NCBI RefSeq assembly: GCF_006489205.2
Contig: NZ_VFYR02000001.1
Coordinates: 1,024,555 to 1,088,554 of the forward strand
Reading direction: 5' to 3'
Length of the DNA: 64,000 bases
Source of the DNA: Brevibacterium sp. XM4083
Lineage (GTDB): Bacteria; Actinomycetota; Actinomycetes; Actinomycetales; Brevibacteriaceae
Below the pieces are notes generated by a model that was not told the origin of the DNA, ran no database searches, and saw nothing but the letters and a program-made list of their open reading frames with translations. A program made the translations under genes and the position numbers. Shown here piece after piece: positions 1-64,000 of the stretch. Numbering within the stretch: the first letter of the stretch is position 1; each line of letters begins with the position of its first letter.

Positions 1-1
1 G

Positions 2-2395
2 CGGCTGCGCGCCGATGACATCGACCCGCAACGGATCGAGGATCTCGCAATGCTCGTGCTCATGACGGTGGCCGACCGCCGCGCGACCTGGACCCGCTGG
101 AACCTGCACGCCGAAGCCATGCGCCAGCTCATGTCCACCCGCTTCACCACCCCGACCGAACGCACCACCGTTCTAGACCAGATCGTGACCGGTGCCGAGG
201 CACAGTCGCTGCGCCTGACCCCGGACTACGACCGCGCTTTGCCAGGGCACTACCGGGACCAGAACGGGAACCGCTTCCAGTCGACTGACCAGATCGCCTA
301 CTCCAGCCAGGAGATCCTCGACGCCGAAGAACGCCTGCTCGCCCACTCCGAGGACACCACCGCTGCACGTCTGCCGACCAGGCTGGTGACCCGGCACCTC
401 TTCCGAAAGATCCAGGGCGTCACCCTCGCTTCTGACCAGGCCGCAGCCATCACCCGGATCGCTCGCTCCGGCCGGAGTCTGGACCTGTTGGTCGGCCCGG
501 CCGGTGCCGGTAAGACCACTGCGTTGCGGGGTCTGCGACGGGCGTGGATCGCCCGCCACGGCAAGGACTCGGTCATCGGTCTCGCACCGTCGGCGGCCGC
601 GGCGGAAGTCCTCGGCGACTCCCTCGGTGTGCGGGCCGAGAACACCGCCAAATTCCTCCACGAACACAGAAAGGACCGCTGGGACTTCCGCCCTGGCCAA
701 CTGATCCTCCTGGATGAGGCCAGTCTCGCCGGCACCCTTACCTTGGACCGGATCGCCGACCATGCCGCTCAGGTCGGGGCGAAACTCGTACTCATCGGCG
801 ACTGGGCGCAACTGAGCTCGGTCGAGACCGGCGGCGCCTTCGGCATGCTCGTGCGCCACCGCTCCAACGTGCCCACCCTGACCGACGCGCGCCGGTTCAT
901 CCACGAGTGGGAGAAGAAGGCCAGCCTCGACCTGCGCCATGGCAAACCGGACGTCCTCGACGACTACGAACACCATGGGAGGCTCACCGACGGCAGCCTA
1001 GAAGCCATGCTCGACGCCGCCTACACCAACTGGCAGCACGACCGGAGCGAGGGGCTGTCGACGTTGATGATCGCGGGCAACGCCGAGATGGTCGCCGAAC
1101 TGAACACCCGCGCCCGTGAGGACCTCATTGCCGCCGGGGCCGTCGAACGCGACGGAGCCGCTCTGCACGATGGGACGACTGCCGGGGTGGGGGATCTGAT
1201 CGTGACGCGGTCCAACGAGCGGAAGCTGAGCATCGGCCGGTCCTGGGTGAAGAACGGAGACCGCTGGCAGGTAGCGCGTCGTCTCGACGACGGAGGACTG
1301 GCAGTCCGTCGCCTCGGCTCGGGCGACCAGCCCGCAGGCTCCGAGCTGGTTCTGCCTGCTCAGTACGTGGCTGAGGAAGTCGAGCTGGGGTATGCCACTA
1401 CAGTCCACCGCGCTCAGGGTGCGAGCGTGGATACCGCCCACGCCCTCGTCGACCCCGAGATCGCATCCCGCGAGCTGTTCTACGTGGCAATGACCCGGGG
1501 CAAGCAGAACAACGCCGCCTACATCCTCCAGCCGGACCCCCATGAGATCGAACCCCATCTGGAGACGACGGAACCGCTAACCCGGATCGAGCAGCTGCAT
1601 CGCGTGCTGGCCCGCAGCGAGGCGGACCTTTCGGCCACCGAGACCCTGAAGCAGGAAGTCGACCGGCACGCCTCTCTGGCCACGCTGCTGGATGAGTACG
1701 ATGTGCTTGCCCGGGAAGCGCAGGTCGAGCGGGTGGCCACCTATCTGGACGTCGCGCCGTTCCCTGAAGCCGTCGCGGACGACGTGTTCACCAGCCCGCA
1801 CTATGAACAACTCGAAGCCGCCATCACCCGCCACGAAGCGACCGGGCATTCGCCCACCCGCATCCTCACCGCACTAGCTCCACGTCTCCAACCAGCCAGT
1901 GACGACGCCGACCCCGCCGTACAGCTGGCCTCGATGATCGATACCGCCACGGTCCAGTTGCCCCGCGGCAGAACCTCTACTCGGGGACGGGTCGCTGGTC
2001 TCATCGCCCGTCCCGCAGGGCCCCTGGACGAGGACCTGAGCACTGCACTGGGCCAACGCGAAGATATGATCGTCGCGGCGGCTAGTGCTGCTCTCGAAGA
2101 GGCGATAGAACATGAGGCCGCCTGGGTGGCTCAGCTCGAAACGCCGTCGACCATAGTGGGGGAGCGCGAGCAGCTGCGCGGCTACGCGGTGACGATTGCG
2201 CTGTACCGGCAGCGCTACGGCATCCATGGGCCGGCGCCGTTAGGGGCAGATGAGGAAGTGAAGTCCCCGCAACAGGCGGACGAGCGACGCGCGGCCCTGA
2301 GGGCCTACTCGCGTCTACGGGCGCAGCACTCCTCGGCTGTGACCCCTCCGCCACAGCGCACCTCTGAGCGCCGATATCCTGAGCGCGACCTGTAA
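2..2395 (+). CDS. MobF/TraA-type conjugative relaxase, C-terminal helicase part (5' truncated by window)
   Basis: The frame is already open at base 2, so the gene begins upstream; the Met at 50 is internal. What is visible is a RecD/TraI-like superfamily 1 helicase: Walker A GPAGAGKTTALRG near base 495-530, Walker B LILLDEASLAG, a GDWAQLSSVETGGAFG block, the YATTVHRAQGASVD motif and the C-terminal VAMTRGKQNNAAY motif. This order is typical of the helicase half of MobF relaxases such as actinobacterial TraA, which nick oriT and unwind the transferred strand. The relaxase tyrosine and His triad would lie upstream and are not visible. A long acidic, probably helical tail follows the helicase. 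It indicates that the left edge of the window belongs to, or is the remnant of, a conjugative plasmid or integrative element. A RecD-like helicase of other function is less likely given the motif spacing. Confidence 0.85.
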   Translation, partial: RLRADDIDPQRIEDLAMLVLMTVADRRATWTRWNLHAEAMRQLMSTRFTTPTERTTVLDQIVTGAEAQSLRLTPDYDRALPGHYRDQNGNRFQSTDQIAYSSQEILDAEERLLAHSEDTTAARLPTRLVTRHLFRKIQGVTLASDQAAAITRIARSGRSLDLLVGPAGAGKTTALRGLRRAWIARHGKDSVIGLAPSAAAAEVLGDSLGVRAENTAKFLHEHRKDRWDFRPGQLILLDEASLAGTLTLDRIADHAAQVGAKLVLIGDWAQLSSVETGGAFGMLVRHRSNVPTLTDARRFIHEWEKKASLDLRHGKPDVLDDYEHHGRLTDGSLEAMLDAAYTNWQHDRSEGLSTLMIAGNAEMVAELNTRAREDLIAAGAVERDGAALHDGTTAGVGDLIVTRSNERKLSIGRSWVKNGDRWQVARRLDDGGLAVRRLGSGDQPAGSELVLPAQYVAEEVELGYATTVHRAQGASVDTAHALVDPEIASRELFYVAMTRGKQNNAAYILQPDPHEIEPHLETTEPLTRIEQLHRVLARSEADLSATETLKQEVDRHASLATLLDEYDVLAREAQVERVATYLDVAPFPEAVADDVFTSPHYEQLEAAITRHEATGHSPTRILTALAPRLQPASDDADPAVQLASMIDTATVQLPRGRTSTRGRVAGLIARPAGPLDEDLSTALGQREDMIVAAASAALEEAIEHEAAWVAQLETPSTIVGEREQLRGYAVTIALYRQRYGIHGPAPLGADEEVKSPQQADERRAALRAYSRLRAQHSSAVTPPPQRTSERRYPERDL

Positions 2396-2606
2396 CGACG
2401 TGTCATCGGCCCAGCTGGCTGAAGTGAGCATCCCATCGCCCGTCTCGGGTGACAGATTCAGGCCTGCAAGCTGTGCTGCCGGCGGACTCCGTCGAATGCT
2501 CCGAGTTCAGGTTCGACCACTTTCTGGGCGGACCATGACGACCTGCGAGCAGCAGCCGTCTCGGTCCACGTCCTCGAGCCCCGCCGAACCTCGTCTGCCA
2601 CGTGCA

Positions 2607-2631
2607 TTGACCTTCACACAAGTGTCAACGT
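2607..2631 (+). promoter_or_regulatory. MerR-type operator/-35 region upstream of the racemase-like gene
   Basis: TTGACCTTCACAC at 2607-2619 is identical to 16737-16749 in the merR/MFS divergent region. The dyad ACCTTCACA-N4-TGTCAACGT matches the 9-4-9 architecture of the second site, with 7 of 9 paired positions. No good -10 hexamer is seen at the usual distance, which fits MerR-type promoters with long spacers. The rest of 2396-2689 shows no gene. Confidence 0.5.
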
Positions 2632-2689
2632 TGCAAGCTGAGTGAAGTCCCGTTCATCGAGCTCACTCATGCTAAGAGAGGTTCCGTTC

Positions 2690-3430
2690 ATGCCGGATGA
2701 CGCGCGCCGAGTCGGCTTCATCGTTCCCCCTGCCAATCCCACCCTGGAGCCTGAGCTCAGAGAACTGCTCGGAACTGCCCTTGACACCTTTGTCGCCCGG
2801 TTTCCGCCAACGCCGGGGCGCGACCTACACGGCATGCTCTCCTACTACAACGAGGTGGTCCCAGAAGCCATCGACGGGTTTGACGGAATGGAACTCTCAG
2901 GACAGATAATCTCCTGTACAGGCTCCCACTACTTGCTTGGGCCTGAAAAAGACGAAAAGCTTGCTGCAGAGCTATCGGATCGAGCCGGGTACCCCGTCGT
3001 TCCAGCGACACAGGCACTCCTCGCTTATCTAACTGAGACTCGAGTTTCCTCGGTATTCCTTGTCTCCCCTTACGAACCTTGGCTGACCAACGTTGCCGAA
3101 CGGTATTGGCGTGAGGCTGGTGTCGAAGTCGAAGGCACCATGCAACTGGGCGCCGAAGTCGGATTTAACCCATACGCCATCACAGCCCAAAGTATTCGCG
3201 ACAATCTGCTATCGACGGAGGTGCCAGAGAATACGACATTCCTGTTCTCTGGCACGGGTATGCGGACGCTTGCTGTCATGCGTGACCTCAGGCGAGACGG
3301 CCGTCTCGCCATAAGTTCGAACCTTGCATCCGCGGTTACCGCCCATCGCCTGTCGGGAAACTGGAGCAGTCTGGGAGCGAAGAAGCTTTCAGATCTCTCT
3401 TTGTTCGGACCCACGACCGTGACACCCTGA
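2690..3430 (+). CDS. Asp/Glu racemase superfamily protein (maleate isomerase / arylmalonate decarboxylase-like)
   Basis: A 246-residue protein. The ATG at 2690 is preferred over upstream GTG 2642 and ATG 2669 because GAGAGG lies 8 bases before it and the conserved N-terminus VGFIVPPANPTLEPE starts right after. That N-terminal motif, a Cys in ISCTGSHYL and a SSNLASAVTAHRL C-terminal block are the hallmarks of the maleate cis-trans isomerase/arylmalonate decarboxylase branch. These cytoplasmic enzymes work by one- or two-cysteine acid-base chemistry on dicarboxylates. The position of the second catalytic Cys (SAC or SCT in relatives) reads FSGTGMRTL here, so only one of the pair remains. That resembles the single-Cys decarboxylases, but with the other Cys retained. 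A MerR-type operator lies about 60-80 bases upstream. It stands alone before the regulator/AmCP cluster, and a role in that pathway is inference. Confidence 0.72.
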   Translation: MPDDARRVGFIVPPANPTLEPELRELLGTALDTFVARFPPTPGRDLHGMLSYYNEVVPEAIDGFDGMELSGQIISCTGSHYLLGPEKDEKLAAELSDRAGYPVVPATQALLAYLTETRVSSVFLVSPYEPWLTNVAERYWREAGVEVEGTMQLGAEVGFNPYAITAQSIRDNLLSTEVPENTTFLFSGTGMRTLAVMRDLRRDGRLAISSNLASAVTAHRLSGNWSSLGAKKLSDLSLFGPTTVTP

Positions 3431-3587
3431 ACGCCAACTCGTGTTCGAAGCTCACACCGTATAACGACTTAGAGGCTGATGAGGACAACTCTCAAATTCA
3501 GAGTTCGCTTCTATCAGCGACACCTGCTTGTGAGGCTCCGACCCCTTCTCGAACCACGCGGATCCAAGCTAGATGCTGCCGTCACTC

Positions 3588-3597
3588 GGGGGGGGGG
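3588..3597. repeat. Homopolymeric G10 tract
   Basis: Ten consecutive G in the non-coding stretch between the racemase-like gene (ends 3430) and the regulator (ends 3653). With the G14 tract about 65 bases further on, it is one of two long mononucleotide runs in 90 bases. Nothing else coding is seen in 3431-3652. Confidence 0.9.
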
Positions 3598-3629
3598 ATC
3601 CTCCTTGAACTCCTTGTGCGGGGCTCCCG

Positions 3630-3675
3630 TTGGATGTCATTCTGCTTGGATGTCATTCTGCGGGGGGGGGGGGGG
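3630..3675. repeat. Two perfect 16-bp tandem copies followed by a G14 tract
   Basis: TTGGATGTCATTCTGC occurs at 3630-3645 and again at 3646-3661, followed directly by fourteen G (3662-3675). The second copy and the G run lie inside the 3' end of the minus-strand response regulator. There the poly-C encodes a Pro4 stretch just before the stop, so length changes would alter only the last residues. Confidence 0.9.
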
Positions 3676-4366
3676 ATTCCTCGTCATTCGGTGAACCAAC
3701 GACTTCCGTCTCTAGACGGAACCCAATCCCCCGAACAGTCTTGATACACACCGTCGGACCCAGTTTGACGCGCAGATTGTTGATGTGTGTGTCCAGAGTT
3801 CGGCTCCGCGGTGCCCAAGTGTCACCCCACACGCATTCAATCAAGTCCTCCCGGCTCACAATTCGCGGGGAGTTGCAGACAAGTCGACGGATCAACTCGA
3901 ATTCCTTATTCGTGAGGGCAACCTTTGAGCCATTCACATGGACGGATCGTGTTGTGGGATCGACATGAACCCCGCCGAGCGCAAGGGCTCTGCACTCATT
4001 CGCCACGGTCTTCAAAAGGCCTCGTCGGGTCACCGCTTCAATCCGCGCGGCAAGCTCATGGACACTGCAATCCCCGTTGACGCAATCGTCCGCTCCGGCA
4101 CGAAGTGCGAGCACTACGAACATATCGGACGTTTCGCCCGTAACCGCGATGATCGGGGCCCTCGTCTTCTCGCGGACGCGCCGGCAAACTTCGATTGCCT
4201 GGGTCTCGTCACAACCCATATCGAGCAAGACTAACTCTGTCTCTTGCGTGATCCTCTTCGATAACTCCTCGAGGGGAACTGCGACGATCTGGTGGCCGAG
4301 CGCGAGCAGCCCTTTCGTCACATCACCATCGAGCGCTGCCCCAACGGTCTTCAGTATGGCGACCAT
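3653..4366 (-). CDS. Orphan atypical OmpR-family response regulator
   Basis: A 237-residue protein. Start ATG at 4366 is chosen because GGGGAAGG sits 7 bases upstream and the receiver begins there; the upstream in-frame extension is low complexity. Residues 1-120 form a receiver-like domain with an Asp at 49 (VLLDMG). It lacks the N-terminal acidic pair and the conserved switch Lys (DDCVNGDCS in its place), so ordinary aspartyl phosphorylation is doubtful. Residues about 140-228 are a winged helix of OmpR type, with LTNKEFELIRRL, REDLIECVWG, the SRTLDTHINNLRVKLG recognition region and the TVRGIGFRL wing. No histidine kinase is adjacent. Atypical regulators of this type (for example JadR1) control natural-product clusters by sensing ligands, and this one is divergent from the AmCP operon, so it is a candidate cluster-situated regulator. 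The C-terminus ends in a poly-Pro stretch encoded by the G14/C14 tract. Confidence 0.8.
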   Translation of the reverse strand: MVAILKTVGAALDGDVTKGLLALGHQIVAVPLEELSKRITQETELVLLDMGCDETQAIEVCRRVREKTRAPIIAVTGETSDMFVVLALRAGADDCVNGDCSVHELAARIEAVTRRGLLKTVANECRALALGGVHVDPTTRSVHVNGSKVALTNKEFELIRRLVCNSPRIVSREDLIECVWGDTWAPRSRTLDTHINNLRVKLGPTVCIKTVRGIGFRLETEVVGSPNDEESPPPPAE

Positions 4367-5189
4367 TCCATGACCTTCCCCGGATGCGGCGAGCGGCCAC
4401 CGTACCGCCGCTCGCCTAGCTCTTGGCACTGACTGCGGCTCCCGCGGCCGCTCAACGCTGAGCTGTGACTGATTGGGCAGAGCACCATAGCAACCGCGTC
4501 CTGCTTTCGTGGCTGCCACGTGCATGGTGGTGACGACGTTCGCCCCGATCTGATCATCGCTTGTTCACATCCTTTCGCGACTCATTTAGCTCCCAGGCCA
4601 GCCGCAGGCCCACTGCCGACCGGTTCAGGATCAACATACCTCGCTGTGGCGCCCATCACTCTCCTCATGACGTTAGAAGCACTAATCTACGACACCACTG
4701 CCCCCGTCCCCGCATGTCCGTCGACCCTCGGGGTGGCGACGGTGGACGGGGTAGCGACGTCTACTCGATGCCTGTCTGGCCCATTCGCCGCTTGGGCGGA
4801 GTCTAGATCGACTCCCATCACATCCATGGCACTCAGGGTTCGCCCGCACAGCGGAGCTCCGCTGCCGGAACCGACCATCGTCGGTCGTGGCATTGCGAAA
4901 CTGTCGGCCAGCATCATCCACGGTGCCCATCGTGAGCACCGTATTGAGTCACCCTTTGGCGTCAACGCGGCGCCTCGATGTTGAACGAGGTCTCAGATTG
5001 ACGCTCACGTGACAACTAGCGCGAACGTTGATGATTGTTTGTCGAAGATTTTACATATCACGTGTTGTTCATTGTCGTGAAACATCGGGAAGCTGGAAAT
5101 GCGCACGCATCCGTCAAAGAACCCAAGGGTGACTGTCTTTCAGAGGCATCACTACTCAAGGTTTCCCGACCGCGAAGGGAACACACGCA
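4367..5189. other. 823-bp divergent intergenic region between regulator and AmCP operon
   Basis: No open frame here has a convincing ribosome site or recognisable protein; the longest (154 codons, plus strand from 4520) resembles nothing and is not called. The last 190 bases are relatively AT-rich and probably hold the operon promoter. Earlier parts may be decayed coding sequence. Confidence 0.5.
5006..5064. promoter_or_regulatory. Paired CACGTG palindromes upstream of the AmCP operon
   Basis: CACGTG occurs at 5006-5011 (inside the 8-bp palindrome TCACGTGA) and at 5059-5064 (TCACGTGT). The centres are 53 bases apart, close to five helical turns, and the second lies about 125 bases before the first start codon. 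This is a plausible pair of regulator half-sites; the binding protein is unknown. Confidence 0.3.
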
Positions 5190-6374
5190 ATGACCACCGG
5201 AGAAAACTCGCAGATACTGCCACAGATTCCTCGATTGTCCGATGCGACGCTCAGAGATTCCGCTCATATGGCCGGGGTCGAATTCAATCCACGCCACGCG
5301 CGTAAGATCTCGCAGTTGCTTACGAGTGTGGGTGTCGAGCTCGTGGAGGTCGGGATGATCTCAGGATCAAACTCCGCCGACTCGCGACTCATACGCGAAG
5401 TCCACGACGCAATCGGTCCAGAGCGCGCCATGTCGCTTGTCATGGTACGTACGAAAAGGCAGGTAGAAGAGGCACTCAAGGAAGCCAAGCGACTCGACGT
5501 TCAGACCGTCATGTTCTCTATTCCGACCTCGGAGGAGCACGCCGCCCTCAAGCTTGCATCGGGAAGCGCGGCATTCGTTATGAACCTCGCCCGCCACGCA
5601 ATTCAGACCGCCAAAGGACACGGAATGACCGTCGTGTTTAGCGGCGAAGATGGAGCTCGTACCGAAGATCAGCGTCTCCGTGACTACGTGGCCAGCGGAT
5701 TCGACGCCGGCGGTGACCGTTTCCGGCTCGCCGAAACCGTTGCCACGCTCACACCCTGGCAAATGGAGCAGAAGGTCCGACCTCTCGTCGATATGGACAA
5801 GGGCGAGGTCGAGATCCACTCCCACAACATGCTCGGGATGGCCGTCGCCAACTCCATTGCTGCTTGCCGCGCAGGTGCTCAATGGGTCTCGGCCACAGTT
5901 GGTGGAATCGGCGAGAGGGGAGGAAACGCGCCACTTGCCGAGGTGCTCGCCACGCTCAGCATCACATACGGCATCCGCCGTTATGACCTCACGCCGCTGA
6001 CCGACCTCACCCGTATCGCCCTCGCCGGCTCAGGCCTCGGCAATCAGTTCCAATCCGGCCCCACGACTGACCACGCGTTCGCATACGAACTCCCCGGTCA
6101 GCTGACTCACCCGACCGCCTACGAAACTCTGGGTCCCGAAACGGTCGGCAACCACCGTTCCCTGAGAGTTCGCACCCGAATCACACCAGCCCTCGTGCAG
6201 GTCGCCCTCGACCGCGCCGACACCACCCTGGACATCGACCTATCCGAGTTCACCGCCTGGCTGGTCGAGCACCAGGAGACCAACGGACGGAACGAGATCG
6301 ACGAGCACCAGATCGCTGAACTCGCCCGCACATATCTCACCCACACAACCCTTCAGGAGGCTACCCATGTCTGA
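5190..6374 (+). CDS. Homocitrate/isopropylmalate synthase-like DRE-TIM condensing enzyme
   Basis: 394 residues, first gene of the AmCP operon; ATG 5190 follows GAAGGGA. The N-terminal DATLRDS motif (Asp18, Arg22-Asp23), the VELVEVGM strand, FSGEDGARTED, the metal-binding HSHN (His210/His212) and the signature GIGERGGNAPL place it in the LeuA/homocitrate-synthase/NifV/CimA group of acyl-CoA plus 2-oxo-acid condensing enzymes. There is no C-terminal LeuA regulatory domain. In LysW-dependent lysine synthesis, homocitrate synthase makes the first intermediate, but here no aconitase or isopropylmalate-dehydrogenase homologue follows. The condensation product is therefore probably used directly or by other enzymes. 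The acyl-adenylate ligase encoded downstream could supply its acyl-CoA. The 3' end overlaps the carrier gene by 8 bases. The substrate is not assignable from sequence, and a lyase/aldolase role is possible. Confidence 0.78.
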   Translation: MTTGENSQILPQIPRLSDATLRDSAHMAGVEFNPRHARKISQLLTSVGVELVEVGMISGSNSADSRLIREVHDAIGPERAMSLVMVRTKRQVEEALKEAKRLDVQTVMFSIPTSEEHAALKLASGSAAFVMNLARHAIQTAKGHGMTVVFSGEDGARTEDQRLRDYVASGFDAGGDRFRLAETVATLTPWQMEQKVRPLVDMDKGEVEIHSHNMLGMAVANSIAACRAGAQWVSATVGGIGERGGNAPLAEVLATLSITYGIRRYDLTPLTDLTRIALAGSGLGNQFQSGPTTDHAFAYELPGQLTHPTAYETLGPETVGNHRSLRVRTRITPALVQVALDRADTTLDIDLSEFTAWLVEHQETNGRNEIDEHQIAELARTYLTHTTLQEATHV

Positions 6375-6561
6375 TGCAACCACCCAGCTCGCAGGAACCT
6401 GCCCCGAGTGCGACTTCACCATCGAAGCCGAAGACCTCACAGCCGGCGAAACCCTTGCCTGCCCTGAGTGCCTGCTGACCCTGCGCGTCGATGAGGTCAC
6501 GCCCGAACGAGCGCTCTCCCTGACTGCGGTCGAAGTCGACCTCCGCGACTGGGGTCAGTGA
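6367..6561 (+). CDS. lysW: LysW-type amino-group carrier protein (AmCP) with C-terminal Gln
   Basis: 64 residues. ATG 6367 is preceded by AGGAGG at ideal distance and overlaps the synthase stop. Two CPEC knuckles (Cys12/Cys15 and Cys32/Cys35) form the LysW zinc site, followed by a short beta segment and the acidic tail ending RDWGQ. In Thermus lysine, Sulfolobus arginine and Streptomyces vazabitide pathways, the C-terminal Glu of the DWGE end is joined through its gamma-carboxyl to the substrate amino group. This shields the amine while kinase and reductase act on the side-chain carboxylate. Here the last residue is Gln (codon cag followed by tga). Either the side-chain amide is hydrolysed first, the alpha-carboxylate is used, or the chemistry differs. 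Placement directly before lysX-, lysY- and lysZ-like genes makes the family call firm. Confidence 0.9.
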   Translation: MSDATTQLAGTCPECDFTIEAEDLTAGETLACPECLLTLRVDEVTPERALSLTAVEVDLRDWGQ

Positions 6562-6594
6562 GACTGCCCAGGCCAGACAGGAAGGCTCCACGAG

Positions 6595-7443
6595 ATGACT
6601 AAATCAATAGCAATACTCTCCGACAGAGTCGGCTGGGAAGAACGCCAAATCGTCGATCGCGCAGCAGCGATGGGGATGCGAACTGAGTGGATCAACGACG
6701 CATCTTTGCCCATCGACCAACACGGGATTCGGGCACTCGAACCGTTCGATGTCGCGTTGGTCAGGTCAAAGAGCTACGTACGAGGCGGACTTATCGCAGC
6801 TTCCGGATCCACCGGAAACACGCGCATGCTTAACACCGCGTCCGCCATACAGATCTGCGAGAACAAGCTCATCACCCGTCAGACTCTCAGCAGAGCCGGG
6901 ATTCCAGTCCCAGAGTACCGGCTGGTGTTTTCGAGAGAATCATTTCGTGAAGCCGTTGAAGCCATGCGCTTTCCCGTCGTCATGAAACCCATATACGGAG
7001 GACTCGGCAAGCGCGTCACCCTCCTCACGGACAAGAGAACCGCAGAATCCGTCTTCGACTATGTAGCGGATCTCGGGCACGGCTTCGAGCAAGCCTGTCT
7101 CCTTGAGGAGTACATGAGCGAGAACTCGTGGCGCGTGCTCGTTGTGGGAACACGCATCGTGGCCGCCGCGGAGTTCCAACCCGCGCCCGGCGACTGGCGC
7201 AGCAACGCCGCACTGGGCAGTGGTCACAACGAACTGGAACTCACTCCCAAGGTCCAGCAAGTCATTCGCGGCGTCGTCGATCAAATCGGACCCGGAATCT
7301 ACGGCATCGACATCTTCCGTCGAGGAGACGGCGGAGTCGTCAATGAGATCAACCACGCGCCCGGCTTCCGGGGCGTCACAGAGGGCTCCGGCGTCGATGT
7401 GAGTGACGAGATTTGCCGATACATCGAAGGGATGGACCTATGA
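6595..7443 (+). CDS. lysX: LysX/RimK-like ATP-grasp ligase, loads substrate on AmCP
   Basis: 282 residues, the usual LysX length. ATP-grasp features are visible: AMRFPVVMKPIYGGLGKRV (nucleotide lysine and glycine-rich loop), LLEEYM, GIYGIDIFRRGDGG and the metal-binding VNEINHAPGF. Known homologues activate the C-terminal carboxylate of LysW as an acyl phosphate and couple it to the amino group of 2-aminoadipate or glutamate. The N(N/T)A..I..CENK-type segment (NTASAIQICENKL) before the central domain is typical of the LysX/ArgX/RimK group. Substrate choice cannot be read by eye. It lies 33 bases after the carrier gene and overlaps the next gene by ATGA, so it is translationally coupled. Given the Gln-ended carrier, its acceptor-site chemistry is the key open question. 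Confidence 0.87.
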   Translation: MTKSIAILSDRVGWEERQIVDRAAAMGMRTEWINDASLPIDQHGIRALEPFDVALVRSKSYVRGGLIAASGSTGNTRMLNTASAIQICENKLITRQTLSRAGIPVPEYRLVFSRESFREAVEAMRFPVVMKPIYGGLGKRVTLLTDKRTAESVFDYVADLGHGFEQACLLEEYMSENSWRVLVVGTRIVAAAEFQPAPGDWRSNAALGSGHNELELTPKVQQVIRGVVDQIGPGIYGIDIFRRGDGGVVNEINHAPGFRGVTEGSGVDVSDEICRYIEGMDL

Positions 7444-8498
7444 TTCGCGCAGGCATAGTCGGCGCATCCGGCCTGGCCGGAGGCGAGCTCGTCCGACTGC
7501 TCACCCAACACCCCTCTTTCGAGATCACCATCGTCTGCGGCTCCGGCAGTGTTGGGAAGCTCATCCACCAACTGCATCCCAACCTCCGTGATGCTACCAA
7601 ACTGACCGTCCAACCAATCGACCCCCACGACATCGAGCAGAAGTGCGACGTGGTCTTCCTCGCGACCCCGCCAGCAGAGTCCTCCCGGATCGCAGAGCTG
7701 CTCGCAGAGACGACGACCCGCGTCATCGACCTCAGCGGTGCCTTCCGCATCAAGGACGCCACAACCCACAGCAGGTGGTACCCGAGCGTCCACCGCAACG
7801 AGCACCTCGCGACGCGATTCCTCTACGGAGTGCCCGAACTCGTCGCGGACGCCGAGTGGACCTCAGCGCAGCTCATCAGCCTCCCGGGCTGTTTCGCTAC
7901 CGCGATCGCACTGAGCCTGGCCCCGCTCGTCGACAGCGGGATCCCGCTCGGGCGGGTCATCGTCGACGGAAAGACCGGATCCAGCGGCGGCGGAGTCTCA
8001 GGACGCAGTGGGGCTTCCCACCCCATCCGCACGGGATCAGTCACTCCCTACGCGCCCGCAGGCCACCGCCACTCCGCCGAGGTCGAAGAGTTTCTTAACG
8101 ACCGGGAACCAACCTCGAACGCGAGCATCTCAATGTCCGCCTACGGTGTGTCTCACGTACGAGGTCTCCTCGCCACCTCGTACCTGTTCCCGCAGACCGA
8201 CCTCGAAGAGAAGGCAGCGCGCAAGCTATTTTTCGGTCACTACCGAGGGAAACATTTCGTCCGGGTCCGCTCTCACACCGAATCCACCATCCCACTCCCT
8301 GATCCGCACGCCCTCGTCGCGTCCAACTACTGCGACATCACCGTCGCTCGCGACCCCAACGGAGGACCGTTGGTCGTCATGGCAGCCCTGGACAACCTCA
8401 TCAAGGGGGCCGCCGGTCAAGCGATCCAAGTTGCCAATCTCGCCTTCGGCCGACCCGAAGAGGAAGGAATCGGCCAGCTGCCGGTGTTCCCGGCATGA
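7440..8498 (+). CDS. lysY: LysY/ArgC-like AmCP-acyl-phosphate reductase
   Basis: 352 residues from ATG 7440 within the ATGA overlap with the ligase; an upstream in-frame codon at 7413 would lie inside lysX and is rejected. The N-terminal Rossmann motif GIVGASGLAGGELVRLL, the catalytic Cys151 in SLPGCFATAIAL and HVRGLLAT in the C-terminal half match N-acetyl-gamma-glutamyl-phosphate reductase/LysY. The family reduces the acyl phosphate made by the kinase to the semialdehyde with NADPH. In this operon the substrate should be the AmCP-bound amino acid. The GTGSVTPYAPAGHRHSAE-like segment is characteristic of the ArgC/LysY branch. Gene order carrier-ligase-reductase-kinase parallels Thermus and Streptomyces AmCP loci, which supports the LysY rather than ArgC assignment. 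Confidence 0.87.
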   Translation: MIRAGIVGASGLAGGELVRLLTQHPSFEITIVCGSGSVGKLIHQLHPNLRDATKLTVQPIDPHDIEQKCDVVFLATPPAESSRIAELLAETTTRVIDLSGAFRIKDATTHSRWYPSVHRNEHLATRFLYGVPELVADAEWTSAQLISLPGCFATAIALSLAPLVDSGIPLGRVIVDGKTGSSGGGVSGRSGASHPIRTGSVTPYAPAGHRHSAEVEEFLNDREPTSNASISMSAYGVSHVRGLLATSYLFPQTDLEEKAARKLFFGHYRGKHFVRVRSHTESTIPLPDPHALVASNYCDITVARDPNGGPLVVMAALDNLIKGAAGQAIQVANLAFGRPEEEGIGQLPVFPA

Positions 8499-9277
8499 AT
8501 GCCGCATCCGTTATCAAACTCGGAGGCAGTCAACTCGAAGGAATGGCCACGGCTTGGTGGGATGACTTCGCCTCGCATGCCTTCACATACCCTGTTATCG
8601 CTGTGCACGGCTGGTCCAAACCCCTCCGAGAGTTCCAGCAGAAAAAAGGCGTCGAAACGGTGCTCATCACAGACCGCTACGGAAACCAGAGCAGGCTCAC
8701 TACGCAAGACGTCATCGATGACATACGACACGTCAGCGGCGTAATCGCTTCTAGCGTATGCAGCCAACTTCGGGCGCGCGGCATCAACCTCATCCACCAC
8801 TTCGGAACAGACGGTCTCCTCACCACAGGGCCAAGTGAGTCCAAATGGTGGATCAACAAGAAGCTCACACACTTCGACAACCGCGTCGGCCCCATCGACC
8901 AAGTCGACAGCAGCCTTCTACCAGAGCCGCTCCCTGGAACCGTGCACCTGATCACCCCTCTAGCGCGCAACCCCGAGGGACTCGAAGTAAACACCGACGC
9001 CGACCGGGCAGCCGCAGCAATAGCCGGCGCCACGGCAACTCCCAATCTCCACCTCATCACGGACGTCGAAGGCGTCATCGCCGACGGTAAAGTGCAGCGC
9101 CAGCTGTCCCTCGCCGAAGCGCTTCGAGTCCGAGACACGAACGCCCGAGGAGGCATGCGCAAGAAGCTCCGAGCAGCAGGTGAAGCGATCGAGGCCGGCG
9201 TAGAGCGCGTCTACATCGGTTCGGGCACGCTCACGTCCTTGAACTCCCAAAAGACCGGAACGGTGATTTCTCCATGA
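8495..9277 (+). CDS. lysZ: LysZ/ArgB-like AmCP-amino-acid kinase
   Basis: 260 residues, amino-acid kinase family, near the usual LysZ length. ATG 8495 overlaps the reductase stop (ATGA). Visible motifs are the N-terminal VIKLGGSQL phosphate loop, AVHGWSKP (substrate glycine region), EVNTDADRAAAAIAGA and LITDVEGVIADG, and GGMRKKLRAAGEAI. The family phosphorylates the distal carboxylate of N-blocked glutamate or aminoadipate; the LysZ subset acts on the carrier-bound form. The lack of a nearby N-acetyltransferase (ArgJ/ArgA) and the carrier gene in the same operon argue for AmCP substrate over acetylglutamate. The stop codon overlaps the GATase start, again by ATGA. Confidence 0.85.
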   Translation: MNAASVIKLGGSQLEGMATAWWDDFASHAFTYPVIAVHGWSKPLREFQQKKGVETVLITDRYGNQSRLTTQDVIDDIRHVSGVIASSVCSQLRARGINLIHHFGTDGLLTTGPSESKWWINKKLTHFDNRVGPIDQVDSSLLPEPLPGTVHLITPLARNPEGLEVNTDADRAAAAIAGATATPNLHLITDVEGVIADGKVQRQLSLAEALRVRDTNARGGMRKKLRAAGEAIEAGVERVYIGSGTLTSLNSQKTGTVISP

Positions 9278-9909
9278 CTATCCTCAACCCAGCCCCCCTT
9301 ACCGGCAAAACAGTCCTCGTCGTCAACAACGGCACGCTCTCGCTAAGACAACTGGTCACCCGATTCAACGAACTCGGCGCAAACACACGCACCGTCGACG
9401 TCGGAAACGTAGCGCCTGACCTCTCCGGTTTCGACGCTCTGGTACTCAGCGGCACCAAGGTAAGGGCCTACGACACGGAACACTACCGACATCTCCTGCA
9501 CGTTGTAGACAACACCGACAAGCCTGTTCTCGGTGTCTGCGGCGGAATGCAGCTCATGCTCACCGCGCGCGGTGCTCAGCTCGAACCCGGAGAACAGCGA
9601 GTGGGAGGCCACTGGGCCACCGTGAACAAGGACGAGCGAATCTTCGACTACGTCGACACGGCCGTCCGGGTATTCCATCGCCACACTCTCTACGTCAAGA
9701 CAGTGCCACCGGGCTTCACATCAATCGGTCGATCCGAGCTCGCCCCCGTCGAATTCGTCCGCTCAGACGACCACCGAATCTTCGGCTCCCAAGCACACCT
9801 CGAATTCGGGCCGGACGGGAAACAAATTCTCCGCGGCTTCGCAGACCGCATCACCGAAGGACCCAGCAGGGCCTTCGACACCGCACGAAAGGAACAGAAC
9901 TGTGCCTGA
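9274..9909 (+). CDS. Class I glutamine-amidotransferase-like hydrolase (GATase1)
   Basis: 211 residues forming one GATase1 domain. The nucleophile elbow GVCGGMQLM has Cys89, and AHLEF carries His175 and Glu177, so the Cys-His-Glu triad is complete. No synthetase domain is fused, and no partner of anthranilate, carbamoyl-phosphate or GMP-synthase type is next to it. Stand-alone members include PuuD-type gamma-glutamyl amide hydrolases. LysK, the peptidase that normally frees product from LysW, is missing in this cluster. This enzyme is therefore a candidate to hydrolyse the gamma-glutamyl linkage at the carrier end, to deamidate the carrier's terminal Gln, or to deliver ammonia. These roles are inference. 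It is coupled by overlapping codons to the genes on both sides, which implies stoichiometric pathway function. Confidence 0.75.
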   Translation: MTILNPAPLTGKTVLVVNNGTLSLRQLVTRFNELGANTRTVDVGNVAPDLSGFDALVLSGTKVRAYDTEHYRHLLHVVDNTDKPVLGVCGGMQLMLTARGAQLEPGEQRVGGHWATVNKDERIFDYVDTAVRVFHRHTLYVKTVPPGFTSIGRSELAPVEFVRSDDHRIFGSQAHLEFGPDGKQILRGFADRITEGPSRAFDTARKEQNCA

Positions 9910-11020
9910 GCACCAGACGCACCGCGACCCGGTCTTCACCGTGAATCTCAACGGAGCCGATGGGGACCTGAACGGGTGGGTCGTCGTCGACTCCCTCGTC
10001 GACTCCCTCGCCATGGGCGGAACGAGAATGACCCCAGACGTCTCCCTGTCGGAAGTCGCCGCACTCGCACGTGTGATGACCAGCAAGCTCCACCTCGTCG
10101 GCCTCCCGATCGGCGGCGCCAAGGCAGGCATCGTCTCCGACGGTACCGATCGTGACCACACCATGCAGTCCTTCGGCCGAACGGTCGCCCCACTGTTGCA
10201 CGGCGGAATTCACCTCGGCGTCGACATGGGAGTCACCCCGGCCGATCGTGCCACCTTCTTCTCCGCAGCTCACTACGACCCTCGTCGCAAGTTCGACGGC
10301 GTCGACATGCCCTACGACTGGCGAACCTACTACGAACCCCTCGAAGACTGCACCGGCCACGGCGTAGGAACCGCGGCCGTGACAGCACTGGACCAGCTCG
10401 GCGAGGGAGCGGCGCGCTCCGTCGTCCTTCAAGGGTTCGGCAGCGTCGGACGTGCCGTCGCGGCATTCCTCGTCGCCCACGGACATCGGCTCATCGGTGT
10501 GGCCGACGTCCGAGGCACCGTCATCGATCAGCAAGGTCTCCCGCTGGACAAGCTCCTCGCCGCAACCAACCGCTTCGGAGTCATCGACCGCGACCAGCTC
10601 CTCCCAGAAACTCACACGGTCGAGAATGTGCCGGGATGGCTCACAACACCCGCAGACGTCCTCGTGCTCGCCGCGAACCAGCACGCCATCAACGACGACA
10701 ACGTCGACCAGGTCGACGCAGCCATCGTCGTCGAAGGCGGGAACCAGTGCATCAGCCCCGGCGCCCGTAAGCGCTTGGCCGAACGTGGCATCACCGTGGT
10801 GCACGACACGATCGCCAACGTAGGCGGTGCGGCCGCAGCCGGCCTTGCCCTTACACGCACTGTCCCCTTCGAACTGCCCGGCCCGGAGCGCAAGGCATGG
10901 GTCTTCAACTGGGTGGCCGAAAGAGTCGCTGTGAACACACGCGACCTGCTGGAAGCGGCCAAGACCAGCGACGACCCCATCGCTGACCTCTTAACGAATC
11001 GGAAGAAGGCTGTGCTGTGA
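9902..11020 (+). CDS. Glu/Leu/Phe/Val dehydrogenase family amino acid dehydrogenase
   Basis: 372 residues from GTG 9902, inside the end of the GATase gene. The ELFV signature GLPIGGAKAGIV with catalytic Lys74, an upstream Lys in MTSKLHLV and the Asp-containing LGVDMGVTPADR make up the catalytic set. The NAD-binding motif is GFGSVGRAVAAFL and the C-terminal part has NVGGAAAAGLALT. Length and motifs resemble leucine/valine dehydrogenases more than hexameric glutamate dehydrogenases. It would interconvert a 2-oxo acid and an L-amino acid with NAD(P)H and ammonia. In the operon it could aminate the oxo acid derived from the synthase product before AmCP loading, perhaps with ammonia from the GATase-like protein. 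The substrate is unknown. The last codons overlap the next gene by GTGA. Confidence 0.8.
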   Translation: MPEHQTHRDPVFTVNLNGADGDLNGWVVVDSLVDSLAMGGTRMTPDVSLSEVAALARVMTSKLHLVGLPIGGAKAGIVSDGTDRDHTMQSFGRTVAPLLHGGIHLGVDMGVTPADRATFFSAAHYDPRRKFDGVDMPYDWRTYYEPLEDCTGHGVGTAAVTALDQLGEGAARSVVLQGFGSVGRAVAAFLVAHGHRLIGVADVRGTVIDQQGLPLDKLLAATNRFGVIDRDQLLPETHTVENVPGWLTTPADVLVLAANQHAINDDNVDQVDAAIVVEGGNQCISPGARKRLAERGITVVHDTIANVGGAAAAGLALTRTVPFELPGPERKAWVFNWVAERVAVNTRDLLEAAKTSDDPIADLLTNRKKAVL

Positions 11021-12612
11021 ACCCACGAACGATTCCTGACACAGACACCTACCGGTCGCAGGGCTGGTGGCGCGACGTCACCTTCCTCGACGACCTCGAC
11101 CGGCATACCCGCGAGACGCCGCTCAAGACTGCTCTCATCGAGATGCGGCCTGAAGGTTCCACCCACGTCAGCTATCACGAGCTGAGTGCAGCGGTCGACA
11201 TTCACGCGGAGACACTCCTCCGCATTGGAATAGGCGCCCAGGATGTCGTCGCTGTTCAGCTCGGCAATCGGAGAGAACTCCCGATACTGCTGTTCGCATG
11301 TATGCGCGTTGGCGCGGTGTTCTGCCCGATCGCACCCGAGTGCCCGACGGGCGAACTCAGCCATCGACTGACCGTCGCGGATGTCAAACTCCTCATCACC
11401 TCCAATGAGCCGCCCCCCGCCGACGCAGACGAGGAGCTACGCGACTGCGAGAACAGCACCATCCCCACCTCAGTCACAGTCCTGCATGTCGACGCCCTAA
11501 CCCAGCTCAACGCAGGGAACCCCGCTGAACCGGAGCCACCAGCTACACACAGACGTGCTGAATCGATCAATTCTGATGACCCCACGCTCATCCTTTTCAC
11601 CTCCGGCACGACAGGTTTCTCAAAGGGAGTGGTGCACACCAGCAATACGCTCTACGCAGCGATACGAGCCTACGTCGACATTCTCCTACTGACCCACCAG
11701 GACGTCACGGCCATCACCACACCTCTCGTCCACTATTCGGGCATCGGACAGGGCATCCTTGGAACCATCCACGCTGGTGCGACCGCCGCATTCACGCCAC
11801 AGAACGAACCTGAGGACCACCTGCAACTGATCTCGCGAAACTCCGCAACCCTCGTCTACGGTCCGCCGAAGAAGATCGAAGCAATTGCAGCACTCCAGCA
11901 AACGTGCACGGGCAGCGCGGTAGACACGCTCACCCGCGTCGTTGTCGGAACAGCACCAGTTCTTCCGCGACTGCTCCATACCGTCAGACACGCTTTTCGC
12001 GCCCGGGTCTTCTCTGTATGGGGACTCTCAGAGTTCGGCCCCATCACGACAACCGTGCCCCTGTTTCTCGATGACAAGACAACTCGCACGAACGGCCGTC
12101 CTGCGGACTCCGTCGCCCTCAAGCTCGAGGACTTCCCCCCGGCCACGGACGGAACGGGCCGGCTCTACGCAAAAGGCGCTTCCCGCGCGATCACCTACGC
12201 CGGAACACCAGACAAGATGAACGAGGCACTCGACGCAGACGGGTGGTTCGATACCGGCGACCTTGCGCGGCGCAACGCAGCCGGTGAGATCAAGATCCTC
12301 GGTCGGGCGACGGACTCCATCGTTCGTGACGGCAAGGTCGCACCCATCGCCGACATCGAAGCAAGCCTCCTCGAGGTTCCGTCCGTCAACGACGCCGTCG
12401 TCCTCAGCCGTAGCACGGCAGACGATCACCCCATTGTCACCGTCGTCCTCGTTGCGCGCCGCAACGTGCCCCTTCCCGAAGTCCAAGAAGCTCTGAGTAT
12501 CGACTTCACGGATTTCCCTATCGACGAGGTGCAGATCGTTCCCGAAATCCCGCGCACCCTCACCGGGAAGGCTAGAAAAGCCGAACTGCGAACCAGGTTG
12601 GAGCCACGTTGA
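11017..12612 (+). CDS. Acyl-adenylate-forming ligase (ANL superfamily, acyl-CoA synthetase-like)
   Basis: 531 residues from GTG 11017 (GTGA overlap). The adenylation motifs are clear: phosphate loop LFTSGTTGFSKG near residue 194, a WGLSEFGP aromatic motif, WFDTGDLARRNAAGEI with the Asp that binds ribose, ILGRATDSI hinge and IPRTLTGKARKAE with the catalytic Lys518. It activates a carboxylic acid to the acyl-AMP and then usually to a CoA or carrier thioester. No fused carrier or condensation domain is present, and no PKS/NRPS gene is nearby. It could provide the acyl-CoA condensed by the first enzyme of the operon, or activate the AmCP product for amide formation. Its N-terminus contains an acidic, less conserved insertion around residues 130-185. 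Confidence 0.82.
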   Translation: MNPRTIPDTDTYRSQGWWRDVTFLDDLDRHTRETPLKTALIEMRPEGSTHVSYHELSAAVDIHAETLLRIGIGAQDVVAVQLGNRRELPILLFACMRVGAVFCPIAPECPTGELSHRLTVADVKLLITSNEPPPADADEELRDCENSTIPTSVTVLHVDALTQLNAGNPAEPEPPATHRRAESINSDDPTLILFTSGTTGFSKGVVHTSNTLYAAIRAYVDILLLTHQDVTAITTPLVHYSGIGQGILGTIHAGATAAFTPQNEPEDHLQLISRNSATLVYGPPKKIEAIAALQQTCTGSAVDTLTRVVVGTAPVLPRLLHTVRHAFRARVFSVWGLSEFGPITTTVPLFLDDKTTRTNGRPADSVALKLEDFPPATDGTGRLYAKGASRAITYAGTPDKMNEALDADGWFDTGDLARRNAAGEIKILGRATDSIVRDGKVAPIADIEASLLEVPSVNDAVVLSRSTADDHPIVTVVLVARRNVPLPEVQEALSIDFTDFPIDEVQIVPEIPRTLTGKARKAELRTRLEPR

Positions 12613-13892
12613 GTCGCCATATTCCGAACCTTTCTCTCACCACCTTGCCCACCTCACCCACCCTCGCAGCCGATGCAGAAATGCGAGCGCTCACGGAAGC
12701 GGGGCGAAAGATTATCTCATTCGCCAGCGGAGAGATTGGACTGCCCGCACTACCAGTTCTCGCCGACGAGCTCGCGCTCAGCACCAGAGAGTCTGCATAC
12801 GGGCCGGTCGGCGGGAATCCCGACATGCTTCAAGCGGCCGCCGGCTACTGGACTAGACGCGGACTCGCCACAGGCCCCAATCAGCTGATCGCAGGCCCCG
12901 GAACTAAACCTCTCATCTACGCGGCCATTTCCGCGATGCAAGGAGAGGTGGTTGTGCCCCAGCCCTCATGGGTGAGCTACGCCGTCCAGGCGGAACTCGC
13001 CGGCAAACGTGTCCACCGGGTACCGACGAGATCAACTCAAGGGGGCATACCGGACCCCGCACTTCTCGCGGACCGCATTCGCTCGGCCCGAAGCGCCGGT
13101 GCTGACCCGCGCATCGTCGTGGTGACAATCCCGGACAACCCGACAGGCGACGTGGCATCCTCGGACACGCTTCAAGACCTTGCATCGGTAGCACGCGAGC
13201 TGGACTTGGTGATCATCTCCGACGAGATCTACACCGACCTCGTGTTCGAAGGCACCGCACCTCACCCGGCCAGCTTCGCCCCCGAACGAACGATCACCAC
13301 CACCGGCCTGACAAAGTCCCTTGCCCTAGGCGGATGGCGGCTCGGAGTGCTCCGCACGCCTGCCACAGAGTTCGGCGCGCGAGTCCATGGCGCGATCAAG
13401 GCCGTCGCCAGCCAAGTCTGGTCCAGCGTGGCCGCACCAATCCAACAAGCAGCAGTCCTTGCCTTCAATGAACCCGCCGAAGTGCGATCGTGGGTCTCAG
13501 CCGCCCGCCGGCTCCACCAAGGTGTGACAGGCACCCTCGCTGCCGCTCTTTCGAACATCGGCGCGGACCTGCCACACCCGGTGGCCACCTGCTACCTCTA
13601 TCCCTCGTTCGATCGACTCGCCGACAAACTCGCGCAGCATAAGCAGATCCACACAAGTGACGAACTCGCGAAAGCACTCCTCCAACATGGGATCTACTGC
13701 CTGCCCGGCAACGCCTTCGGTGACCCACCTGATCGCCTGACACTGCGATTCAGCGTCTCCCACCTCTACGGAGAGACAGCACAGGAGCAAGAGGAGTCAT
13801 TGAAGTCACACGACCCCACAACACTTCCCTGGGTCCAAGAGCCCATCCGTCGGCTCGAAGCAGCCCTTAAGACCCTTATGTCCACCGACTAA
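12609..13892 (+). CDS. PLP-dependent class I/II aminotransferase
   Basis: 427 residues starting at TTG 12609, which overlaps the ligase stop (TTGA); the first in-frame ATG is well inside the fold. It shows PLP fold type I features: GPGTKPLIYAAI, TIPDNPTGDVAS, IISDEIYTDLVFEG, and the Schiff-base Lys236 in TTTGLTKSLALGGWRLG. C-terminal LPGNAFGDPPDRLTLRFS contains the Arg that binds substrate carboxylate. The family covers aspartate, aromatic and 2-aminoadipate (LysN) aminotransferases. In this cluster it may aminate the semialdehyde made on the AmCP, replacing LysJ, or form the starting amino acid. LysJ proper belongs to the class III (acetylornithine) aminotransferases and is absent. Confidence 0.82.
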   Translation: MSRHIPNLSLTTLPTSPTLAADAEMRALTEAGRKIISFASGEIGLPALPVLADELALSTRESAYGPVGGNPDMLQAAAGYWTRRGLATGPNQLIAGPGTKPLIYAAISAMQGEVVVPQPSWVSYAVQAELAGKRVHRVPTRSTQGGIPDPALLADRIRSARSAGADPRIVVVTIPDNPTGDVASSDTLQDLASVARELDLVIISDEIYTDLVFEGTAPHPASFAPERTITTTGLTKSLALGGWRLGVLRTPATEFGARVHGAIKAVASQVWSSVAAPIQQAAVLAFNEPAEVRSWVSAARRLHQGVTGTLAAALSNIGADLPHPVATCYLYPSFDRLADKLAQHKQIHTSDELAKALLQHGIYCLPGNAFGDPPDRLTLRFSVSHLYGETAQEQEESLKSHDPTTLPWVQEPIRRLEAALKTLMSTD

Positions 13893-13910
13893 ACCCAACA
13901 GGAGAACATC

Positions 13911-14786
13911 ATGACCATCACAGTTTTCGAGTGCGTCAACCAGGGTGAGCGCCACATTGGCGTCTCCGACAGCACCTCCACACTCCTCTACAAGGCACCG
14001 GACTTCGACCTCGGAAAAGCCACCATCGCTCACGGATCGCTAGAGCTCGCGATCGACGCACTCAAACACGCTACTGACCCCGTCGAGCCCGCCGGCCCTG
14101 CCACCGTCGACCGCCTCATCCCCGCACTGCCCCGCGACGGTCGCGAGTCACTCGTCAGCGGCTTCATGCGAACCCACCGTTCCAAGTTCGAAGATAGCGA
14201 GCCCGAAGGCAGTGGCTTCCCGCCGAACTGGTTCTTCAAAGGCTTCGGCAGCTGGCTCAAGCTCGACGGCGAAAACCTCGTCGTGCCCCAGCGCGCCGTA
14301 GCCCTCATCGAAGAACCAGAACTCGTCGTTGTCTACATCAACGACGACGAGGGGACCCCTCACTACGTTGGCTACACCTTCGGCAACGACCTCTGCGACA
14401 TCGGCCTCCACCGCCAGAACCCAGGATGGAACCCCTACTGCAAGCTCTGCGACACGGCGATCCTGGACGGGATTCGCACAGGTCGGCCCCCAGCCCATGC
14501 TGAGGGAACGACCCGCATCTCGCGGGACTCCCAGCCGGTCTGGGAGGGCACGTTCGACTGCGGCGAAGACGCACTACAGTTCCCCGTGGACGCCATGGTC
14601 TCCCACCTGTTTACCTTCCCCGCCATGCACCGCCCTGGTATGGTCAACTACATCTACCTCGGGGCGGACCTGGCGAGCTTCCATGACGGCTTCCGCATCG
14701 CCGATAAGGACACGATCTCCATCAGCATCCCCGAGCACGGGGTGAATCTGACAAACACTATCCATTCTGTCGAGACATCCCTGTAA
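13911..14786 (+). CDS. FAH-superfamily protein (AraD1/GguC-like)
   Basis: 291 residues; ATG 13911 follows AGGAGAAC with 18 bases of spacer from the aminotransferase. The C-terminal two thirds carry fumarylacetoacetate-hydrolase-fold features: PPNWFFKGFGSWL, the metal-ligating E-x-E (Glu135, Glu137) in EEPELVVVY, then VGYTFGNDLCDIGLH and KLCDTAILDG. This pattern is closest to the AraD1/GguC subgroup, which acts on 2-oxo or 3-deoxy acids; other FAH proteins are C-C hydrolases, hydratases or decarboxylases. The N-terminal 90 residues are a small variable domain. In this pathway a divalent-metal-dependent step on a beta-keto or hydroxy acid is plausible. The substrate is not predictable. Confidence 0.68.
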   Translation: MTITVFECVNQGERHIGVSDSTSTLLYKAPDFDLGKATIAHGSLELAIDALKHATDPVEPAGPATVDRLIPALPRDGRESLVSGFMRTHRSKFEDSEPEGSGFPPNWFFKGFGSWLKLDGENLVVPQRAVALIEEPELVVVYINDDEGTPHYVGYTFGNDLCDIGLHRQNPGWNPYCKLCDTAILDGIRTGRPPAHAEGTTRISRDSQPVWEGTFDCGEDALQFPVDAMVSHLFTFPAMHRPGMVNYIYLGADLASFHDGFRIADKDTISISIPEHGVNLTNTIHSVETSL

Positions 14787-14803
14787 CACCTGAAGGGACA
14801 GAC

Positions 14804-15928
14804 ATGAATTTACCGAGGCGCCTCCACATAGGGATCGCACTCGAAGGGTCTGGTTGGCACCCAGCATCCTGGTCGGCCTCTTCCATCACAAAGCCCGAGC
14901 AGCTGTTCCAGCCTCGCTTCTGGCAGGACATGGCATTGCGCCTCGACCAGGCCGAAGTCGACTTCGCCACCATCGAGGACGGGATCAGCCTTCAAGGGTC
15001 ATCATTCGGCTTCGCTGACCAGAGAGCCGATCAATATCGTGGACGCATGGACTCTCTCGTCCTCGGTACCGTGATGCTCAATGCCACATCGTGCCTCAAA
15101 GTCATCATGTCGCGGAACGTCACCCACACGGCAGCATTCCTCGTCGCCTCCCAACTCGCGTCGGTGGCTAACCTTGCCCCGGGGCGGGTTGGGTGGCGCC
15201 CCCAGGTGTCGTCCAACGCCGCTGACAGTGCCATCATCGGAGGAAAACCCACACCATCCCTCATGCCCGAAGACATCTACGTCCCCACGCGGATCGCCCA
15301 CAGGCTCCGCTCACTCTTTGACGACGCCGCAGACTTCGTCGCGGTCGTCAAAGCACTATGGCAAACCTTCCCCGGCTCAGCTCTGTCTACCGAAACCACA
15401 AGCGCCCCGAGAGATTTCCTAGACCCTTCCCGTATATCAAGGGATCCGATAACTGCAGGCCAGCACAAGGCTTCCGGACCTCTGAACGTGCCAGTGTTCC
15501 AACCACCCGAGACAATGGCACTCGCACATCACGCCCTCGAGCCATATCGCTTCGCGGCCATCGCCGCAGACAGCGTCCTTGTCACCCCGGACGGCGACAC
15601 ATCACTGGCAAAAATCCTCAGCGTGCTACAAGACATTGAGGAACTGAGCCCTATGGCCTCAACCTCACGCATCTACTGTGACCTCATTGTGATTCTGGGC
15701 GATTCGCAAGAGCATGCCCGATCCCGCAAAGAAGAACTCGATGGCTGTCTGGGAAGCGAATGGAGCTCCGATACTCACATTTTCGTCGGCACACCGCCGG
15801 AACTGATCGACCTCATCCAGGAATGGACCCAGCATGAACGCTTTTCGGGAGTTCGCCTGAGACCAGCCGTCATCCCCGAAGACGTGAACCGAATCATTGA
15901 AGAAGTAATGCCACGAATCCGAGGTTAA
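14804..15928 (+). CDS. Luciferase-like flavin-dependent monooxygenase
   Basis: 374 residues, last gene of the operon; ATG 14804 follows GAAGGGACAG. The sequence has the bacterial-luciferase TIM-barrel layout of the NtaA/SnaA/DszA group: RRLHIGIALEGSGWHPASW N-terminus, a QAEVDFATIEDG strand, VIMSRNVTHTAAFLVA, and LASVANLAPGRVGWRPQVSS, where FMNH2-dependent members usually carry GWNVVTS. These enzymes oxidise with O2 and reduced flavin supplied by a separate reductase; no reductase is encoded nearby. In nitrilotriacetate and related systems they oxidise next to nitrogen. Here it is the likely late oxidative tailoring step (N- or C-hydroxylation or oxidative cleavage). Sequence is visibly divergent in the central region, so substrate and even catalytic competence are open. 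Confidence 0.72.
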   Translation: MNLPRRLHIGIALEGSGWHPASWSASSITKPEQLFQPRFWQDMALRLDQAEVDFATIEDGISLQGSSFGFADQRADQYRGRMDSLVLGTVMLNATSCLKVIMSRNVTHTAAFLVASQLASVANLAPGRVGWRPQVSSNAADSAIIGGKPTPSLMPEDIYVPTRIAHRLRSLFDDAADFVAVVKALWQTFPGSALSTETTSAPRDFLDPSRISRDPITAGQHKASGPLNVPVFQPPETMALAHHALEPYRFAAIAADSVLVTPDGDTSLAKILSVLQDIEELSPMASTSRIYCDLIVILGDSQEHARSRKEELDGCLGSEWSSDTHIFVGTPPELIDLIQEWTQHERFSGVRLRPAVIPEDVNRIIEEVMPRIRG

Positions 15929-16331
15929 GACTCGCAGTTCAGTAAACCCGCACAGTATCGACCCGACAGGCATACTTTTATAGTGCTCGCAAGCAACGGG
16001 CAATCACCTCGGTCCCGAGCCCGGCCTGTAGTGGCTGTCATTGACGGGCTACTGCGGAAGGTGCGAACACCTTCCACGTGCTCTCGCGGGTGGTCGGAAA
16101 GCGCAATTCACATACATGCCCTGCCGCTGCAAACGGCGAGCGCCCCGTCAAGCGTAGGCGGGAAGTGAATGGTGGCCTGAAACCCCAACCGCCCCTCGTG
16201 CGCAGCGTCGCTCGGGCCCACTGGAAGAGGTGCAGCGCGCCCCAGCCATCCCCCATGCTGCCGACCGCGCCACGATGCGAACCACGTTGGCCGCGAAGAG
16301 AGACTTCAGGCCACCGGAGCTGAGAGACCTC
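15929..16331. other. 403-bp non-coding stretch after the AmCP operon
   Basis: No gene with a ribosome site is seen between the operon end and the convergent MerR gene. No strong terminator hairpin was found by eye. Confidence 0.5.
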
Positions 16332-16709
16332 CTACGCAATCTTGTCGGCAGCGCAGCTCTCAACCTCGCTGAGGTATTCGTCGATGGCATCCCGATTCTT
16401 CGCCAAGCATCGAACACGCTCATCCATACGATCACGGTGATGCCTGAGTAGCGCCAACATCTCCGGCGTTGCATCCTTGAAGAAGATCGTTCGCGGCTTA
16501 TCCAGGCAGGGAAGGACCTGCTTGATGATGCGCACTGGGAGCCCTGCATCGAGCAACCCACGGATCTGCAACACTCGGTCGATGTTGGCCTCCTCATACC
16601 AGCGGTAGCCGTTTTCGCTACGCTCGGCCATGATGAGCCCCTGCTCTTCGTAGTAGCGCAGCAGCCGCCGCGAAGTGTCAGTCCTCTCGGAGAGCTCGCC
16701 AATGCGCAT
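16332..16709 (-). CDS. MerR-family transcriptional regulator
   Basis: 125 residues from ATG 16709; ATG 16718 is an equally possible start three codons upstream, and the longer frame to 16769 would run through the operator. The N-terminal winged helix is canonical: MRIGELSERTDTSRRLLRYY, EEQGLIMAERSENGYRWY, then IDRVLQIRGLLDAGLP and a coiled-coil dimerisation helix (residues about 75-115). A Cys lies near the C-terminus (EVESCAADKIA) and another in VLPCLDK, but there is no clear metal-binding loop, so an organic effector is likelier. It is divergent from the MFS gene 67 bases away with a near-perfect dyad between. The same operator type lies before the racemase-like gene at 2690, which suggests a small regulon bracketing the AmCP cluster. 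Confidence 0.85.
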   Translation of the reverse strand: MRIGELSERTDTSRRLLRYYEEQGLIMAERSENGYRWYEEANIDRVLQIRGLLDAGLPVRIIKQVLPCLDKPRTIFFKDATPEMLALLRHHRDRMDERVRCLAKNRDAIDEYLSEVESCAADKIA

Positions 16710-16736
16710 GTGTCGCATCTCACTTTCAGATTCGGC

Positions 16737-16761
16737 TTGACCTTCACACTTATGTGAGGGT
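16737..16761 (+). promoter_or_regulatory. MerR-type operator in merR/MFS divergent promoter
   Basis: -35-like TTGACC at 16737-16742 leads into the dyad ACCTTCACA-CTTA-TGTGAGGGT (16740-16761), with 8 of 9 paired positions. It lies just 15 bases before the MFS start codon, so the MFS transcript must have a very short leader or start elsewhere. Confidence 0.65.
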
Positions 16762-16775
16762 TTCACCATGGTTGC

Positions 16776-17996
16776 ATGACAGATACAACTACGTCAACGC
16801 GCGTTGGTCGTCCGCCTTCCGAGCGGCTGCCCGTAGGCTCCTTGCTCGCGCTCGGTACAGCAGTGTTCATTACAGCCCTCACCGAGACTCTGCCAGCCGG
16901 TGTGCTTCCGGGCATGAGTGCAAGTCTCGGAGCCAGCGAGGCGGCGGTAGGCCAGACTGTGACCATCTACGCGATTGCGACTGCGCTGACAACGATCCCT
17001 CTTGCCATTCTCACTGCGAAGTGGCGCAGAAAGCCACTCTTGCTGGTGACCATGGCTCTGTTCGCTGTCGCCAACACGGTAACGGCCTTCTCCAGCGACT
17101 ATCTCCTCACCATGATCGCCCGATTTGCGGCCGGCGTAGCGGCCGGACTGGCCTGGGCAATGATTGCAGGCTACGCGCGCCGGATGGTCGTACCTTCCTT
17201 GCAGGGGAAGGCCATCGCAGTGGTGATGACGGGAATCCCGCTTGCTCTGGGCCTCGGCGTGCCTGCAGGCGCCTTCCTCGCTGGTCTCATCGACTGGCGG
17301 GCGGCATTCCTCGCGATGACCGTGCTCACGCTCATCCTCCTCCTGTGGGTGCTCTTGTTTGTTCCGGATCAGGCAGGAACAACACGGGATCGGAGCACCG
17401 GAGTACGGGCAACGCTTGCAACTCCCGGCGTTGTCGCGGTTCTGGTCGTCGTGCTCTTGTTCGTCCTCGCCCACACCATTGGGTACACCTACATAGCAAC
17501 ATATCTACATCAAGTGGGGCTTGGAGCACAGGTCGACTTGGTCCTGCTCGCCTTCGGGCTCGCTTCCCTTGTCTCCATCTGGGTGACAGGAACGTTCATC
17601 CAGACGCATTTGCGAGCGCTTATGATCTTCACGACGGTGCTCGTCGGAGTTGCCTCGACGGCGCTAGCGCTCGTCTTCGACAACCACGTACTGATTTACG
17701 TGGCTGTGATCGTCTGGGGTCTCGGCTGGGGCGGAGTCCCGACGTTGACCCAGACCGCTGCCAACGACGCTGGGGGGAAGGCGGCTGACACGGCTCAGTC
17801 AATGCTGGTTACCCTTTGGAACCTGTCCATGGCGTTGGGGGGCATAGCGGGCGGCCTTATCCTCGCAGGCCTGGGCACCTTGTCACTCCCTTGGGCCCTG
17901 CCTGTCCTACTGTTGCCAACGCTTATCGTCGTGCTGGCCTCGCGCCACGGTTTTCCTCGCTACCGGGCAGTAGCCGAGACTGAGCCCACAGACTAG
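16776..17996 (+). CDS. MFS transporter (DHA1-type efflux family)
   Basis: 406 residues with about 12 hydrophobic segments, starting at ATG 16776. The loop 2-3 signature appears as AKWRRKPLLLVTMALF, and the motif-C region TGIPLALGLGVPAGAFLAG (Gly-rich TM5) is typical of drug:H+ antiporters of the DHA1 family such as AraJ/Cml/YdhP-like exporters. Substrate is unknown. Divergence from a MerR regulator implies inducible efflux. Its position next to the AmCP operon, and the matching operator upstream of the racemase-like gene, make export of the cluster product or a related toxic compound plausible. Unrelated antibiotic or dye efflux remains possible. Confidence 0.85.
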   Translation: MTDTTTSTRVGRPPSERLPVGSLLALGTAVFITALTETLPAGVLPGMSASLGASEAAVGQTVTIYAIATALTTIPLAILTAKWRRKPLLLVTMALFAVANTVTAFSSDYLLTMIARFAAGVAAGLAWAMIAGYARRMVVPSLQGKAIAVVMTGIPLALGLGVPAGAFLAGLIDWRAAFLAMTVLTLILLLWVLLFVPDQAGTTRDRSTGVRATLATPGVVAVLVVVLLFVLAHTIGYTYIATYLHQVGLGAQVDLVLLAFGLASLVSIWVTGTFIQTHLRALMIFTTVLVGVASTALALVFDNHVLIYVAVIVWGLGWGGVPTLTQTAANDAGGKAADTAQSMLVTLWNLSMALGGIAGGLILAGLGTLSLPWALPVLLLPTLIVVLASRHGFPRYRAVAETEPTD

Positions 17997-18799
17997 AGGC
18001 CCGAGATAACCAGCAGGATGTTTGCGGTCCAACCGTTCTAATGTTTTGAGCGTTCGCGCTGGTCGACGGGTAGCGACTTTGGCTCGATATAGGGTTCAGT
18101 GCCGGCCCTAGGGTTTCCGCCATGGGGCCGGCACTCCAGTTTCCACGGTAAATGATGCTGCCAGAGGTGATCCCACCTGCACGTAGATCAACTGAGTGCC
18201 AAGCGTCGCGCGAGACCGCCACGGTATCTCTTCAGACTTTCATGCTGCACGTGCCATCGGCGCAACGCTCCATCGCAAGTATCGTGCCATTCGGGCTCGC
18301 CGAGCGTTATCTCACACTCCGCAGTCTCTGCCGTGATGTCTCGCCAGCCCTGAGCTATGTGCTTCTGATCATCGATACTCTCCGCCGCCGGCGCCATTCC
18401 TTTGGAGAGAAGGGCGACAGTGGGTAATATGGCTGTTTCCGGGCGGTCTAGGCATCGCCTGCCGATACCGCGAGCACGCTTTTCCTGCCGTCGGTATCGC
18501 ATTCCGCGACGTTGGCATCTTCCCCCGGCCTTGCTCTGCTTCTACGCGATCGAGCGACACCAGACTGCAGCCAGCGTGGTCCCAGTCCGTCGAGGTACTG
18601 CTCCCTTACGGCCAGACGACGTGTTCGGGTTCGAGCGCGGGGCTCCGCATGCGGGCTGCGCTCTCTGTGCGTGAAGAGCCCTGACATGCCGTCTCACCAG
18701 CCCAAGGACCGTCCACGCCGCCCGATAACTGCACGAACGGACCCGTGCAAGTGGGGCCGGGGCCTTGGCCATGTCGGTGCGTGGATCTACACTGAAGCA
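17997..18799. other. 800-bp region without a supportable gene
   Basis: Several short frames exist on both strands, but none has a ribosome site plus recognisable protein. The sequence may be decayed remnants marking the junction between the AmCP segment and the dnaE2 segment. The imuA/imuB genes often found upstream of dnaE2 are not here. Confidence 0.45.
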
Positions 18800-18815
18800 T
18801 CGAACATATGTTCGA
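18800..18815. promoter_or_regulatory. LexA (SOS) box
   Basis: TCGAACATATGTTCGA is a perfect 16-bp palindrome matching the actinobacterial/Gram-positive LexA consensus (CGAAC-N4-GTTCG). It lies 18 bases before the start of the DUF6504-like gene and therefore controls that gene and dnaE2. Confidence 0.9.
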
Positions 18816-18832
18816 TTTGGAGGGAGTGGGCC

Positions 18833-19129
18833 ATGGACACGATGCACCGCGAGGAAGTCGCGACCGTCTGGACGACCATCTCTGGCGCCCCGGAGCGGTT
18901 CATCTGGCACCGTCGCCGCTTCGTCGTCTGCGCCCGCCCGATCCCGTGGATGGCTCGTGTGCGCTGGTGGAAGGACAACACAGACCTCGTGGGCGCAAGG
19001 AACGCCCGGATGGTCGAGCGGCCGATGTGGCAGGTCCAGGCCAAGGCGCTCGACGATGGCGAGATGCTCATCTTTGACCTCGCGGTCGCCGACGGGCCGC
19101 ACTGGTCGATCCGGGTCGTCTCTGACTAA
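18833..19129 (+). CDS. Small DUF6504-like protein preceding dnaE2
   Basis: 98 residues from ATG 18833, preceded by GGAGGGAG and the LexA box; the longer upstream frame is rejected. It is rich in Trp and Arg (WHRRRFVV, WWKDNT, HWSIRVV), with a compact beta-rich pattern like DUF6504 proteins found beside imuB/dnaE2 in actinobacteria. The role is unknown but the SOS box and the 8-base gap to dnaE2 tie it to error-prone translesion synthesis. Family assignment is by pattern and context rather than strong motif. Confidence 0.65.
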   Translation: MDTMHREEVATVWTTISGAPERFIWHRRRFVVCARPIPWMARVRWWKDNTDLVGARNARMVERPMWQVQAKALDDGEMLIFDLAVADGPHWSIRVVSD

Positions 19130-19137
19130 GACCGTCC

Positions 19138-22100
19138 GTGCCCTCCTTCACTCATCTCCATGTTGCTTCGGCGTTCACCGCTCACCACGGCACTGCGCAC
19201 CCCGAAGCACTCGTGGCAGCGGCTGTCGACGGCGGCGCTGACGCGGCGGCGATCACCGACCACGACGGCATCTACGGCGCGATCCGGCACGTCCGTGCCT
19301 GCCTTGCGGCCGGGATCGATCCGATCGTAGGCGCGAACCTGCAAATCCGTGACGACGAGGGCGGGCTCTCGACGGTGACCGTGCTCGCGCGCGGCCACAA
19401 CCATGGTGCCGGGTGGGCGGGCATGGTTCGGCTCATCTCGGCCTCGCACTCACCGCGACGCCGGCAACGCACCCTTCACGGCACCGCCCACCGCAGCGCC
19501 TGGATCACCCCCGACCAGGCACCCGCGTTCCTGCTCGGCGATACCGGTCCCGTCGCCGCAGTGCTCCTCGGCCCGCGCTCCGACGTTGGTCGCGCCGTCC
19601 TCGAAGGCAAGCGGTCGCGCGCCCAAGCCCTGCTCGAGGCGTGGGAGCGGAGGCTGCCCGGCGGAGTCGTCGTGGAGATCGTTTGCCACCACACCCGCCC
19701 CGGCATGGGCGCGAGCCTGCGGCATGCCGCTGACATGCTTCAGCTCGCCCGCACCCAGGGGGTGCCGGCCGTGCTCACCAATGCCGTCCGGTTCCTTCGC
19801 CCCGACGATGCGATCACCGGTGACGTGCTCGACGCCGCCGCACTGCTGCAGCCCCTCGGGACGTTCGAACCTCAGCCCGCCCAGGCATGGTTGAAGCCCG
19901 CCCCGGCCATGCACGACTTGGCTTTCCGCATCTGCGAATACGCCGGGCGGTGCCGCGACGATGCCATCGATCTGCTCGCCCACACTGAGCAGGTCGCCGA
20001 CAAGTGTCGTCTCGACCCAGAGAGTGACCTACGGTGGCGGCGACCGAAAGTGCCTGAGCTCGAGGCGATCGGCCTGGCCGGCGCCGATCCGGTGCGGGTG
20101 CTGCGGCAGCGGTGCGAGGCCGCGATAACCGACCGATTCCCTGACGCCTACGGCGCCAGCCTGCGCCGGGTGCGGGACCGGCTCGATGACGAGCTCGCCA
20201 CGATCGGCGGGTTCGGGTTCGAGGCGTATTTCCTCACCGTCGCTGACGTCGTCGACCTCATCCGCGACATGGGCATCCGGGTCCAGGCGCGCGGGTCCGG
20301 CGCCGGCAGTCTCGTCAACCACCTGCTGCGCATCTCTGCCGTTGACCCGATCGAACACAGCCTGCTCTCCGAGAGGTTCCTCGGCAACGCCCGCAGCACG
20401 TTGCCGGATATCGATATCGACGTCGAGTCCGCCCGCCGCCACGACATCTACCAAGCCGTTTTCGACCGCTACGGCCACCACCGGGTGACGCTGCTGTCGA
20501 TGCAGTCGACGTACCGTGCGCGTGGTGCTGTCCGCGACGCCGGTGCCGCCCTCGGTCTCGACCTCGAACAGATCGACCGGATCGCGAAGAACATCTGGCG
20601 ATTCAACCCGGAGGACTTCCGGCAAGCATTGGACACGAAGCCCGAGCTGCGTGATATCGCCGCGCAGGTGAAGACCGACGCGCAACTCGACTTACTCATT
20701 GACCTCACGGCCCGTCTCGATCGGCTCCCGCGGCACATTTCGATGCACCCGTGTGGCGTGATCCTCGGCGACAGCAACCTTCTCTCGCTAACTGCAACCC
20801 AGCCGTCCGGGATGGGGCTGCCGATGTCGCAGTTCGACAAGGACGACATCGACGATGCCGGATTACTCAAACTCGACATCCTCGGCGTCCGGATGCAATC
20901 GTCTATCGCTCACACCCTCGCCGAGATCGCTCGCGTCAACGGCGCGACCGCCGTGGTCGAAGGCCGGCTGCCTGTCGATGCTCCCTATGTCGCCGCCGAT
21001 GGGCGGATCGACCTCGAGCAGATTCCGCACGATGACGGGCCCACGTTCGAGCTCATCCGGTCCACGCACACGCTCGGGTGCTTTCAGATCGAATCACCCG
21101 GACAGCGGGAACTCCTCGGCAAGATGCAACCCGATCAGTACCAAGACCTCGTCGCCGACATCTCGTTGTTCCGGCCCGGCCCGATGCAGGCGAACATGGT
21201 TGCCCCGTTCATCGACGCCAAACTCGGCTACGCGCCGGTCACCTACCTGCACCCCAGGTTCCGGCCGTTCCTCGCGGAGACGTACGGGGTGCTGATCTAC
21301 CACGAGCAGCTGATGCGGGTGCTGGCCGACTGCATGGACATCAGCCTCGCCGAAGCAGACGAGATCCGCCGCGCCCTTGCCACCGACACCGCGGCCATCG
21401 AACACCGCTTCCGTATACGGACAGCCGCCCGCGTCGACCAGCGGGGTCGGCGGCTGTTCCGGGACCGCGACATCGACCGCATCTGGACCAACGTGGTCGC
21501 CTTCGGGTCGTTCGGGTTCTGCAAAGCCCACGGCGCTTCGTTCGCGTTGCCGACCTACCAGAGCGCCTGGCTGAAGCAGCACTACCCGGTGGAGTTCCTC
21601 ACCGGCATCCTCGAACACGACCCCGGCATGTACCCGCGCCGACTCCTGGCCGCTGAGGCCCGCCGTCTCGGAATCACCTTGCTGCCAGTCGACATCAACG
21701 CGTCCTCCGATCAGTACCGTGTGGAACGAGTATCGCCTGGCGCCAAGGCCATCCGGTTCTCCTTTCGGGACATCACTGGCATCACCGGCCCCGAGCTCAC
21801 CCGGATCCTCAACGGCCAGCCGTACACCTCGATCACCGACCTCTACGAACGCGCACGCCCGTCACGACCTCTGATGATGCGCCTGGCGCGCATCGGCGCG
21901 TTCGACAACCTCACCCGCGACGAGCACGGACAAGCCAGCCGCGGTGGCATCATCGCCTACGTCCGACAACTCACCGCCCGCACTCACAAGAAGACGCCGG
22001 CGCCGCAGCCGGATCAGATTCCGCTCTTCGGCGATGAGGTGCTCCTCGACGCGACCATTCCCGACCCCAGTGCCGAGGAACGAATCGCCACCGACCTCGA

Positions 22101-22494
22101 CGTGCTCTCCACCGAGGTCGATGGCCACGTGATGGACCTGTACCGGCCGATGCTCGACGAACTCGGCATCACCCGCGCGTCAGAACTATTGGGCCTTCGC
22201 TCAGGTACGGAAGTGCTCGTTGCTGGAGTCCGTGTCGCAACCCAAACGCCTCCCATGCGCAGCGGTAGGCGAACGGTATTCATCAGCCTCGACGACGGTA
22301 CCGGTTGCATCGACGCAACGTTCTTCGAGGAAGCTCAACAGCAGGCGGCGTCGAGGCTGTTCACGGCGAGAATGATGACGATTCGTGGGCGTACCCGTCG
22401 TACAGGTGAGCGAGGGGTATCACTGCAGGCGGACGAAGCGCGCGATCTCAAGCAGATTTGGCAGGATTGGAAGCGGATCCGTGGGATGCGGTAG
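19138..22494 (+). CDS. dnaE2: Error-prone DNA polymerase DnaE2 (ImuC)
   Basis: 1118 residues, the usual DnaE2 size, from GTG 19138. Order of domains: PHP (FTHLHVASAFTAHH, AITDHDGIYG), polymerase palm with the catalytic LPDIDIDVES (Asp424 and Asp426) and LLKLDILGVRM with the third Asp, fingers (ESPGQRELLGKMQP, DISLFRPGPMQANM), then HhH and C-terminal OB fold (SELLGLRSGTEVLVAGV). The short C-terminus without the beta-binding and tau-binding extension of replicative DnaE1 supports DnaE2. It works with ImuB in SOS mutagenesis and lesion bypass; no imuA or imuB gene is in this window. Cotranscribed with the preceding small gene from the LexA-controlled promoter. Confidence 0.93.
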   Translation: MPSFTHLHVASAFTAHHGTAHPEALVAAAVDGGADAAAITDHDGIYGAIRHVRACLAAGIDPIVGANLQIRDDEGGLSTVTVLARGHNHGAGWAGMVRLISASHSPRRRQRTLHGTAHRSAWITPDQAPAFLLGDTGPVAAVLLGPRSDVGRAVLEGKRSRAQALLEAWERRLPGGVVVEIVCHHTRPGMGASLRHAADMLQLARTQGVPAVLTNAVRFLRPDDAITGDVLDAAALLQPLGTFEPQPAQAWLKPAPAMHDLAFRICEYAGRCRDDAIDLLAHTEQVADKCRLDPESDLRWRRPKVPELEAIGLAGADPVRVLRQRCEAAITDRFPDAYGASLRRVRDRLDDELATIGGFGFEAYFLTVADVVDLIRDMGIRVQARGSGAGSLVNHLLRISAVDPIEHSLLSERFLGNARSTLPDIDIDVESARRHDIYQAVFDRYGHHRVTLLSMQSTYRARGAVRDAGAALGLDLEQIDRIAKNIWRFNPEDFRQALDTKPELRDIAAQVKTDAQLDLLIDLTARLDRLPRHISMHPCGVILGDSNLLSLTATQPSGMGLPMSQFDKDDIDDAGLLKLDILGVRMQSSIAHTLAEIARVNGATAVVEGRLPVDAPYVAADGRIDLEQIPHDDGPTFELIRSTHTLGCFQIESPGQRELLGKMQPDQYQDLVADISLFRPGPMQANMVAPFIDAKLGYAPVTYLHPRFRPFLAETYGVLIYHEQLMRVLADCMDISLAEADEIRRALATDTAAIEHRFRIRTAARVDQRGRRLFRDRDIDRIWTNVVAFGSFGFCKAHGASFALPTYQSAWLKQHYPVEFLTGILEHDPGMYPRRLLAAEARRLGITLLPVDINASSDQYRVERVSPGAKAIRFSFRDITGITGPELTRILNGQPYTSITDLYERARPSRPLMMRLARIGAFDNLTRDEHGQASRGGIIAYVRQLTARTHKKTPAPQPDQIPLFGDEVLLDATIPDPSAEERIATDLDVLSTEVDGHVMDLYRPMLDELGITRASELLGLRSGTEVLVAGVRVATQTPPMRSGRRTVFISLDDGTGCIDATFFEEAQQQAASRLFTARMMTIRGRTRRTGERGVSLQADEARDLKQIWQDWKRIRGMR

Positions 22495-22739
22495 CTCGCC
22501 TTTTCGTAAGCACAGCAGTTTCGAAGTGGCGACGAGGGGACACAGGAAGGACTAGCTCCAGGATGAGGGGATAGATCTGTAGGCAGACTAGGCATGAACA
22601 GCGAACGTTAGAGCGGCGACGTTGCGCCGACACATCAGCGGCGGTAGCACCCCGGACACACGTGAAGAGAGAAATGTCGGGTGGCGGAGAAGGGCGCCAA
22701 TAGGTTCTTAGTCATCTACCGGGGCCCGTCTGCGTGTAC

Positions 22740-23282
22740 TCAGAGGCCCAACGGATCCCGTCGAGGATCCGAGGTACCTCCGCGACGAGACGGGGCCCCG
22801 ATATCCGACGGCAGGGTTCGGCGCGCTGATCGTTGAACGGAGGAAGCGCGCGCCGGGGTTTCGTCCGCGTTCTGCGCTGCCCCGATCCTGCGCAACAGGT
22901 CAAAGTGCGGCTTCATTTCGGGGATCAACTCCGGGTACGAGGTCTCTTCGAAATCCGTGATGATCACCTCGGCCTCCTCCGCGAAGGTGGTTCCATTGCG
23001 GCGCGCGGCTCGACGGACGATGTCGATGTCCATGAGTGCGTTGACGAAAGCGTCTGCTGGCTCGAAATCTCCAAAATCCTTTGCGGCATAGGTAGACAGG
23101 GCTTGTTTTTCGCCTCTTTGATCGGGCGACGCGGCGTAGTATCGGTTTACTCCGCCACGCCCTTCATTCTCGACGTCGAGGACGTGCTTGCCGTTCCGAA
23201 GTATTCGTGCAGTGAACGCGCCGGTATGTAGTTCTTCGACTTGGGTGACAGCGTATCCGCCAGTGTGGTCGGTGATCTTCAT
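22740..23282 (-). CDS. Hypothetical protein
   Basis: 180 residues. The ATG at 23282 has a strong AGGAGGAAGG site 8 bases upstream, which supports a real gene. The first 130 residues look like a folded alpha/beta protein (MKITDHTGGYAVTQVEELH, VENEGRGGVNRYY, YAAKDFGDFEPADAFVNAL, VIITDFEETSYPE). The last 45 are Arg/Ser-rich and probably disordered. I do not recognise a family. The gene stands alone between dnaE2 and the Zorya system in a stretch otherwise poor in genes. Confidence 0.6.
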   Translation of the reverse strand: MKITDHTGGYAVTQVEELHTGAFTARILRNGKHVLDVENEGRGGVNRYYAASPDQRGEKQALSTYAAKDFGDFEPADAFVNALMDIDIVRRAARRNGTTFAEEAEVIITDFEETSYPELIPEMKPHFDLLRRIGAAQNADETPARASSVQRSARRTLPSDIGAPSRRGGTSDPRRDPLGL

Positions 23283-24441
23283 GGTTGGTCCTTCCTCCTG
23301 GGTCGGTGGCCAGTACTTGGAGGTGCACGGCTACCAACGCGTCCGAGTGCTTCCCTAATGCGCGAGGCCCCCGGAGGCAACACGCAGCGTGGTTGGGGCA
23401 ACTGAGGCATGACGACTCAGTAACCCGCCACAGCAGACAACATCCCGGTACGAGGTCGCTCGGTCGCCCCCGACCATGGGAAGAGCCAGCGAACTCCCCG
23501 GGTGAACCAGAGCTGGCGGAGAGAACGTGCGTCGCGCTGCGCACAGCCCCACAAGTTCCCGTGCGGATGGAGCTGCCCGGCGGTAAACTGGGCATGTGCG
23601 ACGGCAGCGATCTGGTCGGCGAGAGCGGCTTTGATCGTGAGTGGCACGTAGATGGCACGAGCAGCCATCGGAGCTGGAGGAGCCGCAGGATTTCCCGCCT
23701 CTCATCAGGGAGGACGAGGACTGGGCGTTCTGAGATGGCAAGAACTGGGACTTCTGAGACCCAGCGCTTGTTTGGGGCCCGGATAGGCTGACGAGAGGCC
23801 CGGACCTGCAGGAATCTGTGAGGTCCGGGCCTTTTCCGTGCCTTTGCTCGACGAACAGAAATGGTCAGGGACGGGCGGCGGTATCCGTTCGGTATGGCAC
23901 GGGGGCACTAACGCACCATCAGCAGACTCATTTGGCGTCGGGGTTCTCGACTACGACCGTGGATGAGGAGTTGCGCGCCTGCGACTGGGAGACTTTCGAG
24001 CAGCCGACCGCGACGTTCCCGTGCCACTAGGGTGACGGTCACGAGTGTGCGGGACGCCGAGGCGAATACCCATAATCCGCCGTCAAACATCGGCCGGGCC
24101 GATATCGAGACTTGCTCGACGGCCACGAGTGAATGTGTCCCTGTGGTTTGAGTACTCCGCTCGAACCGCCGGGGCACCCATCGCTACCGACTATCGTTCG
24201 CCCGGAGATTCTGCCTGATGATCATGGTCGTAATGCCGGCGGCAACCAAGACCGGCACAATCGATCAGACCGGGCCGGCGATCGTATACTGGGTCGAGGA
24301 GACGCATCACCGGAAACGTCGGCAGCGGGGTTTGGGTAATTTGACCCGGTTGAGTACGAACTTGTTCACCGCAAGCCGGTCGCCCTGGCGGAACAAGCCC
24401 GGAGCCAACCAAATCATCAGCAGTCCCAGAATCTCCTACTT
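23283..24441. other. 1.16-kb region between hypothetical gene and zorD, mostly without genes
   Basis: It contains a strong terminator at 23795-23834. A minus-strand 83-codon frame (23417-23668, N-terminus MAARAIYVPLTIKAALADQI) reads protein-like but has no ribosome site, so it may be a remnant. Nothing else is supportable. Confidence 0.4.
23795..23834 (+). terminator. Rho-independent terminator
   Basis: Perfect 12-bp stem AGGCCCGGACCT (23795-23806) / AGGTCCGGGCCT (23820-23831), 13-base loop, followed by TTTT. No plus-strand gene lies directly before it, which suggests that an upstream gene has been lost or is unrecognised. Confidence 0.8.
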
Positions 24442-27400
24442 TCAGTCTGTGCTGGTGACGGCCTGCTTTGCATCTAAAATACCCATCCGATGCATCATTT
24501 CGTCTTCGACCTTTCCCGGAACGACCACAGAGTCTTTCAGATCAGTCTTCGAACGCAACAGGGCATCTAGGTTGACGTCGAACGAATTGAGAGTTGGATG
24601 ATTCGCCAGAGGCAGGTAGACATGCACGGGTTTCGTCTGCCCGATCCGGTAGATACGGTCTGTTGCCTGAGCTTCTTTGGCCGGATTCCAATGCCGCTCC
24701 AGATGAATGGCGTGGTTCGCACCGACAACGGTCAGCCCGACACCGACTGCCAAAGGCGACATGATGATGAGGTTGAATCCCGGCTTAGATTCGAAGTCGT
24801 TGATGATGCTTTTGCGAGTTCCTCTCGTCTTCGAAGAGCTGCTCTCGACTGCTTTTGTTTCACCGTTGACAATTTTGGGGGTGAATCCGTATCGCTCGTG
24901 GAGCCAAACTGCCAGGCGCGCCTGGACGGTTTTGCTGATGACGAAGATGATTGCCTTCTCATCGGCATCTCGAATGTCATCGATGACCTGAACCATCCCG
25001 TTGACACGTGCGGACAGTTCCGGGTCCCAGGCCGCGCCCGATTCGGAGAGCGTCGCCGGGTGCAGACTCACGTTCTTCAGACGTTGAATAGTTTCGAGCG
25101 CACTGCCCTTCCGAGGACGATGCATCTGAAGGACGCGATCGTATGCCGCTCTCTGGGCTGAAGGCATCTCGTTCGACAGTCGATCATCGTATTCGTACCC
25201 CTGTCCCAGAGCTGAGGCTGAGGAGCTGCTGCCAAGTCCGGTGTAGATGGTCTTCGACGGGAGCGCGTCGATACTGTCTTCCTTAGTTCGCCGCAGCATG
25301 AAACGGCCGATCAATTTGCGAAGTTCCCTGCCGCGCGTGGCTTGGTCCTCAGCAGTTTCGTTCTCGGCACTCGTGATCCACCGTTCCCGGAAGGTCCTCC
25401 AGTCACCCAACAGACCCGGCTGAGCAGTATCAAGAAGGTTCCAGATGTCACGAAGCGAGTTCTCAACAGGCGTACCAGTGCAGAGCAGCTTGAAGTCAGC
25501 TTTCAGACCCTTGGCAGCTCGAGACGCGAGTGTTTCTGGGTTCTTGATCTGCTGAGCTTCGTCGAAGATGACAGCACCCCAATCCACCTGACCCAATGAC
25601 AGCTGGTAGCGCCCGAGGTTCTGATAGGTGGTCAGCACCAATCTGCCAGGCATGTCGAGGCGGCGCTCCTTCTGAGTCTCACCTACTCGAAGCGAGAGTC
25701 GAAGCGCTGACTCGTCCACCATTCCATGGTCATCGAGCAGAGTCGTTGATGCTCGGGACTCGGTCCCACGGCCCTGAATCCGGAACCTGTCCTGATCCCT
25801 AGAGGACTGCAGCACGACTACGTCGTCGAAGGGGTGCTCCTCGAAAGCGTTTCGGAGTTCGTCTTCCCAGTTTTCGATGAGTGAGAGCGGAAGGACCGCA
25901 AGAATCGGCTTTGCCTGGCCGGATCTGTGTTGCTGCTCGGACATGAAGTCTCGTAGCGCGACCAGCGTCATGAAAGTCTTTCCCAGCCCCATGTCATCTG
26001 CGAGAAGACCGCCTTCGACTCGTGTCTGAGTATCTTGAGCGGCCAGGGATGCCGCCATCATTCCCGCAGCCCAGGCGATCCCGTCTCTTTGGTGGGGGAA
26101 CGGCGTGAACCTGAGCCTCGAGAGGTCGGGCGCATAATTCTTCGCCGCGTTCTCAGCCATTACTCGCAGCTCTTCGGAACGATCGCGGCTGTCGGAGATG
26201 TACATGCCGACTTGCACGGTATCGTTCGTGGCTTCAGGGAGATCGGTTTCGTCAGTCCGTGCAGCAACCTTCCTCGCTGCCTTATTGATTGCTTCGTCCG
26301 TCGTCTCCGGGTCGGAGATGTCCACGATCTTCTCTTCATGGGTGATCGTCGACTGCTCGAGTTGCCGTGCTGATTGGATTTTCTCTTTAACATCCTCGAG
26401 TTCTTCATCGGAACGGATGAGCCCCTCGAGGGCTTCGGGAGCAAGGATCTCCGAGGCCGCCGTCAACCAATCGATTCCCGATTTCTCGGCTTCGGCAAAG
26501 GTGAGTGGCACGATTGCGCCGATGCCTTCGACGCGGATCCCAAAGGTGATTTCGAGGTCGACGAGCGACGGGTCAAGAAATTCGCCGGGGGCAGCAAGAA
26601 ACGCGTCGCGTTGCGTCGCCGAGATTCTGCGATTGCGGCTGATCTCTCGGACCCCAGCCTTCTGCTGTTCGTGAAGCAGGATCAAGCGGTCGTCGATCCG
26701 AAGGACATCACTTCTCTCGAGCTGCTGTTCGTAATCCAATACATCGATGTCTTCGGTGCCCTCGCCGAGGTTGGGGCTGAGCTCAAGAGAGCCGTCAGAG
26801 TGCTGTGTGACGGTCACTTCGACCTTGTTCGGCGCCGTCGTGGCAAACTTCTCGAGGTGACCCAGGTCGATGTCCAAGGGGCGGCCTTGGTAGTCGTTCA
26901 ACGACTGATGTCTCGCTTCGTGAAGCCGAGCAACTAAGGATACATTTGCGGCCTCGGTGCGTTCAGCTGGCGGTAAACATGCGTGGTGCTCGATCGCTTC
27001 AAGGACGTCGAGTTCCGTGAGCGTGAGAACATGTTCGCCTGTCCCAATGGTGATGACCGCGCCGTGCCGTTCGACAGGTACTCGAATGCCTTCGACCTCG
27101 AAATACGGTGTGACACGAAAATGGCTGCTTGTGGTGTTGCTTGTGACCTCCGTGCGCAAGGTACCAGGGACATGGCCAGGAAGCCCGAGGAGAGCAGAGA
27201 TCTCAGCATCGAGTCGAGAGACATTCCTCGACTCCATTCGAAATCCATTCGGGAGACGGATCGCATCCCCTTGCTCTTCCAACAGTCCGAGTACCGTGTA
27301 CTGTTGCAAAGCACGGCCAGAACCGCCGCCCTCTGACAGTTCTGCCCACCCCTGAGCACCGATGCGGAAGTTCGCAGCAGTTGAGTCGAAATCGGGGACG

Positions 27401-27483
27401 AATTCGGGCAACGGTTGCTCGTCCGCCGCCGGAGCGGCTCGTTCCCCGAGAATGCGCTTGAGAGTCTCACGGAGGTTCATCAT
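24442..27483 (-). CDS. zorD: Zorya type I ZorD, SNF2-family helicase/nuclease-effector component
   Basis: 1013 residues from ATG 27483, which overlaps the zorC stop (ATGA) and follows GGAGAGGAC; a start nine codons earlier is possible. The N-terminal 480 residues are a ZorD-type regulatory region with acidic helices. The SNF2/Rad54 helicase follows: LLADDMGLGKTFMTLVAL (Walker A), VIFDEAQQIKNPE (DEAQ box in the DEAH position), KLLCTGTPVENSLRDIWNLL, then MLRRTKEDSIDALPSK, IIFVISKTVQARLAVWL, and VGVGLTVVGANHAIHLERHW with DRIYRIGQTKPVHVY. In type I Zorya, ZorD is the DNA-acting effector recruited after the ZorAB motor senses phage DNA entry. It is the last gene of the zorABCD operon. Confidence 0.9.
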   Translation of the reverse strand: MMNLRETLKRILGERAAPAADEQPLPEFVPDFDSTAANFRIGAQGWAELSEGGGSGRALQQYTVLGLLEEQGDAIRLPNGFRMESRNVSRLDAEISALLGLPGHVPGTLRTEVTSNTTSSHFRVTPYFEVEGIRVPVERHGAVITIGTGEHVLTLTELDVLEAIEHHACLPPAERTEAANVSLVARLHEARHQSLNDYQGRPLDIDLGHLEKFATTAPNKVEVTVTQHSDGSLELSPNLGEGTEDIDVLDYEQQLERSDVLRIDDRLILLHEQQKAGVREISRNRRISATQRDAFLAAPGEFLDPSLVDLEITFGIRVEGIGAIVPLTFAEAEKSGIDWLTAASEILAPEALEGLIRSDEELEDVKEKIQSARQLEQSTITHEEKIVDISDPETTDEAINKAARKVAARTDETDLPEATNDTVQVGMYISDSRDRSEELRVMAENAAKNYAPDLSRLRFTPFPHQRDGIAWAAGMMAASLAAQDTQTRVEGGLLADDMGLGKTFMTLVALRDFMSEQQHRSGQAKPILAVLPLSLIENWEDELRNAFEEHPFDDVVVLQSSRDQDRFRIQGRGTESRASTTLLDDHGMVDESALRLSLRVGETQKERRLDMPGRLVLTTYQNLGRYQLSLGQVDWGAVIFDEAQQIKNPETLASRAAKGLKADFKLLCTGTPVENSLRDIWNLLDTAQPGLLGDWRTFRERWITSAENETAEDQATRGRELRKLIGRFMLRRTKEDSIDALPSKTIYTGLGSSSSASALGQGYEYDDRLSNEMPSAQRAAYDRVLQMHRPRKGSALETIQRLKNVSLHPATLSESGAAWDPELSARVNGMVQVIDDIRDADEKAIIFVISKTVQARLAVWLHERYGFTPKIVNGETKAVESSSSKTRGTRKSIINDFESKPGFNLIIMSPLAVGVGLTVVGANHAIHLERHWNPAKEAQATDRIYRIGQTKPVHVYLPLANHPTLNSFDVNLDALLRSKTDLKDSVVVPGKVEDEMMHRMGILDAKQAVTSTD

Positions 27484-29000
27484 TGTCCTCTCCGGTTGGG
27501 GCGTTGCCAATTCTTCGGCCGCACGGGCAGCGGTCTCGTGGCAGAGACATGCTGATAGGTCTCGGCTGTCATCACGTCTTCAGGGGACACATATTGGCCC
27601 GCCTGCTCGATGAAGAGGAGCGCATCCGAGATCCACTTCTTGTGCACGTCGTGCGTGAGTGAGACGTAGTCTTCGCCGTAGAGGCGGTCCCGTTCGACGC
27701 CGTAGAGGAAGGAGTAGTTGTCGATTTGTGCCATTTCCCAGTCGGACATGATCTCAGGCGGATCACCGCGGAGCACTCGCACTTTGAAGTTGTGGGATCC
27801 CTCAACGATGTGGAAATCACCGCAGTTCATGAAGATCACTGCAGTGCTGCTGTAGTTGCCTCCGGTGATCGGCGTAATGCTCGTCCTCAGGTCTGTGCCC
27901 ATGATCTGTCGAATCGCAGACCGTGCCGAGCGACCCGCGAACAGTCGAGTCTCCTTCACCATATTGAGTTCGAGAAGTCCCTTCAAGAACCGCTCACGAT
28001 CGGAGAACATCCGGAGGAGATCCGAATGGTGATTCTTCCTGCCGTAGACCTCGACGGCCTCAAGGAACAGTCTGATGTCTTCCCCGGAGAGCCACGCGAT
28101 GACTCGTCGCACGTTTTCGAGCGGAATACGTGCCCACCACTTGTTCCAATTGACAGTTCCGCGCGCGCGAGGATCATCCCCGATCTTGAGAATCGTGCTC
28201 TCCCAGTCGCGGCTCGGGTTGTCCGTACGGTGGTTGGTCATCGCTTCAAGGACGAGATGCCCGAAACGGCGTCCTCCGGATGCGGGTGCGTCAGCGATTT
28301 CGGACTGATACAGATCAGACAACCAGTCGTAAGACTGCTGAGGATCGGCCTGAGCAATGCGATCGAGGTAGAGCTGCTGCCGGGCCGTTTCGGCATAGCG
28401 CCCTGTGGCATAGTCCCCTAGCCCCGCATCCTTCATCACGGTGGGCAGGTCTCGATCCTCTTCGAGAGCGAGCCGTGCTATTGCGCTCGGAGCGTCCTTG
28501 CCGATGGTGACCTCGGGACGCGCACGGACAGCAAACAGGACGTCCCGGCTGTGCGTGGTCGACTGCTGTGAGACGGCTTGCTGCAGCCGTTCTGCCGTCA
28601 TTGTGAACAGCCCAACGTCCCAGTCGTCTAGGCAATCAAAGTATGTGAAGTACACGTTTGCGAGAGCGAATGTGAAGAGCCTGGTGAAACTGCCGTTGTC
28701 GCAGACTGTCTGGAGAACTGGGGTCCTCATGGATGCTTCCGCAAGCTTTCTGTCGCCTGACCACAGCGTGACGATTGCACGGCAGATCTTGCGGTCAGCT
28801 AACTCGGGGTGCAGCTCGGGGCGCTCCGATCCGAGCACAGCTCGTGCCGTTTGATTTGATTTCGCGCTCAGGCCGGGATTGTCGATTCTTCTGCTCATTG
28901 CCTGAGCGTCCATAGTCAGCTTGTCCCAAGCCGTCTTGTCATCGTTGTTCCACCCAAGAAGGCTCGCGTGCGCTGGTGGGAGCGGAAAGTCCAGAGTCAT
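27480..29000 (-). CDS. zorC: Zorya type I ZorC (EH_Signature domain protein)
   Basis: 506 residues, ATG 29000 in ATGA overlap with zorB. Largely alpha-helical, with the EH_Signature-type C-terminal part: RLYGEDYVSLTHDVHKKW, DALLFIEQAGQY and the SHNFKVRVLRG segment with Trp/Tyr-rich surroundings. Type I Zorya is defined by the order ZorA-ZorB-ZorC-ZorD, with ZorC as the EH_Signature protein that binds DNA and works with ZorD; the position here is exactly that. Family assignment rests on synteny and partial motif recognition, as the sequence itself has no catalytic signature. Confidence 0.85.
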   Translation of the reverse strand: MTLDFPLPPAHASLLGWNNDDKTAWDKLTMDAQAMSRRIDNPGLSAKSNQTARAVLGSERPELHPELADRKICRAIVTLWSGDRKLAEASMRTPVLQTVCDNGSFTRLFTFALANVYFTYFDCLDDWDVGLFTMTAERLQQAVSQQSTTHSRDVLFAVRARPEVTIGKDAPSAIARLALEEDRDLPTVMKDAGLGDYATGRYAETARQQLYLDRIAQADPQQSYDWLSDLYQSEIADAPASGGRRFGHLVLEAMTNHRTDNPSRDWESTILKIGDDPRARGTVNWNKWWARIPLENVRRVIAWLSGEDIRLFLEAVEVYGRKNHHSDLLRMFSDRERFLKGLLELNMVKETRLFAGRSARSAIRQIMGTDLRTSITPITGGNYSSTAVIFMNCGDFHIVEGSHNFKVRVLRGDPPEIMSDWEMAQIDNYSFLYGVERDRLYGEDYVSLTHDVHKKWISDALLFIEQAGQYVSPEDVMTAETYQHVSATRPLPVRPKNWQRPNRRGQ

Positions 29001-29761
29001 CGTTCTGTGACTTCGCGCTCGATCTCTTTGAGCTGGTCGGAGTCTGCTCGCATGATCGTGAAACGGATGTCGATCCGGCGGTTGGCCGCGGCACCGGCGT
29101 CAGTCGACTGGTCGTCGTTCATCGGTCGAGTTTCGCCATAGCCCGACACCGAGAACAATGGGTTACCGTCAGGTCCCTGCATCTTTGCCAGCTGCTCATT
29201 GCTGGGCAGATCGTCCTCCCAGAGCTTCCAGAGCGAGATGGCCCGAAATGTCGAGAGCCCCCAGTTGCCTGTGCCCTCCAGACCTTCGTAGTTCGCGTTG
29301 TCAGTGTGACCTTCGACGAACACCGTGTCGAGGAATTTGGCGCCATTGTGTTGTTCGATGGCCGTAGCTATGACCTTGCCAATCGCCAGCGATTCGTCCT
29401 TGTACTGCTCCTTGATCTCGTAAGAGCCGCGGTCGAAACCCAGTGAGTCATTGGGGATGCTGATGACCGAACCGTTTTGAGCGACGACGACCTCGATGCC
29501 CTGTGATTCGAGCTGGTCGCGGATCTCGTCAAGCATGTCTTTGCGGATGGTCTCCGCCTTGCTCGAATTCTCGATCTGCTCGCTGAGGTCGTCGGTTTGA
29601 GCCTTGAAGTCCTTCTGCGCCTGCATCAGTTGAATCGCGAGGACTACAACAACCAGGATGAAGACGAATAGCACTCCAGTCATCACATCGGTGAATGAAG
29701 ACCAGTAGTTGGTCTCTTGTGACCCATCAGCGGACGACCGCCTTCCGCGTGTAAGCGCCAC
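28997..29761 (-). CDS. zorB: Zorya ZorB, MotB/OmpA-type stator subunit
   Basis: 254 residues from GTG 29761, overlapping the 3' end of zorA by 35 bases. One N-terminal membrane helix with the proton-carrying Asp25 at its start (YWSSFTDVMTGVLFVF) is as in MotB. A linker helix follows, then a C-terminal OmpA-like peptidoglycan-binding domain with FVEGHTDNANYEG, SLWKLWEDDL and VSGYGETRPM plus the terminal NRRIDIRF. It pairs with ZorA to form an inner-membrane proton-driven motor anchored to the wall, which senses phage attack in Zorya defence. The presence of the wall-binding domain in a Gram-positive host is worth noting. Confidence 0.9.
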   Translation of the reverse strand: MALTRGRRSSADGSQETNYWSSFTDVMTGVLFVFILVVVVLAIQLMQAQKDFKAQTDDLSEQIENSSKAETIRKDMLDEIRDQLESQGIEVVVAQNGSVISIPNDSLGFDRGSYEIKEQYKDESLAIGKVIATAIEQHNGAKFLDTVFVEGHTDNANYEGLEGTGNWGLSTFRAISLWKLWEDDLPSNEQLAKMQGPDGNPLFSVSGYGETRPMNDDQSTDAGAAANRRIDIRFTIMRADSDQLKEIEREVTER

Positions 29762-31631
29762 TCTTGTTCACCCCCTCGAGTTCGTCGATGACGCCCGCAA
29801 GGGATCTGGCGATCTGGAGCATACTGGAGGCGTATTCGGTGCTCTGCTTGTTCCAGTCGTTGAGTCGTTCATCGGTCTGCGAACTCACCGCGTCCGAATA
29901 TGCGGCAAGCCAATCGGCCATTTTCTTCGCAGACTGCTCGATGCTTTGGGTCAGGTTCGTCTTCGCTCCATCGAGTGAGTCGCCGAGGCCCAGGAGGAAC
30001 TCTGTCTGGTGCTGACGCATCTCGTCGAAGGCTGTCTTTGCTTCATGGGCGGCCGCGGCGAGCTGTTCGCCCGCACTGTTCGAATGACTGGTGATCTGGC
30101 TGATGGCGCTTGAGTGTTGATCAAGAGCCCGCAAGGACTGTGATTGCTGCTGGCTGATCGCTTGGATGCTCGAGACTGCGTCTGAGAGGTTGCCAGCGAC
30201 TGTCCTTGTCGTTGTCGAGAATCCGTCGGCGACTGACTTGAGATCAGCAGAACTTGCCGCCATACTCTTTGCGGAGGTCTCCATCAGTGCCTGGGTCCGG
30301 GATGTGAGCTCAGCGAGATGTGCGATGTTCGCCTCAAGTGACTGCTGACGATCGTCAGCCTTTTCGGCCAGCTCGCCGAACTGCCGTTGGAGCACATCGG
30401 TCTGTTCGCTGGCTTCGGCCCTCAATCGTGCCAAGGACTCAGCCGACGACGTCTGCAGCTGTGAAAGTGCTTCACTGTAGGTAACACGGTCGGCCTCAGC
30501 CTGCTCCCGCGCAGCTGTTGAGGCGAGAGCGTGGTGCTCGCGGTCTTGTTTCGCCTGTTCCTGCGCCGCCGCTAGCATTTGACTGATTCCTGAGCTGGTC
30601 GCCAGAGAGCTGTCGGCGGTCGTCTTCTCGATTCGTTCAAGCGTGCTTTCTACTTGACTGCTCAACGACGTGACTGATTCAACGAGATCCCGAGATGCGG
30701 ACTTCATCGCAGTCGCCTGTGACTGGCCCATGCCCTCGAATGCCTCGCTGAAACGACCTACGAGGCTGTCGAACACCTCACCCGACTGCCGAGACGTCGC
30801 TTCGGAGAGATTCTCCATCGCCGGCGCAAGAGCCAGGTTGATGGCGCCGATGATGGCATTTTGCATGTCGCTGCTCAGACCCTGTACGGACTTCTGGAAC
30901 TCAACACCGATCTTCTCGTGGAGCTCATTGAGGGACTGAGCGATCTCTCGCGTGTTCTGGTCGACTCTCTGAATGCCAAACTCAGCTGAGTAGCGCTCGA
31001 AGTAGCTGTCGATCTCTGACACCAGTCCGTTGATCGCCAGCGCAGTGCGAGTTTGAATTTTGGAGAGGATGCCTGTGGCGATCAAGCTCATCAGGACACC
31101 GACGCCAGATGCAGAGAACGACAGGCCAGCTGTTGTCAGGAGCGTCATGACGCTCTCTTGCAATGCGTCTATGTCTGTGTCGCCGGTCAGATCGAGACCC
31201 ATGAGTCCAAAGGTCAGCTTGAAGAACGTTCCACCCACGCCGATGGCGATGAGCGTTCCCGGCAGTGCCTGGATCCATCGATTTTCGAACAGCGGGGATG
31301 CCAGGGAGTGAGAATTGAAGAAGAACGCGGCGTCTATTGTCGACCGAGTCCTTCCCGCTTGCAGGTCATCGACGAGAGTTTCATCGAACTCGACCCAGAC
31401 ATCACGGACCGCAGCTGAGGCTTCTGCGGCTTCTTGTCGCGCTTGGAGGCGTGAGTTCTTTGCTGCATCCAACAGAGTGTGGACTTCGGAGATCCGTGAT
31501 TTCGCGGCTCTGTTCTCGCGAACCGCAGCGATAAGGAACTGAATGAAGAAGACAACGATGCCGGCCAGGGCGATTCCGAACACAGTCCACGTGAGGACTG
31601 ACCAAATGTTCACAGACTTCAAGCCTTTCAC
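29727..31631 (-). CDS. zorA: Zorya ZorA, MotA/ExbB-like membrane protein with long coiled-coil tail
   Basis: 634 residues counting from GTG 31631; GTG 31613 has a better AAAGG site and may be the true start. An N-terminal membrane helix (residues about 9-35, VLTWTVFGIALAGIVVF) is followed by a cytosolic segment. Two further helices form the MotA/ExbB pore pair (LPGTLIAIGVGGTFFKL and LLTTAGLSFSASGVGVLMSL). From about residue 270 to the end the protein is a very long Ala/Ser/Gln/Glu-rich coiled coil, the cytoplasmic ZorA tail known to be needed for signalling to ZorC/D. First gene of the defence operon; its promoter should lie in the 31632-31760 stretch. Confidence 0.9.
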   Translation of the reverse strand: MKGLKSVNIWSVLTWTVFGIALAGIVVFFIQFLIAAVRENRAAKSRISEVHTLLDAAKNSRLQARQEAAEASAAVRDVWVEFDETLVDDLQAGRTRSTIDAAFFFNSHSLASPLFENRWIQALPGTLIAIGVGGTFFKLTFGLMGLDLTGDTDIDALQESVMTLLTTAGLSFSASGVGVLMSLIATGILSKIQTRTALAINGLVSEIDSYFERYSAEFGIQRVDQNTREIAQSLNELHEKIGVEFQKSVQGLSSDMQNAIIGAINLALAPAMENLSEATSRQSGEVFDSLVGRFSEAFEGMGQSQATAMKSASRDLVESVTSLSSQVESTLERIEKTTADSSLATSSGISQMLAAAQEQAKQDREHHALASTAAREQAEADRVTYSEALSQLQTSSAESLARLRAEASEQTDVLQRQFGELAEKADDRQQSLEANIAHLAELTSRTQALMETSAKSMAASSADLKSVADGFSTTTRTVAGNLSDAVSSIQAISQQQSQSLRALDQHSSAISQITSHSNSAGEQLAAAAHEAKTAFDEMRQHQTEFLLGLGDSLDGAKTNLTQSIEQSAKKMADWLAAYSDAVSSQTDERLNDWNKQSTEYASSMLQIARSLAGVIDELEGVNKSGAYTRKAVVR

Positions 31632-32204
31632 AGTGAAGGAAAAATGCCCCTCACGTGTTTCTGGGCCGGGTGGGCTTGCTCACTCCCGGGGGCTGAGGAC
31701 AGTATACGATCGGGCCACTGACATAACCTACATACCCCAGCTGAAGTCATCTATCTGTAACAAGCTTGCAACCTGAGGTCTGACTTCCACAACTGATCGG
31801 GGTTACTGTGGTTTCTGTCGCATTGGTGCTGGTGGCAGGGTTGCAGAGTTCGCTTGTGGGACACTGACGGGCTGTCTACGATGTGATGATGTCGCCTCGC
31901 CCGCGGAAAGTTACCACCGGCTCGGGACTGCTGAAGGTTTGGGAAAGTGGTGTGTAGACCTCACTAACTCGACGACGACGTCGAAATGCCGCGGGAATCC
32001 GGGGAGCCTAAAGCATGCTGGGATTCTTGAATCACGACGTCATCGATTAGGTGCTTAGTCGCAGCGTCCAGCCCTTCCCAACGGTCTGACCCGGCGTGGC
32101 GCTCGTACAAAGCTCTGTTGTCAAGAAGGCAGAGCCTTCAGACACCGCGGCGGCCGGGCGCCGCGTCGACGGTGTGCCGACGTTGCCGCGCGGAATCCGA
32201 GACG
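31632..32204. other. Intergenic stretch at the right edge of the accessory region
   Basis: About 570 bases with no supportable gene. It separates the lower-GC Zorya operon from the GC-rich chromosomal segment. No clear attachment-site duplication was found by eye. Confidence 0.4.
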
Positions 32205-32221
32205 ATACCCTCAGAGGGTAT
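32205..32221. promoter_or_regulatory. CsoR/RicR-like copper operator
   Basis: ATACCC-TCAGA-GGGTAT is a perfect 6-5-6 inverted repeat with the TACCC/GGGTA arms of actinobacterial CsoR-type sites. It lies 27 bases before the start of the Met/His-rich membrane protein gene and probably regulates it and the oxidase downstream. Confidence 0.65.
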
Positions 32222-32248
32222 TCAGGCAATCGTCGGGAGGAGGGCGCG

Positions 32249-32788
32249 ATGCAGGATCGTCGTCGCGTCCGACCTCAGCTCGCCGGAGCGATCCTCAACC
32301 TCGTCGCTGCGGTTGCCGCTGTCATCGGCATCGTCGTGCTCCCCATCAGCATGGGGATGAGCATGGAACCCGGCGCCTCGATGGGCATGACGCATGCGGT
32401 CTCGTCGGGCAAAGGTGAGGGTGCTGAGTCACCGGCGGCGATGGGCCACAGCGCGGACTCGATGGCGATGGACGCCATGTCTGCCCACCGTGCACCGCCC
32501 ACGGGCGAGGCCCCCGACAGTGACCCCGGCGCGGCGGCCGATGACGACGCCGACTCCGGGCAGTGCACCGGTTCCGGATGCGGGGACAGTGTGATGGTCT
32601 GCGCACTCGCGACGATGTGCATCGTCGGCGTCGTCCTGCTCATCATCGCCCTGCGGATGCTGCGTCGCACAGCGATTCTGCTTCCCCGCGCCGGCCTGTG
32701 GCACCGCGCCACCCCCTTCGTGCCGAACCCGTCACCCGGGCACGCCCGCGCGCCGAGTATCACCGACCTCTGCATCAGTCGCACGTAG
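32249..32788 (+). CDS. Met/His-rich membrane protein, probably copper-related (DUF6153-like)
   Basis: 179 residues from ATG 32249, which has GGGAGGAGGG directly upstream; the longer frame from 32096 runs through the operator. Two hydrophobic segments (residues about 13-33 and 113-135) flank an exported loop rich in Met and His (MGMSMEPGASMGMTH, MGHSADSMAMDAMSAH), a composition typical of periplasmic or surface copper-binding modules. A short Cys pair (QCTGSGCGD) precedes the second helix. It sits between a CsoR-like operator and a multicopper oxidase gene, so copper sequestration or handling is the best guess. The family name is tentative. Confidence 0.65.
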   Translation: MQDRRRVRPQLAGAILNLVAAVAAVIGIVVLPISMGMSMEPGASMGMTHAVSSGKGEGAESPAAMGHSADSMAMDAMSAHRAPPTGEAPDSDPGAAADDDADSGQCTGSGCGDSVMVCALATMCIVGVVLLIIALRMLRRTAILLPRAGLWHRATPFVPNPSPGHARAPSITDLCISRT

Positions 32789-33024
32789 GCCGGCGTCCCC
32801 GCATCGAGGCTTCTCGATGCATCAGCCGACCGATGAACTCGGCCCATTCGCGCCAGTCCCCGACCAACCGAAACCGTGACCGCACGCGACTGCGACCACG
32901 GCCGACCAGAGCGCGCGCAACCAGCGCCCCGCTGGGCACCACGGACCTGAGCGCCCCCAGACGCGCTGTCCGGGAACGACGGCATGCGCGGAATGGGCCT
33001 GCGAACGAAAGCAGAGCACACACC

Positions 33025-34737
33025 GTGAACCACCCATCAGAGAACACTGCCGAACGCCGCTTCGACGGACTGCCGACCAGTCCATCGCTCACGGAAGCGA
33101 CCCCGACAACCCCCGACCACATCCACCCCGCACGCCCGTCACGCCGCCCCGGCCGCCGCAGCTTCCTCGTCGGATCGCTGAGCGTGCTCGCCCTGGCCGC
33201 GTGCACCCCGCGGGGAGAAGGAGCCTTCCTCATGCCCGACTCCCAACGCGTCGCCGACGTCGAGGACGACCGTGAGACGACGGGAAGGACAGTGGAGGTC
33301 GCCCTCACGGCGGCCGCCTCGGCGCTCACGCTCGGCACCACCACTGCGCAGACATGGAGTTATGGGGAGATCCCCGCCCCGATCATCCGGATGAGCCGGG
33401 GCGATCGGCTCAAAGCCACGCTCACCAACGACCTCACCGAGGACACGACGATCCACTGGCACGGTCTCGCGCTGCGCAACGACATGGACGGCGTGCCGAT
33501 GCTCACCCAGGACCCCGTCGCCCCCGGTCAGTCCTTCACCTACGACTTCATCACCCCCGACCCGGGCACGTACTGGTTCCACCCGCACGTCGGCACGCAG
33601 ATCGACCGCGGACTCTACGGCGCGCTCATCGTCGACGACCCCGACGAGCAGCTCGAGTACGACGACGAGTGGGTGATCATTCTCGACGACTGGCTCGACG
33701 GAGTGACCGCAACGCCCGCCGAGGTGCTCACGGAGCTCCAGCAGGGCATGGGCAGTTCGAGCTCTGGTTCGGGCGACATGGGCGACATGGACCACGGGAA
33801 CATGGGCGGCTCAGGCTCAGGCTCAGGTGACATGGGCGACATGAGCGGCATGGGCGGGATGGACCACAGCGGCATGGGCGGGCCGATGCGGATGGGCAAC
33901 ATGCTCATGGGCGCCGCCTCGGACGTCCTCGGCGGCGACGCCGGCGACGTCTACTACCCCACGTACCTCATCAACGGTCGCCCCGCCGACGACCCCGCGA
34001 CCTTCGAGGCGAAGCCGGGCGCGAAGGTGCGGCTGCGGATCATCAACGCCGGCGGCGACACCGCGTTCCGCATCGCCCTGACCGGGCACTCGCTCACGGT
34101 CACCCACACCGACGGCTTCCCCGTCGACGGGAAAGCCGCCGAGACGCAGTCGCTCCTCCTCGGCATGGGGGAGCGCTATGACGCACTTGTGACGCTCGGC
34201 GACGGCGTGTTCGGCCTCGTCGCCGAGGCGGAGGGCAAACAGGAACGCGTCCACGCCGTCGTCCGCACGGGATCCGGCAAAGCGCCCTCGACCGACGGGG
34301 ACGTCCCGGAACTCGCGGCCGCACCTCTGTCCGCCGAGGCGCTGCAGGCCCGCAGCGATGTCGCTCTGCCGACCAAGTCCGCCGACCGGGAGCTCACCCT
34401 GCGGCTGACCGGGTCGATGTCCGCCTACGACTGGGCGTTCGACGAGACGCCGTACGACCACAATAAGCCGATGGACACTGCCCAGGCGATCGCCGAGGGG
34501 GAGCGGGTGCGACTCTCCTTCGTCAACGAGACGGACATGTGGCATCCCCTCCACCTCCACGGGCACACGTTCCAGCTCACCGGCGGGGGACCGCGCAAGG
34601 ACACGGCGATCGTCCTGCCGGGAAAGACGCTGACCGTGGAGTTCGATGCGAACAATCCGGGCCGGTGGCTCACGCACTGCCACAACATCTACCACGGTGA
34701 GGCCGGGATGATGAGCGTCATCGCCTACGAGGAGTGA
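33025..34737 (+). CDS. Tat-exported multicopper oxidase (CueO/CopA-like lipoprotein)
   Basis: 570 residues from GTG 33025; the open frame extends further upstream but there only shadows the previous gene. A twin-arginine signal (GRRSFLVGSLSVLALAACTP) ends in an LAAC lipobox, so the enzyme is likely a membrane-anchored Tat lipoprotein. All four copper-ligand motifs are present: TIHWHGLALR, YWFHPHVGTQ, WHPLHLHGHTF and HCHNIYHGEAGMM. In the middle lies a Met/His/Gly/Ser-rich insertion (about residues 245-295, with repeated GDMGDM and GMGGMDHSGM), which recalls the Cu(I)-binding Met-rich segment of CueO. Expected function is oxidation of Cu(I) to Cu(II) in copper tolerance. It follows the Met/His-rich membrane protein and the CsoR-like site. 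Confidence 0.88.
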   Translation: MNHPSENTAERRFDGLPTSPSLTEATPTTPDHIHPARPSRRPGRRSFLVGSLSVLALAACTPRGEGAFLMPDSQRVADVEDDRETTGRTVEVALTAAASALTLGTTTAQTWSYGEIPAPIIRMSRGDRLKATLTNDLTEDTTIHWHGLALRNDMDGVPMLTQDPVAPGQSFTYDFITPDPGTYWFHPHVGTQIDRGLYGALIVDDPDEQLEYDDEWVIILDDWLDGVTATPAEVLTELQQGMGSSSSGSGDMGDMDHGNMGGSGSGSGDMGDMSGMGGMDHSGMGGPMRMGNMLMGAASDVLGGDAGDVYYPTYLINGRPADDPATFEAKPGAKVRLRIINAGGDTAFRIALTGHSLTVTHTDGFPVDGKAAETQSLLLGMGERYDALVTLGDGVFGLVAEAEGKQERVHAVVRTGSGKAPSTDGDVPELAAAPLSAEALQARSDVALPTKSADRELTLRLTGSMSAYDWAFDETPYDHNKPMDTAQAIAEGERVRLSFVNETDMWHPLHLHGHTFQLTGGGPRKDTAIVLPGKTLTVEFDANNPGRWLTHCHNIYHGEAGMMSVIAYEE

Positions 34738-34760
34738 GTACTGAGTGTGGGCGGTCGTCC

Positions 34761-34788
34761 TTGACATGCGCACCCACACGATTACCAT
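34761..34788 (+). promoter_or_regulatory. Sigma70-type promoter for the small acidic protein
   Basis: TTGACA (34761-34766), 16-base spacer, TACCAT (34783-34788), about 65 bases before the start codon of the next gene. Confidence 0.45.
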
Positions 34789-34854
34789 CACGAGTACCCG
34801 CCGTCGCTGCGTTTTGCGGCGGCGCGGCCGTGGCCCCGCACCGAGGAGGAGATC

Positions 34855-35058
34855 GTGAGTACGGATCCGTCGCTGAGCGAAGTGCCCGAAGCCGATCGGG
34901 AGGAGCAGTCCGAGGACATCGAATCCACCGAGGTCCTCACCGGTGAGGATGCCGAACCGACCGGGTCGGCGCCTGCTGTCGTCGAGGCCGATAGCGCGGA
35001 TGTGGCCGAGCAGGCGATCGACGTCGGCTTCGACGACGAGGATCACCCGCAGTCCTGA
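34855..35058 (+). CDS. Small highly acidic hypothetical protein
   Basis: 67 residues from GTG 34855 with GGAGGAG 5 bases upstream. More than a third of residues are Asp or Glu, and there is no hydrophobic core or Cys, so it is likely an intrinsically disordered cytosolic protein. No family is recognised. It has its own promoter-like sequence and is convergent with the FUSC-type gene 40 bases downstream. Confidence 0.6.
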   Translation: MSTDPSLSEVPEADREEQSEDIESTEVLTGEDAEPTGSAPAVVEADSADVAEQAIDVGFDDEDHPQS

Positions 35059-35097
35059 GCCACTGACCGCAGGCAGGTGACGCGCGTCTGCCTGCGG

Positions 35098-36222
35098 TCA
35101 CCCGCCTCGGTGAGCTTCGCTGCGGACCTCGCGCGCGGTGGCGACATCGTCGACGATGACGGCGATGTGGCGCACGCTCGTGATGAGTGCGCCGTAGAGC
35201 GGCCACGCAGTCTTCGGCAGATCGTCGCCGTCGGCGATCCCGACCGACAGCGCGTCGAGGCGATCATAGATCGATTCCACGCCGATGTCCGGGTCGGCGA
35301 TCGCGGTGCCGGCCGCGCGGACGATGTCCGCCCATTCGGTGCGGAACCGATCATCCCATCTGCTGTCGTCGTAGGTGGCCGCCTCCAAGGTGCGGGTGAG
35401 GTGGCGCAGGTGGGAGACGCCTTCGTCGAGGCGCCGGAGGATGTTCTCAGGGCTGAGCTCCTCCTCGACGGCGTCTGTGCCGCGGCTGCGCAGCAGCGCC
35501 CGACGAAGGGATCGCAGGCGGGGGCGCGGGTTGGCCAGGCGGCTCTCGTTGGCCAGGTTGACCGTCTGCCACGCGGCGTCGAGATCTCTGCTCATCGCTT
35601 CGGTCTCGGCGAACCAGACGTGGGCGCGGTCGGTGTCCCACGAGGTCGCGAACTCGTCGCTCATGTTCGTCAGCACCTCGCCGATCCGCCGATTGACGCT
35701 GTTGATGTGCCGCGCTGCCTGCTCATCGCGCAGCGGCGGGGCGATGAGGAGATTGACGACCACGCCCACGCCGACCCCGAGCGCGAGCTCGAGGAGGCGT
35801 TCGTCGAGGAACGGCTGCTGACTGCCGAACCCGCTGCCGAGGACGAAGATCGCCGTCGTCGCAATCGCGATGCCCTCCTCGCGGATCCACGGGACGCGGG
35901 CGAGGACGACTCCGGCGAGCAGAGCGAGGGCGAAGGTCCACAGGCTCACGCCGAGGAAATGGCCGATGACGAAGGACAGGGCGACACCGGCGACGGAGGC
36001 GGCCATGGTCTGCGCCCCGCGCACCAATGTCCGGTGGATCGTGGCGTGGACGGTGAGCAGAGCCGCCCACGGGGCGAGGAACGGCATCTGGGAGTCGAGC
36101 ACCCACACCGACAGCCACCAGCCCAGGGTCGCAGCGATCACCGTCTTGGCGATCTGCAGCATGTCGGTGACGACCTCGGGACGACGGAAGAACTCGATGA
36201 TGCTGCTGGGATGTGAGGTCAT
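35098..36222 (-). CDS. FUSC-family membrane protein (aromatic acid exporter-like)
   Basis: 374 residues from ATG 36222 (no clear ribosome site; the frame continues upstream with low-complexity sequence). The N-terminal half has about six hydrophobic segments, including ATLGWWLSVWVLDSQMPFL, TLVRGAQTMAASVAGVALS and VGVGVVVNLLIAPP. This matches the FUSC/ArAE (YccS, AaeB) half-unit with the conserved AP-W-A segment and R-G-x-Q motif. The C-terminal 190 residues are a cytosolic helical bundle. Related proteins export hydroxylated aromatic acids or are of unknown function; the substrate is not inferable. Monocistronic. Confidence 0.72.
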   Translation of the reverse strand: MTSHPSSIIEFFRRPEVVTDMLQIAKTVIAATLGWWLSVWVLDSQMPFLAPWAALLTVHATIHRTLVRGAQTMAASVAGVALSFVIGHFLGVSLWTFALALLAGVVLARVPWIREEGIAIATTAIFVLGSGFGSQQPFLDERLLELALGVGVGVVVNLLIAPPLRDEQAARHINSVNRRIGEVLTNMSDEFATSWDTDRAHVWFAETEAMSRDLDAAWQTVNLANESRLANPRPRLRSLRRALLRSRGTDAVEEELSPENILRRLDEGVSHLRHLTRTLEAATYDDSRWDDRFRTEWADIVRAAGTAIADPDIGVESIYDRLDALSVGIADGDDLPKTAWPLYGALITSVRHIAVIVDDVATAREVRSEAHRGG

Positions 36223-36430
36223 CGGGGAGGGTTGCCTCGCTTTCACGCAGTGTTCAGGGTCGGCGCGCTGGCCGGCGTCGCTGGTCAGCGCCGCGGTCTG
36301 CGGCGCAGGCCGGGGCCGATTGTGGGCTGCGGTCCACCTCGGTGGGCGTGTGACACCGTGCGAAAGCCGACCGTGAGGATGCGACGAAAACAAGGTAACT
36401 TACTGATATTCGGAAACGCAAGCAGACAGA

Positions 36431-36477
36431 AGCGCCCGGCTTGCGCTCCTCACGAGGAGGAGTGCAAGCCGGGCGCT
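36431..36477. terminator. Strong hairpin, probable bidirectional terminator
   Basis: 14-bp perfect arms AGCGCCCGGCTTGC (36431-36444) and GCAAGCCGGGCGCT (36464-36477), with further pairing inside the loop. It lies downstream of the small minus-strand gene at 36556-36720 and upstream of the FUSC-type gene. No T-run on the plus strand. Confidence 0.65.
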
Positions 36478-36555
36478 CGGGTGAAGCCCGTCGGATCAGT
36501 GCTGCGTCATACCCGGCAGCACAGACCTTGTCGCGGGGCTCACCGGGGACAGCTC

Positions 36556-36720
36556 TCAGGCGGCCAGCGGCGTAGTCTCACGCAGCGACGACCCCGTGAA
36601 GAGCACGGTGCGACCGGTCGAGTCACTGATCGTGACCTCCCCGTCCGCGGTGCTGATCTGCGGGTCGATGAGGCCGGCGTGCTCGACGGCACGCTGCACC
36701 CACTGTGGGAACTCAGTCAT
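36556..36720 (-). CDS. Small hypothetical protein
   Basis: 54 residues from ATG 36720, chosen over ATG 36729 because AAAGGA is 9 bases upstream of the former and abuts the latter. The sequence (MTEFPQWVQRAVEHAGLIDP, then GEVTISDSTGRTVLFTGS) looks like a small alpha plus beta domain. No family is recognised. A strong hairpin follows its stop. Confidence 0.5.
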   Translation of the reverse strand: MTEFPQWVQRAVEHAGLIDPQISTADGEVTISDSTGRTVLFTGSSLRETTPLAA

Positions 36721-37106
36721 GGGTTCCATTCCTTTCTCTCGTCGGCGAACAGGCATGCGTCGACGCATGCCGTTTAGCCAGGTGGTCTGTGGCGGCGACG
36801 GGGGAGTCGCCTGACCTCACAGGACGTCGACGACGAAGTGGCCTGTGGGAGGTCGCCGTGATCTGGGTCAGTCCCTCACGGTGGGGGAGATGCGCTGCGA
36901 CAAGGTCGGCTGGAGCGGAACCCAGCGGCCTGCCGTCGCTGCCCGATCGGTCGATGCACTCCGATGAACTGGGCCGATGGCGTCAGCGCAAGGAAACAGC
37001 ATAACGCGGTGCGGGCGGCGAAGTCAAAACGTCGACGGTGCCGGGCTGCAGCGGCGCCGTCGCGGGCACCCGGGGAGGCCGCGCGACGTCCGAGCCGCGG
37101 CTCCCG
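36721..37106. other. 386-bp non-coding stretch
   Basis: Contains the promoter region of the small gene and the 3' flank of the carboxypeptidase gene. No further gene or clear terminator was seen. Confidence 0.4.
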
Positions 37107-38303
37107 TCACTGCGTGCGGTGGCGTTTGCGCAGCCGGAACCAGAGCAGACCCGCGAGCAGGAGGATGATGACGCCCCCGCCGAGGAGGCCGAGCGGCAGC
37201 AGATCGACGCCCCCGGTCGACGAGGCCGAGGGATCGCTCGCCGTGCCGGTGTCGTCCGCCTGGTCGTCGGAGCTGTTGCCGGCGTCGCTGCCGCTGCCCG
37301 AGGCGGTGGCCGTCGGCGTCGGGGCGGCGGCGGCGCCGACGGGAACCGTCGCCACGGTCTCCGGGGTCGTCTGCGCGAAGTCCCATTCGAGGAGGTCGAC
37401 GGCGGCCTGACGCGAATTGTTCTCCGCTCCGAGGAGTGCTGAGACGACGCGTTTGCCGTCGCGTTCGGCCACGGCGATGTAGGAGCCCTTCGCCGTCTTC
37501 GTGTACCCGTTCTTCAGCCCGAGCCCGCCCTCGACGTTGCCGACGATCTGCGTGTGGTTCTGGATCTCGTAGCCTTTGAACTTCTCCTTCGTCTCAGGGT
37601 TCGTCCCGCCCGGGAACGTGTACGTCGTCGTCCCGATGATCTCCATGAGGGTCGGGTTCTCCGTCACCGCGTACGCGAGCTTCGCCATGTCGGCGACGGT
37701 CGTGTACTGATTCGGGTCATCGAGGCCGGACGTGTTCATCGCGTTCGTGTTCGTCATGCCGAGCGACTTCGCCTTCTCATTCATCAGGGCGACGGCCTTC
37801 TCCTGACCCCCGGCGGCGCGGCCGAGGGCGTTCGCGGCATCGTTGGCACTCGACATGAGCATCGCGTGGAAGAGCGTGTCGACGGTGTACTCGTTCTTCT
37901 GCATGAGGCCGACCTTCGTCCCGTCGATCTCCATGTCCTCGAACTCCGCTTCGACCTTCTGCTCGGGGTCGTCGAGGACGTCGATGAGCGCGAGCGCGGT
38001 GAGCAGCTTGATCGTCGAGGCCGGCGCGTGCTTGACATCGATGTTCTCCGCGACCTGGAGCTCACCGGTGTCGAGGTCGCCGACGAGCCACGACGTGCCG
38101 ATCGGCTGGGGCGGCGGCGTTCCGTCACCGAGGTTGTTCGGGCTCACGTAGATCTTCTCACCCGGCTCGGGTGCGGCCTGGACCGCGCCGGGGGAGAGGG
38201 CGAGCGAGGCGACGACGAGGAGGAGCGCGAGTGCGGCTGCGGCCGCGGTGCGCAGGTGAGCACGCGCTGAAGAAGGAGTCGAGGACGGAGAACGCATGCG
38301 CAC
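37107..38303 (-). CDS. D-alanyl-D-alanine carboxypeptidase (S11, PBP5/DacA type)
   Basis: 398 residues with a signal peptide (AAAAALALLLVVASLALSPG) and a C-terminal membrane anchor (LLGGGVIILLLAGLLWF followed by Arg/Lys). The penicilloyl-serine transferase motifs are SxxK in APASTIKLL and SxN in SSANDAANALG; the third motif reads KNG in GLKNGYTKTAKG where most relatives have KTG. The enzyme trims the terminal D-Ala of peptidoglycan stem peptides on the outer face of the membrane. A Ser/Asp/Thr-rich linker of about 60 residues separates the catalytic part from the anchor. Either Met1 or Met3 (MRMRSPSS) may be the start. Single gene with its own flanking spaces. Confidence 0.85.
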   Translation of the reverse strand: MRMRSPSSTPSSARAHLRTAAAAALALLLVVASLALSPGAVQAAPEPGEKIYVSPNNLGDGTPPPQPIGTSWLVGDLDTGELQVAENIDVKHAPASTIKLLTALALIDVLDDPEQKVEAEFEDMEIDGTKVGLMQKNEYTVDTLFHAMLMSSANDAANALGRAAGGQEKAVALMNEKAKSLGMTNTNAMNTSGLDDPNQYTTVADMAKLAYAVTENPTLMEIIGTTTYTFPGGTNPETKEKFKGYEIQNHTQIVGNVEGGLGLKNGYTKTAKGSYIAVAERDGKRVVSALLGAENNSRQAAVDLLEWDFAQTTPETVATVPVGAAAAPTPTATASGSGSDAGNSSDDQADDTGTASDPSASSTGGVDLLPLGLLGGGVIILLLAGLLWFRLRKRHRTQ

Positions 38304-38443
38304 CAGTGTACGGATCCCGGGTATCGCGGATCCTCAGACTTCGTGGCCGGGAGGAGAACTCCGGGGACGACGAAGGCGGCCGCACACGATGAAGTGCACA
38401 GCCGCCTCGGCGCTGGTGAGGTCAGGTCGACCTCAGCGCAGTC

Positions 38444-39235
38444 TCAGAATGCGCGCTGGAGGATCGCCTGCTTGACCTCGGCGATCGCCTTGGTGATCTC
38501 GATGCCGCGGGGGCAGGCATCGGTGCAGTTGAACGTCGTGCGGCAGCGCCACACGCCTTCCTTGTCGTTGAGGATCTCCAGCCGCATGTCCCCGCCCTCG
38601 TCACGCGAATCGAAGATGAAGCGGTGCGCGTTGACGATGGCCGCGGGACCGAAGTACTGGCCGTCGGTCCAGAACACGGGGCACGACGAGGTGCACGAGG
38701 CGCAGAGGATGCACTTCGTGGTGTCGTCGAAGGCCTCGCGCTGCTCGGAGGACTGCAGGCGCTCACGGGTGGGCTCGTGTCCGCTCGTGATGAGGAACGG
38801 CATGATCTCCCGGTACGACTGGAAGAAGGGCTCCATGTCGACGATGAGGTCCTTCTCCAGCGGCAGGCCCTTGATCGCCTCGACGGTGATCGGCTTGGAC
38901 GTGTCGAGGTCCTTGAGCAGCGTCTTGCAGGCCAGGCGGTTGCGGCCGTTGATGCGCATCGCATCAGAGCCGCAGACGCCGTGGGCGCACGAGCGACGGA
39001 AGGTCAGCGAGCCGTCGATGTCCCACTTGATCTTGTGGAGGGCATCGAGCACGCGGTCCGTGCCGTACATCGTGACGTTGTACTCCTCCCAGTGCGGTGC
39101 CTCGTCCGTCTCCGGGTCGAAGCGCGCGATGCGGAAGGTGCAGTCGAAGGACGGGATCTCCCCGCCCTCACCGCTCAGGTGCGAGGGCAGGTCGACCTTC
39201 GATGCCGGCTCCGGGGTTTCGGTATCGGTGCTCAT
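38444..39235 (-). CDS. sdhB: Succinate dehydrogenase iron-sulphur subunit SdhB
   Basis: 263 residues. The [2Fe-2S] motif lies in SCAHGVCGSDAM with the last ligand in RLACKTL, and the [4Fe-4S]/[3Fe-4S] sites are in CILCASCTSSCP and CRTTFNCTDACPRGI. It passes electrons from the FAD of SdhA to the quinone site formed with SdhC/D. The start codon shares one base with the sdhA stop (TGATG), so the two are coupled. Last gene of the sdhCDAB operon on the minus strand. Confidence 0.96.
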   Translation of the reverse strand: MSTDTETPEPASKVDLPSHLSGEGGEIPSFDCTFRIARFDPETDEAPHWEEYNVTMYGTDRVLDALHKIKWDIDGSLTFRRSCAHGVCGSDAMRINGRNRLACKTLLKDLDTSKPITVEAIKGLPLEKDLIVDMEPFFQSYREIMPFLITSGHEPTRERLQSSEQREAFDDTTKCILCASCTSSCPVFWTDGQYFGPAAIVNAHRFIFDSRDEGGDMRLEILNDKEGVWRCRTTFNCTDACPRGIEITKAIAEVKQAILQRAF

Positions 39236-40995
39236 CAGTACTTACGCTCCATCGGCTGGTAACGGGTGACGACGACGGGCTTGGTCTCCAGGCGCATGCC
39301 CGGGACCCCCTCGGCCTCCGAATCCGGGTCGAGGTACGTCATCGTGTGGTGCATGAAGCCCTCGTCGTCGCGGTTCGGGAAGTCCTCGCGGAAGTGTCCG
39401 CCGCGGGACTCCTTGCGGTGGATGGCCGCGACGGTGATGACCTCGGCGAGTTCGAGCAGGAAGCCGAGCTCGACGGCCTCGAGGAGGTCGAGGTTGTAGC
39501 GCTTGCCGCGGTCCTGGATGCCGACGTTGTCGTAGCGCTCACGCAGCTTCTCGATCTCCGCGAGTGCCGCACGCAGCGTCTCGTCGGTGCGGAACACCTG
39601 GACGTTGGCGTCCATGATCTCCTGCAGGTCCTTGCGGATCGCGCCGATGCGCTCGGGCCCGTCGGAGTTGCGCAGGCGCTCGAGGACGGCGACCGTGTCG
39701 GCCTGCGAGTCCTCGGGCAGGTCGATGACCTCGGCGCGGTTGGCGTACTCGGCGGCGGCGATTCCCGCGCGCTTGCCGAAGACGTTGATGTCGAGCAGCG
39801 AATTCGTGCCGAGGCGGTTCGAGCCGTGGACGGACACGCACGCGCACTCACCGGCGGCGAAGAGGCCGGGGATGACGGTGTCGTTGTCGGCGAGCACCTC
39901 GGACTCGATGTTCGTCGGGATGCCGCCCATCGCGTAGTGCGCGGTCGGGAACACCGGCACCGGCTCCGTGTAGGGCTCGACACCGAGGTAGGTGCGGGCG
40001 AACTCGGTGATGTCGGGCAGCTTCTCGTCGATGTGCTTGGGCTCGAGGTGGGTGAGATCGAGGAGGACGTAGTCCTTGTTCGGTCCCGCACCGCGGCCTT
40101 CGCGCACCTCGTTGGCCATCGACCGGGCGACGATGTCACGCGGGGCGAGGTCCTTGATCGTCGGGGCGTAGCGCTCCATGAAGCGCTCACCCTCGGAGTT
40201 GCGCAGGATCGCGCCCTCACCGCGGGCCGCCTCGGAGAGGAGGATGCCGAGTCCGGCGAGGCCCGTGGGATGGAACTGGAAGAACTCCATGTCCTCGAGC
40301 GGGATGCCGCGGTTGTAGGTCACGGCCATGCCGTCGCCGGTCAGGGTGTGGGCGTTCGACGTGGTCTTGAAGACCTTGCCGACGCCGCCGGTCGCGAAGA
40401 CGACCGACTTCGCCTGGAAGACGTGGATCTCACCGGTGGCGAGTTCGTAGGCGACGACGCCGGCGGGGCGGCGCTCACCGTCGACCTCGGTCATGACGAG
40501 GTCGAGGACGTAGAACTCGTTGTAGAACTCGACGCCGTGCTTGACGCAGTTCTGGTAGAGGGTCTGGAGGATCATGTGGCCGGTGCGGTCGGCCGCGTAG
40601 CACGAGCGGCGCACCGGCGCCTTGCCGTGGTCGCGGGTGTGACCGCCGAAGCGGCGCTGGTCGATCTTGCCCTCGGGCGTGCGGTTGAACGGCAGCCCCA
40701 TCTTCTCGAGATCGAGGACGGCGTCGATGGCTTCCTTCGCCATCACCTCGGCGGCATCCTGGTCGACGAGGTAGTCACCGCCCTTGACGGTGTCGAAGGT
40801 GTGCCATTCCCAGTTGTCCTCTTCCACATTGGCCAGGGCCGCGCACATGCCGCCCTGGGCTGCGCCGGTGTGGGAACGCGTGGGGTAGAGCTTGGTCAGG
40901 ACCGCGGTGCGTGCCCGCTGGCCCGACTCGATGGCGGCGCGCATGCCAGCGCCACCGGCGCCGACGATGACGACGTCGTAGTGATGAACCTGCAT
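39235..40995 (-). CDS. sdhA: Succinate dehydrogenase flavoprotein subunit SdhA
   Basis: 586 residues from ATG 40995 after AAAGGAGAAAC. FAD-binding GAGGAGMRAAIESG, the covalent-flavin His in SHTGAAQGGMCAAL, QFHPTGLAGLGILLSEAARG, and the catalytic DLAPRDIVAR and HYAMGGIPTN regions are all present. It oxidises succinate to fumarate in the TCA cycle at the cytosolic face of the membrane. Length and motif order match the SdhA of the type with two separate membrane subunits. Long opposite-strand open frames over this gene are GC-driven shadows. Confidence 0.97.
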   Translation of the reverse strand: MQVHHYDVVIVGAGGAGMRAAIESGQRARTAVLTKLYPTRSHTGAAQGGMCAALANVEEDNWEWHTFDTVKGGDYLVDQDAAEVMAKEAIDAVLDLEKMGLPFNRTPEGKIDQRRFGGHTRDHGKAPVRRSCYAADRTGHMILQTLYQNCVKHGVEFYNEFYVLDLVMTEVDGERRPAGVVAYELATGEIHVFQAKSVVFATGGVGKVFKTTSNAHTLTGDGMAVTYNRGIPLEDMEFFQFHPTGLAGLGILLSEAARGEGAILRNSEGERFMERYAPTIKDLAPRDIVARSMANEVREGRGAGPNKDYVLLDLTHLEPKHIDEKLPDITEFARTYLGVEPYTEPVPVFPTAHYAMGGIPTNIESEVLADNDTVIPGLFAAGECACVSVHGSNRLGTNSLLDINVFGKRAGIAAAEYANRAEVIDLPEDSQADTVAVLERLRNSDGPERIGAIRKDLQEIMDANVQVFRTDETLRAALAEIEKLRERYDNVGIQDRGKRYNLDLLEAVELGFLLELAEVITVAAIHRKESRGGHFREDFPNRDDEGFMHHTMTYLDPDSEAEGVPGMRLETKPVVVTRYQPMERKY

Positions 40996-41004
40996 GTTTC
41001 TCCT

Positions 41005-41454
41005 TTAGGCCTGGCAGAACGACGCGAGCAGAGCGGGGTCGGCTCCGGCCGGGCAGGGATCGAAGGTGAAGATGACGAGCGTGCCGAGCACGAGGACGAC
41101 GGCCGAGGCGATGTAGAGGATGAGCTGGAGCGCCATGCTCGTGCGCGGCTTCTCGGCGTAGTCCATGATGATCGTGCGCAGGCCGTTGGTGCCGTGCAGC
41201 ATCGCCAGCCACAGCATGAGGAGGTCCCAGATCTGCCAGAACGGGCTGGCCCACTTGCCGGCGACGAAGCCGAAGTCGATCTGCTGGACGCCTTCGCCGG
41301 CCCACAGGTTGACGAAGAGGTGACCGAAGATGAGGACGACGAGGATGATGCCCGAGATGCGCATGAACAGCCACGCGAACATCTCGAACTTCGAGCTCGT
41401 GGACTTGTTGCGCGAGTACCCGGTGCGCGGAGCCGGAATCGATGTTGTGCTCAT
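41005..41454 (-). CDS. sdhD: Succinate dehydrogenase membrane subunit SdhD
   Basis: 149 residues with three hydrophobic helices (RISGIILVVLIFGHLFVN, LLMLWLAMLHGTNGLRT, LQLILYIASAVVLVLGTLVI). The haem-ligand region HGTNGLRTIIMDY resembles actinobacterial SdhD. It anchors the SdhAB head and contributes to the quinone and haem b site. It lies 9 bases upstream of sdhA and 1 base after sdhC, with the stop of sdhC next to its start. Confidence 0.9.
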   Translation of the reverse strand: MSTTSIPAPRTGYSRNKSTSSKFEMFAWLFMRISGIILVVLIFGHLFVNLWAGEGVQQIDFGFVAGKWASPFWQIWDLLMLWLAMLHGTNGLRTIIMDYAEKPRTSMALQLILYIASAVVLVLGTLVIFTFDPCPAGADPALLASFCQA

Positions 41455-41455
41455 G

Positions 41456-41833
41456 TCAGCCTCCGAACGTGTGCATCAGCTGGCGAGGGACGAACGCGAT
41501 CATGATGATCAGCCAGAGGATCATGACACCCCAGAACAGCTTCCGCTGGTTCTTCGGGCCGCCCTTGGAGAAGTCGATCAGGATGACCCGCAGGCCATTG
41601 AACGCATGGAAGGCGATCGCGGCGACGAGTGCGATCTCCCCGAAGGCCATGACCGGAGTCTTGTAGGTTCCGATGACGGCGTTGTACGCCTCGGGGGAAA
41701 CGCGAACGAGTGCAGTGTCAAGCACGTGAACCAACAGGAAGAAGAAGATCCCGACCCCTGTCACGCGATGCGCGACCCAGGACCACATTCCTTCTCCACC
41801 TCGGTACAGAGTGCTCGTAGACGCTTGGGCCAC
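41456..41833 (-). CDS. sdhC: Succinate dehydrogenase cytochrome b subunit SdhC
   Basis: 125 residues from GTG 41833, with GGAGG 7 bases before it. Three hydrophobic helices; the SdhC signature SWVAHRVTGVGIFFFLLVHVLD contains the haem His, and AFHAFNGLRVILIDF the second conserved region. First gene of sdhCDAB. The 338-base space to the divergent manC gene should contain the operon promoter. Confidence 0.92.
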   Translation of the reverse strand: MAQASTSTLYRGGEGMWSWVAHRVTGVGIFFFLLVHVLDTALVRVSPEAYNAVIGTYKTPVMAFGEIALVAAIAFHAFNGLRVILIDFSKGGPKNQRKLFWGVMILWLIIMIAFVPRQLMHTFGG

Positions 41834-42171
41834 GGAGCATCCTCCATCTTGGATGAATCGACGATGTACATCATGAAAGTACGCCGAACACCGCCCAGTT
41901 GCCAGTCGGCTCCCCGTTGAGCGGGCTGGATCACATTGTCACCCTGGCAGTTCTCTCACAATCGGTCACGCCGCGTCTCACGGCGGACATTTACCGCACA
42001 AACGTGTGCGGTAATTCGCGGGTGCGGAACGGCGGTGCGGAATCCGTTGTCGCCGAAGCGGTCGCCCGGTCTGACGCGGGTGTTCCCTCGGCGATGTGTT
42101 CTGGTTCTCCTCACCCCGACACGGCGGACAACATCGGTGATGTCATGCCCGAACTCTGAGACACTGAGGGG
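41834..42171. promoter_or_regulatory. Divergent sdhC / manC promoter region
   Basis: 338 bases without a gene. It carries a near-copy (42051-42072, 21 of 22 bases) of the 35-bp repeat unit found downstream of sucD. No operator was identified with confidence. Confidence 0.4.
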
Positions 42172-43281
42172 GTGAACACACACTTCCACGCCATCATCCC
42201 CGCGGGCGGATCGGGCACCCGACTCTGGCCGCTCTCCCGCAAGGCGTCCCCGAAATTCCTCCATGATGTCCTCGGCACCGGTCGCAGCCTCCTCCAGTCG
42301 ACCTGGGACCGCGTGGCCCCGCTCGTCGGCGACGACAAGGTCTGGGTCGTCACCGGTGAGAGCCACGCCGAGCAGGTCGCCGAACAGCTTCCCCAGCTGT
42401 GCCCGAGCCGCATCGTCGCCGAACCCTCCCCGAAGGACTCGGCCGCCGCGATCGGGCTGGCGACCCTCCTCATCCACCGAACCGACCCCGAGGCGATCGT
42501 CGGGTCCTTCTCCGCCGATCACTCGATCACGAACGTCGACGAATTCCGTTCCGTCATCGAACAGGCCTGCGTCGCCGCCGAATCCGGCGACATCGTCACT
42601 GTCGGCATCATGCCGCGCAACCCCGCGACCGCGTACGGCTACATCAAGACCGGCAAACCCCTCGGCATCGCCGGTGCCCCGACCGCCCGCCGCGCACTCG
42701 CGTTCGCGGAGAAGCCGGCGGCGAGCACGGCCCGCCGCTACGTCGACTCGGGCCGCTACCGGTGGAACGCCGGGATGTTCATCGCGAAGGCCTCAGCGCT
42801 GCTTGAGATCCTCGCCGAGGAGGACCCCACGCTCTTCGCCGGCCTGTCCCGGATCGCCGAGGCGTGGGGGACGGATGCCCAGGAGTCCGTCCTCGCCGAG
42901 GTGTGGCCGGGGCTCGAGAAGCGCGCGATCGACTACGTCGTCGCCGAACCCGCCGCCGAGGCCGGTCGGGTCATCGTCATCCCCGGCGACTTCGGGTGGG
43001 ACGATGTCGGGGACTTCGACTCCGTGGCCCGGCTCCGCCAGCCCGTGCCCGGGGAGCCGCGCGGGGTCATCTCGATCGGCGGCTCGTGCGACCTCCTCGA
43101 GGTCGACGCCTCGGGGGTCGTCTTCTCCGAGCAGCCCCGCACGGTCGCGATCGTCGGCCTCGAGGACCTCGTCGTCGTCGACACCGAGGACGTCCTCCTC
43201 ATCACCTCCCGCTCCCACGCGCAGGACGTCAAGAAGGCCGTGTCCCTGGCCGGGGAACGGGGACTCGACGACCTGCTCTGA
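42172..43281 (+). CDS. manC: Mannose-1-phosphate guanylyltransferase
   Basis: 369 residues from GTG 42172. The nucleotidyltransferase signature AIIPAGGSGTRLWPLSRKASPKF, the VGSFSADHSI metal/sugar-nucleotide motif, ATAYGYIKTG, FAEKPAAST and RYRWNAGMFIAKA are classical for GDP-mannose pyrophosphorylases. It makes GDP-mannose from GTP and mannose 1-phosphate for mannosylated lipids and glycans. It lacks the isomerase domain of bifunctional ManC. Synteny next to sdhCDAB is common in Micrococcales. A long hairpin follows the stop. Confidence 0.92.
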   Translation: MNTHFHAIIPAGGSGTRLWPLSRKASPKFLHDVLGTGRSLLQSTWDRVAPLVGDDKVWVVTGESHAEQVAEQLPQLCPSRIVAEPSPKDSAAAIGLATLLIHRTDPEAIVGSFSADHSITNVDEFRSVIEQACVAAESGDIVTVGIMPRNPATAYGYIKTGKPLGIAGAPTARRALAFAEKPAASTARRYVDSGRYRWNAGMFIAKASALLEILAEEDPTLFAGLSRIAEAWGTDAQESVLAEVWPGLEKRAIDYVVAEPAAEAGRVIVIPGDFGWDDVGDFDSVARLRQPVPGEPRGVISIGGSCDLLEVDASGVVFSEQPRTVAIVGLEDLVVVDTEDVLLITSRSHAQDVKKAVSLAGERGLDDLL

Positions 43282-43351
43282 GGAGTCTCGGCCGAATTGA
43301 GGAGCCTCGTTCGCACCGTTGCGGGTGCCGCGCGGCCCGGCGAACGCGCTC

Positions 43352-43413
43352 CGGCTCACCCTGGTTTCGAGGGCTCTGTTCAGAAACTGAGCCCCCGAAA
43401 CCAGGGTGAGCCG
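43352..43413. terminator. Long near-perfect hairpin between convergent manC and hmp
   Basis: Outer 18-bp arms CGGCTCACCCTGGTTTCG (43352-43369) and its complement (43396-43413), plus inner GGGCTC/GAGCCC pairing. The placement 70 bases past manC and 30 bases past the hmp stop suits a bidirectional terminator, but no T-run is evident. Confidence 0.7.
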
Positions 43414-43443
43414 AACGGCGCTCGCAGGAGGAGCACGCTGCCC

Positions 43444-44652
43444 CTATGCGGGACTCTGGGCCCAGAGGTCGGGGCCGAAGACCTCGTAGTGGATCCGCTC
43501 GGAGGGCACACCCTTGGCGATGAACTCGGCGCGGGCGGCCTGCATGAACGGCAGCGGGCCGCACATGAACACCTCCGCCTCGGCGGGCACGGCGATACCG
43601 CTGAGATCCATGAAACCGCTGCGGGCCGGATGGAGGGTCGGGGCCTCGGTCGCGCCCTCCTCGTACCAGTTGATCGCCTGCGCGTCGGCCATCGCGAGCA
43701 CCTGGCGGCGCAGACCGGCGTAGAGCGCATGATGGGCGTGCGACCGATCGGCGTGGTAGAGGCGGACGGTCCGGTTCGGCTGCCGCCGCGAGAGGTCCTC
43801 CATGATCGCGGCGATCGGGGTGATCCCGATGCCGGCGGAGACGAGGACGAGCGGGGAGTCCGACTCCTCGAGGACGACGTCGCCGGCGGGCTGGGAGACC
43901 GTGAGCACGGTGCCCGGCTGCGCGTTGTCGAACAGCCACCCCGAGACGACGCCGTCCGGGGCGCCGCCGACGCCGCGCACCCGCTTGATCGTCACGCGCA
44001 GGGTATCGCCGCGCGGACCGGAGGAGATCGTGTACTGGCGCGGCTGCGTCGATCCGTCGGGCAGGTCGACGAGGATCGCCACGTACTGCCCGGTGAGGTG
44101 GGCCGGGACCTCGCCGGACACGGGCGCGAGGAGGAGGGAGAAGACCTCGTCGGACTCGTCGAAGCGCTCGACGACCCGGAAGTCGCGCCATGGATGCTCA
44201 GGCTCGGTGCCGCCGAGGGCGTAGAGTCGGGCCTCCTCGGCGATGAGCGCGGTCGCGAAGAGCCAGTAGACCTCGTCCCAGGCGGCGGCGACCTCCTCGG
44301 TGACGGCATCGCCTAGGACGGTTCTCACCGCGCCGAGGAGGTAGTGGCCGACGATGAGGTACTCGGAGGCGCGGACACCGAGCGACACATGCTTGTGCGC
44401 GATCCGCCGCAGGACGGGCGCGAATTCCGGGGCGTCGGGATCGATGAGCTGGACGGCGAAGGCGACCACGGAGGAGGCCAGTGCCTTCGGCTGCTCGCCG
44501 ATCGCCTGGTTGGCGAGGTTGAAGATGCCGAGCAGCTCGGGGTGCGCCTCGAACATCGTCGGATAGAACACCGAGGTGATCTCGTCGGCGTGCTCGGCGA
44601 CGACACCGGCGGTCGCGGCGACGACCTCGTGGGAGCGGGGGCTGAGTTCCAT
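43444..44652 (-). CDS. hmp: Flavohaemoprotein, nitric oxide dioxygenase
   Basis: 402 residues from ATG 44652, chosen because AAGG is 6 bases before it and abuts the in-frame ATG at 44658. Globin domain residues 1-135 with the proximal His in RIAHKHVSLGV and the EVYWLFATALI helix. The FAD domain has QPRQYTISSGPRGDTLRV and AGDVVLEE, and the NAD domain GIGITPIAAIMEDL with HYEVFGPDLW at the C-terminus. It converts NO to nitrate with O2 and NADH. Divergent from an HTH regulator with Cys residues, with a palindromic operator in between, so NO- or iron-sulphur-dependent control is likely. Confidence 0.93.
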   Translation of the reverse strand: MELSPRSHEVVAATAGVVAEHADEITSVFYPTMFEAHPELLGIFNLANQAIGEQPKALASSVVAFAVQLIDPDAPEFAPVLRRIAHKHVSLGVRASEYLIVGHYLLGAVRTVLGDAVTEEVAAAWDEVYWLFATALIAEEARLYALGGTEPEHPWRDFRVVERFDESDEVFSLLLAPVSGEVPAHLTGQYVAILVDLPDGSTQPRQYTISSGPRGDTLRVTIKRVRGVGGAPDGVVSGWLFDNAQPGTVLTVSQPAGDVVLEESDSPLVLVSAGIGITPIAAIMEDLSRRQPNRTVRLYHADRSHAHHALYAGLRRQVLAMADAQAINWYEEGATEAPTLHPARSGFMDLSGIAVPAEAEVFMCGPLPFMQAARAEFIAKGVPSERIHYEVFGPDLWAQSPA

Positions 44653-45041
44653 GGTCATCCTTGTCGATCGGTGGGTGGTGAGTGCGGTCTCTGCGGTGGC
44701 GATGGGTGGGCGCCCGGGCGGCGAGGGGAGGTGCTCATCCCCGGCGGCGGGTGGCGGTGGAGCCGACGGCCGGGTGAACCGTGCCGGGTGCGGTGTGCGG
44801 GCCCAGGACGGTTCGGCGGTTCCAGGGTGCCGGTTCGCCGAGGCGGCCCGCGCGCCTTTCGACCGTGTTTATTCGCAGGCTGTCGGGATCTCGGTGCGGT
44901 CTCCGGCGCTCACCGCCTCGGCGGTCCCGAGGCGGTTGCGGCATGGGCACACCGCCCCACCTGGGAGGCTGGCCCCCTTTTTTCTACACGGCGTAGAATC
45001 ACAGATGCAGTGCACGACTCTCCGACTTCGAGGATGTCCCC
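44653..45041. other. 389-bp divergent region between hmp and its putative regulator
   Basis: No gene. The only clear element is the palindrome at 44982-44998; a T6 run (44978-44983) precedes it. Confidence 0.5.
44982..44998. promoter_or_regulatory. Palindromic operator, probable autoregulatory site of the hmp-linked regulator
   Basis: TTCTAC-ACGGC-GTAGAA, perfect 6-5-6 inverted repeat, 44 bases before the regulator start codon. Its form resembles sites of ArsR/SufR-type dimers. Confidence 0.65.
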
Positions 45042-45680
45042 ATGCCGCGCAGAACGACCGATTACCGCGGTCTCACCGAACTCAACCGCGTCCGCCTCCT
45101 CGGTGCCGTTCAGCAGGGGCCTGACCGCACTCTCAAGGACCTCGCCGAGGCGGTCGGCCTTCACATCAACACGGCCAGGGACCACCTCGGCGTCCTCATC
45201 GACGAAGGACTCGTCAGTGCGCGGCCGCGACCGTCGGGAACCCGGGGGCGACCACCGACGGTCTACCGCGCAGTCGACGATGCGGAGATGAACCCGGCGG
45301 CGAAGAGTCGGATCGACCGGGCGAGGGCGCTGGGGCCGGTGCTCGCGCGGGTCGGCTACTCGTGTGTGCCCGAGCCCGTCCGGAGGCTCGGTGACGGAGC
45401 GGGGGAGCAGTTCGACGCACTCGTCGATCATCTCGACGACTCCGGACTCGAGCCCGTCGCCGACGACACCGGTCTGGGCATCGCGCTGGCCGCCTGCCCG
45501 CACCTCGAGCTCGTCGGGGATGAGCGGACGATGGCGTGCGCCGTGCATGCGCGCCTGCTCCACGATGTTCTCGCCCAGGTGCCGGGGCCCCTGCGGGTCG
45601 CCGAGGTCCAGCCGTTCCTCACCGCGACCACCTGCGAACTCCGCCTGCAGGCCGCCGGCGACGTGGCCCAACCAGCCTGA
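45042..45680 (+). CDS. HTH transcriptional regulator with conserved cysteines (SufR/ArsR-like)
   Basis: 212 residues from ATG 45042. The N-terminal winged helix (NRVRLLGAVQQGPDRTLKDL, AEAVGLHINTARDHLGVL, GLVSARPRPSGTRGRPP) is of the ArsR/SufR type. The C-terminal half contains four Cys (YSCVPE, AACPHLEL, TMACAVHARLL, TTCELRL) spaced as in SufR-like iron-sulphur regulators. Cys in such proteins hold a cluster that is lost on NO or oxidative stress. The position opposite hmp and the operator before its own gene suggest that it represses hmp until NO is present. A 23-bp tandem duplication spans the stop codon. Confidence 0.8.
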   Translation: MPRRTTDYRGLTELNRVRLLGAVQQGPDRTLKDLAEAVGLHINTARDHLGVLIDEGLVSARPRPSGTRGRPPTVYRAVDDAEMNPAAKSRIDRARALGPVLARVGYSCVPEPVRRLGDGAGEQFDALVDHLDDSGLEPVADDTGLGIALAACPHLELVGDERTMACAVHARLLHDVLAQVPGPLRVAEVQPFLTATTCELRLQAAGDVAQPA

Positions 45681-45708
45681 GCGGCGTGGCCCAACCGGCC
45701 TGAGCGGC
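45663..45708. repeat. 23-bp tandem duplication across the regulator stop codon
   Basis: GTGGCCCAACC(A/G)GCCTGAGCGGC at 45663-45685 and 45686-45708, one mismatch. The TGA stop of the regulator is inside the first copy, so the second is a non-coding echo of the C-terminal codons. Confidence 0.85.
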
Positions 45709-45811
45709 GGGCCCGGCCGCGCGATGCCGGCGACCACCGATGGTCACTCGACGTCACCGATCGTGTCGAATTTGGTCACCCGAGGCCCACACCCGCGTCC
45801 GAGTGTCTAGC

Positions 45812-47212
45812 ATGGCCTCAATGTCACTCAACCCCGATCCCCGCACCGCAGGCGGTGCGCCGCTCACCGAAGCGGCGACGGCCGACGCGGACCGCCCGAC
45901 CGCCACCCGCCCGAATGCGGCCGACGCCGAGGCGGCCGGCAACGATGCCGCACGCCCGGAAGCGGTGAATGCTGATGCGCCCCGCGCCGATGCGGCTCGC
46001 ACCTCCACCCCCGACGCCACCACGGCAGCCGCGATCGCCGAGCTCACGCCCGAACTCCTCGAGTTCCGCCGCGATATCCACGCGCACCCGGAGCTGTCCT
46101 TCCAGGAGTTCGCGACGACGGACAAGCTCGCCGCCCGACTCGAGGCCGCCGGGCTCACTCCGCGGCGCCTCGAGGGCTCGGGTCTCGTCTGCGACGTCGG
46201 CGAGGGACCGATCGCGCTCGCCCTGCGCGCCGACATCGACGCCCTGCCCATCGACGACCTCATCGCCGAGGACTTCGCCTCCACTGTGCCCGGGGTCGCC
46301 CACGCGTGCGGTCACGATGTCCATCTCACGGGCCTCCTCGGCGCGGGCATCGCCCTGCAGCGGGCCCACGAGACGACCCCGGGCGGCCTCGGCGGGCGGG
46401 TGCGCCTGATCTTCCAACCCGGCGAAGAGGTCACCCCGGGCGGGGCGCTGCGCGTCATCTCCCAGGGCGCCCTCGACGACGTGCCGGAGATCTACGCCGT
46501 CCACTGCGACCCCAACGTCGACGTCGGCCGGATCGGCTCACGCATCGGTGCGATCACCGCGGCCGGCGACACCGTCACCATCCGGCTCACCGGCCACGGC
46601 GGCCACACCTCGAGGCCCCACCTCACCGAGGACCTCGTCTACGCCCTCGGCAAGCTCGCGACCGACCTGCCCTCGACGCTCGGACGCCTCATCGACCCCC
46701 GCCATGCGATCTCGCTCGTCTGGGGCGAGATCAGCGCCGGTCACGCCGCGAACGTCGTGCCCTCGGAGGGGATCCTCCGCGGGACGCTGCGGTGCCTCGA
46801 CGTCGACGGATGGAATCAGGTCGCCGAGGTGCTCCCCGAGCTCGTCGAGCGCATCGCCGGCCCGTACGGGGTCAAGGTCGACCTCGAGCACCGCCGCGGC
46901 GTCCCCCCGGTGGTCAACACCGAGGACCAGGTCGCCCTCATCGAGTCGGCCGTGCGGACCGAACTCGGCGAGAACTCCGTGCAGCTGACCCCGCAGTCGA
47001 TGGGCGGCGAGGACTTCGCGTGGTACCTCACGCACTGCCCGGGCGCGCTCGTGCGCATGGGCACCCGCACCCCCGGCGGCATCACGTACGACATCCACCA
47101 GGGCGACCTCCTCATCGACGAGGGAAGCGTGCCGATCGCCGCACGGATCTTCACCGCGACCGCGCTCAAGGTCCTCGACGGCAAGCGCGAGGCGCTCCAG
47201 CCCACGGGATAG
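45812..47212 (+). CDS. M20-family amidohydrolase (hippurate/IAA-amino-acid hydrolase type)
   Basis: 466 residues from ATG 45812, with ATG 45821 also possible; neither has a strong ribosome site. The first 65 residues are an Ala/Asp/Thr-rich low-complexity extension not usual in the family. The catalytic domain starts at TPELLEFRRDIHAHPELSF. Metal-site motifs follow: ALRADIDALPI, HACGHDVHLTGLLGAG, IFQPGEEVTPGGA, the dimerisation-domain HGGHTSRP, and C-terminal SMGGEDFAWYL. It hydrolyses N-acyl amino acids or related amides in the cytosol using two divalent metals. Distinct from LysK, which also belongs to the M20 clan but lies in lysW operons; this gene is far from the AmCP cluster. Confidence 0.87.
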   Translation: MASMSLNPDPRTAGGAPLTEAATADADRPTATRPNAADAEAAGNDAARPEAVNADAPRADAARTSTPDATTAAAIAELTPELLEFRRDIHAHPELSFQEFATTDKLAARLEAAGLTPRRLEGSGLVCDVGEGPIALALRADIDALPIDDLIAEDFASTVPGVAHACGHDVHLTGLLGAGIALQRAHETTPGGLGGRVRLIFQPGEEVTPGGALRVISQGALDDVPEIYAVHCDPNVDVGRIGSRIGAITAAGDTVTIRLTGHGGHTSRPHLTEDLVYALGKLATDLPSTLGRLIDPRHAISLVWGEISAGHAANVVPSEGILRGTLRCLDVDGWNQVAEVLPELVERIAGPYGVKVDLEHRRGVPPVVNTEDQVALIESAVRTELGENSVQLTPQSMGGEDFAWYLTHCPGALVRMGTRTPGGITYDIHQGDLLIDEGSVPIAARIFTATALKVLDGKREALQPTG

Positions 47213-47297
47213 CCACGGGACAGCACTGGGCGGCCGCCTGCCCTCCCGCGACCGGCCTGACGGACGGCACTCAGCCCAGCCGGATACCCTGTCTGTC

Positions 47298-48446
47298 ATG
47301 AGAACCACGCTCGTGACCAGGATGGCAGGTGCCGGCCTCGGGGTGCTCAGCCTCCTCGGCGCCAGTGCGTGCTCGGTGACGACCCCCGCCGCGGCCCCTG
47401 ATCCGACGACGGCCTGCATGATCTCCGCACCCGCCGGATTCGAGGACCATTCGGCCGGTGCGCTCACCCTCGCCGAGACCGAGCTCGCCCGGTCGGCCGG
47501 GGTCTTCACCGCCACCTCGAGCCAGCGGGTCTCGGATGTCTCGGCCACCTCGGCGGCACTCGCCCGCACACCGGGGGAGGAGTGCACGCTGACAACCGTC
47601 GTCGGACCGGGCGGGGCGAAGGAACTCGACTCCTACGCGCGGGAGAACCCGGACGCGCTCTTCCTCGGGGTCGCGAGCGGGCGCGAGGATCTGCCCGACA
47701 ATGTGCTCAGCATCGACTTCGACCTCGTGCCCCCCGCCTTCATTGCCGGCTACATCGCGGCGACGGCGAGCGAGTCCGGTGAGGTCGCCGCGTTCGTCTC
47801 CCGCGGCTTCCCCCAGGCCGAGGAGATCCTCTCCGCCTTCGACGCGGGAGTCGCCCTCTACAACGAGGAGGCCGACGAGGAGACCGCGGACGTCACCTCG
47901 TTCCGTGACTCGCGGATCGCCGCGCGCACGGTCGACGACACCGAGGAGGGCGGACGGGAGTTCTTCGACTCCGCATCCCGCGCCGATGCCGACGTCATCG
48001 TGCCCTTCGGATCGGCGGCCGCGATGGGCGTGCTCGGCGCCGCCGACGAGACGCGGACGGCTGCGGCCACCGCCACCCCGGACCCCGCCGACGACGCCGA
48101 ACCGCCGGTGCTGCCGAAGCTCATCTGGTATGGCGCCTCCGGGGACTTCAGCGATGCCGTCGTCGCGACGATCGAACCGAACATCCGCCGCGGCCTGCGC
48201 ACGATGTTCCCCGAGTGGCCGCAGAGCAAGAACCCCGACGAGATCGTCGAACCCGGCGACGTCGACCCCGAGGAGATGAACGGGATCCTCGTCGCCGAAC
48301 GCCGGTACGAGGGCACGATCGACAACGGCGGGATCGGGATCTCGGCCGAGGACGGCTTCCTCAGCCGGGTCTCCGACGCCGGGCGCAGCATCACCGACCT
48401 GCGCGAGCGGATCAAGAGCGGCGACATCGATCCGACGCAGGAGTGA
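47298..48446 (+). CDS. BMP-family-like substrate-binding lipoprotein
   Basis: 382 residues with a lipoprotein signal (LGVLSLLGASACSVT, lipid Cys about residue 27). The mature part shows a periplasmic-binding fold of the BMP/Med type: PDALFLGVASG, NVLSIDFDLVPPAFIAGYIAA, VAAFVSRGFPQAEEILSAFDAGV, REFFDSASRADADVIVPFG. BMP proteins bind nucleosides for ABC import; no ABC genes are adjacent, but the next gene is adenosine deaminase, which supports a purine-nucleoside link. An Ala/Thr/Pro/Asp-rich insertion near residues 250-270 is not typical. Confidence 0.7.
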   Translation: MRTTLVTRMAGAGLGVLSLLGASACSVTTPAAAPDPTTACMISAPAGFEDHSAGALTLAETELARSAGVFTATSSQRVSDVSATSAALARTPGEECTLTTVVGPGGAKELDSYARENPDALFLGVASGREDLPDNVLSIDFDLVPPAFIAGYIAATASESGEVAAFVSRGFPQAEEILSAFDAGVALYNEEADEETADVTSFRDSRIAARTVDDTEEGGREFFDSASRADADVIVPFGSAAAMGVLGAADETRTAAATATPDPADDAEPPVLPKLIWYGASGDFSDAVVATIEPNIRRGLRTMFPEWPQSKNPDEIVEPGDVDPEEMNGILVAERRYEGTIDNGGIGISAEDGFLSRVSDAGRSITDLRERIKSGDIDPTQE

Positions 48447-48487
48447 GAACGACCCGTTGCTGCGGTGATGACCGATAGACTTGGCTC

Positions 48488-49594
48488 GTGTTGAATACTC
48501 CCGCCGGCGTCGCCCACGACGATCCGATCCTGCAGCTGCCCAAAGTCTCCCTCCACGATCACCTCGACGGCGGTCTGCGGCCGGCGACGATCATCGAACT
48601 CGCCGCGCAGATCGGCCACGAACTGCCCGCCACGGAACCCGACGCCCTGGCCCAGTGGTTCACCGATTCCGCGAACTCCGGCGACCTCGTCCGCTACCTC
48701 GAGACGTTCGCCCACACGACCGCGGTCATGCAGACGCGGGAGGGCCTCATCCGCGTCGCGCGGGAATGGGTGCTCGACCAGGTCGCCGACGGCGTCTTCT
48801 ACGCCGAGGCCCGGTGGGCCCCCGAACAGCACCTCGCCGGGGGACTCGACCTCGACGAGGTCGTCGAAGCGGTGCAGGAGGGCCTCGAGGCCGGTGTCGC
48901 CGAGGCGGCCGCTGAGGGCAGGCTCATCACCGTCGGACAGATCCTCACCGCGATGCGCCAGGCCGACAACTCGATGGCCATCGCCGAACTCGCGATCCGC
49001 CACCGGGAGAAGGGCGCGGACACCGGCGTCGTCGGCTTCGACATCGCCGGACCGGAGAACGGCTTCCCGCCGTCTGTCCACCTCTCGGCGTTCAACGCCC
49101 TCCACCAGGCCTACGTTCCGCTCACCATCCACGCCGGTGAGGCCGCCGGCAAGGAATCGATCCACGAGGCGGTCACCGTCTGCCACACACAGCGCATCGG
49201 GCACGGCGCGAGGATCGTCGAGGACATGGACATCGTCGACGGGGAGGGTCAGCTCGGCAGCCTCGCCGCCTGGGTCCTCGACCAGCAGATCCCGCTCGAG
49301 CTGTGCCCGAGCTCGAACCTCCAGACCGACATCGGCGGGACGATCGCCAGCCACCCGATCACCGGCCTCAAGGACCTCGGCTTCGCTGTGACGATCAACC
49401 CCGACAACCGCCTGATGTCCGGAACCTCGATGACCCGTGAGATGCGGCTGCTCGTCGACGAGGCCGGCTGGACGCAGACCGACCTCGAATGGGCTACCGT
49501 CAACGCCGTGACCGCGGCGTTCCTTCCCCTCGACGTGCGCGAGCGGATGCTCGACGAGATCCTCATCCCCGGATTCGCCCGGGTGACGGTGTGA
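48488..49594 (+). CDS. add: Adenosine deaminase
   Basis: 368 residues from GTG 48488 (TTG next to it). Family motifs: LPKVSLHDHLDGGLRP with the zinc His pair, AEARWAPEQH, TIHAGEAAGKESIHEAV, RIGHGARIVED and LELCPSSNLQTDIGG, and a C-terminal TINPDNRLMSGT with the zinc Asp. It converts adenosine or deoxyadenosine to inosine and ammonia for purine salvage. It follows the BMP-like lipoprotein, which may bring nucleosides in. The stop overlaps the start of the next gene (GTGA). Confidence 0.92.
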   Translation: MLNTPAGVAHDDPILQLPKVSLHDHLDGGLRPATIIELAAQIGHELPATEPDALAQWFTDSANSGDLVRYLETFAHTTAVMQTREGLIRVAREWVLDQVADGVFYAEARWAPEQHLAGGLDLDEVVEAVQEGLEAGVAEAAAEGRLITVGQILTAMRQADNSMAIAELAIRHREKGADTGVVGFDIAGPENGFPPSVHLSAFNALHQAYVPLTIHAGEAAGKESIHEAVTVCHTQRIGHGARIVEDMDIVDGEGQLGSLAAWVLDQQIPLELCPSSNLQTDIGGTIASHPITGLKDLGFAVTINPDNRLMSGTSMTREMRLLVDEAGWTQTDLEWATVNAVTAAFLPLDVRERMLDEILIPGFARVTV

Positions 49595-50028
49595 GACCGG
49601 GGAGCACCGACGCTGGATCCGGCGGGGGAGTCGAACCCGCCGGACACGGTGTTCCCACGCCGCGGGCGATGCTCCTCCCCGTCATCGTCCTCCTCCTTCA
49701 GGCCCTCGTCCTCGCGGGCACGGCCGTGTCGTTCATCGTCACGGCGTTCTCGGCGGGATCGCTTGCGACCTCCCTCATCGGGCTCGCCGTCATGTTCCTC
49801 ATCTTCACCGCCGGGCTGCTCGCCGCCGCCCGCGGGTCGTGGCGTCTGCACCGCTGGGCCCGGCCCGCGGCGATCGCGTTCGAACTCCTCGTCATCGTCT
49901 TCGGCTTCAGCACGATCGGCGGTTCGCTGTGGTTCGGCCTCGCGTGCCTCATCACGGCCATCGCCGTCATCCTCGGCTACTTCACCCCGCCGGTCGTCGA
50001 CGCCTACAACCGCGCGCTCGCCGAATGA
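49591..50028 (+). CDS. Small membrane protein, function unknown
   Basis: 145 residues from GTG 49591 overlapping the add stop; ATG 49669 is an alternative that would skip the Gly/Pro-rich head. Four hydrophobic segments (MLLPVIVLLLQALVLAG, LIGLAVMFLIFTAGLLAA, AIAFELLVIVFGFS, FGLACLITAIAVILGYF) and a short tail. No family name can be given. Translational coupling to add is the only functional hint. Confidence 0.65.
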   Translation: MRPGSTDAGSGGGVEPAGHGVPTPRAMLLPVIVLLLQALVLAGTAVSFIVTAFSAGSLATSLIGLAVMFLIFTAGLLAAARGSWRLHRWARPAAIAFELLVIVFGFSTIGGSLWFGLACLITAIAVILGYFTPPVVDAYNRALAE

Positions 50029-50084
50029 ACCGACGTCAGTCCGCGGCCTGAACCCGCTGGGCCGTCAGCGTCTCCGCCGGGACG

Positions 50085-50795
50085 TCACTGACCGAGGTAC
50101 TCCCCGCACGCCTCGGTGAGGTAGTCGCCGGCCACGCCGCCCTCCTGGCTGAGGCTCTGAGCGGTCCTCTGGATGCCCCTCCACACCTGCGGGGACGCAC
50201 CCCACTGCTGACGGAACTCCTCGCGCTTCGACGGGTCGTTCGACAGGTCCTCGGCGGCCAGGGAGATCCGATCCTGGGCATCATCGGCCGTGCAGCGCTC
50301 CTCGTCGTTCGGTCCCTGCGGGTCGAGTTCGGGAATGTCATCGGAGTTGACGGTCGTCAGCGTGTACGCGGACTCGCCGATCTCCTCGACGTCGAAGAGG
50401 CCGTGGATCTGAAGAAACGGGGACTTGTCGCGGTTGACGTTCGCGCCGTCGACGGTGACGCTCACGCTGTTGGGGGTGTCGGCGGTGACGGTGACCTCAC
50501 CGGACTCCGGGAGGTCGGGGTTCGCCGTGCGCACCCACACCTTGAGGTACGCAGGAGTCTGATCCGCCGCGGCGGTCGAGAGCCCCTGCCACAGCGGATC
50601 GGTGTCCTTCGCACCGCCGGGGGAGGAGTCGACGACCGTGACGGCGGGGGCGTCGTCGGGGGTGGCGATCGGGGTGACCTCCTCCTCGCTGACCGAGGGC
50701 CGGGGCTGCGGTCGGGTCTCGTTCGACGTGGGCACACACGCGGAGGTGGCGAGAACGGCGGCGGTGGTCAGGGCGGCGAGAGAGCGAAAGCGCAT
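50085..50795 (-). CDS. Hypothetical lipoprotein
   Basis: 236 residues with a lipoprotein signal peptide (LAALTTAAVLATSACVP, Cys about residue 20), then a Pro/Ser/Glu-rich linker of 35 residues. A beta-rich domain follows (YLKVWVRTANPDLPESGEVT, NSVSVTVDGANVN), then a C-terminal helical part with two Cys (ERCTADDAQD, TEACGEYLG) that may pair. No family recognised. Monocistronic, convergent with the upstream membrane-protein gene. Confidence 0.65.
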   Translation of the reverse strand: MRFRSLAALTTAAVLATSACVPTSNETRPQPRPSVSEEEVTPIATPDDAPAVTVVDSSPGGAKDTDPLWQGLSTAAADQTPAYLKVWVRTANPDLPESGEVTVTADTPNSVSVTVDGANVNRDKSPFLQIHGLFDVEEIGESAYTLTTVNSDDIPELDPQGPNDEERCTADDAQDRISLAAEDLSNDPSKREEFRQQWGASPQVWRGIQRTAQSLSQEGGVAGDYLTEACGEYLGQ

Positions 50796-50969
50796 GGTTC
50801 CTCGTGCGGGTCGTGGGAAGCGGACACGGTCGGATGGGACCGGCGGGAGGCGGCGAGGACGGCGCGGGATCCGCTGCGGTTCCGCGCCGAGGACCGACCC
50901 CGCTCTCCAGCGTAATCGGCGGTCGGCTCACACCCGGGCAGGACGCGCTGGGAGGGCCGTCATCGGCGC

Positions 50970-51683
50970 TCAGCGCAGCCGGGCGGACCTGACATCCTCG
51001 AGCCGACGACGCTGAGCGCCCGTCTCATCGACATTGTCGGGAGCCAGCCATGCGACGAACGCCTCGCGCAGGGCCGGCCATTCGGAGTCGAGGATCGAGA
51101 ACCACGCGGTGTCGCGGTTGCGTCCCTTGACGATGAGGTGCTGGCGGAAGACACCCTCGAAGGTGAAGCCGAACCGGGTGGCCGCCCGCTTCGACGGCGC
51201 GTTGTCGTTGTTGCACTTCCATTCGAACCGGCGGTACCCGGCCGCGAACACGGCGTCGGCGGTGAGGAAGAATGCCTCGGTGGCCGCACGGGTGCGGGCG
51301 ATCGCCGGACCCCAGAGGATGTTGCCGATCTCGATGACGCCGTTGGCGGTGTCGATGCGCATGAGGGCCTGTCGTCCCTCGGCCCGCCCGGTCGCGCGGT
51401 CGACGACGGCGAAGAAGAGAGGATCGGCCGAGGCGGCAGCAGTGTCGAGCCACGCGTCGAACTCCGCGCGATCGCGCGGCGGGTGCTCGGGCAGGTAGGC
51501 GAAGCGCTCCTCGGCGCCGGGGGCGATCGCGGCCGCGAAGAGGCCGTCGCCGTGCCGGGCGGGATCGAGCGGCACGAGGTCGACCGACGTCCCGACGATC
51601 GTCTCCCGCCGAGGCGGCGCCACCGGAGTCCAGTGGCGCAGGGAGTCGGCGGTCGCCTCGGCGGCAGAAGTGGGATCGGCCAT
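50970..51683 (-). CDS. GNAT-family N-acetyltransferase (RimJ/RimL-like)
   Basis: 237 residues. The RimJ/RimL-like layout is visible: TSVDLVPLDPARHGDGLF near the start, ADPLFFAVVDRATGRAEGRQ, VIEIGNILWGPAIARTRAAT, and RFEWKCNNDNAPSKRAATRFG with FEGVFRQHLIVKGRNRDT. Members acetylate ribosomal-protein N-termini or small amines. Encoded 5 bases downstream of a MarR-type regulator gene and probably cotranscribed, so it may be the enzyme under that regulator's control. Confidence 0.82.
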   Translation of the reverse strand: MADPTSAAEATADSLRHWTPVAPPRRETIVGTSVDLVPLDPARHGDGLFAAAIAPGAEERFAYLPEHPPRDRAEFDAWLDTAAASADPLFFAVVDRATGRAEGRQALMRIDTANGVIEIGNILWGPAIARTRAATEAFFLTADAVFAAGYRRFEWKCNNDNAPSKRAATRFGFTFEGVFRQHLIVKGRNRDTAWFSILDSEWPALREAFVAWLAPDNVDETGAQRRRLEDVRSARLR

Positions 51684-51688
51684 CGTGC

Positions 51689-52183
51689 TCAGTCCTCGTC
51701 GCCGTCGAAGCCGGTCGAGAGCTCCCGGAGCAGGGACGCGAGTTTGCGTCGGCCGGCCGGGGTGAGCCCGGCGAGGATGTCGCGCTCCTTGACGAGGAGA
51801 TCGGCGAGGGCGGAGTCGACGGTCGCCCGCCCCGCCTCGGTGAGGCGCACGAGCACTCCGCGGCGATCGTCGGGATCGGGCAGACGCTCGACCCAGCCGG
51901 CGGTGACGAGGCGGTCGATGCGGTTGGTCATGGTCCCGCTCGTCACGAGCGTCTCCTGCAGGAGCGTCGAGGGGGAGAGCTGGTAGGGCTCGCCGGAGCG
52001 GCGCAGGGCCGAGAGCACGTCGAAGGCCCAGCTCTCGATGCCGTAGTCGGAGAAGCTCGACTTCCGTGCGCGGTCGAGCTGACGCGACAGTCTGCTCACG
52101 CGGGAGAGGATCTCCATGGGGGAGACATCGAGGTCAGGACGTTCGTGTCGCCACGCGGCGACGATCCGATCCACCTCATCCAT
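51689..52183 (-). CDS. MarR-family transcriptional regulator
   Basis: 164 residues. The winged helix is clear: SYGIESWAFDVLSALRR-type helix (SDYGIESWAFDVLSALRRSG), LSPSTLLQETLVTSGTMTNR recognition region and the wing RLVTAGWVERLPDPDDRRGV. Dimerisation helices lie at both ends. A perfect TCAAGA-A-TCTTGA palindrome 20 bases before the start codon suggests autorepression. Cotranscribed with the GNAT gene and divergent from sucC. Confidence 0.88.
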   Translation of the reverse strand: MDEVDRIVAAWRHERPDLDVSPMEILSRVSRLSRQLDRARKSSFSDYGIESWAFDVLSALRRSGEPYQLSPSTLLQETLVTSGTMTNRIDRLVTAGWVERLPDPDDRRGVLVRLTEAGRATVDSALADLLVKERDILAGLTPAGRRKLASLLRELSTGFDGDED

Positions 52184-52203
52184 GATCCGATATTACGTCC
52201 AGA

Positions 52204-52216
52204 TCAAGAATCTTGA
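52204..52216. promoter_or_regulatory. MarR-type palindromic operator
   Basis: TCAAGA-A-TCTTGA, perfect dyad, with AAGAT-like half-sites repeated at 52222-52226. Located in the marR/sucC divergent space, near the marR start. Confidence 0.6.
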
Positions 52217-52397
52217 CGACCAAGATACTTTTTCACGAGATATTCGTTACGTTCGCGGCCTGCGTGTTTGGATGCTCGGGTGCTGTTGGGAATAAAGTGG
52301 TGCCTGGTTGTTGCATCCGTCAACGCTCTTGCGGGGCCAAACGACCCCGTACGAATGCTGGGTGGAAAATCCCTGCAGACGAAACGAAGGAAGACAC

Positions 52398-53567
52398 GTG
52401 GATCTTTTCGAGTATCAAGCGCGTGACCTGTTCGAGAAGCACGGAGTGCCCGTGCTCAAGGCCCAGGTCGCCACGACACCAGAAGAAGCGAAGAAGGCAG
52501 CTGAAGAGCTCGGCGGCGGCGTGGTCGTCGTCAAGTCGCAGGTGAAGATCGGCGGCCGCGGCAAGGCCGGCGGCGTCAAGGTCGCGAAGAATCCGGACGA
52601 GGCCGAAGCACGTGCGAACGAGATCCTCGGTCTCGACATCAAGGGCCACATCACGAAGAAGGTGATGATCGCCGAAGGTGCGGACATCGCCGAAGAGTAC
52701 TACTTCTCCGTTCTCCTCGATCGCTCCAACCGCACCTACCTCGCCATGTGCTCGAAGGAAGGCGGCATGGAGATCGAGCAGCTCGCGGTCGAACGCCCCG
52801 AAGCGCTGGCGAAGATCCCCGTCAACGCCATCGACGGCATCGACGACGCCAAAGCCAAGGAGATCGCCGAGGCGGCCGGCTTCGACGCCGAGACCGCAGC
52901 GAAGGTCGCTCCTGTGCTGACCTCCCTGTGGACCGTCTTCGAGAAGGAGGACGCCACCCTCGTCGAGGTCAACCCGCTCGTCAAGACCGGTGCCGGTGAC
53001 ATCCTCGCCCTCGACGGCAAGGTCTCGCTCGATGAGAACGCGGACTTCCGTCACCCCGACCACGAAGAGCTGCGCGACATCGACGCCGAGGACCCGCTCG
53101 AACTCAAGGCCAAGGAACTCGACCTCAACTACGTCAAGCTCGACGGTGAGGTCGGAATCATCGGCAACGGCGCAGGCCTCGTGATGTCGACGCTCGACGT
53201 CGTCGCCTACGCCGGTGAGAAGCACGACAACGTCAAGCCCGCGAACTTCCTCGACATCGGCGGCGGCGCCTCGGCCGAGGTCATGGCCAACGGACTCGAC
53301 GTCATCCTCGGCGACGACCAGGTCAAGGCCGTCTTCGTCAACGTCTTCGGCGGCATCACCGCCTGTGACGAGGTGGCCCGCGGCATCGTCAAGGCCCTGG
53401 AGATCCTCGGCGACCAGGCGACCAAGCCGCTCGTCGTCCGCCTCGACGGCAACAACGTCGAAGAGGGCCGGGCGATCCTCGCCGAGGCCGCTCACCCGCT
53501 CGTCACCCAGGTCGACACCATGGACGGTGGAGCCGACAAGGCCGCCGAACTGGCAGCCGCCAAGTAA
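52398..53567 (+). CDS. sucC: Succinyl-CoA synthetase beta subunit SucC
   Basis: 389 residues from GTG 52398 (GAAGGAAGAC upstream). ATP-grasp N-terminal half begins [18 protein letters not shown], with [18 protein letters not shown]. The catalytic ligase part has [51 protein letters not shown] and [15 protein letters not shown]. It makes succinate and ATP/GTP from succinyl-CoA with SucD in the TCA cycle. Transcribed with sucD (19-base gap). Confidence 0.96.
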
Positions 53568-53586
53568 GGAAAGGTCTCTCACACCC

Positions 53587-54489
53587 ATGTCTATCTTCCT
53601 GAATTCCGATTCGAAGATCATCGTCCAGGGCATCACCGGCGGGGAGGGCACGAAGCACACCGCCCGCATGCTCGCGGCCGGGTCGAACGTCGTCGGCGGC
53701 GTCAACGCCCGCAAGGCCGGCACCACCGTCAAGCACGTCGACAAGAACGGCGACGACATCGAGCTTCCCGTCTTCGCCTCCGTCGCCGAGGCGATGGAGA
53801 AGACCGGTGCCGACGTGTCCGTGGCCTTCGTTCCGCCCGCCTTCTCGAAGGACGCGGCGATCGAGGCGATCGACGCCGGCATCGGCCTGCTCGTCATCAT
53901 CACCGAGGGCATCCCGGTCCAGGACTCCGCCGAGGTCTGGGCCCGCGCCCAGAAGGCCGGCAACACCACCCGGATCATCGGCCCCAACTGCCCGGGCATC
54001 ATCTCGCCCGAGCAGTCCCTGGCCGGCATCATCCCGGCGAACATCACGAAGAAGGGCAAGCTCGGACTCGTCTCGAAGTCGGGCACGCTGACCTACCAGA
54101 TGATGTACGAACTGCGCGACCTCGGCTTCTCGACCGCGATCGGCATCGGCGGTGACCCCGTCATCGGCACGACGCACATCGACGCCCTCGAGGCGTTCGA
54201 GGCCGACCCGGAGACCGAGGCGATCGTCATGATCGGCGAGATCGGCGGCGACGCCGAGGAGCGCGCCGCGGCCTACATCAAGGAGAACGTGACGAAGCCG
54301 GTCGTCGGCTACGTCGCCGGCTTCACCGCCCCCGAGGGCAAGACCATGGGCCACGCCGGCGCCATCGTCTCCGGTTCCTCGGGCACCGCCCAGGCGAAGA
54401 AGGAAGCGCTCGAAGCCGCAGGCGTCAAGGTCGGCAAGACCCCGACCGAGACCGCTGAGCTCATGCGCGAACTCCTCAACGCCAAGTGA
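53587..54489 (+). CDS. sucD: Succinyl-CoA synthetase alpha subunit SucD
   Basis: 300 residues from ATG 53587. CoA-binding Rossmann part [47 protein letters not shown], and the phospho-His motif [17 protein letters not shown] with the catalytic His. Second gene of sucCD. A strong hairpin lies 85 bases after its stop. Confidence 0.96.
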
Positions 54490-54573
54490 GCCTGCGCGCC
54501 TGATGCGCTGACCGTCGGTCTGCGACATCAGGCGCTGCCGCGGTGCGCTGAGTGCGCTCCGCGGCGATCCGTC

Positions 54574-54609
54574 CGAAGCCCGCCTCCGCTGACCCGGAGG
54601 CGGGCTTCG
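54574..54609 (+). terminator. Terminator-like hairpin downstream of sucD
   Basis: Perfect 14-bp stem CGAAGCCCGCCTCC (54574-54587) / GGAGGCGGGCTTCG (54596-54609) with an 8-base loop; no T-run follows. Confidence 0.75.
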
Positions 54610-54628
54610 TGCTGTCCGGGCCTCTCCT

Positions 54629-54725
54629 CGCCGAGGCGGTCGCCCGGTCTTGTGCGCGCCTCGCGCCGAGGCGGTCGCCCGGTCCTGTGCGCGCCTCGCG
54701 CCGGGGCGGTCGCCCGGTCTCGGGC
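54629..54725 (+). repeat. 35-bp direct repeats, two full and one partial copy
   Basis: Units start at 54629, 54664 and 54699 with CGCCG(A/G)GGCGGTCGCCCGG; the first two differ at one base and the third diverges after about 26 bases. A single related core (21 of 22 bases) is at 42051-42072 upstream of manC. Non-coding, between sucD and the surface-protein gene. Confidence 0.85.
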
Positions 54726-54888
54726 GCAACCATCGCGATCCGCCACACCCGGGAAACTTGCATGATTTGTGGAGATCGTATCCAAGTTGTTACCTTGGAA
54801 GCTCAGTCCCCGTTCGATGCTGGCCCCGGTCCCCCTCCCGGATTGCACCCTTGGTGCCGGTCTGCGTCGACCAACACAAAGGAATCAC

Positions 54889-56265
54889 ATGACAACTGCG
54901 ACATCTCGCGCAGCTGCCGCAATCCTTGCGATGCTTGCCCTCGTGGCAACCGCGCTGATTGCGATCCCCGCTGTGGCAGCACCGCCATACCAGACGAACG
55001 CGAACATCGATTCGCTGAAGTTCCACGAGGAATCGATCAAGAGCGGCTCGACTGCTCGCATCGACGGCACGTGGAGCCTTCCCGACAATCCTCAGACGCC
55101 CGCCGGCTTCGTCGTCGATCTTCCCGACGAGCTCCAGGGACGCACTGATTCCTTCGAACTCAAGGATCCCGATGGCGTGACCATGGGACAGTGCACCGTG
55201 ACCGAGACGCAGCTCTACTGCGATCTCGATTCGGACTACCTCAACGCGAACCCGCTCAACATCCAGGGCACGTTCTACTTCTGGGTGTCGGTGCAGACCG
55301 AGACCACCGAGACCAAGGAAGTCACCTACGACTTCGGCGACGTCTCGGACACCGTGACCGTCACTCCGCCCGATGGCCCGTGCGTCGGCGACTGCGAGTG
55401 GAAGGGTCAGGACTCGTACAAGTGGGGCAACTACAACTACGACGAGAACTACATCCAGTGGCACGTCAACATCAAGTCGCCCGCCGGCGGCATGAAGGGC
55501 GGCCAGAAGGTCACCGTCACCGACCTCGGCGGCGAGAACATCGAGCTGATCCCGGGCGAGACCCGTCTGTCGGGGACGAACACGTTCAACGAGAACGGTC
55601 AGCCCGTGGGCTGGGGACCGAAGCCCCAGGACTTCTACACCGTCTCTGACGATGGCGCGACCGTGAACTTCACCTCGGAAGAGGGCTGGGTCTACGCCGT
55701 CATCTACCGCACGACCGTCACCGACGGCGGCAAGTCTGACTCGTACACGAACTCGGCGAAGTTCGAGATCGAGGGCGAAGAGACCGTGATCAAGAAGGGC
55801 AAGGTCGTGCGCCAGGGCGGCGGCGGCACCGGCGACGGTGACGAAGAGCCCACCCCGACCGAGACTCCGACGGAAACTCCCACGGAGACTCCGACGGAGA
55901 CCCCGACAGAAACTCCGACCGAGACCCCGACTGAGACCCCGACCGAGACTCCGACGGAGACTCCGACTGAGACCCCGACTGAGACTCCGACGGAAACTCC
56001 CACCGAGACCCCGACGGAAACTCCGACGGAAACTCCCACCGAGACCCCGACCGAGACTCCGACGGGCACCCCGACTGAGACCCCGACGGCTCCCGGACCG
56101 GGCGACACTCCGACCGACAAGCCGACGGCTCCCGGCCCTGGCGGCGACCTGCCCCGGACCGGTGTCGACAGCTTCGGCACGCTCGCCGCAGGCGCAGCAC
56201 TGCTCGTGGCCGGTCTCGTGACGATGGCACTCGTCCGGCGTCGGAAGATCAGCGCAGACAGCTGA
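54889..56265 (+). CDS. LPXTG-anchored surface protein with Ig-like domains and TETP stalk
   Basis: 458 residues from ATG 54889, with AAAGGA before it; the upstream frame extension is non-coding. Signal peptide AAAILAMLALVATALIAIPA, then an adhesin-like region (residues about 30-320) of two beta-sandwich domains resembling the SdrG/ClfA-type fold (DSLKFHEESIKSGSTARIDG, VVDLPDELQGRTDSFEL, YIQWHVNIKSPAGGMKGGQK). A stalk of about 80 residues of PTET repeats follows, then the sorting signal LPRTGVDSFG, a hydrophobic helix and RRRK tail. It would be covalently attached to peptidoglycan by sortase. Likely adhesion or aggregation function; the ligand is unknown. Confidence 0.85.
   Translation: MTTATSRAAAAILAMLALVATALIAIPAVAAPPYQTNANIDSLKFHEESIKSGSTARIDGTWSLPDNPQTPAGFVVDLPDELQGRTDSFELKDPDGVTMGQCTVTETQLYCDLDSDYLNANPLNIQGTFYFWVSVQTETTETKEVTYDFGDVSDTVTVTPPDGPCVGDCEWKGQDSYKWGNYNYDENYIQWHVNIKSPAGGMKGGQKVTVTDLGGENIELIPGETRLSGTNTFNENGQPVGWGPKPQDFYTVSDDGATVNFTSEEGWVYAVIYRTTVTDGGKSDSYTNSAKFEIEGEETVIKKGKVVRQGGGGTGDGDEEPTPTETPTETPTETPTETPTETPTETPTETPTETPTETPTETPTETPTETPTETPTETPTETPTETPTETPTGTPTETPTAPGPGDTPTDKPTAPGPGGDLPRTGVDSFGTLAAGAALLVAGLVTMALVRRRKISADS
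55849..56090 (+). repeat. 12-bp coding repeat array encoding PTET
   Basis: About twenty near-identical 12-base units (ACN CCN ACN GAR) within the surface-protein gene; synonymous third-position variation is present. Such arrays expand and contract by slippage and set stalk length. Confidence 0.9.
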
Positions 56266-56294
56266 TCCGACCGAGCACCACCTGAGGGGGAATG

Positions 56295-56324
56295 AAGAGG
56301 GAGCGACCGCGGTCGCTCCCTCTT
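56295..56324 (+). terminator. Terminator after the surface-protein gene
   Basis: Perfect 14-bp stem AAGAGGGAGCGACC / GGTCGCTCCCTCTT with a 2-base loop (effective loop larger), ending in TCTTCG; 30 bases past the stop. Confidence 0.7.
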
Positions 56325-56359
56325 CGCTGTCTGCTCACTGACAGCGATACGCTGAGCGG

Positions 56360-57493
56360 GTGAACAATGACGCCACGCCCTCATCCGCGACCGCTGAAGC
56401 ACAGAAGAACGCCACCACCGTCACCGCGCCCGTCGTCAGCTCCGATCCCGCCGATCACCCGCGCAACTTCGGGTCCGACAACTGGGCCGGCGCCCATCCC
56501 GAAGTGATGGCGGCGCTGACCGAGGCCAACGTCGGCCACACTCCGGCCTACGGCGGTGATCCGTGGACGGCGCACTTCCACGAGGTCATGCGCGGGCACT
56601 TCGGTCCCGATGCGCAATCGTTCCCCGTCTTCAACGGCACCGGCGCCAACGTGCTCGCCCTGCAGTCCGCGCTGCCGCGGTGGGCGGCCGTCATCACCGC
56701 CGTCAGCGCCCACATCAACTACGACGAGACGGGCGCCCCCGAGAAGGTCGGCGGACTGAAGATCATCGGCGCCCCGACCGTCGACGGCAAGCTCACCCCG
56801 GACATTATCGCCGCCGCCGTGATCGGCCGCGGCAGCGAGCACAATGCCCAGCCCTTGGCCGTGAGCATCGCGCAGTCGACGGAATGGGGCACGACGTACA
56901 CGCCCGAGGAGATCCGCGCGATCGCCGAGGCGGCCCACGACCAGGGCATGATCCTCCACATCGACGGCTCCCGCCTCGGCAATGCGGCAGCGTTCCTCGG
57001 CACCGGCCTCGGCGAGCTCACCACCGACGTCGGCGTCGACATCCTCAGCCTGGGCGGGACGAAGAACGGCCTCCTCGGCGCCGAGGCGGTCGTCGTCCTC
57101 AACCCCGAGATCGGGCAGGGGATGCGGTTCCTGCGGAAGATGAACCTGCAGCTGTCGTCGAAGATGCGCTTCCTCTCCGCCCAGCTGGGCGCTCTCTATG
57201 ACGGTGAGCTGTGGCGCACCTCGGCGAATCACGCCAACGACATGGCCGTGCACCTTGCCGATCGACTCGCCGAGGTGGCCGCTGACAACCGTGTGCCCGG
57301 GCTCTCCGTGGTCCAGGCGGTGGAGGCGAACGTCGTGTTCGTTCGCATGCCCGCCGAGGTGGCCGCCCGCACCCGACAGCGCTTCGCCTTCGCCGACTGG
57401 CCGCTGCAGCCGAACGTCGTCCGCCTCATGTGCGCCTTCGACACGACGCCGGAGGACGTCGACGCCCTCGTCTCAGCGATCGTCGGCGAGTGA
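56360..57493 (+). CDS. Threonine aldolase family PLP enzyme
   Basis: 377 residues from GTG 56360. Beta-eliminating-lyase/threonine-aldolase fold: RNFGSDNWAGAHPEVMAAL at the start, TPAYGGDPWT, VFNGTGANVLALQSAL, HINYDETGAPEKVGG, LHIDGSRLGNAAAFLG and the PLP Lys235 in SLGGTKNGLLGAEAVVV. It cleaves threonine or allo-threonine to glycine and acetaldehyde. The extreme N-terminus is a Ala/Thr-rich extension of about 35 residues. Its 3' end overlaps the convergent permease gene by 21 bases. Confidence 0.85.
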   Translation: MNNDATPSSATAEAQKNATTVTAPVVSSDPADHPRNFGSDNWAGAHPEVMAALTEANVGHTPAYGGDPWTAHFHEVMRGHFGPDAQSFPVFNGTGANVLALQSALPRWAAVITAVSAHINYDETGAPEKVGGLKIIGAPTVDGKLTPDIIAAAVIGRGSEHNAQPLAVSIAQSTEWGTTYTPEEIRAIAEAAHDQGMILHIDGSRLGNAAAFLGTGLGELTTDVGVDILSLGGTKNGLLGAEAVVVLNPEIGQGMRFLRKMNLQLSSKMRFLSAQLGALYDGELWRTSANHANDMAVHLADRLAEVAADNRVPGLSVVQAVEANVVFVRMPAEVAARTRQRFAFADWPLQPNVVRLMCAFDTTPEDVDALVSAIVGE

Positions 57494-58792
57494 GCCGGTC
57501 CTCGTCCGGACGACGGCGACGACCGCGGCGACGAGGAGAACGGCGACGGGGAAGATCGCCCGGCTCCCCGAGGAGATGAGCGTCCAGGCCATGAGGGGCA
57601 CGAGCAGAAGATTCGCCACGCTCCATACCCGCAGGCCGACTGTGCGGACGTAGGCGACGATGCACATGATGTAGATGAGCACGAAGACGCCGCTGGCCGC
57701 GCCGAGCATGTCGACGACGAGGTCGGGTCGCACGAGGAGAATCGTCAGCGACACCGTGAAGCCGGTGCTCAGCAGCAGAACGGCGCGACGCGGAGCCGCA
57801 TCGGGGGCAGCGGCGAATGCCCGAGGCAGGATCCCGTCGGCGGCCGCCGCGGAGATGACCGAGCCCACACCCCGCGTCCAGGCCACGGCGTTGAGCGCCA
57901 TGCCCAGCAGTCCCGAGGCGGCGAGCACTCCGGCGACCGTCCCGCCCCACGGCGTGGACCGCACGGCATCGACGACTCCGGTGACCGGATCCGCTTGAGC
58001 GGTCTGGACGACGACGGCCAGTGTGAGGGCGAGGACAAGCACGAGCAGGAGTGCCAGGGTCGTCATCGCCACCGGAGCGAAGTCGCGACGAGGATCGGGC
58101 AGTTCGCGAGCGAGGAAGGTGAGGTTCTCGAACCCGATGAACGCCCAGAAGGCGATGAGCGCCCCTGCAGGCACGAGCGCGAGCGCCGGGCCGTCGGGGA
58201 GGACGTCGGGTGAGCGCGTCGGGTGGAGCAGCGACCACGTGACGACGCCGATGAGGGCCGCGACGAGCACTACTGCGCCGCTGCGCTCGACTGCGCTGCC
58301 GAGCGTCCGACCGCGCAGATTGATCGCGACGGCAACGCCGAGGAGGAGAGCGGCGAGTGCGATCTCAGGCACGGGCGCCCGCACGATCGCCGTGAGGTTG
58401 CGCGCGGCCATGACCGCGCCCGAGGGCAGTCCGACGACTACGACCATCGTGAACATCAGCGGCACCATGGCCGCGGCGCGATGTCCGAGTCCGGCGCGGA
58501 TCGTCGCGCGCAGCGGATCCGCGCTGCGGGCGGACCCGACAACGGTGTCGCGGAAGAGCATGATCATGGGCAGGCACGCCAATGCTGCGACCAGCCAGGT
58601 GAGGACGGCGCCACTGCCCGTCTCGTGGAGCACCGCGGCGGGCACCGCGATGAGCCCGGCCCCGACGACGGAGGCGAGTCCTGCGGCCACGCCTGAACTC
58701 AGTGCCGCGATCCGCACCCACCCGGAAGTGTGTCTGCGTGACGATGGTGTCGACGACTGATGAGCGGCCGCTGGCTGCTGGTGAGATGTCAT
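57473..58792 (-). CDS. APC-superfamily amino acid permease
   Basis: 439 residues from ATG 58792 (GGAG 4 bases upstream; an upstream ATG at 58843 is possible but would crowd the divergent gene). About 12 hydrophobic segments; the conserved first helix SVVGAGLIAVPAAVLHETGSG with the helix-breaking GAG, FWAFIGFENLTFLARELPDP in TM6 and surrounding pattern match the APC/YjeH-like group. Substrate is unknown. Convergent and overlapping with the threonine-aldolase gene, divergent from an AraC-type regulator. Confidence 0.82.
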   Translation of the reverse strand: MTSHQQPAAAHQSSTPSSRRHTSGWVRIAALSSGVAAGLASVVGAGLIAVPAAVLHETGSGAVLTWLVAALACLPMIMLFRDTVVGSARSADPLRATIRAGLGHRAAAMVPLMFTMVVVVGLPSGAVMAARNLTAIVRAPVPEIALAALLLGVAVAINLRGRTLGSAVERSGAVVLVAALIGVVTWSLLHPTRSPDVLPDGPALALVPAGALIAFWAFIGFENLTFLARELPDPRRDFAPVAMTTLALLLVLVLALTLAVVVQTAQADPVTGVVDAVRSTPWGGTVAGVLAASGLLGMALNAVAWTRGVGSVISAAAADGILPRAFAAAPDAAPRRAVLLLSTGFTVSLTILLVRPDLVVDMLGAASGVFVLIYIMCIVAYVRTVGLRVWSVANLLLVPLMAWTLISSGSRAIFPVAVLLVAAVVAVVRTRTGSLADDR

Positions 58793-58873
58793 GGCTCCAC
58801 TCAACCGCTGAGGCCCTGTGCCGACGAGTGGCCGAAACGACATGGATCACCGGATTTCGGTCATACTGGAACG

Positions 58874-59845
58874 ATGTGGACTGCAGCGGTGCTCGTCAGA
58901 GACGGACTCTCCCTCTTCGAATTCGGCGTCACGGCCGAGGTCTTCGGGATCGACCGGACCGCTGCGGGGGTGCCGCCGATCGACTATCGGGTCTGCTCAG
59001 AGGGCGGGCCGGGGTGGCTGCGGACGAAGCATGTGTCGGCAGTCCGAGTCGAATCCACTCATGGCCTCGACGGTCTCATCGGGGCGGATGTTGTCATCGT
59101 CAGTGCGACTCTGCCCCACACCGGCACCGAGGCGGAACGTCGAGCGCTGCGCCGAGCACACGCCGCCGGATCCGTCATCGTCTCTCTCTGCAGCGGGGCG
59201 TTCCTGCTGGCCGGTGCGGGACTCCTCGACGGGCACCGTGCGAGCACGCACTGGCTGTTCACGGAGCAGCTGGCCAGGGACTTCCCGCGGGTCGACGTCG
59301 TCGAGGCGAATCTCTTCACCGACGTCGGTCAGATCATCACCGCGGCCGGAACCGCCGCAGCGATCGACACCTGCCTGCACATCGTGCGGCGGGAGCTCGG
59401 GGCGGGCACGGCGGCGGCGATCGCCCGCCGGATGGTCGTCGCTCCCACCCGTCACGGCAATCAGCTCCAGTTCGTCGCCCGCCCGCTGCCGCCGACTCCG
59501 GACTCAGGACTGTCGGCCACGCTCGAGTGGGCGGCGAACCACCTCGGCGAGGACATCGATGCGGCCGCTCTGGCCCGCCACGCGAATCTGTCGGTGCGTC
59601 ACCTGGGGCGTCGTTTCCAGCAGGAGATCGGGTCGACTCCGCTGCAGTGGCTCACGCAGGAGCGGATCCGGGCCGCGCAGGAGCTCCTCGAGGTCAGCGA
59701 CCTCTCGGTCGATGCGATCGGACGGAAGGTCGGCTATGCCTCAGCCACCCAATTGCGCGAGCACTTCCGACGCGCGGTGGGCACGAGCCCATCCCAGTAT
59801 CGGCAGTCCTTCGCGCAGACGGGTGCCGCCGACGGCGACGGGTGA
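58874..59845 (+). CDS. AraC-family regulator with GATase1-like (GlxA/DJ-1) domain
   Basis: 323 residues from ATG 58874. Residues 1-180 are a DJ-1/PfpI-like sensor domain (AAVLVRDGLSLFEFGVTAEVF, VIVSLCSGAFLLAGAGLLDG with the elbow Cys, RVDVVEANLFTDVGQIITAAG). Residues about 215-315 hold two AraC helix-turn-helix motifs (DIDAAALARHANLSVRHLGR, LLEVSDLSVDAIGRKVGYAS). Regulators of this kind control catabolism of amines, glycine betaine or amino acids. It is divergent from the permease gene with an 81-base space, so regulation of that transporter is likely. Confidence 0.88.
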   Translation: MWTAAVLVRDGLSLFEFGVTAEVFGIDRTAAGVPPIDYRVCSEGGPGWLRTKHVSAVRVESTHGLDGLIGADVVIVSATLPHTGTEAERRALRRAHAAGSVIVSLCSGAFLLAGAGLLDGHRASTHWLFTEQLARDFPRVDVVEANLFTDVGQIITAAGTAAAIDTCLHIVRRELGAGTAAAIARRMVVAPTRHGNQLQFVARPLPPTPDSGLSATLEWAANHLGEDIDAAALARHANLSVRHLGRRFQQEIGSTPLQWLTQERIRAAQELLEVSDLSVDAIGRKVGYASATQLREHFRRAVGTSPSQYRQSFAQTGAADGDG

Positions 59846-59878
59846 CCCGAGTCCCAGGAAGCGAGCGGACCCCAACCG

Positions 59879-59926
59879 CCGAGGCGGGGCCTGTGCACAT
59901 GTCACAGTGCGCAGGCCCCGCCTCGG
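59879..59926. terminator. Bidirectional terminator between AraC-type gene and rtcB
   Basis: Perfect 15-bp stem CCGAGGCGGGGCCTG (59879-59893) / CAGGCCCCGCCTCGG (59912-59926), 18-base loop, between convergent stops at 59845 and 59932. Confidence 0.8.
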
Positions 59927-59931
59927 GGCTC

Positions 59932-61101
59932 TCAGTCTCCCTTGACGTTGACGAGCTGCCGCAGGGTGTGCCGAACCTCGACGAGCGGGTCCGCATCGGC
60001 CATCACCTGGTCGATCGGCTTGTACGCCTGCGGGATCTCATCGATGAAGGCATCCGTGTCGCGGTACTCGATGCCGACCATCGCCTCCCGCAGCTGCTCC
60101 TGCGTGAACGTCTTCCGCGCAGCGCTCCGGGAGAACTGCCGGCCTGCGCCGTGCGGGGAGGAGTTGAGCGACACCGGGTCGCCCTTTCCGGCCACGACGT
60201 AGGAGGCCGTGCCCATGGAGCCGGGGATGAGCCCGAGCCGACCGGCATCGGCCTCGATCGCGCCCTTCCGCGACACCCACACCCGTTTGCCGAAGTGCTC
60301 CTCGGACTGCGTGAAGTTGTGGTGGCAGTTGATCCGCTCCGCCTCGACAACGGGCTCACCCATCGTCTCGGACAGCTGCCTGGCCACCCGATCCATCATC
60401 TCCTCACGATTGAGCAGCGCGAAGTGCTGGGCCCACTTCAGCTGCCTGATGTAAGCGGTGAACTCAGGAGTGCCCTCGACGAGGTAGGCGAGATCGGGGT
60501 CGGGCAGATCGATCCACCACTGACGGTTGAGCCTCGCGGCGACCTTGATGTGGAAAGTCGCGATCTTGTTCCCGATGCCCCGGGATCCGGAGTGGAGGAA
60601 CATCCACACCCGGTCGGCCTCGTCGACGGAGACCTCGATGAAGTGATTGCCCGACCTCAGGGATCCCAGCTGGTGGCGCCAGTGCCCGGCGTAGGAGGCG
60701 GGGTCGAAGCCTGCCTTCTCCGCGAGCTCCTCGAGTTCGGTGATGCGCGGGGCCGCGGTGGCGACGATCTTCCGGTTGTACGCCCCGGCAGAGGTCGGCA
60801 CGGCGCGCTCGATCGCCTCCCGCAGCGCTGTGAGGTCGCGCGCCGCGAGCTCGGACAGGGTGAACTGGGTACGCACCGCGATCATGCCGCAGCCGATGTC
60901 GACCCCGACGGCGGCCGGGATGATCGCGCCGAGCGTCGGGATGACCGACCCCACGGTCGCGCCCTTGCCCAGGTGGGCATCGGGCATGAGCGCGAGGTGC
61001 GGGTAGATGAACGGCATGCGCGCCGTCTGGTGCGCCTGCTCCCGGGTCCTCTCATCGAGGAGAGAGGCCCAGGAGATGAGCCGTCTGTCGAGTTTCTCCA
61101 T
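59932..61101 (-). CDS. rtcB: RtcB-family RNA 3'-phosphate ligase
   Basis: 389 residues. Family motifs: HLALMPDAHLGKGATVGSV, AVGVDIGCGMIAVRT with the metal Cys, GSLRSGNHFIEVSVDE, FLHSGSRGIGNKIA, NCHHNFTQSEEHFGKRVW and the GTP-binding HGAGRQFSRSAA. RtcB joins RNA 2',3'-cyclic phosphate or 3'-phosphate ends to 5'-OH ends in RNA repair or tRNA healing, using GTP and Mn2+. The length is that of the shorter bacterial type. No archease or RtcA gene is adjacent. Confidence 0.9.
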   Translation of the reverse strand: MEKLDRRLISWASLLDERTREQAHQTARMPFIYPHLALMPDAHLGKGATVGSVIPTLGAIIPAAVGVDIGCGMIAVRTQFTLSELAARDLTALREAIERAVPTSAGAYNRKIVATAAPRITELEELAEKAGFDPASYAGHWRHQLGSLRSGNHFIEVSVDEADRVWMFLHSGSRGIGNKIATFHIKVAARLNRQWWIDLPDPDLAYLVEGTPEFTAYIRQLKWAQHFALLNREEMMDRVARQLSETMGEPVVEAERINCHHNFTQSEEHFGKRVWVSRKGAIEADAGRLGLIPGSMGTASYVVAGKGDPVSLNSSPHGAGRQFSRSAARKTFTQEQLREAMVGIEYRDTDAFIDEIPQAYKPIDQVMADADPLVEVRHTLRQLVNVKGD

Positions 61102-61437
61102 TGTTCCTTTCCTTGCCTTCTTCAGTGGTGATGTCCGGGACGATCACCACCGCAGAGGCCAAGGAGGACACAGCTGCGAGAAGAGAAAAGCCCCGGACCG
61201 GTGATCGGTGCGGGGCAATCTGACGTCGGAGTCAGATGTCGCGCGACCGAAGGGCCGGCTGACGGCGGGATTCGACGTGCGTCGATCCCTTCTGCTCACG
61301 CTGCAGAGCGAGAGTGGCCATCAGTGTCGTCCTTCGTATCTGTGCCGCGCCGAGGTGGCGGGGCAGTGGGTGTCAACTGCGCCGAGGTGGCGCAGAAGTT
61401 AGACCATACACGACTGCAGGAGTCGTGTCCATGGTCG
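61102..61437. other. 336-bp stretch between uspA and rtcB
   Basis: Contains the uspA terminator (61181-61216) and a pair of GCGCCGAGGTGGCG direct repeats near 61350 and 61380. No gene is supportable. Confidence 0.5.
61181..61216 (-). terminator. Rho-independent terminator of uspA
   Basis: Read on the minus strand: GCCCCG/CGGGGC stem (61190-61195 / 61211-61216) with ACCG/CGGT extension, followed by CTTTTCTCTT. Confidence 0.7.
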
Positions 61438-61842
61438 TCACCGGGTGCTCTGCGCCTTGACGGAGACGACGGGCACCTCGGCTTCGAGGATGATCCGCTG
61501 CGCCGTCGAGCCCATGATGAGCTTGCCGACGGGGGAGCGGCGGCGGGAGCCGATGACGATCATGCGGGTGTCGTCGGTCGCCTCGGCCAGCGCCAGGAGC
61601 TCTTCGACGGGATCGTTGCCGCGGAGGAACTGGAGGATCTCGTGGGAGACCTCCGAGTCGCGCAGGGTCGTCTTGAGCTCTTCCATGTCGGCGTTCGTCG
61701 CCACGCCGCGCTCGTCGGGAGTCTCACCGATGCCGGCATTGAGCACGATGACGGTGTCGTCGAACGCCCGGGCCTGTTCGATGCCGAATGCGACCGCGGC
61801 CTTGCCTTCGGGCGAGGGGGAATAGCCGACGAGGATGGTCAT
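61438..61842 (-). CDS. Universal stress protein (UspA family)
   Basis: 134 residues from ATG 61842, which has AGGAG 5 bases upstream; the GTG at 61848 would overlap that site. The Usp fold is clear: TILVGYSPSPEGKAAVAFGI, DDTVIVLNAG and the ATP-binding G-2x-G-9x-G(S/T) motif in VIGSRRRSPVGKLIMGSTAQRI. Single-domain ATP-binding type. Expected role in stress survival; monocistronic. Confidence 0.9.
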   Translation of the reverse strand: MTILVGYSPSPEGKAAVAFGIEQARAFDDTVIVLNAGIGETPDERGVATNADMEELKTTLRDSEVSHEILQFLRGNDPVEELLALAEATDDTRMIVIGSRRRSPVGKLIMGSTAQRIILEAEVPVVSVKAQSTR

Positions 61843-61943
61843 GTTCACTCCTGGATGCGTGTGGGGATTCGAGCTCCCTCAATTAGTAGCACATCTCACC
61901 TGGCGTGAGCGCGGCCATGACCTCGCCGCACTAGACTGAGCGG

Positions 61944-63197
61944 ATGCCCGGCTCCCTCCTCGCCCCCGACTCCCAGGCTCTGCGCACCCGCGACGAGATC
62001 CTCGCCCGTCTGCCGCTGACCGCGCAGACCCCGGGTCTGCCGCAGGCCAGGCTGCTCGCCGACTACGTCATCGGACGCCGCGGCGGGGTCCTCGATGTCT
62101 CCGGTCGGACGACCGACGGCACGCACGCCTCACCCGCCGATGCCCCTGCCCGGATCATCGTCGTCGACGACCCGCACGGTCTGCAGGCGCGCGTGCTCAG
62201 CGAGTTCGCTCCCGTCGCGACCTTCAATGACCGTCTCGACGAAGCGGAGGCCGTGACCGCTGCGGCTCCCGGCGCCGAGGTGGTCGCTGACCTGGGACGA
62301 TACGTGTCCACGCGGCTCGCCGAGGTGGAAGCCGCACACTCGTCCGAGGCCCACGAGGAGCCTGAGGTGTGGGCGGTCGTCAACGCGCCGAAAGCGACGA
62401 GCGCCCTCGCCGAGGTCGTCGCCGTGCTCCAACCGCTCGTGTCGACGCTCATCGTCATCGGCCGCAGCGACGTCATGAGCCGGGCGGTGAACAAGGAGCT
62501 CGCGCGCGGGTTCGGCCGGGTCGACGTCTCCCCGGGCGTCGGGAAGCACCGGCTCATCATCGGCAGCCGCCCGCTGTCGACACCGTCGCTGACGACCTTC
62601 CCGCGCCGCGGCACGATCGAGGCGACCGCGACCGGCCCCCTCGAGGTCAGCGCTCACGGGGCGTGCTTCTCCGGGACGAAAGCCGACGAGGGGTCGACGC
62701 TTCTGCTCACCGCCTTCGCCGAGGCGGGCGCCGCCCCGGATGCGCCGGCCGCCCTGACCCGTCCGGCCTCCGTTCTCGACCTCGGCGTCGGCAACGGGTG
62801 GCTGCTCACCGCGGCACTGCGCGTGACGGGGGCGGGCACGGGAGTCGGCGTCGACATCTCCCGGGCGGCGGTCGCCTCGGCGCAGGAGACGGCGGCGGCC
62901 AACGGACTCGACATCGCGACGATCCTCGCCGATGCCACCGACGCCGATGCTCTCACCGGGGAGTTCGACCTCATCCTCCTCAACCCGCCGTTCCACCACG
63001 GCACGGCCATCGAGACGGACACGGCAGGCGCGCTCATGCGCACCGCGGCCGCGCACCTGCGATCCGGCGGACGGGTGGTCACGGTCTTCAACTCTCATCT
63101 GCGCTACCGTGACCGGCTCGAGTCGCTCATCGGTCCGAGCGAGCAGCTGGCGCGCACCGCGAAGTTCACGGTCGTCAGCAGCCGGGCGGACGGCTGA
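61944..63197 (+). CDS. Class I methyltransferase, RsmC/RlmG-like rRNA guanine-N2 methyltransferase
   Basis: 417 residues. The N-terminal half is a degenerate methyltransferase-like domain (DDPHGLQARVLSEF, ARGFGRVDVSPGVGKHRL). The C-terminal half binds SAM (VLDLGVGNGWLLTAALRV, GVGVDISRAAVASAQ) and has the catalytic LLNPPFHHGTA motif of N-methylating enzymes acting on guanine or adenine. The duplicated-domain arrangement matches RsmC and RlmG, which methylate 16S or 23S rRNA guanines. Which rRNA is modified cannot be said. Confidence 0.83.
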   Translation: MPGSLLAPDSQALRTRDEILARLPLTAQTPGLPQARLLADYVIGRRGGVLDVSGRTTDGTHASPADAPARIIVVDDPHGLQARVLSEFAPVATFNDRLDEAEAVTAAAPGAEVVADLGRYVSTRLAEVEAAHSSEAHEEPEVWAVVNAPKATSALAEVVAVLQPLVSTLIVIGRSDVMSRAVNKELARGFGRVDVSPGVGKHRLIIGSRPLSTPSLTTFPRRGTIEATATGPLEVSAHGACFSGTKADEGSTLLLTAFAEAGAAPDAPAALTRPASVLDLGVGNGWLLTAALRVTGAGTGVGVDISRAAVASAQETAAANGLDIATILADATDADALTGEFDLILLNPPFHHGTAIETDTAGALMRTAAAHLRSGGRVVTVFNSHLRYRDRLESLIGPSEQLARTAKFTVVSSRADG

Positions 63198-63265
63198 CCG
63201 GACCTCTCGAACGACATTGTGGTCCATGTCACCTGTTGTTCATGTGGCGGACCTACCGTCGGGGC

Positions 63266-63850
63266 ATGAATGACGACAGCGTGGCCTACGACCGCATCGA
63301 ATACACCGAGGTCGACGACATCCTCCAATGCACGACCGACACCTCGCACCCCGTGCTGCTGACGAAGGCGGCACTCGACGGGACACCGGCCGAGGTCGTC
63401 GACTGCAATCGCGAACTCGTCGCCCGCTCGCTCGACCGCGCGGCGACGATCGAGGATCTCTCCCGCGACTCCGTCCGCAGCAGCTACGTCGACCTCTACC
63501 AGGCCGCGGTGACCGAGCGCGGGTGGGCCTGGTACCGCGACCGCGTGCCCCGCACGGCGAGGGAGCTCGCGCTGCAGGGGCTCAAGCTCATCGGTGCCCG
63601 CGAGCACCTCGACCTCGTCGTCCGTGCGATCGAGGAGGATCTCGACGACGAGACCTTCCGCTCGGCCTTCGACACCGCCGAGGCGGCAACCGCGCTCGAA
63701 GCTGTCAACGCCGCCTTCCTCCTCGACCTGCCGACGATCAACGTGCTCAGCGAGACCGACATCGAGACCGCCCTGAGCATCGAGTTCTCCGGTGAGGGAC
63801 TGCCTGCCGACTACCCGCGCTGGCGCGGAGACCTGAGCATCTTCGGCTGA
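63266..63850 (+). CDS. Hypothetical protein
   Basis: 194 residues from ATG 63266 (ATG 63242 is an alternative). Acidic, probably all-helical (SVAYDRIEYTEVDDI, LVARSLDRAATIEDLSRD, VRAIEEDLDDETFRSAFDTA), with no Cys-rich or membrane segments. No family recognised with confidence. Codirectional with the methyltransferase gene 68 bases upstream. Confidence 0.6.
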   Translation: MNDDSVAYDRIEYTEVDDILQCTTDTSHPVLLTKAALDGTPAEVVDCNRELVARSLDRAATIEDLSRDSVRSSYVDLYQAAVTERGWAWYRDRVPRTARELALQGLKLIGAREHLDLVVRAIEEDLDDETFRSAFDTAEAATALEAVNAAFLLDLPTINVLSETDIETALSIEFSGEGLPADYPRWRGDLSIFG

Positions 63851-63918
63851 GCGGTGGCGCAGCCGGCGCTGCGCGGACCGCGGCTCCGACGATGCCGGCT
63901 CAGCGCGCCGATGCCGGC

Positions 63919-64000
63919 CTATTCGCTGAGATCGAGTGAGGGCGTGGGCCGACGGAACCCGCGGGTGACGACGGCGAGGTAGGCGATGCCGATCGCCAGC
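63919..64000 (-). CDS. C-terminal end of a gene cut by the window (probable membrane protein)
   Basis: On the minus strand the last 27 codons read LAIGIAYLAVVTRGFRRPTP and end SLDLSE with stop TAG at 63919-63921. The hydrophobic segment followed by Arg-rich tail suggests the last membrane helix of a permease or integral membrane protein. Too short to name. Confidence 0.55.
   Translation of the reverse strand, partial: LAIGIAYLAVVTRGFRRPTPSLDLSE

Follow-up and report, generated by a model that had tools for sequence, protein, structure and literature searches.

The eleven-gene operon at 5190-15928 in the window (the whole 64,000-nucleotide stretch of DNA analysed here) probably belongs to a specialised-metabolite cluster built around amino-group carrier proteins (AmCPs) of a new subfamily, the terminal residue of which, as read from the sequence, is an encoded glutamine. 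AmCPs are defined by a C-terminal glutamate that carries the cargo. The carrier of this operon ends in LRDWGQ, with glutamine as the last encoded residue where AmCPs have glutamate, and this terminal glutamine, shared by 52 of the 55 family carriers, is the main oddity of the locus, which the initial annotation overlooked. A class I glutamine amidotransferase (GATase1) may deamidate the carrier glutamine, after which a LysX-like ligase would load the exposed gamma-carboxylate and GATase1 would later release the product (steps 1, 2 and 6 of the pathway below), a reading that we place slightly on the probable side.

Gene content and conservation

Eleven codirectional open frames lie on the plus strand at 5190-15928 in the ORF list of the window, and the families named for them in the initial annotation were confirmed by Pfam and NCBIfam matches together with a FAH-fold model of the protein P0010. 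The conserved cluster is larger than this operon (about 2642-17996) and also encodes an MFS transporter, an arylmalonate-decarboxylase-like protein and two regulators, one a response regulator and the other of the MerR type. The features are as follows, with counts referring to the 54 actinobacterial loci compared.

2642..3430, plus strand: Amdase / Asp-Glu racemase superfamily protein, neighbour (Pfam Amdase, 40 bits; homologue in 39/54 loci)
3653..4525, minus strand: OmpR/GlnR-like response regulator, likely cluster regulator (Pfam Trans_reg_C, Response_reg, GlnR_1st; 48/54 loci)
5190..6374, plus strand: DRE-TIM condensing enzyme resembling homocitrate and isopropylmalate synthases and bearing the aldolase-like motif LRDSAH (158 bits to Pfam HMGL-like; 203 bits to nifV_homocitr, under its cut-off)
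6367..6561, plus strand: LysW-like AmCP, P0002, 64 aa, end DWGQ (LysW-like Zn ribbon models)
6595..7443, plus strand: LysX/ArgX-like ATP-grasp ligase, predicted to load the carrier (RimK, LysX_preATP_grasp; nearest solved structures LysX/ArgX 3vpd, 3vpb)
7440..8498, plus strand: LysY/ArgC-like phosphate reductase (TIGR01850 argC, 332 bits, over cut-off; listed start 7413, ATG at 7440 likelier)
8495..9277, plus strand: LysZ/ArgB-like kinase (AA_kinase; best match [LysW]-aminoadipate/glutamate kinase, below cut-off)
9274..9909, plus strand: GATase1 (GAT), predicted carrier deamidase and product-release hydrolase (Pfam GATase)
9902..11020, plus strand: ELFV (Glu/Leu/Phe/Val) dehydrogenase (Pfam/NCBIfam; 53/54 loci)
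11017..12612, plus strand: ANL-superfamily acyl/aryl ligase (AMP-binding, 211 bits; 53/54 loci)
12609..13892, plus strand: class I/II PLP aminotransferase-fold enzyme (Aminotran_1_2, 166 bits; best NCBIfam match GntC cyclodehydratase, below cut-off)
13911..14786, plus strand: FAH-fold enzyme P0010, resembling 2-keto-3-deoxy-arabinonate dehydratase (NCBIfam GguC/AraD1, 134 bits, below cut-off; 49/54 loci)
14804..15928, plus strand: luciferase-like / NtaA-type flavin monooxygenase (LLM2), accessory (Bac_luciferase, 28.8 bits; FMN_nitrolo, 96 bits, below cut-off; 21/54 loci)
16332..16769, minus strand: MerR-family regulator, ORF as listed, start uncertain (phmmer, 167 bits against the Rhodococcus cluster MerR; 27/54 loci)
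16776..17996, plus strand: predicted MFS exporter, cluster neighbour (MFS_1, 146 bits; 47/54 loci)

Neighbouring frames overlap by 4 bp (LysY/LysZ, LysZ/GAT, ELFV/AMP and AMP/PLP) or 8 bp (DRE-TIM/AmCP and GAT/ELFV), or are separated by gaps of 17-33 bp (AmCP/LysX, PLP/FAH and FAH/LLM); with the ATG at 7440 taken as the LysY start in place of the listed TTG at 7413, LysX and LysY likewise overlap by 4 bp. Two of the enzymes encoded, the ANL ligase and the ELFV dehydrogenase, could use ammonia, which is a point against the main reading.

The gene set is conserved far beyond chance, the whole ten-gene core being present in 47 of the 54 loci, and a combination that had been described as unfamiliar is thus not a one-off; GATase was also found in 12 of the 295 genomes drawn from one genus, by inference Streptomyces, and the cluster in one of 396 genomes of the host's own order. 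GATase occurs in all 54 family loci, although 48 of them had been found through GATase itself. Plasmids provided an independent test of linkage, in which the nine records retrieved by LysX (45-52.5%) were exactly the nine retrieved by GATase (52-60%). The operon occurs on the plasmid pA21d2. Lys236 of the PLP aminotransferase-fold enzyme is kept in 50/50, and the aminotransferase and FAH domains form one open frame in two loci (L017 and L027). The monooxygenase, which had been taken as a member of the pathway, is accessory, with LLM2 in just 21 of the loci.

The carrier tail and the linked amidotransferase

Two CPxC zinc knuckles, as in AmCPs, were found in the small protein P0002, encoded beside lysX, and P0002 matches LysW (3wwl) along its length (E 2.8e-4). 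A C-terminal glutamate is not encoded, and the mature carrier would possess one only if the glutamine were deamidated post-translationally. AmCP loading is described in passages of PMC9303977 as the joining of an amino group to the gamma-carboxylate of the terminal glutamate.

Among the 55 family carriers, from 52 loci, the 52 that end in glutamine all use the codon CAG, and the remaining three end in glutamate (GAG), in loci L006, L009 and L049, each of which retains GATase. In the second draw, of 295 genomes, the carriers of the 12 GATase-positive genomes all end in glutamine, seven of these being new sequences or cores and five being repeats of counted cores, at least four of them from the same genomes. 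Control carriers from canonical AmCP clusters end in glutamate in 10/10 loci (nine distinct sequences). On the tree, the glutamate state requires two changes, one of them nested amid glutamine rows, with GATase retained; therefore, glutamine and glutamate look interchangeable, and GATase appears to have work beyond deamidation. A glutamine-or-glutamate end (52 and three carriers, respectively) with a linked amidase present in both states is likewise what characterizes a Pup-like system.

The catalytic triad of GATase1 (C89/H175/E177) is intact in 54/54. GMP synthase subunit A is its closest relative in sequence and, for the AlphaFold model (pLDDT 90.8), also in fold, where it ties with the GATases of aminodeoxychorismate and anthranilate synthases; the structural matches include gamma-glutamyl peptidase 1 lower down (Z 20.8). 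These nearest relatives serve a partner enzyme by acting on free glutamine and are not gamma-glutamyl peptidases, which tells against the main reading.

LysK, M20 and LysJ gave no match among the 13,139 frames that the family loci contain, with the threshold relaxed as far as E <= 10; at E <= 1e-3, LysK and LysJ gave none in the 54 loci or in one further locus that had been dropped. Conversely, an M20 hydrolase was present in all eight canonical AmCP stretches, in none of which a GATase match was found. LysT and LysU homologues were not found in the family loci either, so that the earlier claim that LysJ, LysK, LysT, LysU and LysS are all lacking stands for the first four; however, the DRE-TIM enzyme is a distant relative of LysS.

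Predicted pathway and competing explanations

The glutamine tail, the linked GATase1 with its intact triad, the absence of an M20 hydrolase and the LysX/Z/Y module are read from the sequence. In the pathway proposed here, the side-chain amide of the terminal glutamine would be hydrolysed by GATase1 to yield a ligation-competent glutamate (step 1), and LysX would couple an acidic amino acid, probably glutamate or a homologue, via its amino group to the gamma-carboxylate (step 2). The distal carboxylate would be phosphorylated by LysZ and reduced by LysY to a carrier-bound semialdehyde (step 3). The DRE-TIM enzyme, with its aldolase-like histidine, would then lengthen the aldehyde using pyruvate or an acyl-CoA as the nucleophile (step 4), the position taken by transketolase in vazabitide-type pathways. 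The 4-hydroxy-2-oxo acid would be dehydrated by the FAH enzyme and its 2-oxo group aminated by the PLP and/or the ELFV enzyme (step 5). The gamma-glutamyl isopeptide would be cut by the same GATase1 to free the product (step 6), so that release would probably fall to GATase1; tailoring by the ANL ligase and the flavin monooxygenase and export by the MFS protein would complete the pathway (step 7). Steps 1 and 6 would be a single chemistry, gamma-glutamyl amide hydrolysis, comparable to that of Dop on PupQ and on pupylated protein.

Aldol-type extension followed by FAH dehydration and amination (steps 4 and 5) is doubtful, although possible. His26 of the DRE-TIM enzyme is present in 52/52 and aligns with the histidine of an annotated 4-hydroxy-2-oxovalerate aldolase, the corresponding residue being glutamine in Deinococcus LysS. 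The GERGGN motif is also kept, and the top scores are to homocitrate and isopropylmalate synthases; both points favour Claisen chemistry with an acyl-CoA over an aldol reaction. P0010 has no Pfam match and its NCBIfam match to GguC/AraD1 lies below the cut-off; its AlphaFold model (pLDDT 88.7) has an FAH fold, for which the top four Foldseek matches are 2-keto-3-deoxy-D-arabinonate (KDA) dehydratase. On the basis of this model, P0010 would appear to dehydrate 4-hydroxy-2-oxo acids.

As a whole, we tentatively propose, with a little less than even confidence, that an inactive glutamine-ended pro-carrier cycles through one dedicated GATase1, which would deamidate it and later cleave off the product, in an independently evolved Pup/Dop-like cycle coupled to aldol-type semialdehyde extension, yielding an undescribed amino acid or a cyclised derivative. 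A product of the 2,7-diaminosuberate or 5-substituted proline type, for example, is speculation.

GATase1 could alternatively be an ordinary glutaminase that releases ammonia from free glutamine, for amide formation by the ANL ligase or for reductive amination by the ELFV dehydrogenase, with the carrier glutamine deamidated spontaneously or by another enzyme. Its nearest relatives, GMP synthase and other partner-fed GATases, agree with this, as does the adjacency of GAT and ELFV in most family loci. However, ELFV and GAT are apart in the Rhodococcus loci, where ELFV is found at the operon's far end, the GATase protein carries no fused synthetase domain, and neither the glutamine tail nor the missing M20 release enzyme is accounted for; we consider this explanation unlikely.

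RimK performs ordinary chain extension on ribosomal protein S6. Were the amino acid likewise joined to the terminal glutamine through its alpha-carboxylate, no free side chain would be needed; such an attachment would fit a ligase of the RimK superfamily (TIGR00768 over cut-off) and the apparent interchangeability of the glutamine and glutamate tails. It is nevertheless improbable, as the nearest solved relatives of the ligase are LysX/ArgX, a release enzyme would still be required and AmCP loading, in the passages of PMC9303977 noted above, is on the gamma-carboxylate.

Besides two genes of the Pup_ligase (PafA/Dop) family, the host's own genome encodes a Pup with the tail GGQ (PupQ), and deamidation of the carrier by host Dop is conceivable in principle. 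That Dop does so in place of GATase1 is more improbable still. In the nine hosts compared, all outside Rhodococcus, the carrier tail does not follow the Pup tail, with a glutamine carrier and PupE in four, a glutamine carrier and PupQ in four and a glutamate carrier and PupQ in one (Actinopolyspora), although this comparison is weak because the Dop of a PupE host may still deamidate.

Primary lysine or arginine biosynthesis, suggested by the LysW/X/Y/Z homology, or the att virulence locus of Rhodococcus fascians, suggested by the shared plasmid pA21d2, is very improbable: the host has lysA above the cut-off and a second argC, also above the cut-off, adjoining argB- and argD-like genes, and the att-like genes of pA21d2 (15514-25988) differ in content from the AmCP operon and its neighbours (about 66-82 kb); on present evidence both readings are refuted. 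Judging from these host genes, the operon is outside primary lysine/arginine metabolism, as first annotated; a genome devoid of any other lysine or arginine route was looked for, with a negative outcome. The operon is not the ten-gene att locus, the att-like set (LysR, LysE, argH, argG, argJ and others) being separate from it on this plasmid.

Relation to known systems and significance

The operon shares with the AmCP (LysW/ArgW) lysine and arginine pathways a Zn-ribbon carrier with a DWG-X tail and LysX, LysY and LysZ homologues. It differs in the glutamine-ended carrier, in GATase1 and in its extra ELFV, ANL, FAH and class I/II aminotransferase genes, and it is without LysJ (a class III aminotransferase), LysK (M20), LysT and LysU. 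AmCP specialised metabolism (vazabitide A, s56-p1 and azinomycin-type) is alike in its actinobacterial LysW-X-Y module (with LysZ where read), a carbon-extension enzyme and an aminotransferase. The Streptomyces loci compared, vazabitide-type by gene content only, have transketolase pairs, DegT aminotransferases, M20 hydrolases and glutamate-ended carriers, whereas the present cluster has a DRE-TIM enzyme, a class I/II aminotransferase, GATase1 and the glutamine tail. No DegT or M20 match was found in any family locus, and the sole transketolase C-domain match, in L008, carries the annotation of a subunit of ketoacid dehydrogenase. The gene set thus differs, as claimed, from the Deinococcus lysine locus and from the transketolase/M20 Streptomyces loci, and no characterised cluster of identical content was found within the open-licence PMC papers searched.

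We know of no homology between the parts of Pup-PafA-Dop and those of this cluster. The two are alike in a small protein encoded with a terminal glutamine or glutamate, in ligation via the gamma-carboxylate (predicted here), with LysX in the place of PafA, and in one amidase for both tail deamidation and isopeptide cleavage (shown for Dop, predicted here), activities of Dop that are called 'chemically equivalent' in passages of PMC8223512 and PMC8599861. The cargo here would instead be a metabolite intermediate, and the amidase would be a Cys-His-Glu GATase1, not a glutamine-synthetase-like enzyme. Pearlins (3-thiaglutamate carrier peptides) are similar in that an amino acid analogue is made on a ribosomal carrier; according to PMC9016710 the residue is added to the peptide C-terminus from aminoacyl-tRNA, whereas an ATP-grasp ligase and a Zn-ribbon protein are present here.

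The carrier scores under the curated LysW-family cut-offs (24.3 against 27, 30.2 against 75 and 19.8 against 53.2) and was not reported by a Pfam search of its own genome; LysW models can therefore miss such clusters. A widespread actinobacterial subfamily that ends in glutamine, with a GATase in the place of the release hydrolase, would imply that either the activation step or the chemistry of attachment is new. If the Pup-like reading is true, two unrelated systems would each have arrived at a glutamine pro-form with a dual deamidase/isopeptidase. The cluster also points to metabolite pathways that form a large and apparently uncharacterised set, to which the 12 of 295 genomes of the genus inferred to be Streptomyces would belong.

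Gene content and distribution of the cluster

The eleven codirectional genes proposed for 5190-15928 in the initial annotation were confirmed by open frames and profile searches, with 4- or 8-base overlaps between most adjacent genes. The products identified by profile search and the features around the cluster are as follows.

5190-15928, + strand (products of this operon, by profile search):
DRE-TIM condensing enzyme, homocitrate/isopropylmalate synthase group
LysW-like amino-group carrier protein (AmCP), 64 residues
LysX-, LysY- and LysZ-like enzymes
GATase1
ELFV dehydrogenase
ANL ligase
class I/II PLP enzyme
luciferase-like monooxygenase
50-2395: TraI/TraA-like conjugative helicase gene, flanking the cluster
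19138-22494: error-prone DNA polymerase III alpha-like gene, flanking the cluster
24442-31631, - strand: ZorA-B-C-D of a Type I Zorya anti-phage system (top PADLOC models PDLC00601, 00608, 00623 and 00627)

One further operon protein had no Pfam match and was a weak GguC/AraD1 relative in the profile search; its AlphaFold model (pLDDT 88.7) has an FAH fold, and its best four structural matches are all 2-keto-3-deoxy-D-arabinonate dehydratase. A Pfam search of 31 such FAH proteins likewise gave zero matches. No Rfam match was found within 2300-18500 and no tRNA in the whole window. The cluster lies within a lower-GC stretch (2-32 kb), which together with the flanking helicase and polymerase genes suggests a mobile island. 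Comparison of positions 1-25000 with plasmids gave a single 1% match, inside a polymerase gene.

The window's LysX was found in one of 396 genomes of the order, that of the host, and a second sample of 396 genomes from the phylum yielded, apart from the host, only two LysX proteins, both remote (29-31% identity). Among 72,556 plasmid records, the LysX query retrieved nine at 45-52.5% identity, with no other above 33% among the 40 matches listed; the same nine were recovered with the GATase query (52-60%), with no other above 29% among the 20 matches listed. Ten phage records had a GATase match, the five listed all being below 30% identity. A GATase-alignment scan of 84,980 species genomes gave at least 144 relatives, of which the best 80 of 144 were kept, including at least 48 loci at 51-62% identity. 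The other 32 of the 80 (L061-L092) were set aside as plain GATases by identity (≤35%; the exception, L081, has a 36-residue segment at 53%), and L061, the one set-aside relative whose neighborhood was read, had no operon. Within a single genus (inferred to be Streptomyces), 12 of the 295 genomes drawn have the GATase.

The 54 loci compared comprise the window, five of the nine plasmid loci and 48 scan loci. Core genes were counted as DRE-TIM 52, carrier 52, LysX 53, LysY 54, LysZ 54, GATase 54 (48 loci were collected by GATase, so that its presence in those is by construction), ELFV 53, ANL 53, aminotransferase 50 and FAH 49 (two in one frame with the aminotransferase). Neighboring and accessory genes were more variable: response regulator 48, MFS 47, Amdase 39, MerR 27, and the monooxygenases LLM2 21 and NtaA 20. 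All ten core genes are present in 47 of the 54; six of the seven incomplete loci (L019, L030, L036, L052, L055 and L056) lie at a contig end, and L059 is without ELFV and every later gene despite ∼4 kb beyond the GATase. The counts across plasmids, species genomes and the 54 loci indicate that the cluster is conserved and scattered among Actinomycetes. The copy in the window is only distantly related to the others (top identity 55% over 2257 columns). The initial reading was partly right: an AmCP operon outside lysine and arginine synthesis is supported, but the gene set is not a one-off and the Gln tail of the carrier had been overlooked.

Two Rhodococcus erythropolis plasmid records of 47 and 172 kb (L006 and H8), both from spring wheat, carry the operon ligase at equal identity to the window; the smaller (strain MGMM8) has a tyrosine recombinase downstream. 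In two Kitasatospora loci (L017, 13448-15940; L027, 13473-15797), the aminotransferase domain is continuous with the FAH domain in a single open frame, probably a fusion.

The carrier C-terminus and a proposed Pup-like cycle

The window's carrier ends in LRDWGQ. Fifty-five family carriers were readable in 52 loci; 52 end in Gln, all encoded by CAG, and three in Glu (GAG), namely those of two Rhodococcus plasmids and Actinopolyspora alba. In the 295-genome draw, the Gln tail was found in 12 of 12 carriers, of which seven have new cores and five repeat carriers already counted (at least four from genomes already included); L130-L133 were too short for a carrier and L134-L145 were used instead. 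The control carriers of canonical AmCP clusters have a Glu tail in all ten loci (L093, L094, L115-L118 and L124-L127, of which L115 and L116 are identical), from Streptomyces, Deinococcus, Pseudalkalibacillus and two further genomes. L093 and L094 were the only two of 22 PF21344 matches to show a [DE]WG-X tail and were taken as controls; the genome of L094 has a LysX match ∼16 kb away. Eight of nine further AmCP records were included, and a Staphylococcus epidermidis record (H49) was left out.

AmCPs form an isopeptide bond via the γ-carboxylate of the C-terminal glutamate, as described in excerpts of PMC9303977. Because loading uses this carboxylate, a Gln-ended carrier would not be γ-loadable unless deamidated first; as encoded, the window's carrier fails one defining AmCP feature, the terminal Glu. 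A characterized cluster of identical content, which the initial annotation had named as contrary to its reading, was not found in open-licence PMC papers, and neither was any description of a Gln-ended AmCP or of this cluster. A second carrier gene, likewise Gln-ended, occurs in three Streptomyces loci (L020, 18122-18412; L039, 18048-18380; L047, 18155-18370), adjoining a rearranged aminotransferase/FAH/MFS block. Outside Actinomycetota, a Pseudalkalibacillus plasmid bears an AmCP cluster (L126, 4989-10159) with carrier tail ESWGE, DegT-type aminotransferases and an M20 hydrolase.

An M20 hydrolase of LysK type was present in all eight canonical AmCP stretches, in none of which the same queries matched the GATase. 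The claimed absence of LysJ and LysK was borne out, as LysJ, LysK and the Streptomyces M20 protein had no match among 13,139 frames of the family loci even at E ≤ 10. The GATase1 triad C89, H175 and E177 is kept in 54 of 54 loci, 48 of which were found by GATase. The GATase1 model (pLDDT 90.8) most resembles GMP synthase subunit A (Z ∼25), tied with the aminodeoxychorismate and anthranilate synthase GATases, and plant γ-glutamyl peptidase 1 ranks lower (Z 20.8). Since the nearest matches are of GMP synthase type, with the peptidase further down, the modeled fold alone would not choose between ammonia donor and γ-glutamyl hydrolase; in our view, the genetics decides for a putative γ-glutamyl hydrolase. 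GATase1 would deamidate the carrier's C-terminal Gln and later hydrolyze the γ-glutamyl-linked product off the carrier, and one enzyme could serve both steps because they are the same reaction.

A comparable economy is described for Dop, which deamidates Pup and also cleaves Pup from proteins, deamidation being termed in a review 'chemically equivalent to depupylation' (excerpts of PMC8223512 and PMC8599861). By analogy, the carrier would correspond to Pup, LysX to PafA and GATase1 to Dop, and a Pup-like cycle of activation and release is the leading prediction for the carrier. The amidase is retained in all three Glu-carrier loci. In a tree built from seven enzymes, concatenated over 48 rows, the Glu state requires two changes; this tree groups long branches (the window with Rhodococcus), and the only solid change is that of Actinopolyspora, nested among Gln rows. 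Alternatively, the host's own Dop may deamidate the carrier, and the host genome does hold two Pup_ligase-family genes and one PupQ (Gln-ended Pup). However, across nine hosts the tails are not matched: a Gln carrier accompanies PupE (Glu-ended Pup) in four and PupQ in four, and a Glu carrier accompanies PupQ in one. The Pup C-termini of nine actinobacterial hosts (L148 and L149-L156) are GGQ or GGE, with no apparent relation to how the carrier ends.

Chemistry before release and other readings

Preceding release by GATase1 in the predicted Pup-like cycle, LysZ and LysY would yield a carrier-bound semialdehyde. A transketolase pair, held to extend the semialdehyde in the azinomycin case (excerpts of PMC9570651), is present in the Streptomyces loci that we assigned as vazabitide-type. 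Transketolase is absent from the family loci, save one match to a ketoacid dehydrogenase subunit outside the core of L008, and the DRE-TIM enzyme is a candidate for the extension. The His of its motif, SDATLRD(S/T)AHM, is kept in 52 of 52 proteins and aligns with that of an annotated 4-hydroxy-2-oxovalerate aldolase, at a position occupied by Gln in the homocitrate synthase of Deinococcus. The reaction is not thereby fixed as an aldol, because HSH and GERGGN, features of Claisen-type members, are also kept in 52 of 52. A search of open-licence PMC papers on the aldolase base yielded no useful information. If pyruvate were added by an aldol reaction, a 4-hydroxy-2-oxo acid would result, and substrates of this kind are dehydrated by the enzyme closest in structure to the FAH protein; the PLP and ELFV enzymes could then aminate the 2-oxo group. 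Consecutive aminotransferase and FAH steps would fit the single frame of the Kitasatospora loci, and the inferred scheme of extension, dehydration and amination is coherent.

Several other readings were rejected. The R. fascians plasmid with the operon also bears the att locus (excerpts of PMC7261884 and PMC4092121); the att-like gene set lies elsewhere on pA21d2, at 15514-25988, and the operon with its neighbors at ∼66-82 kb. A lysine or arginine role, which the initial annotation had named as contrary to its reading, is set aside because the host keeps other routes, with lysA and a second argC above the cut-off and argB- and argD-like genes beside the latter. For diazo/hydrazone clusters, the excerpts seen mention AmCP only via references to the s56-p1 paper (PMC13061610 has two mentions, their placement lying outside the excerpt). 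Family 3 encapsulin clusters with AmCPs were dismissed, no encapsulin being named in the annotation tables of five plasmid loci.

On pA21d2 of R. fascians (L009 and L012), the AmCP operon is ∼40 kb from the att-like genes. A metabolite of the operon might have been overlooked in the att work on R. fascians.
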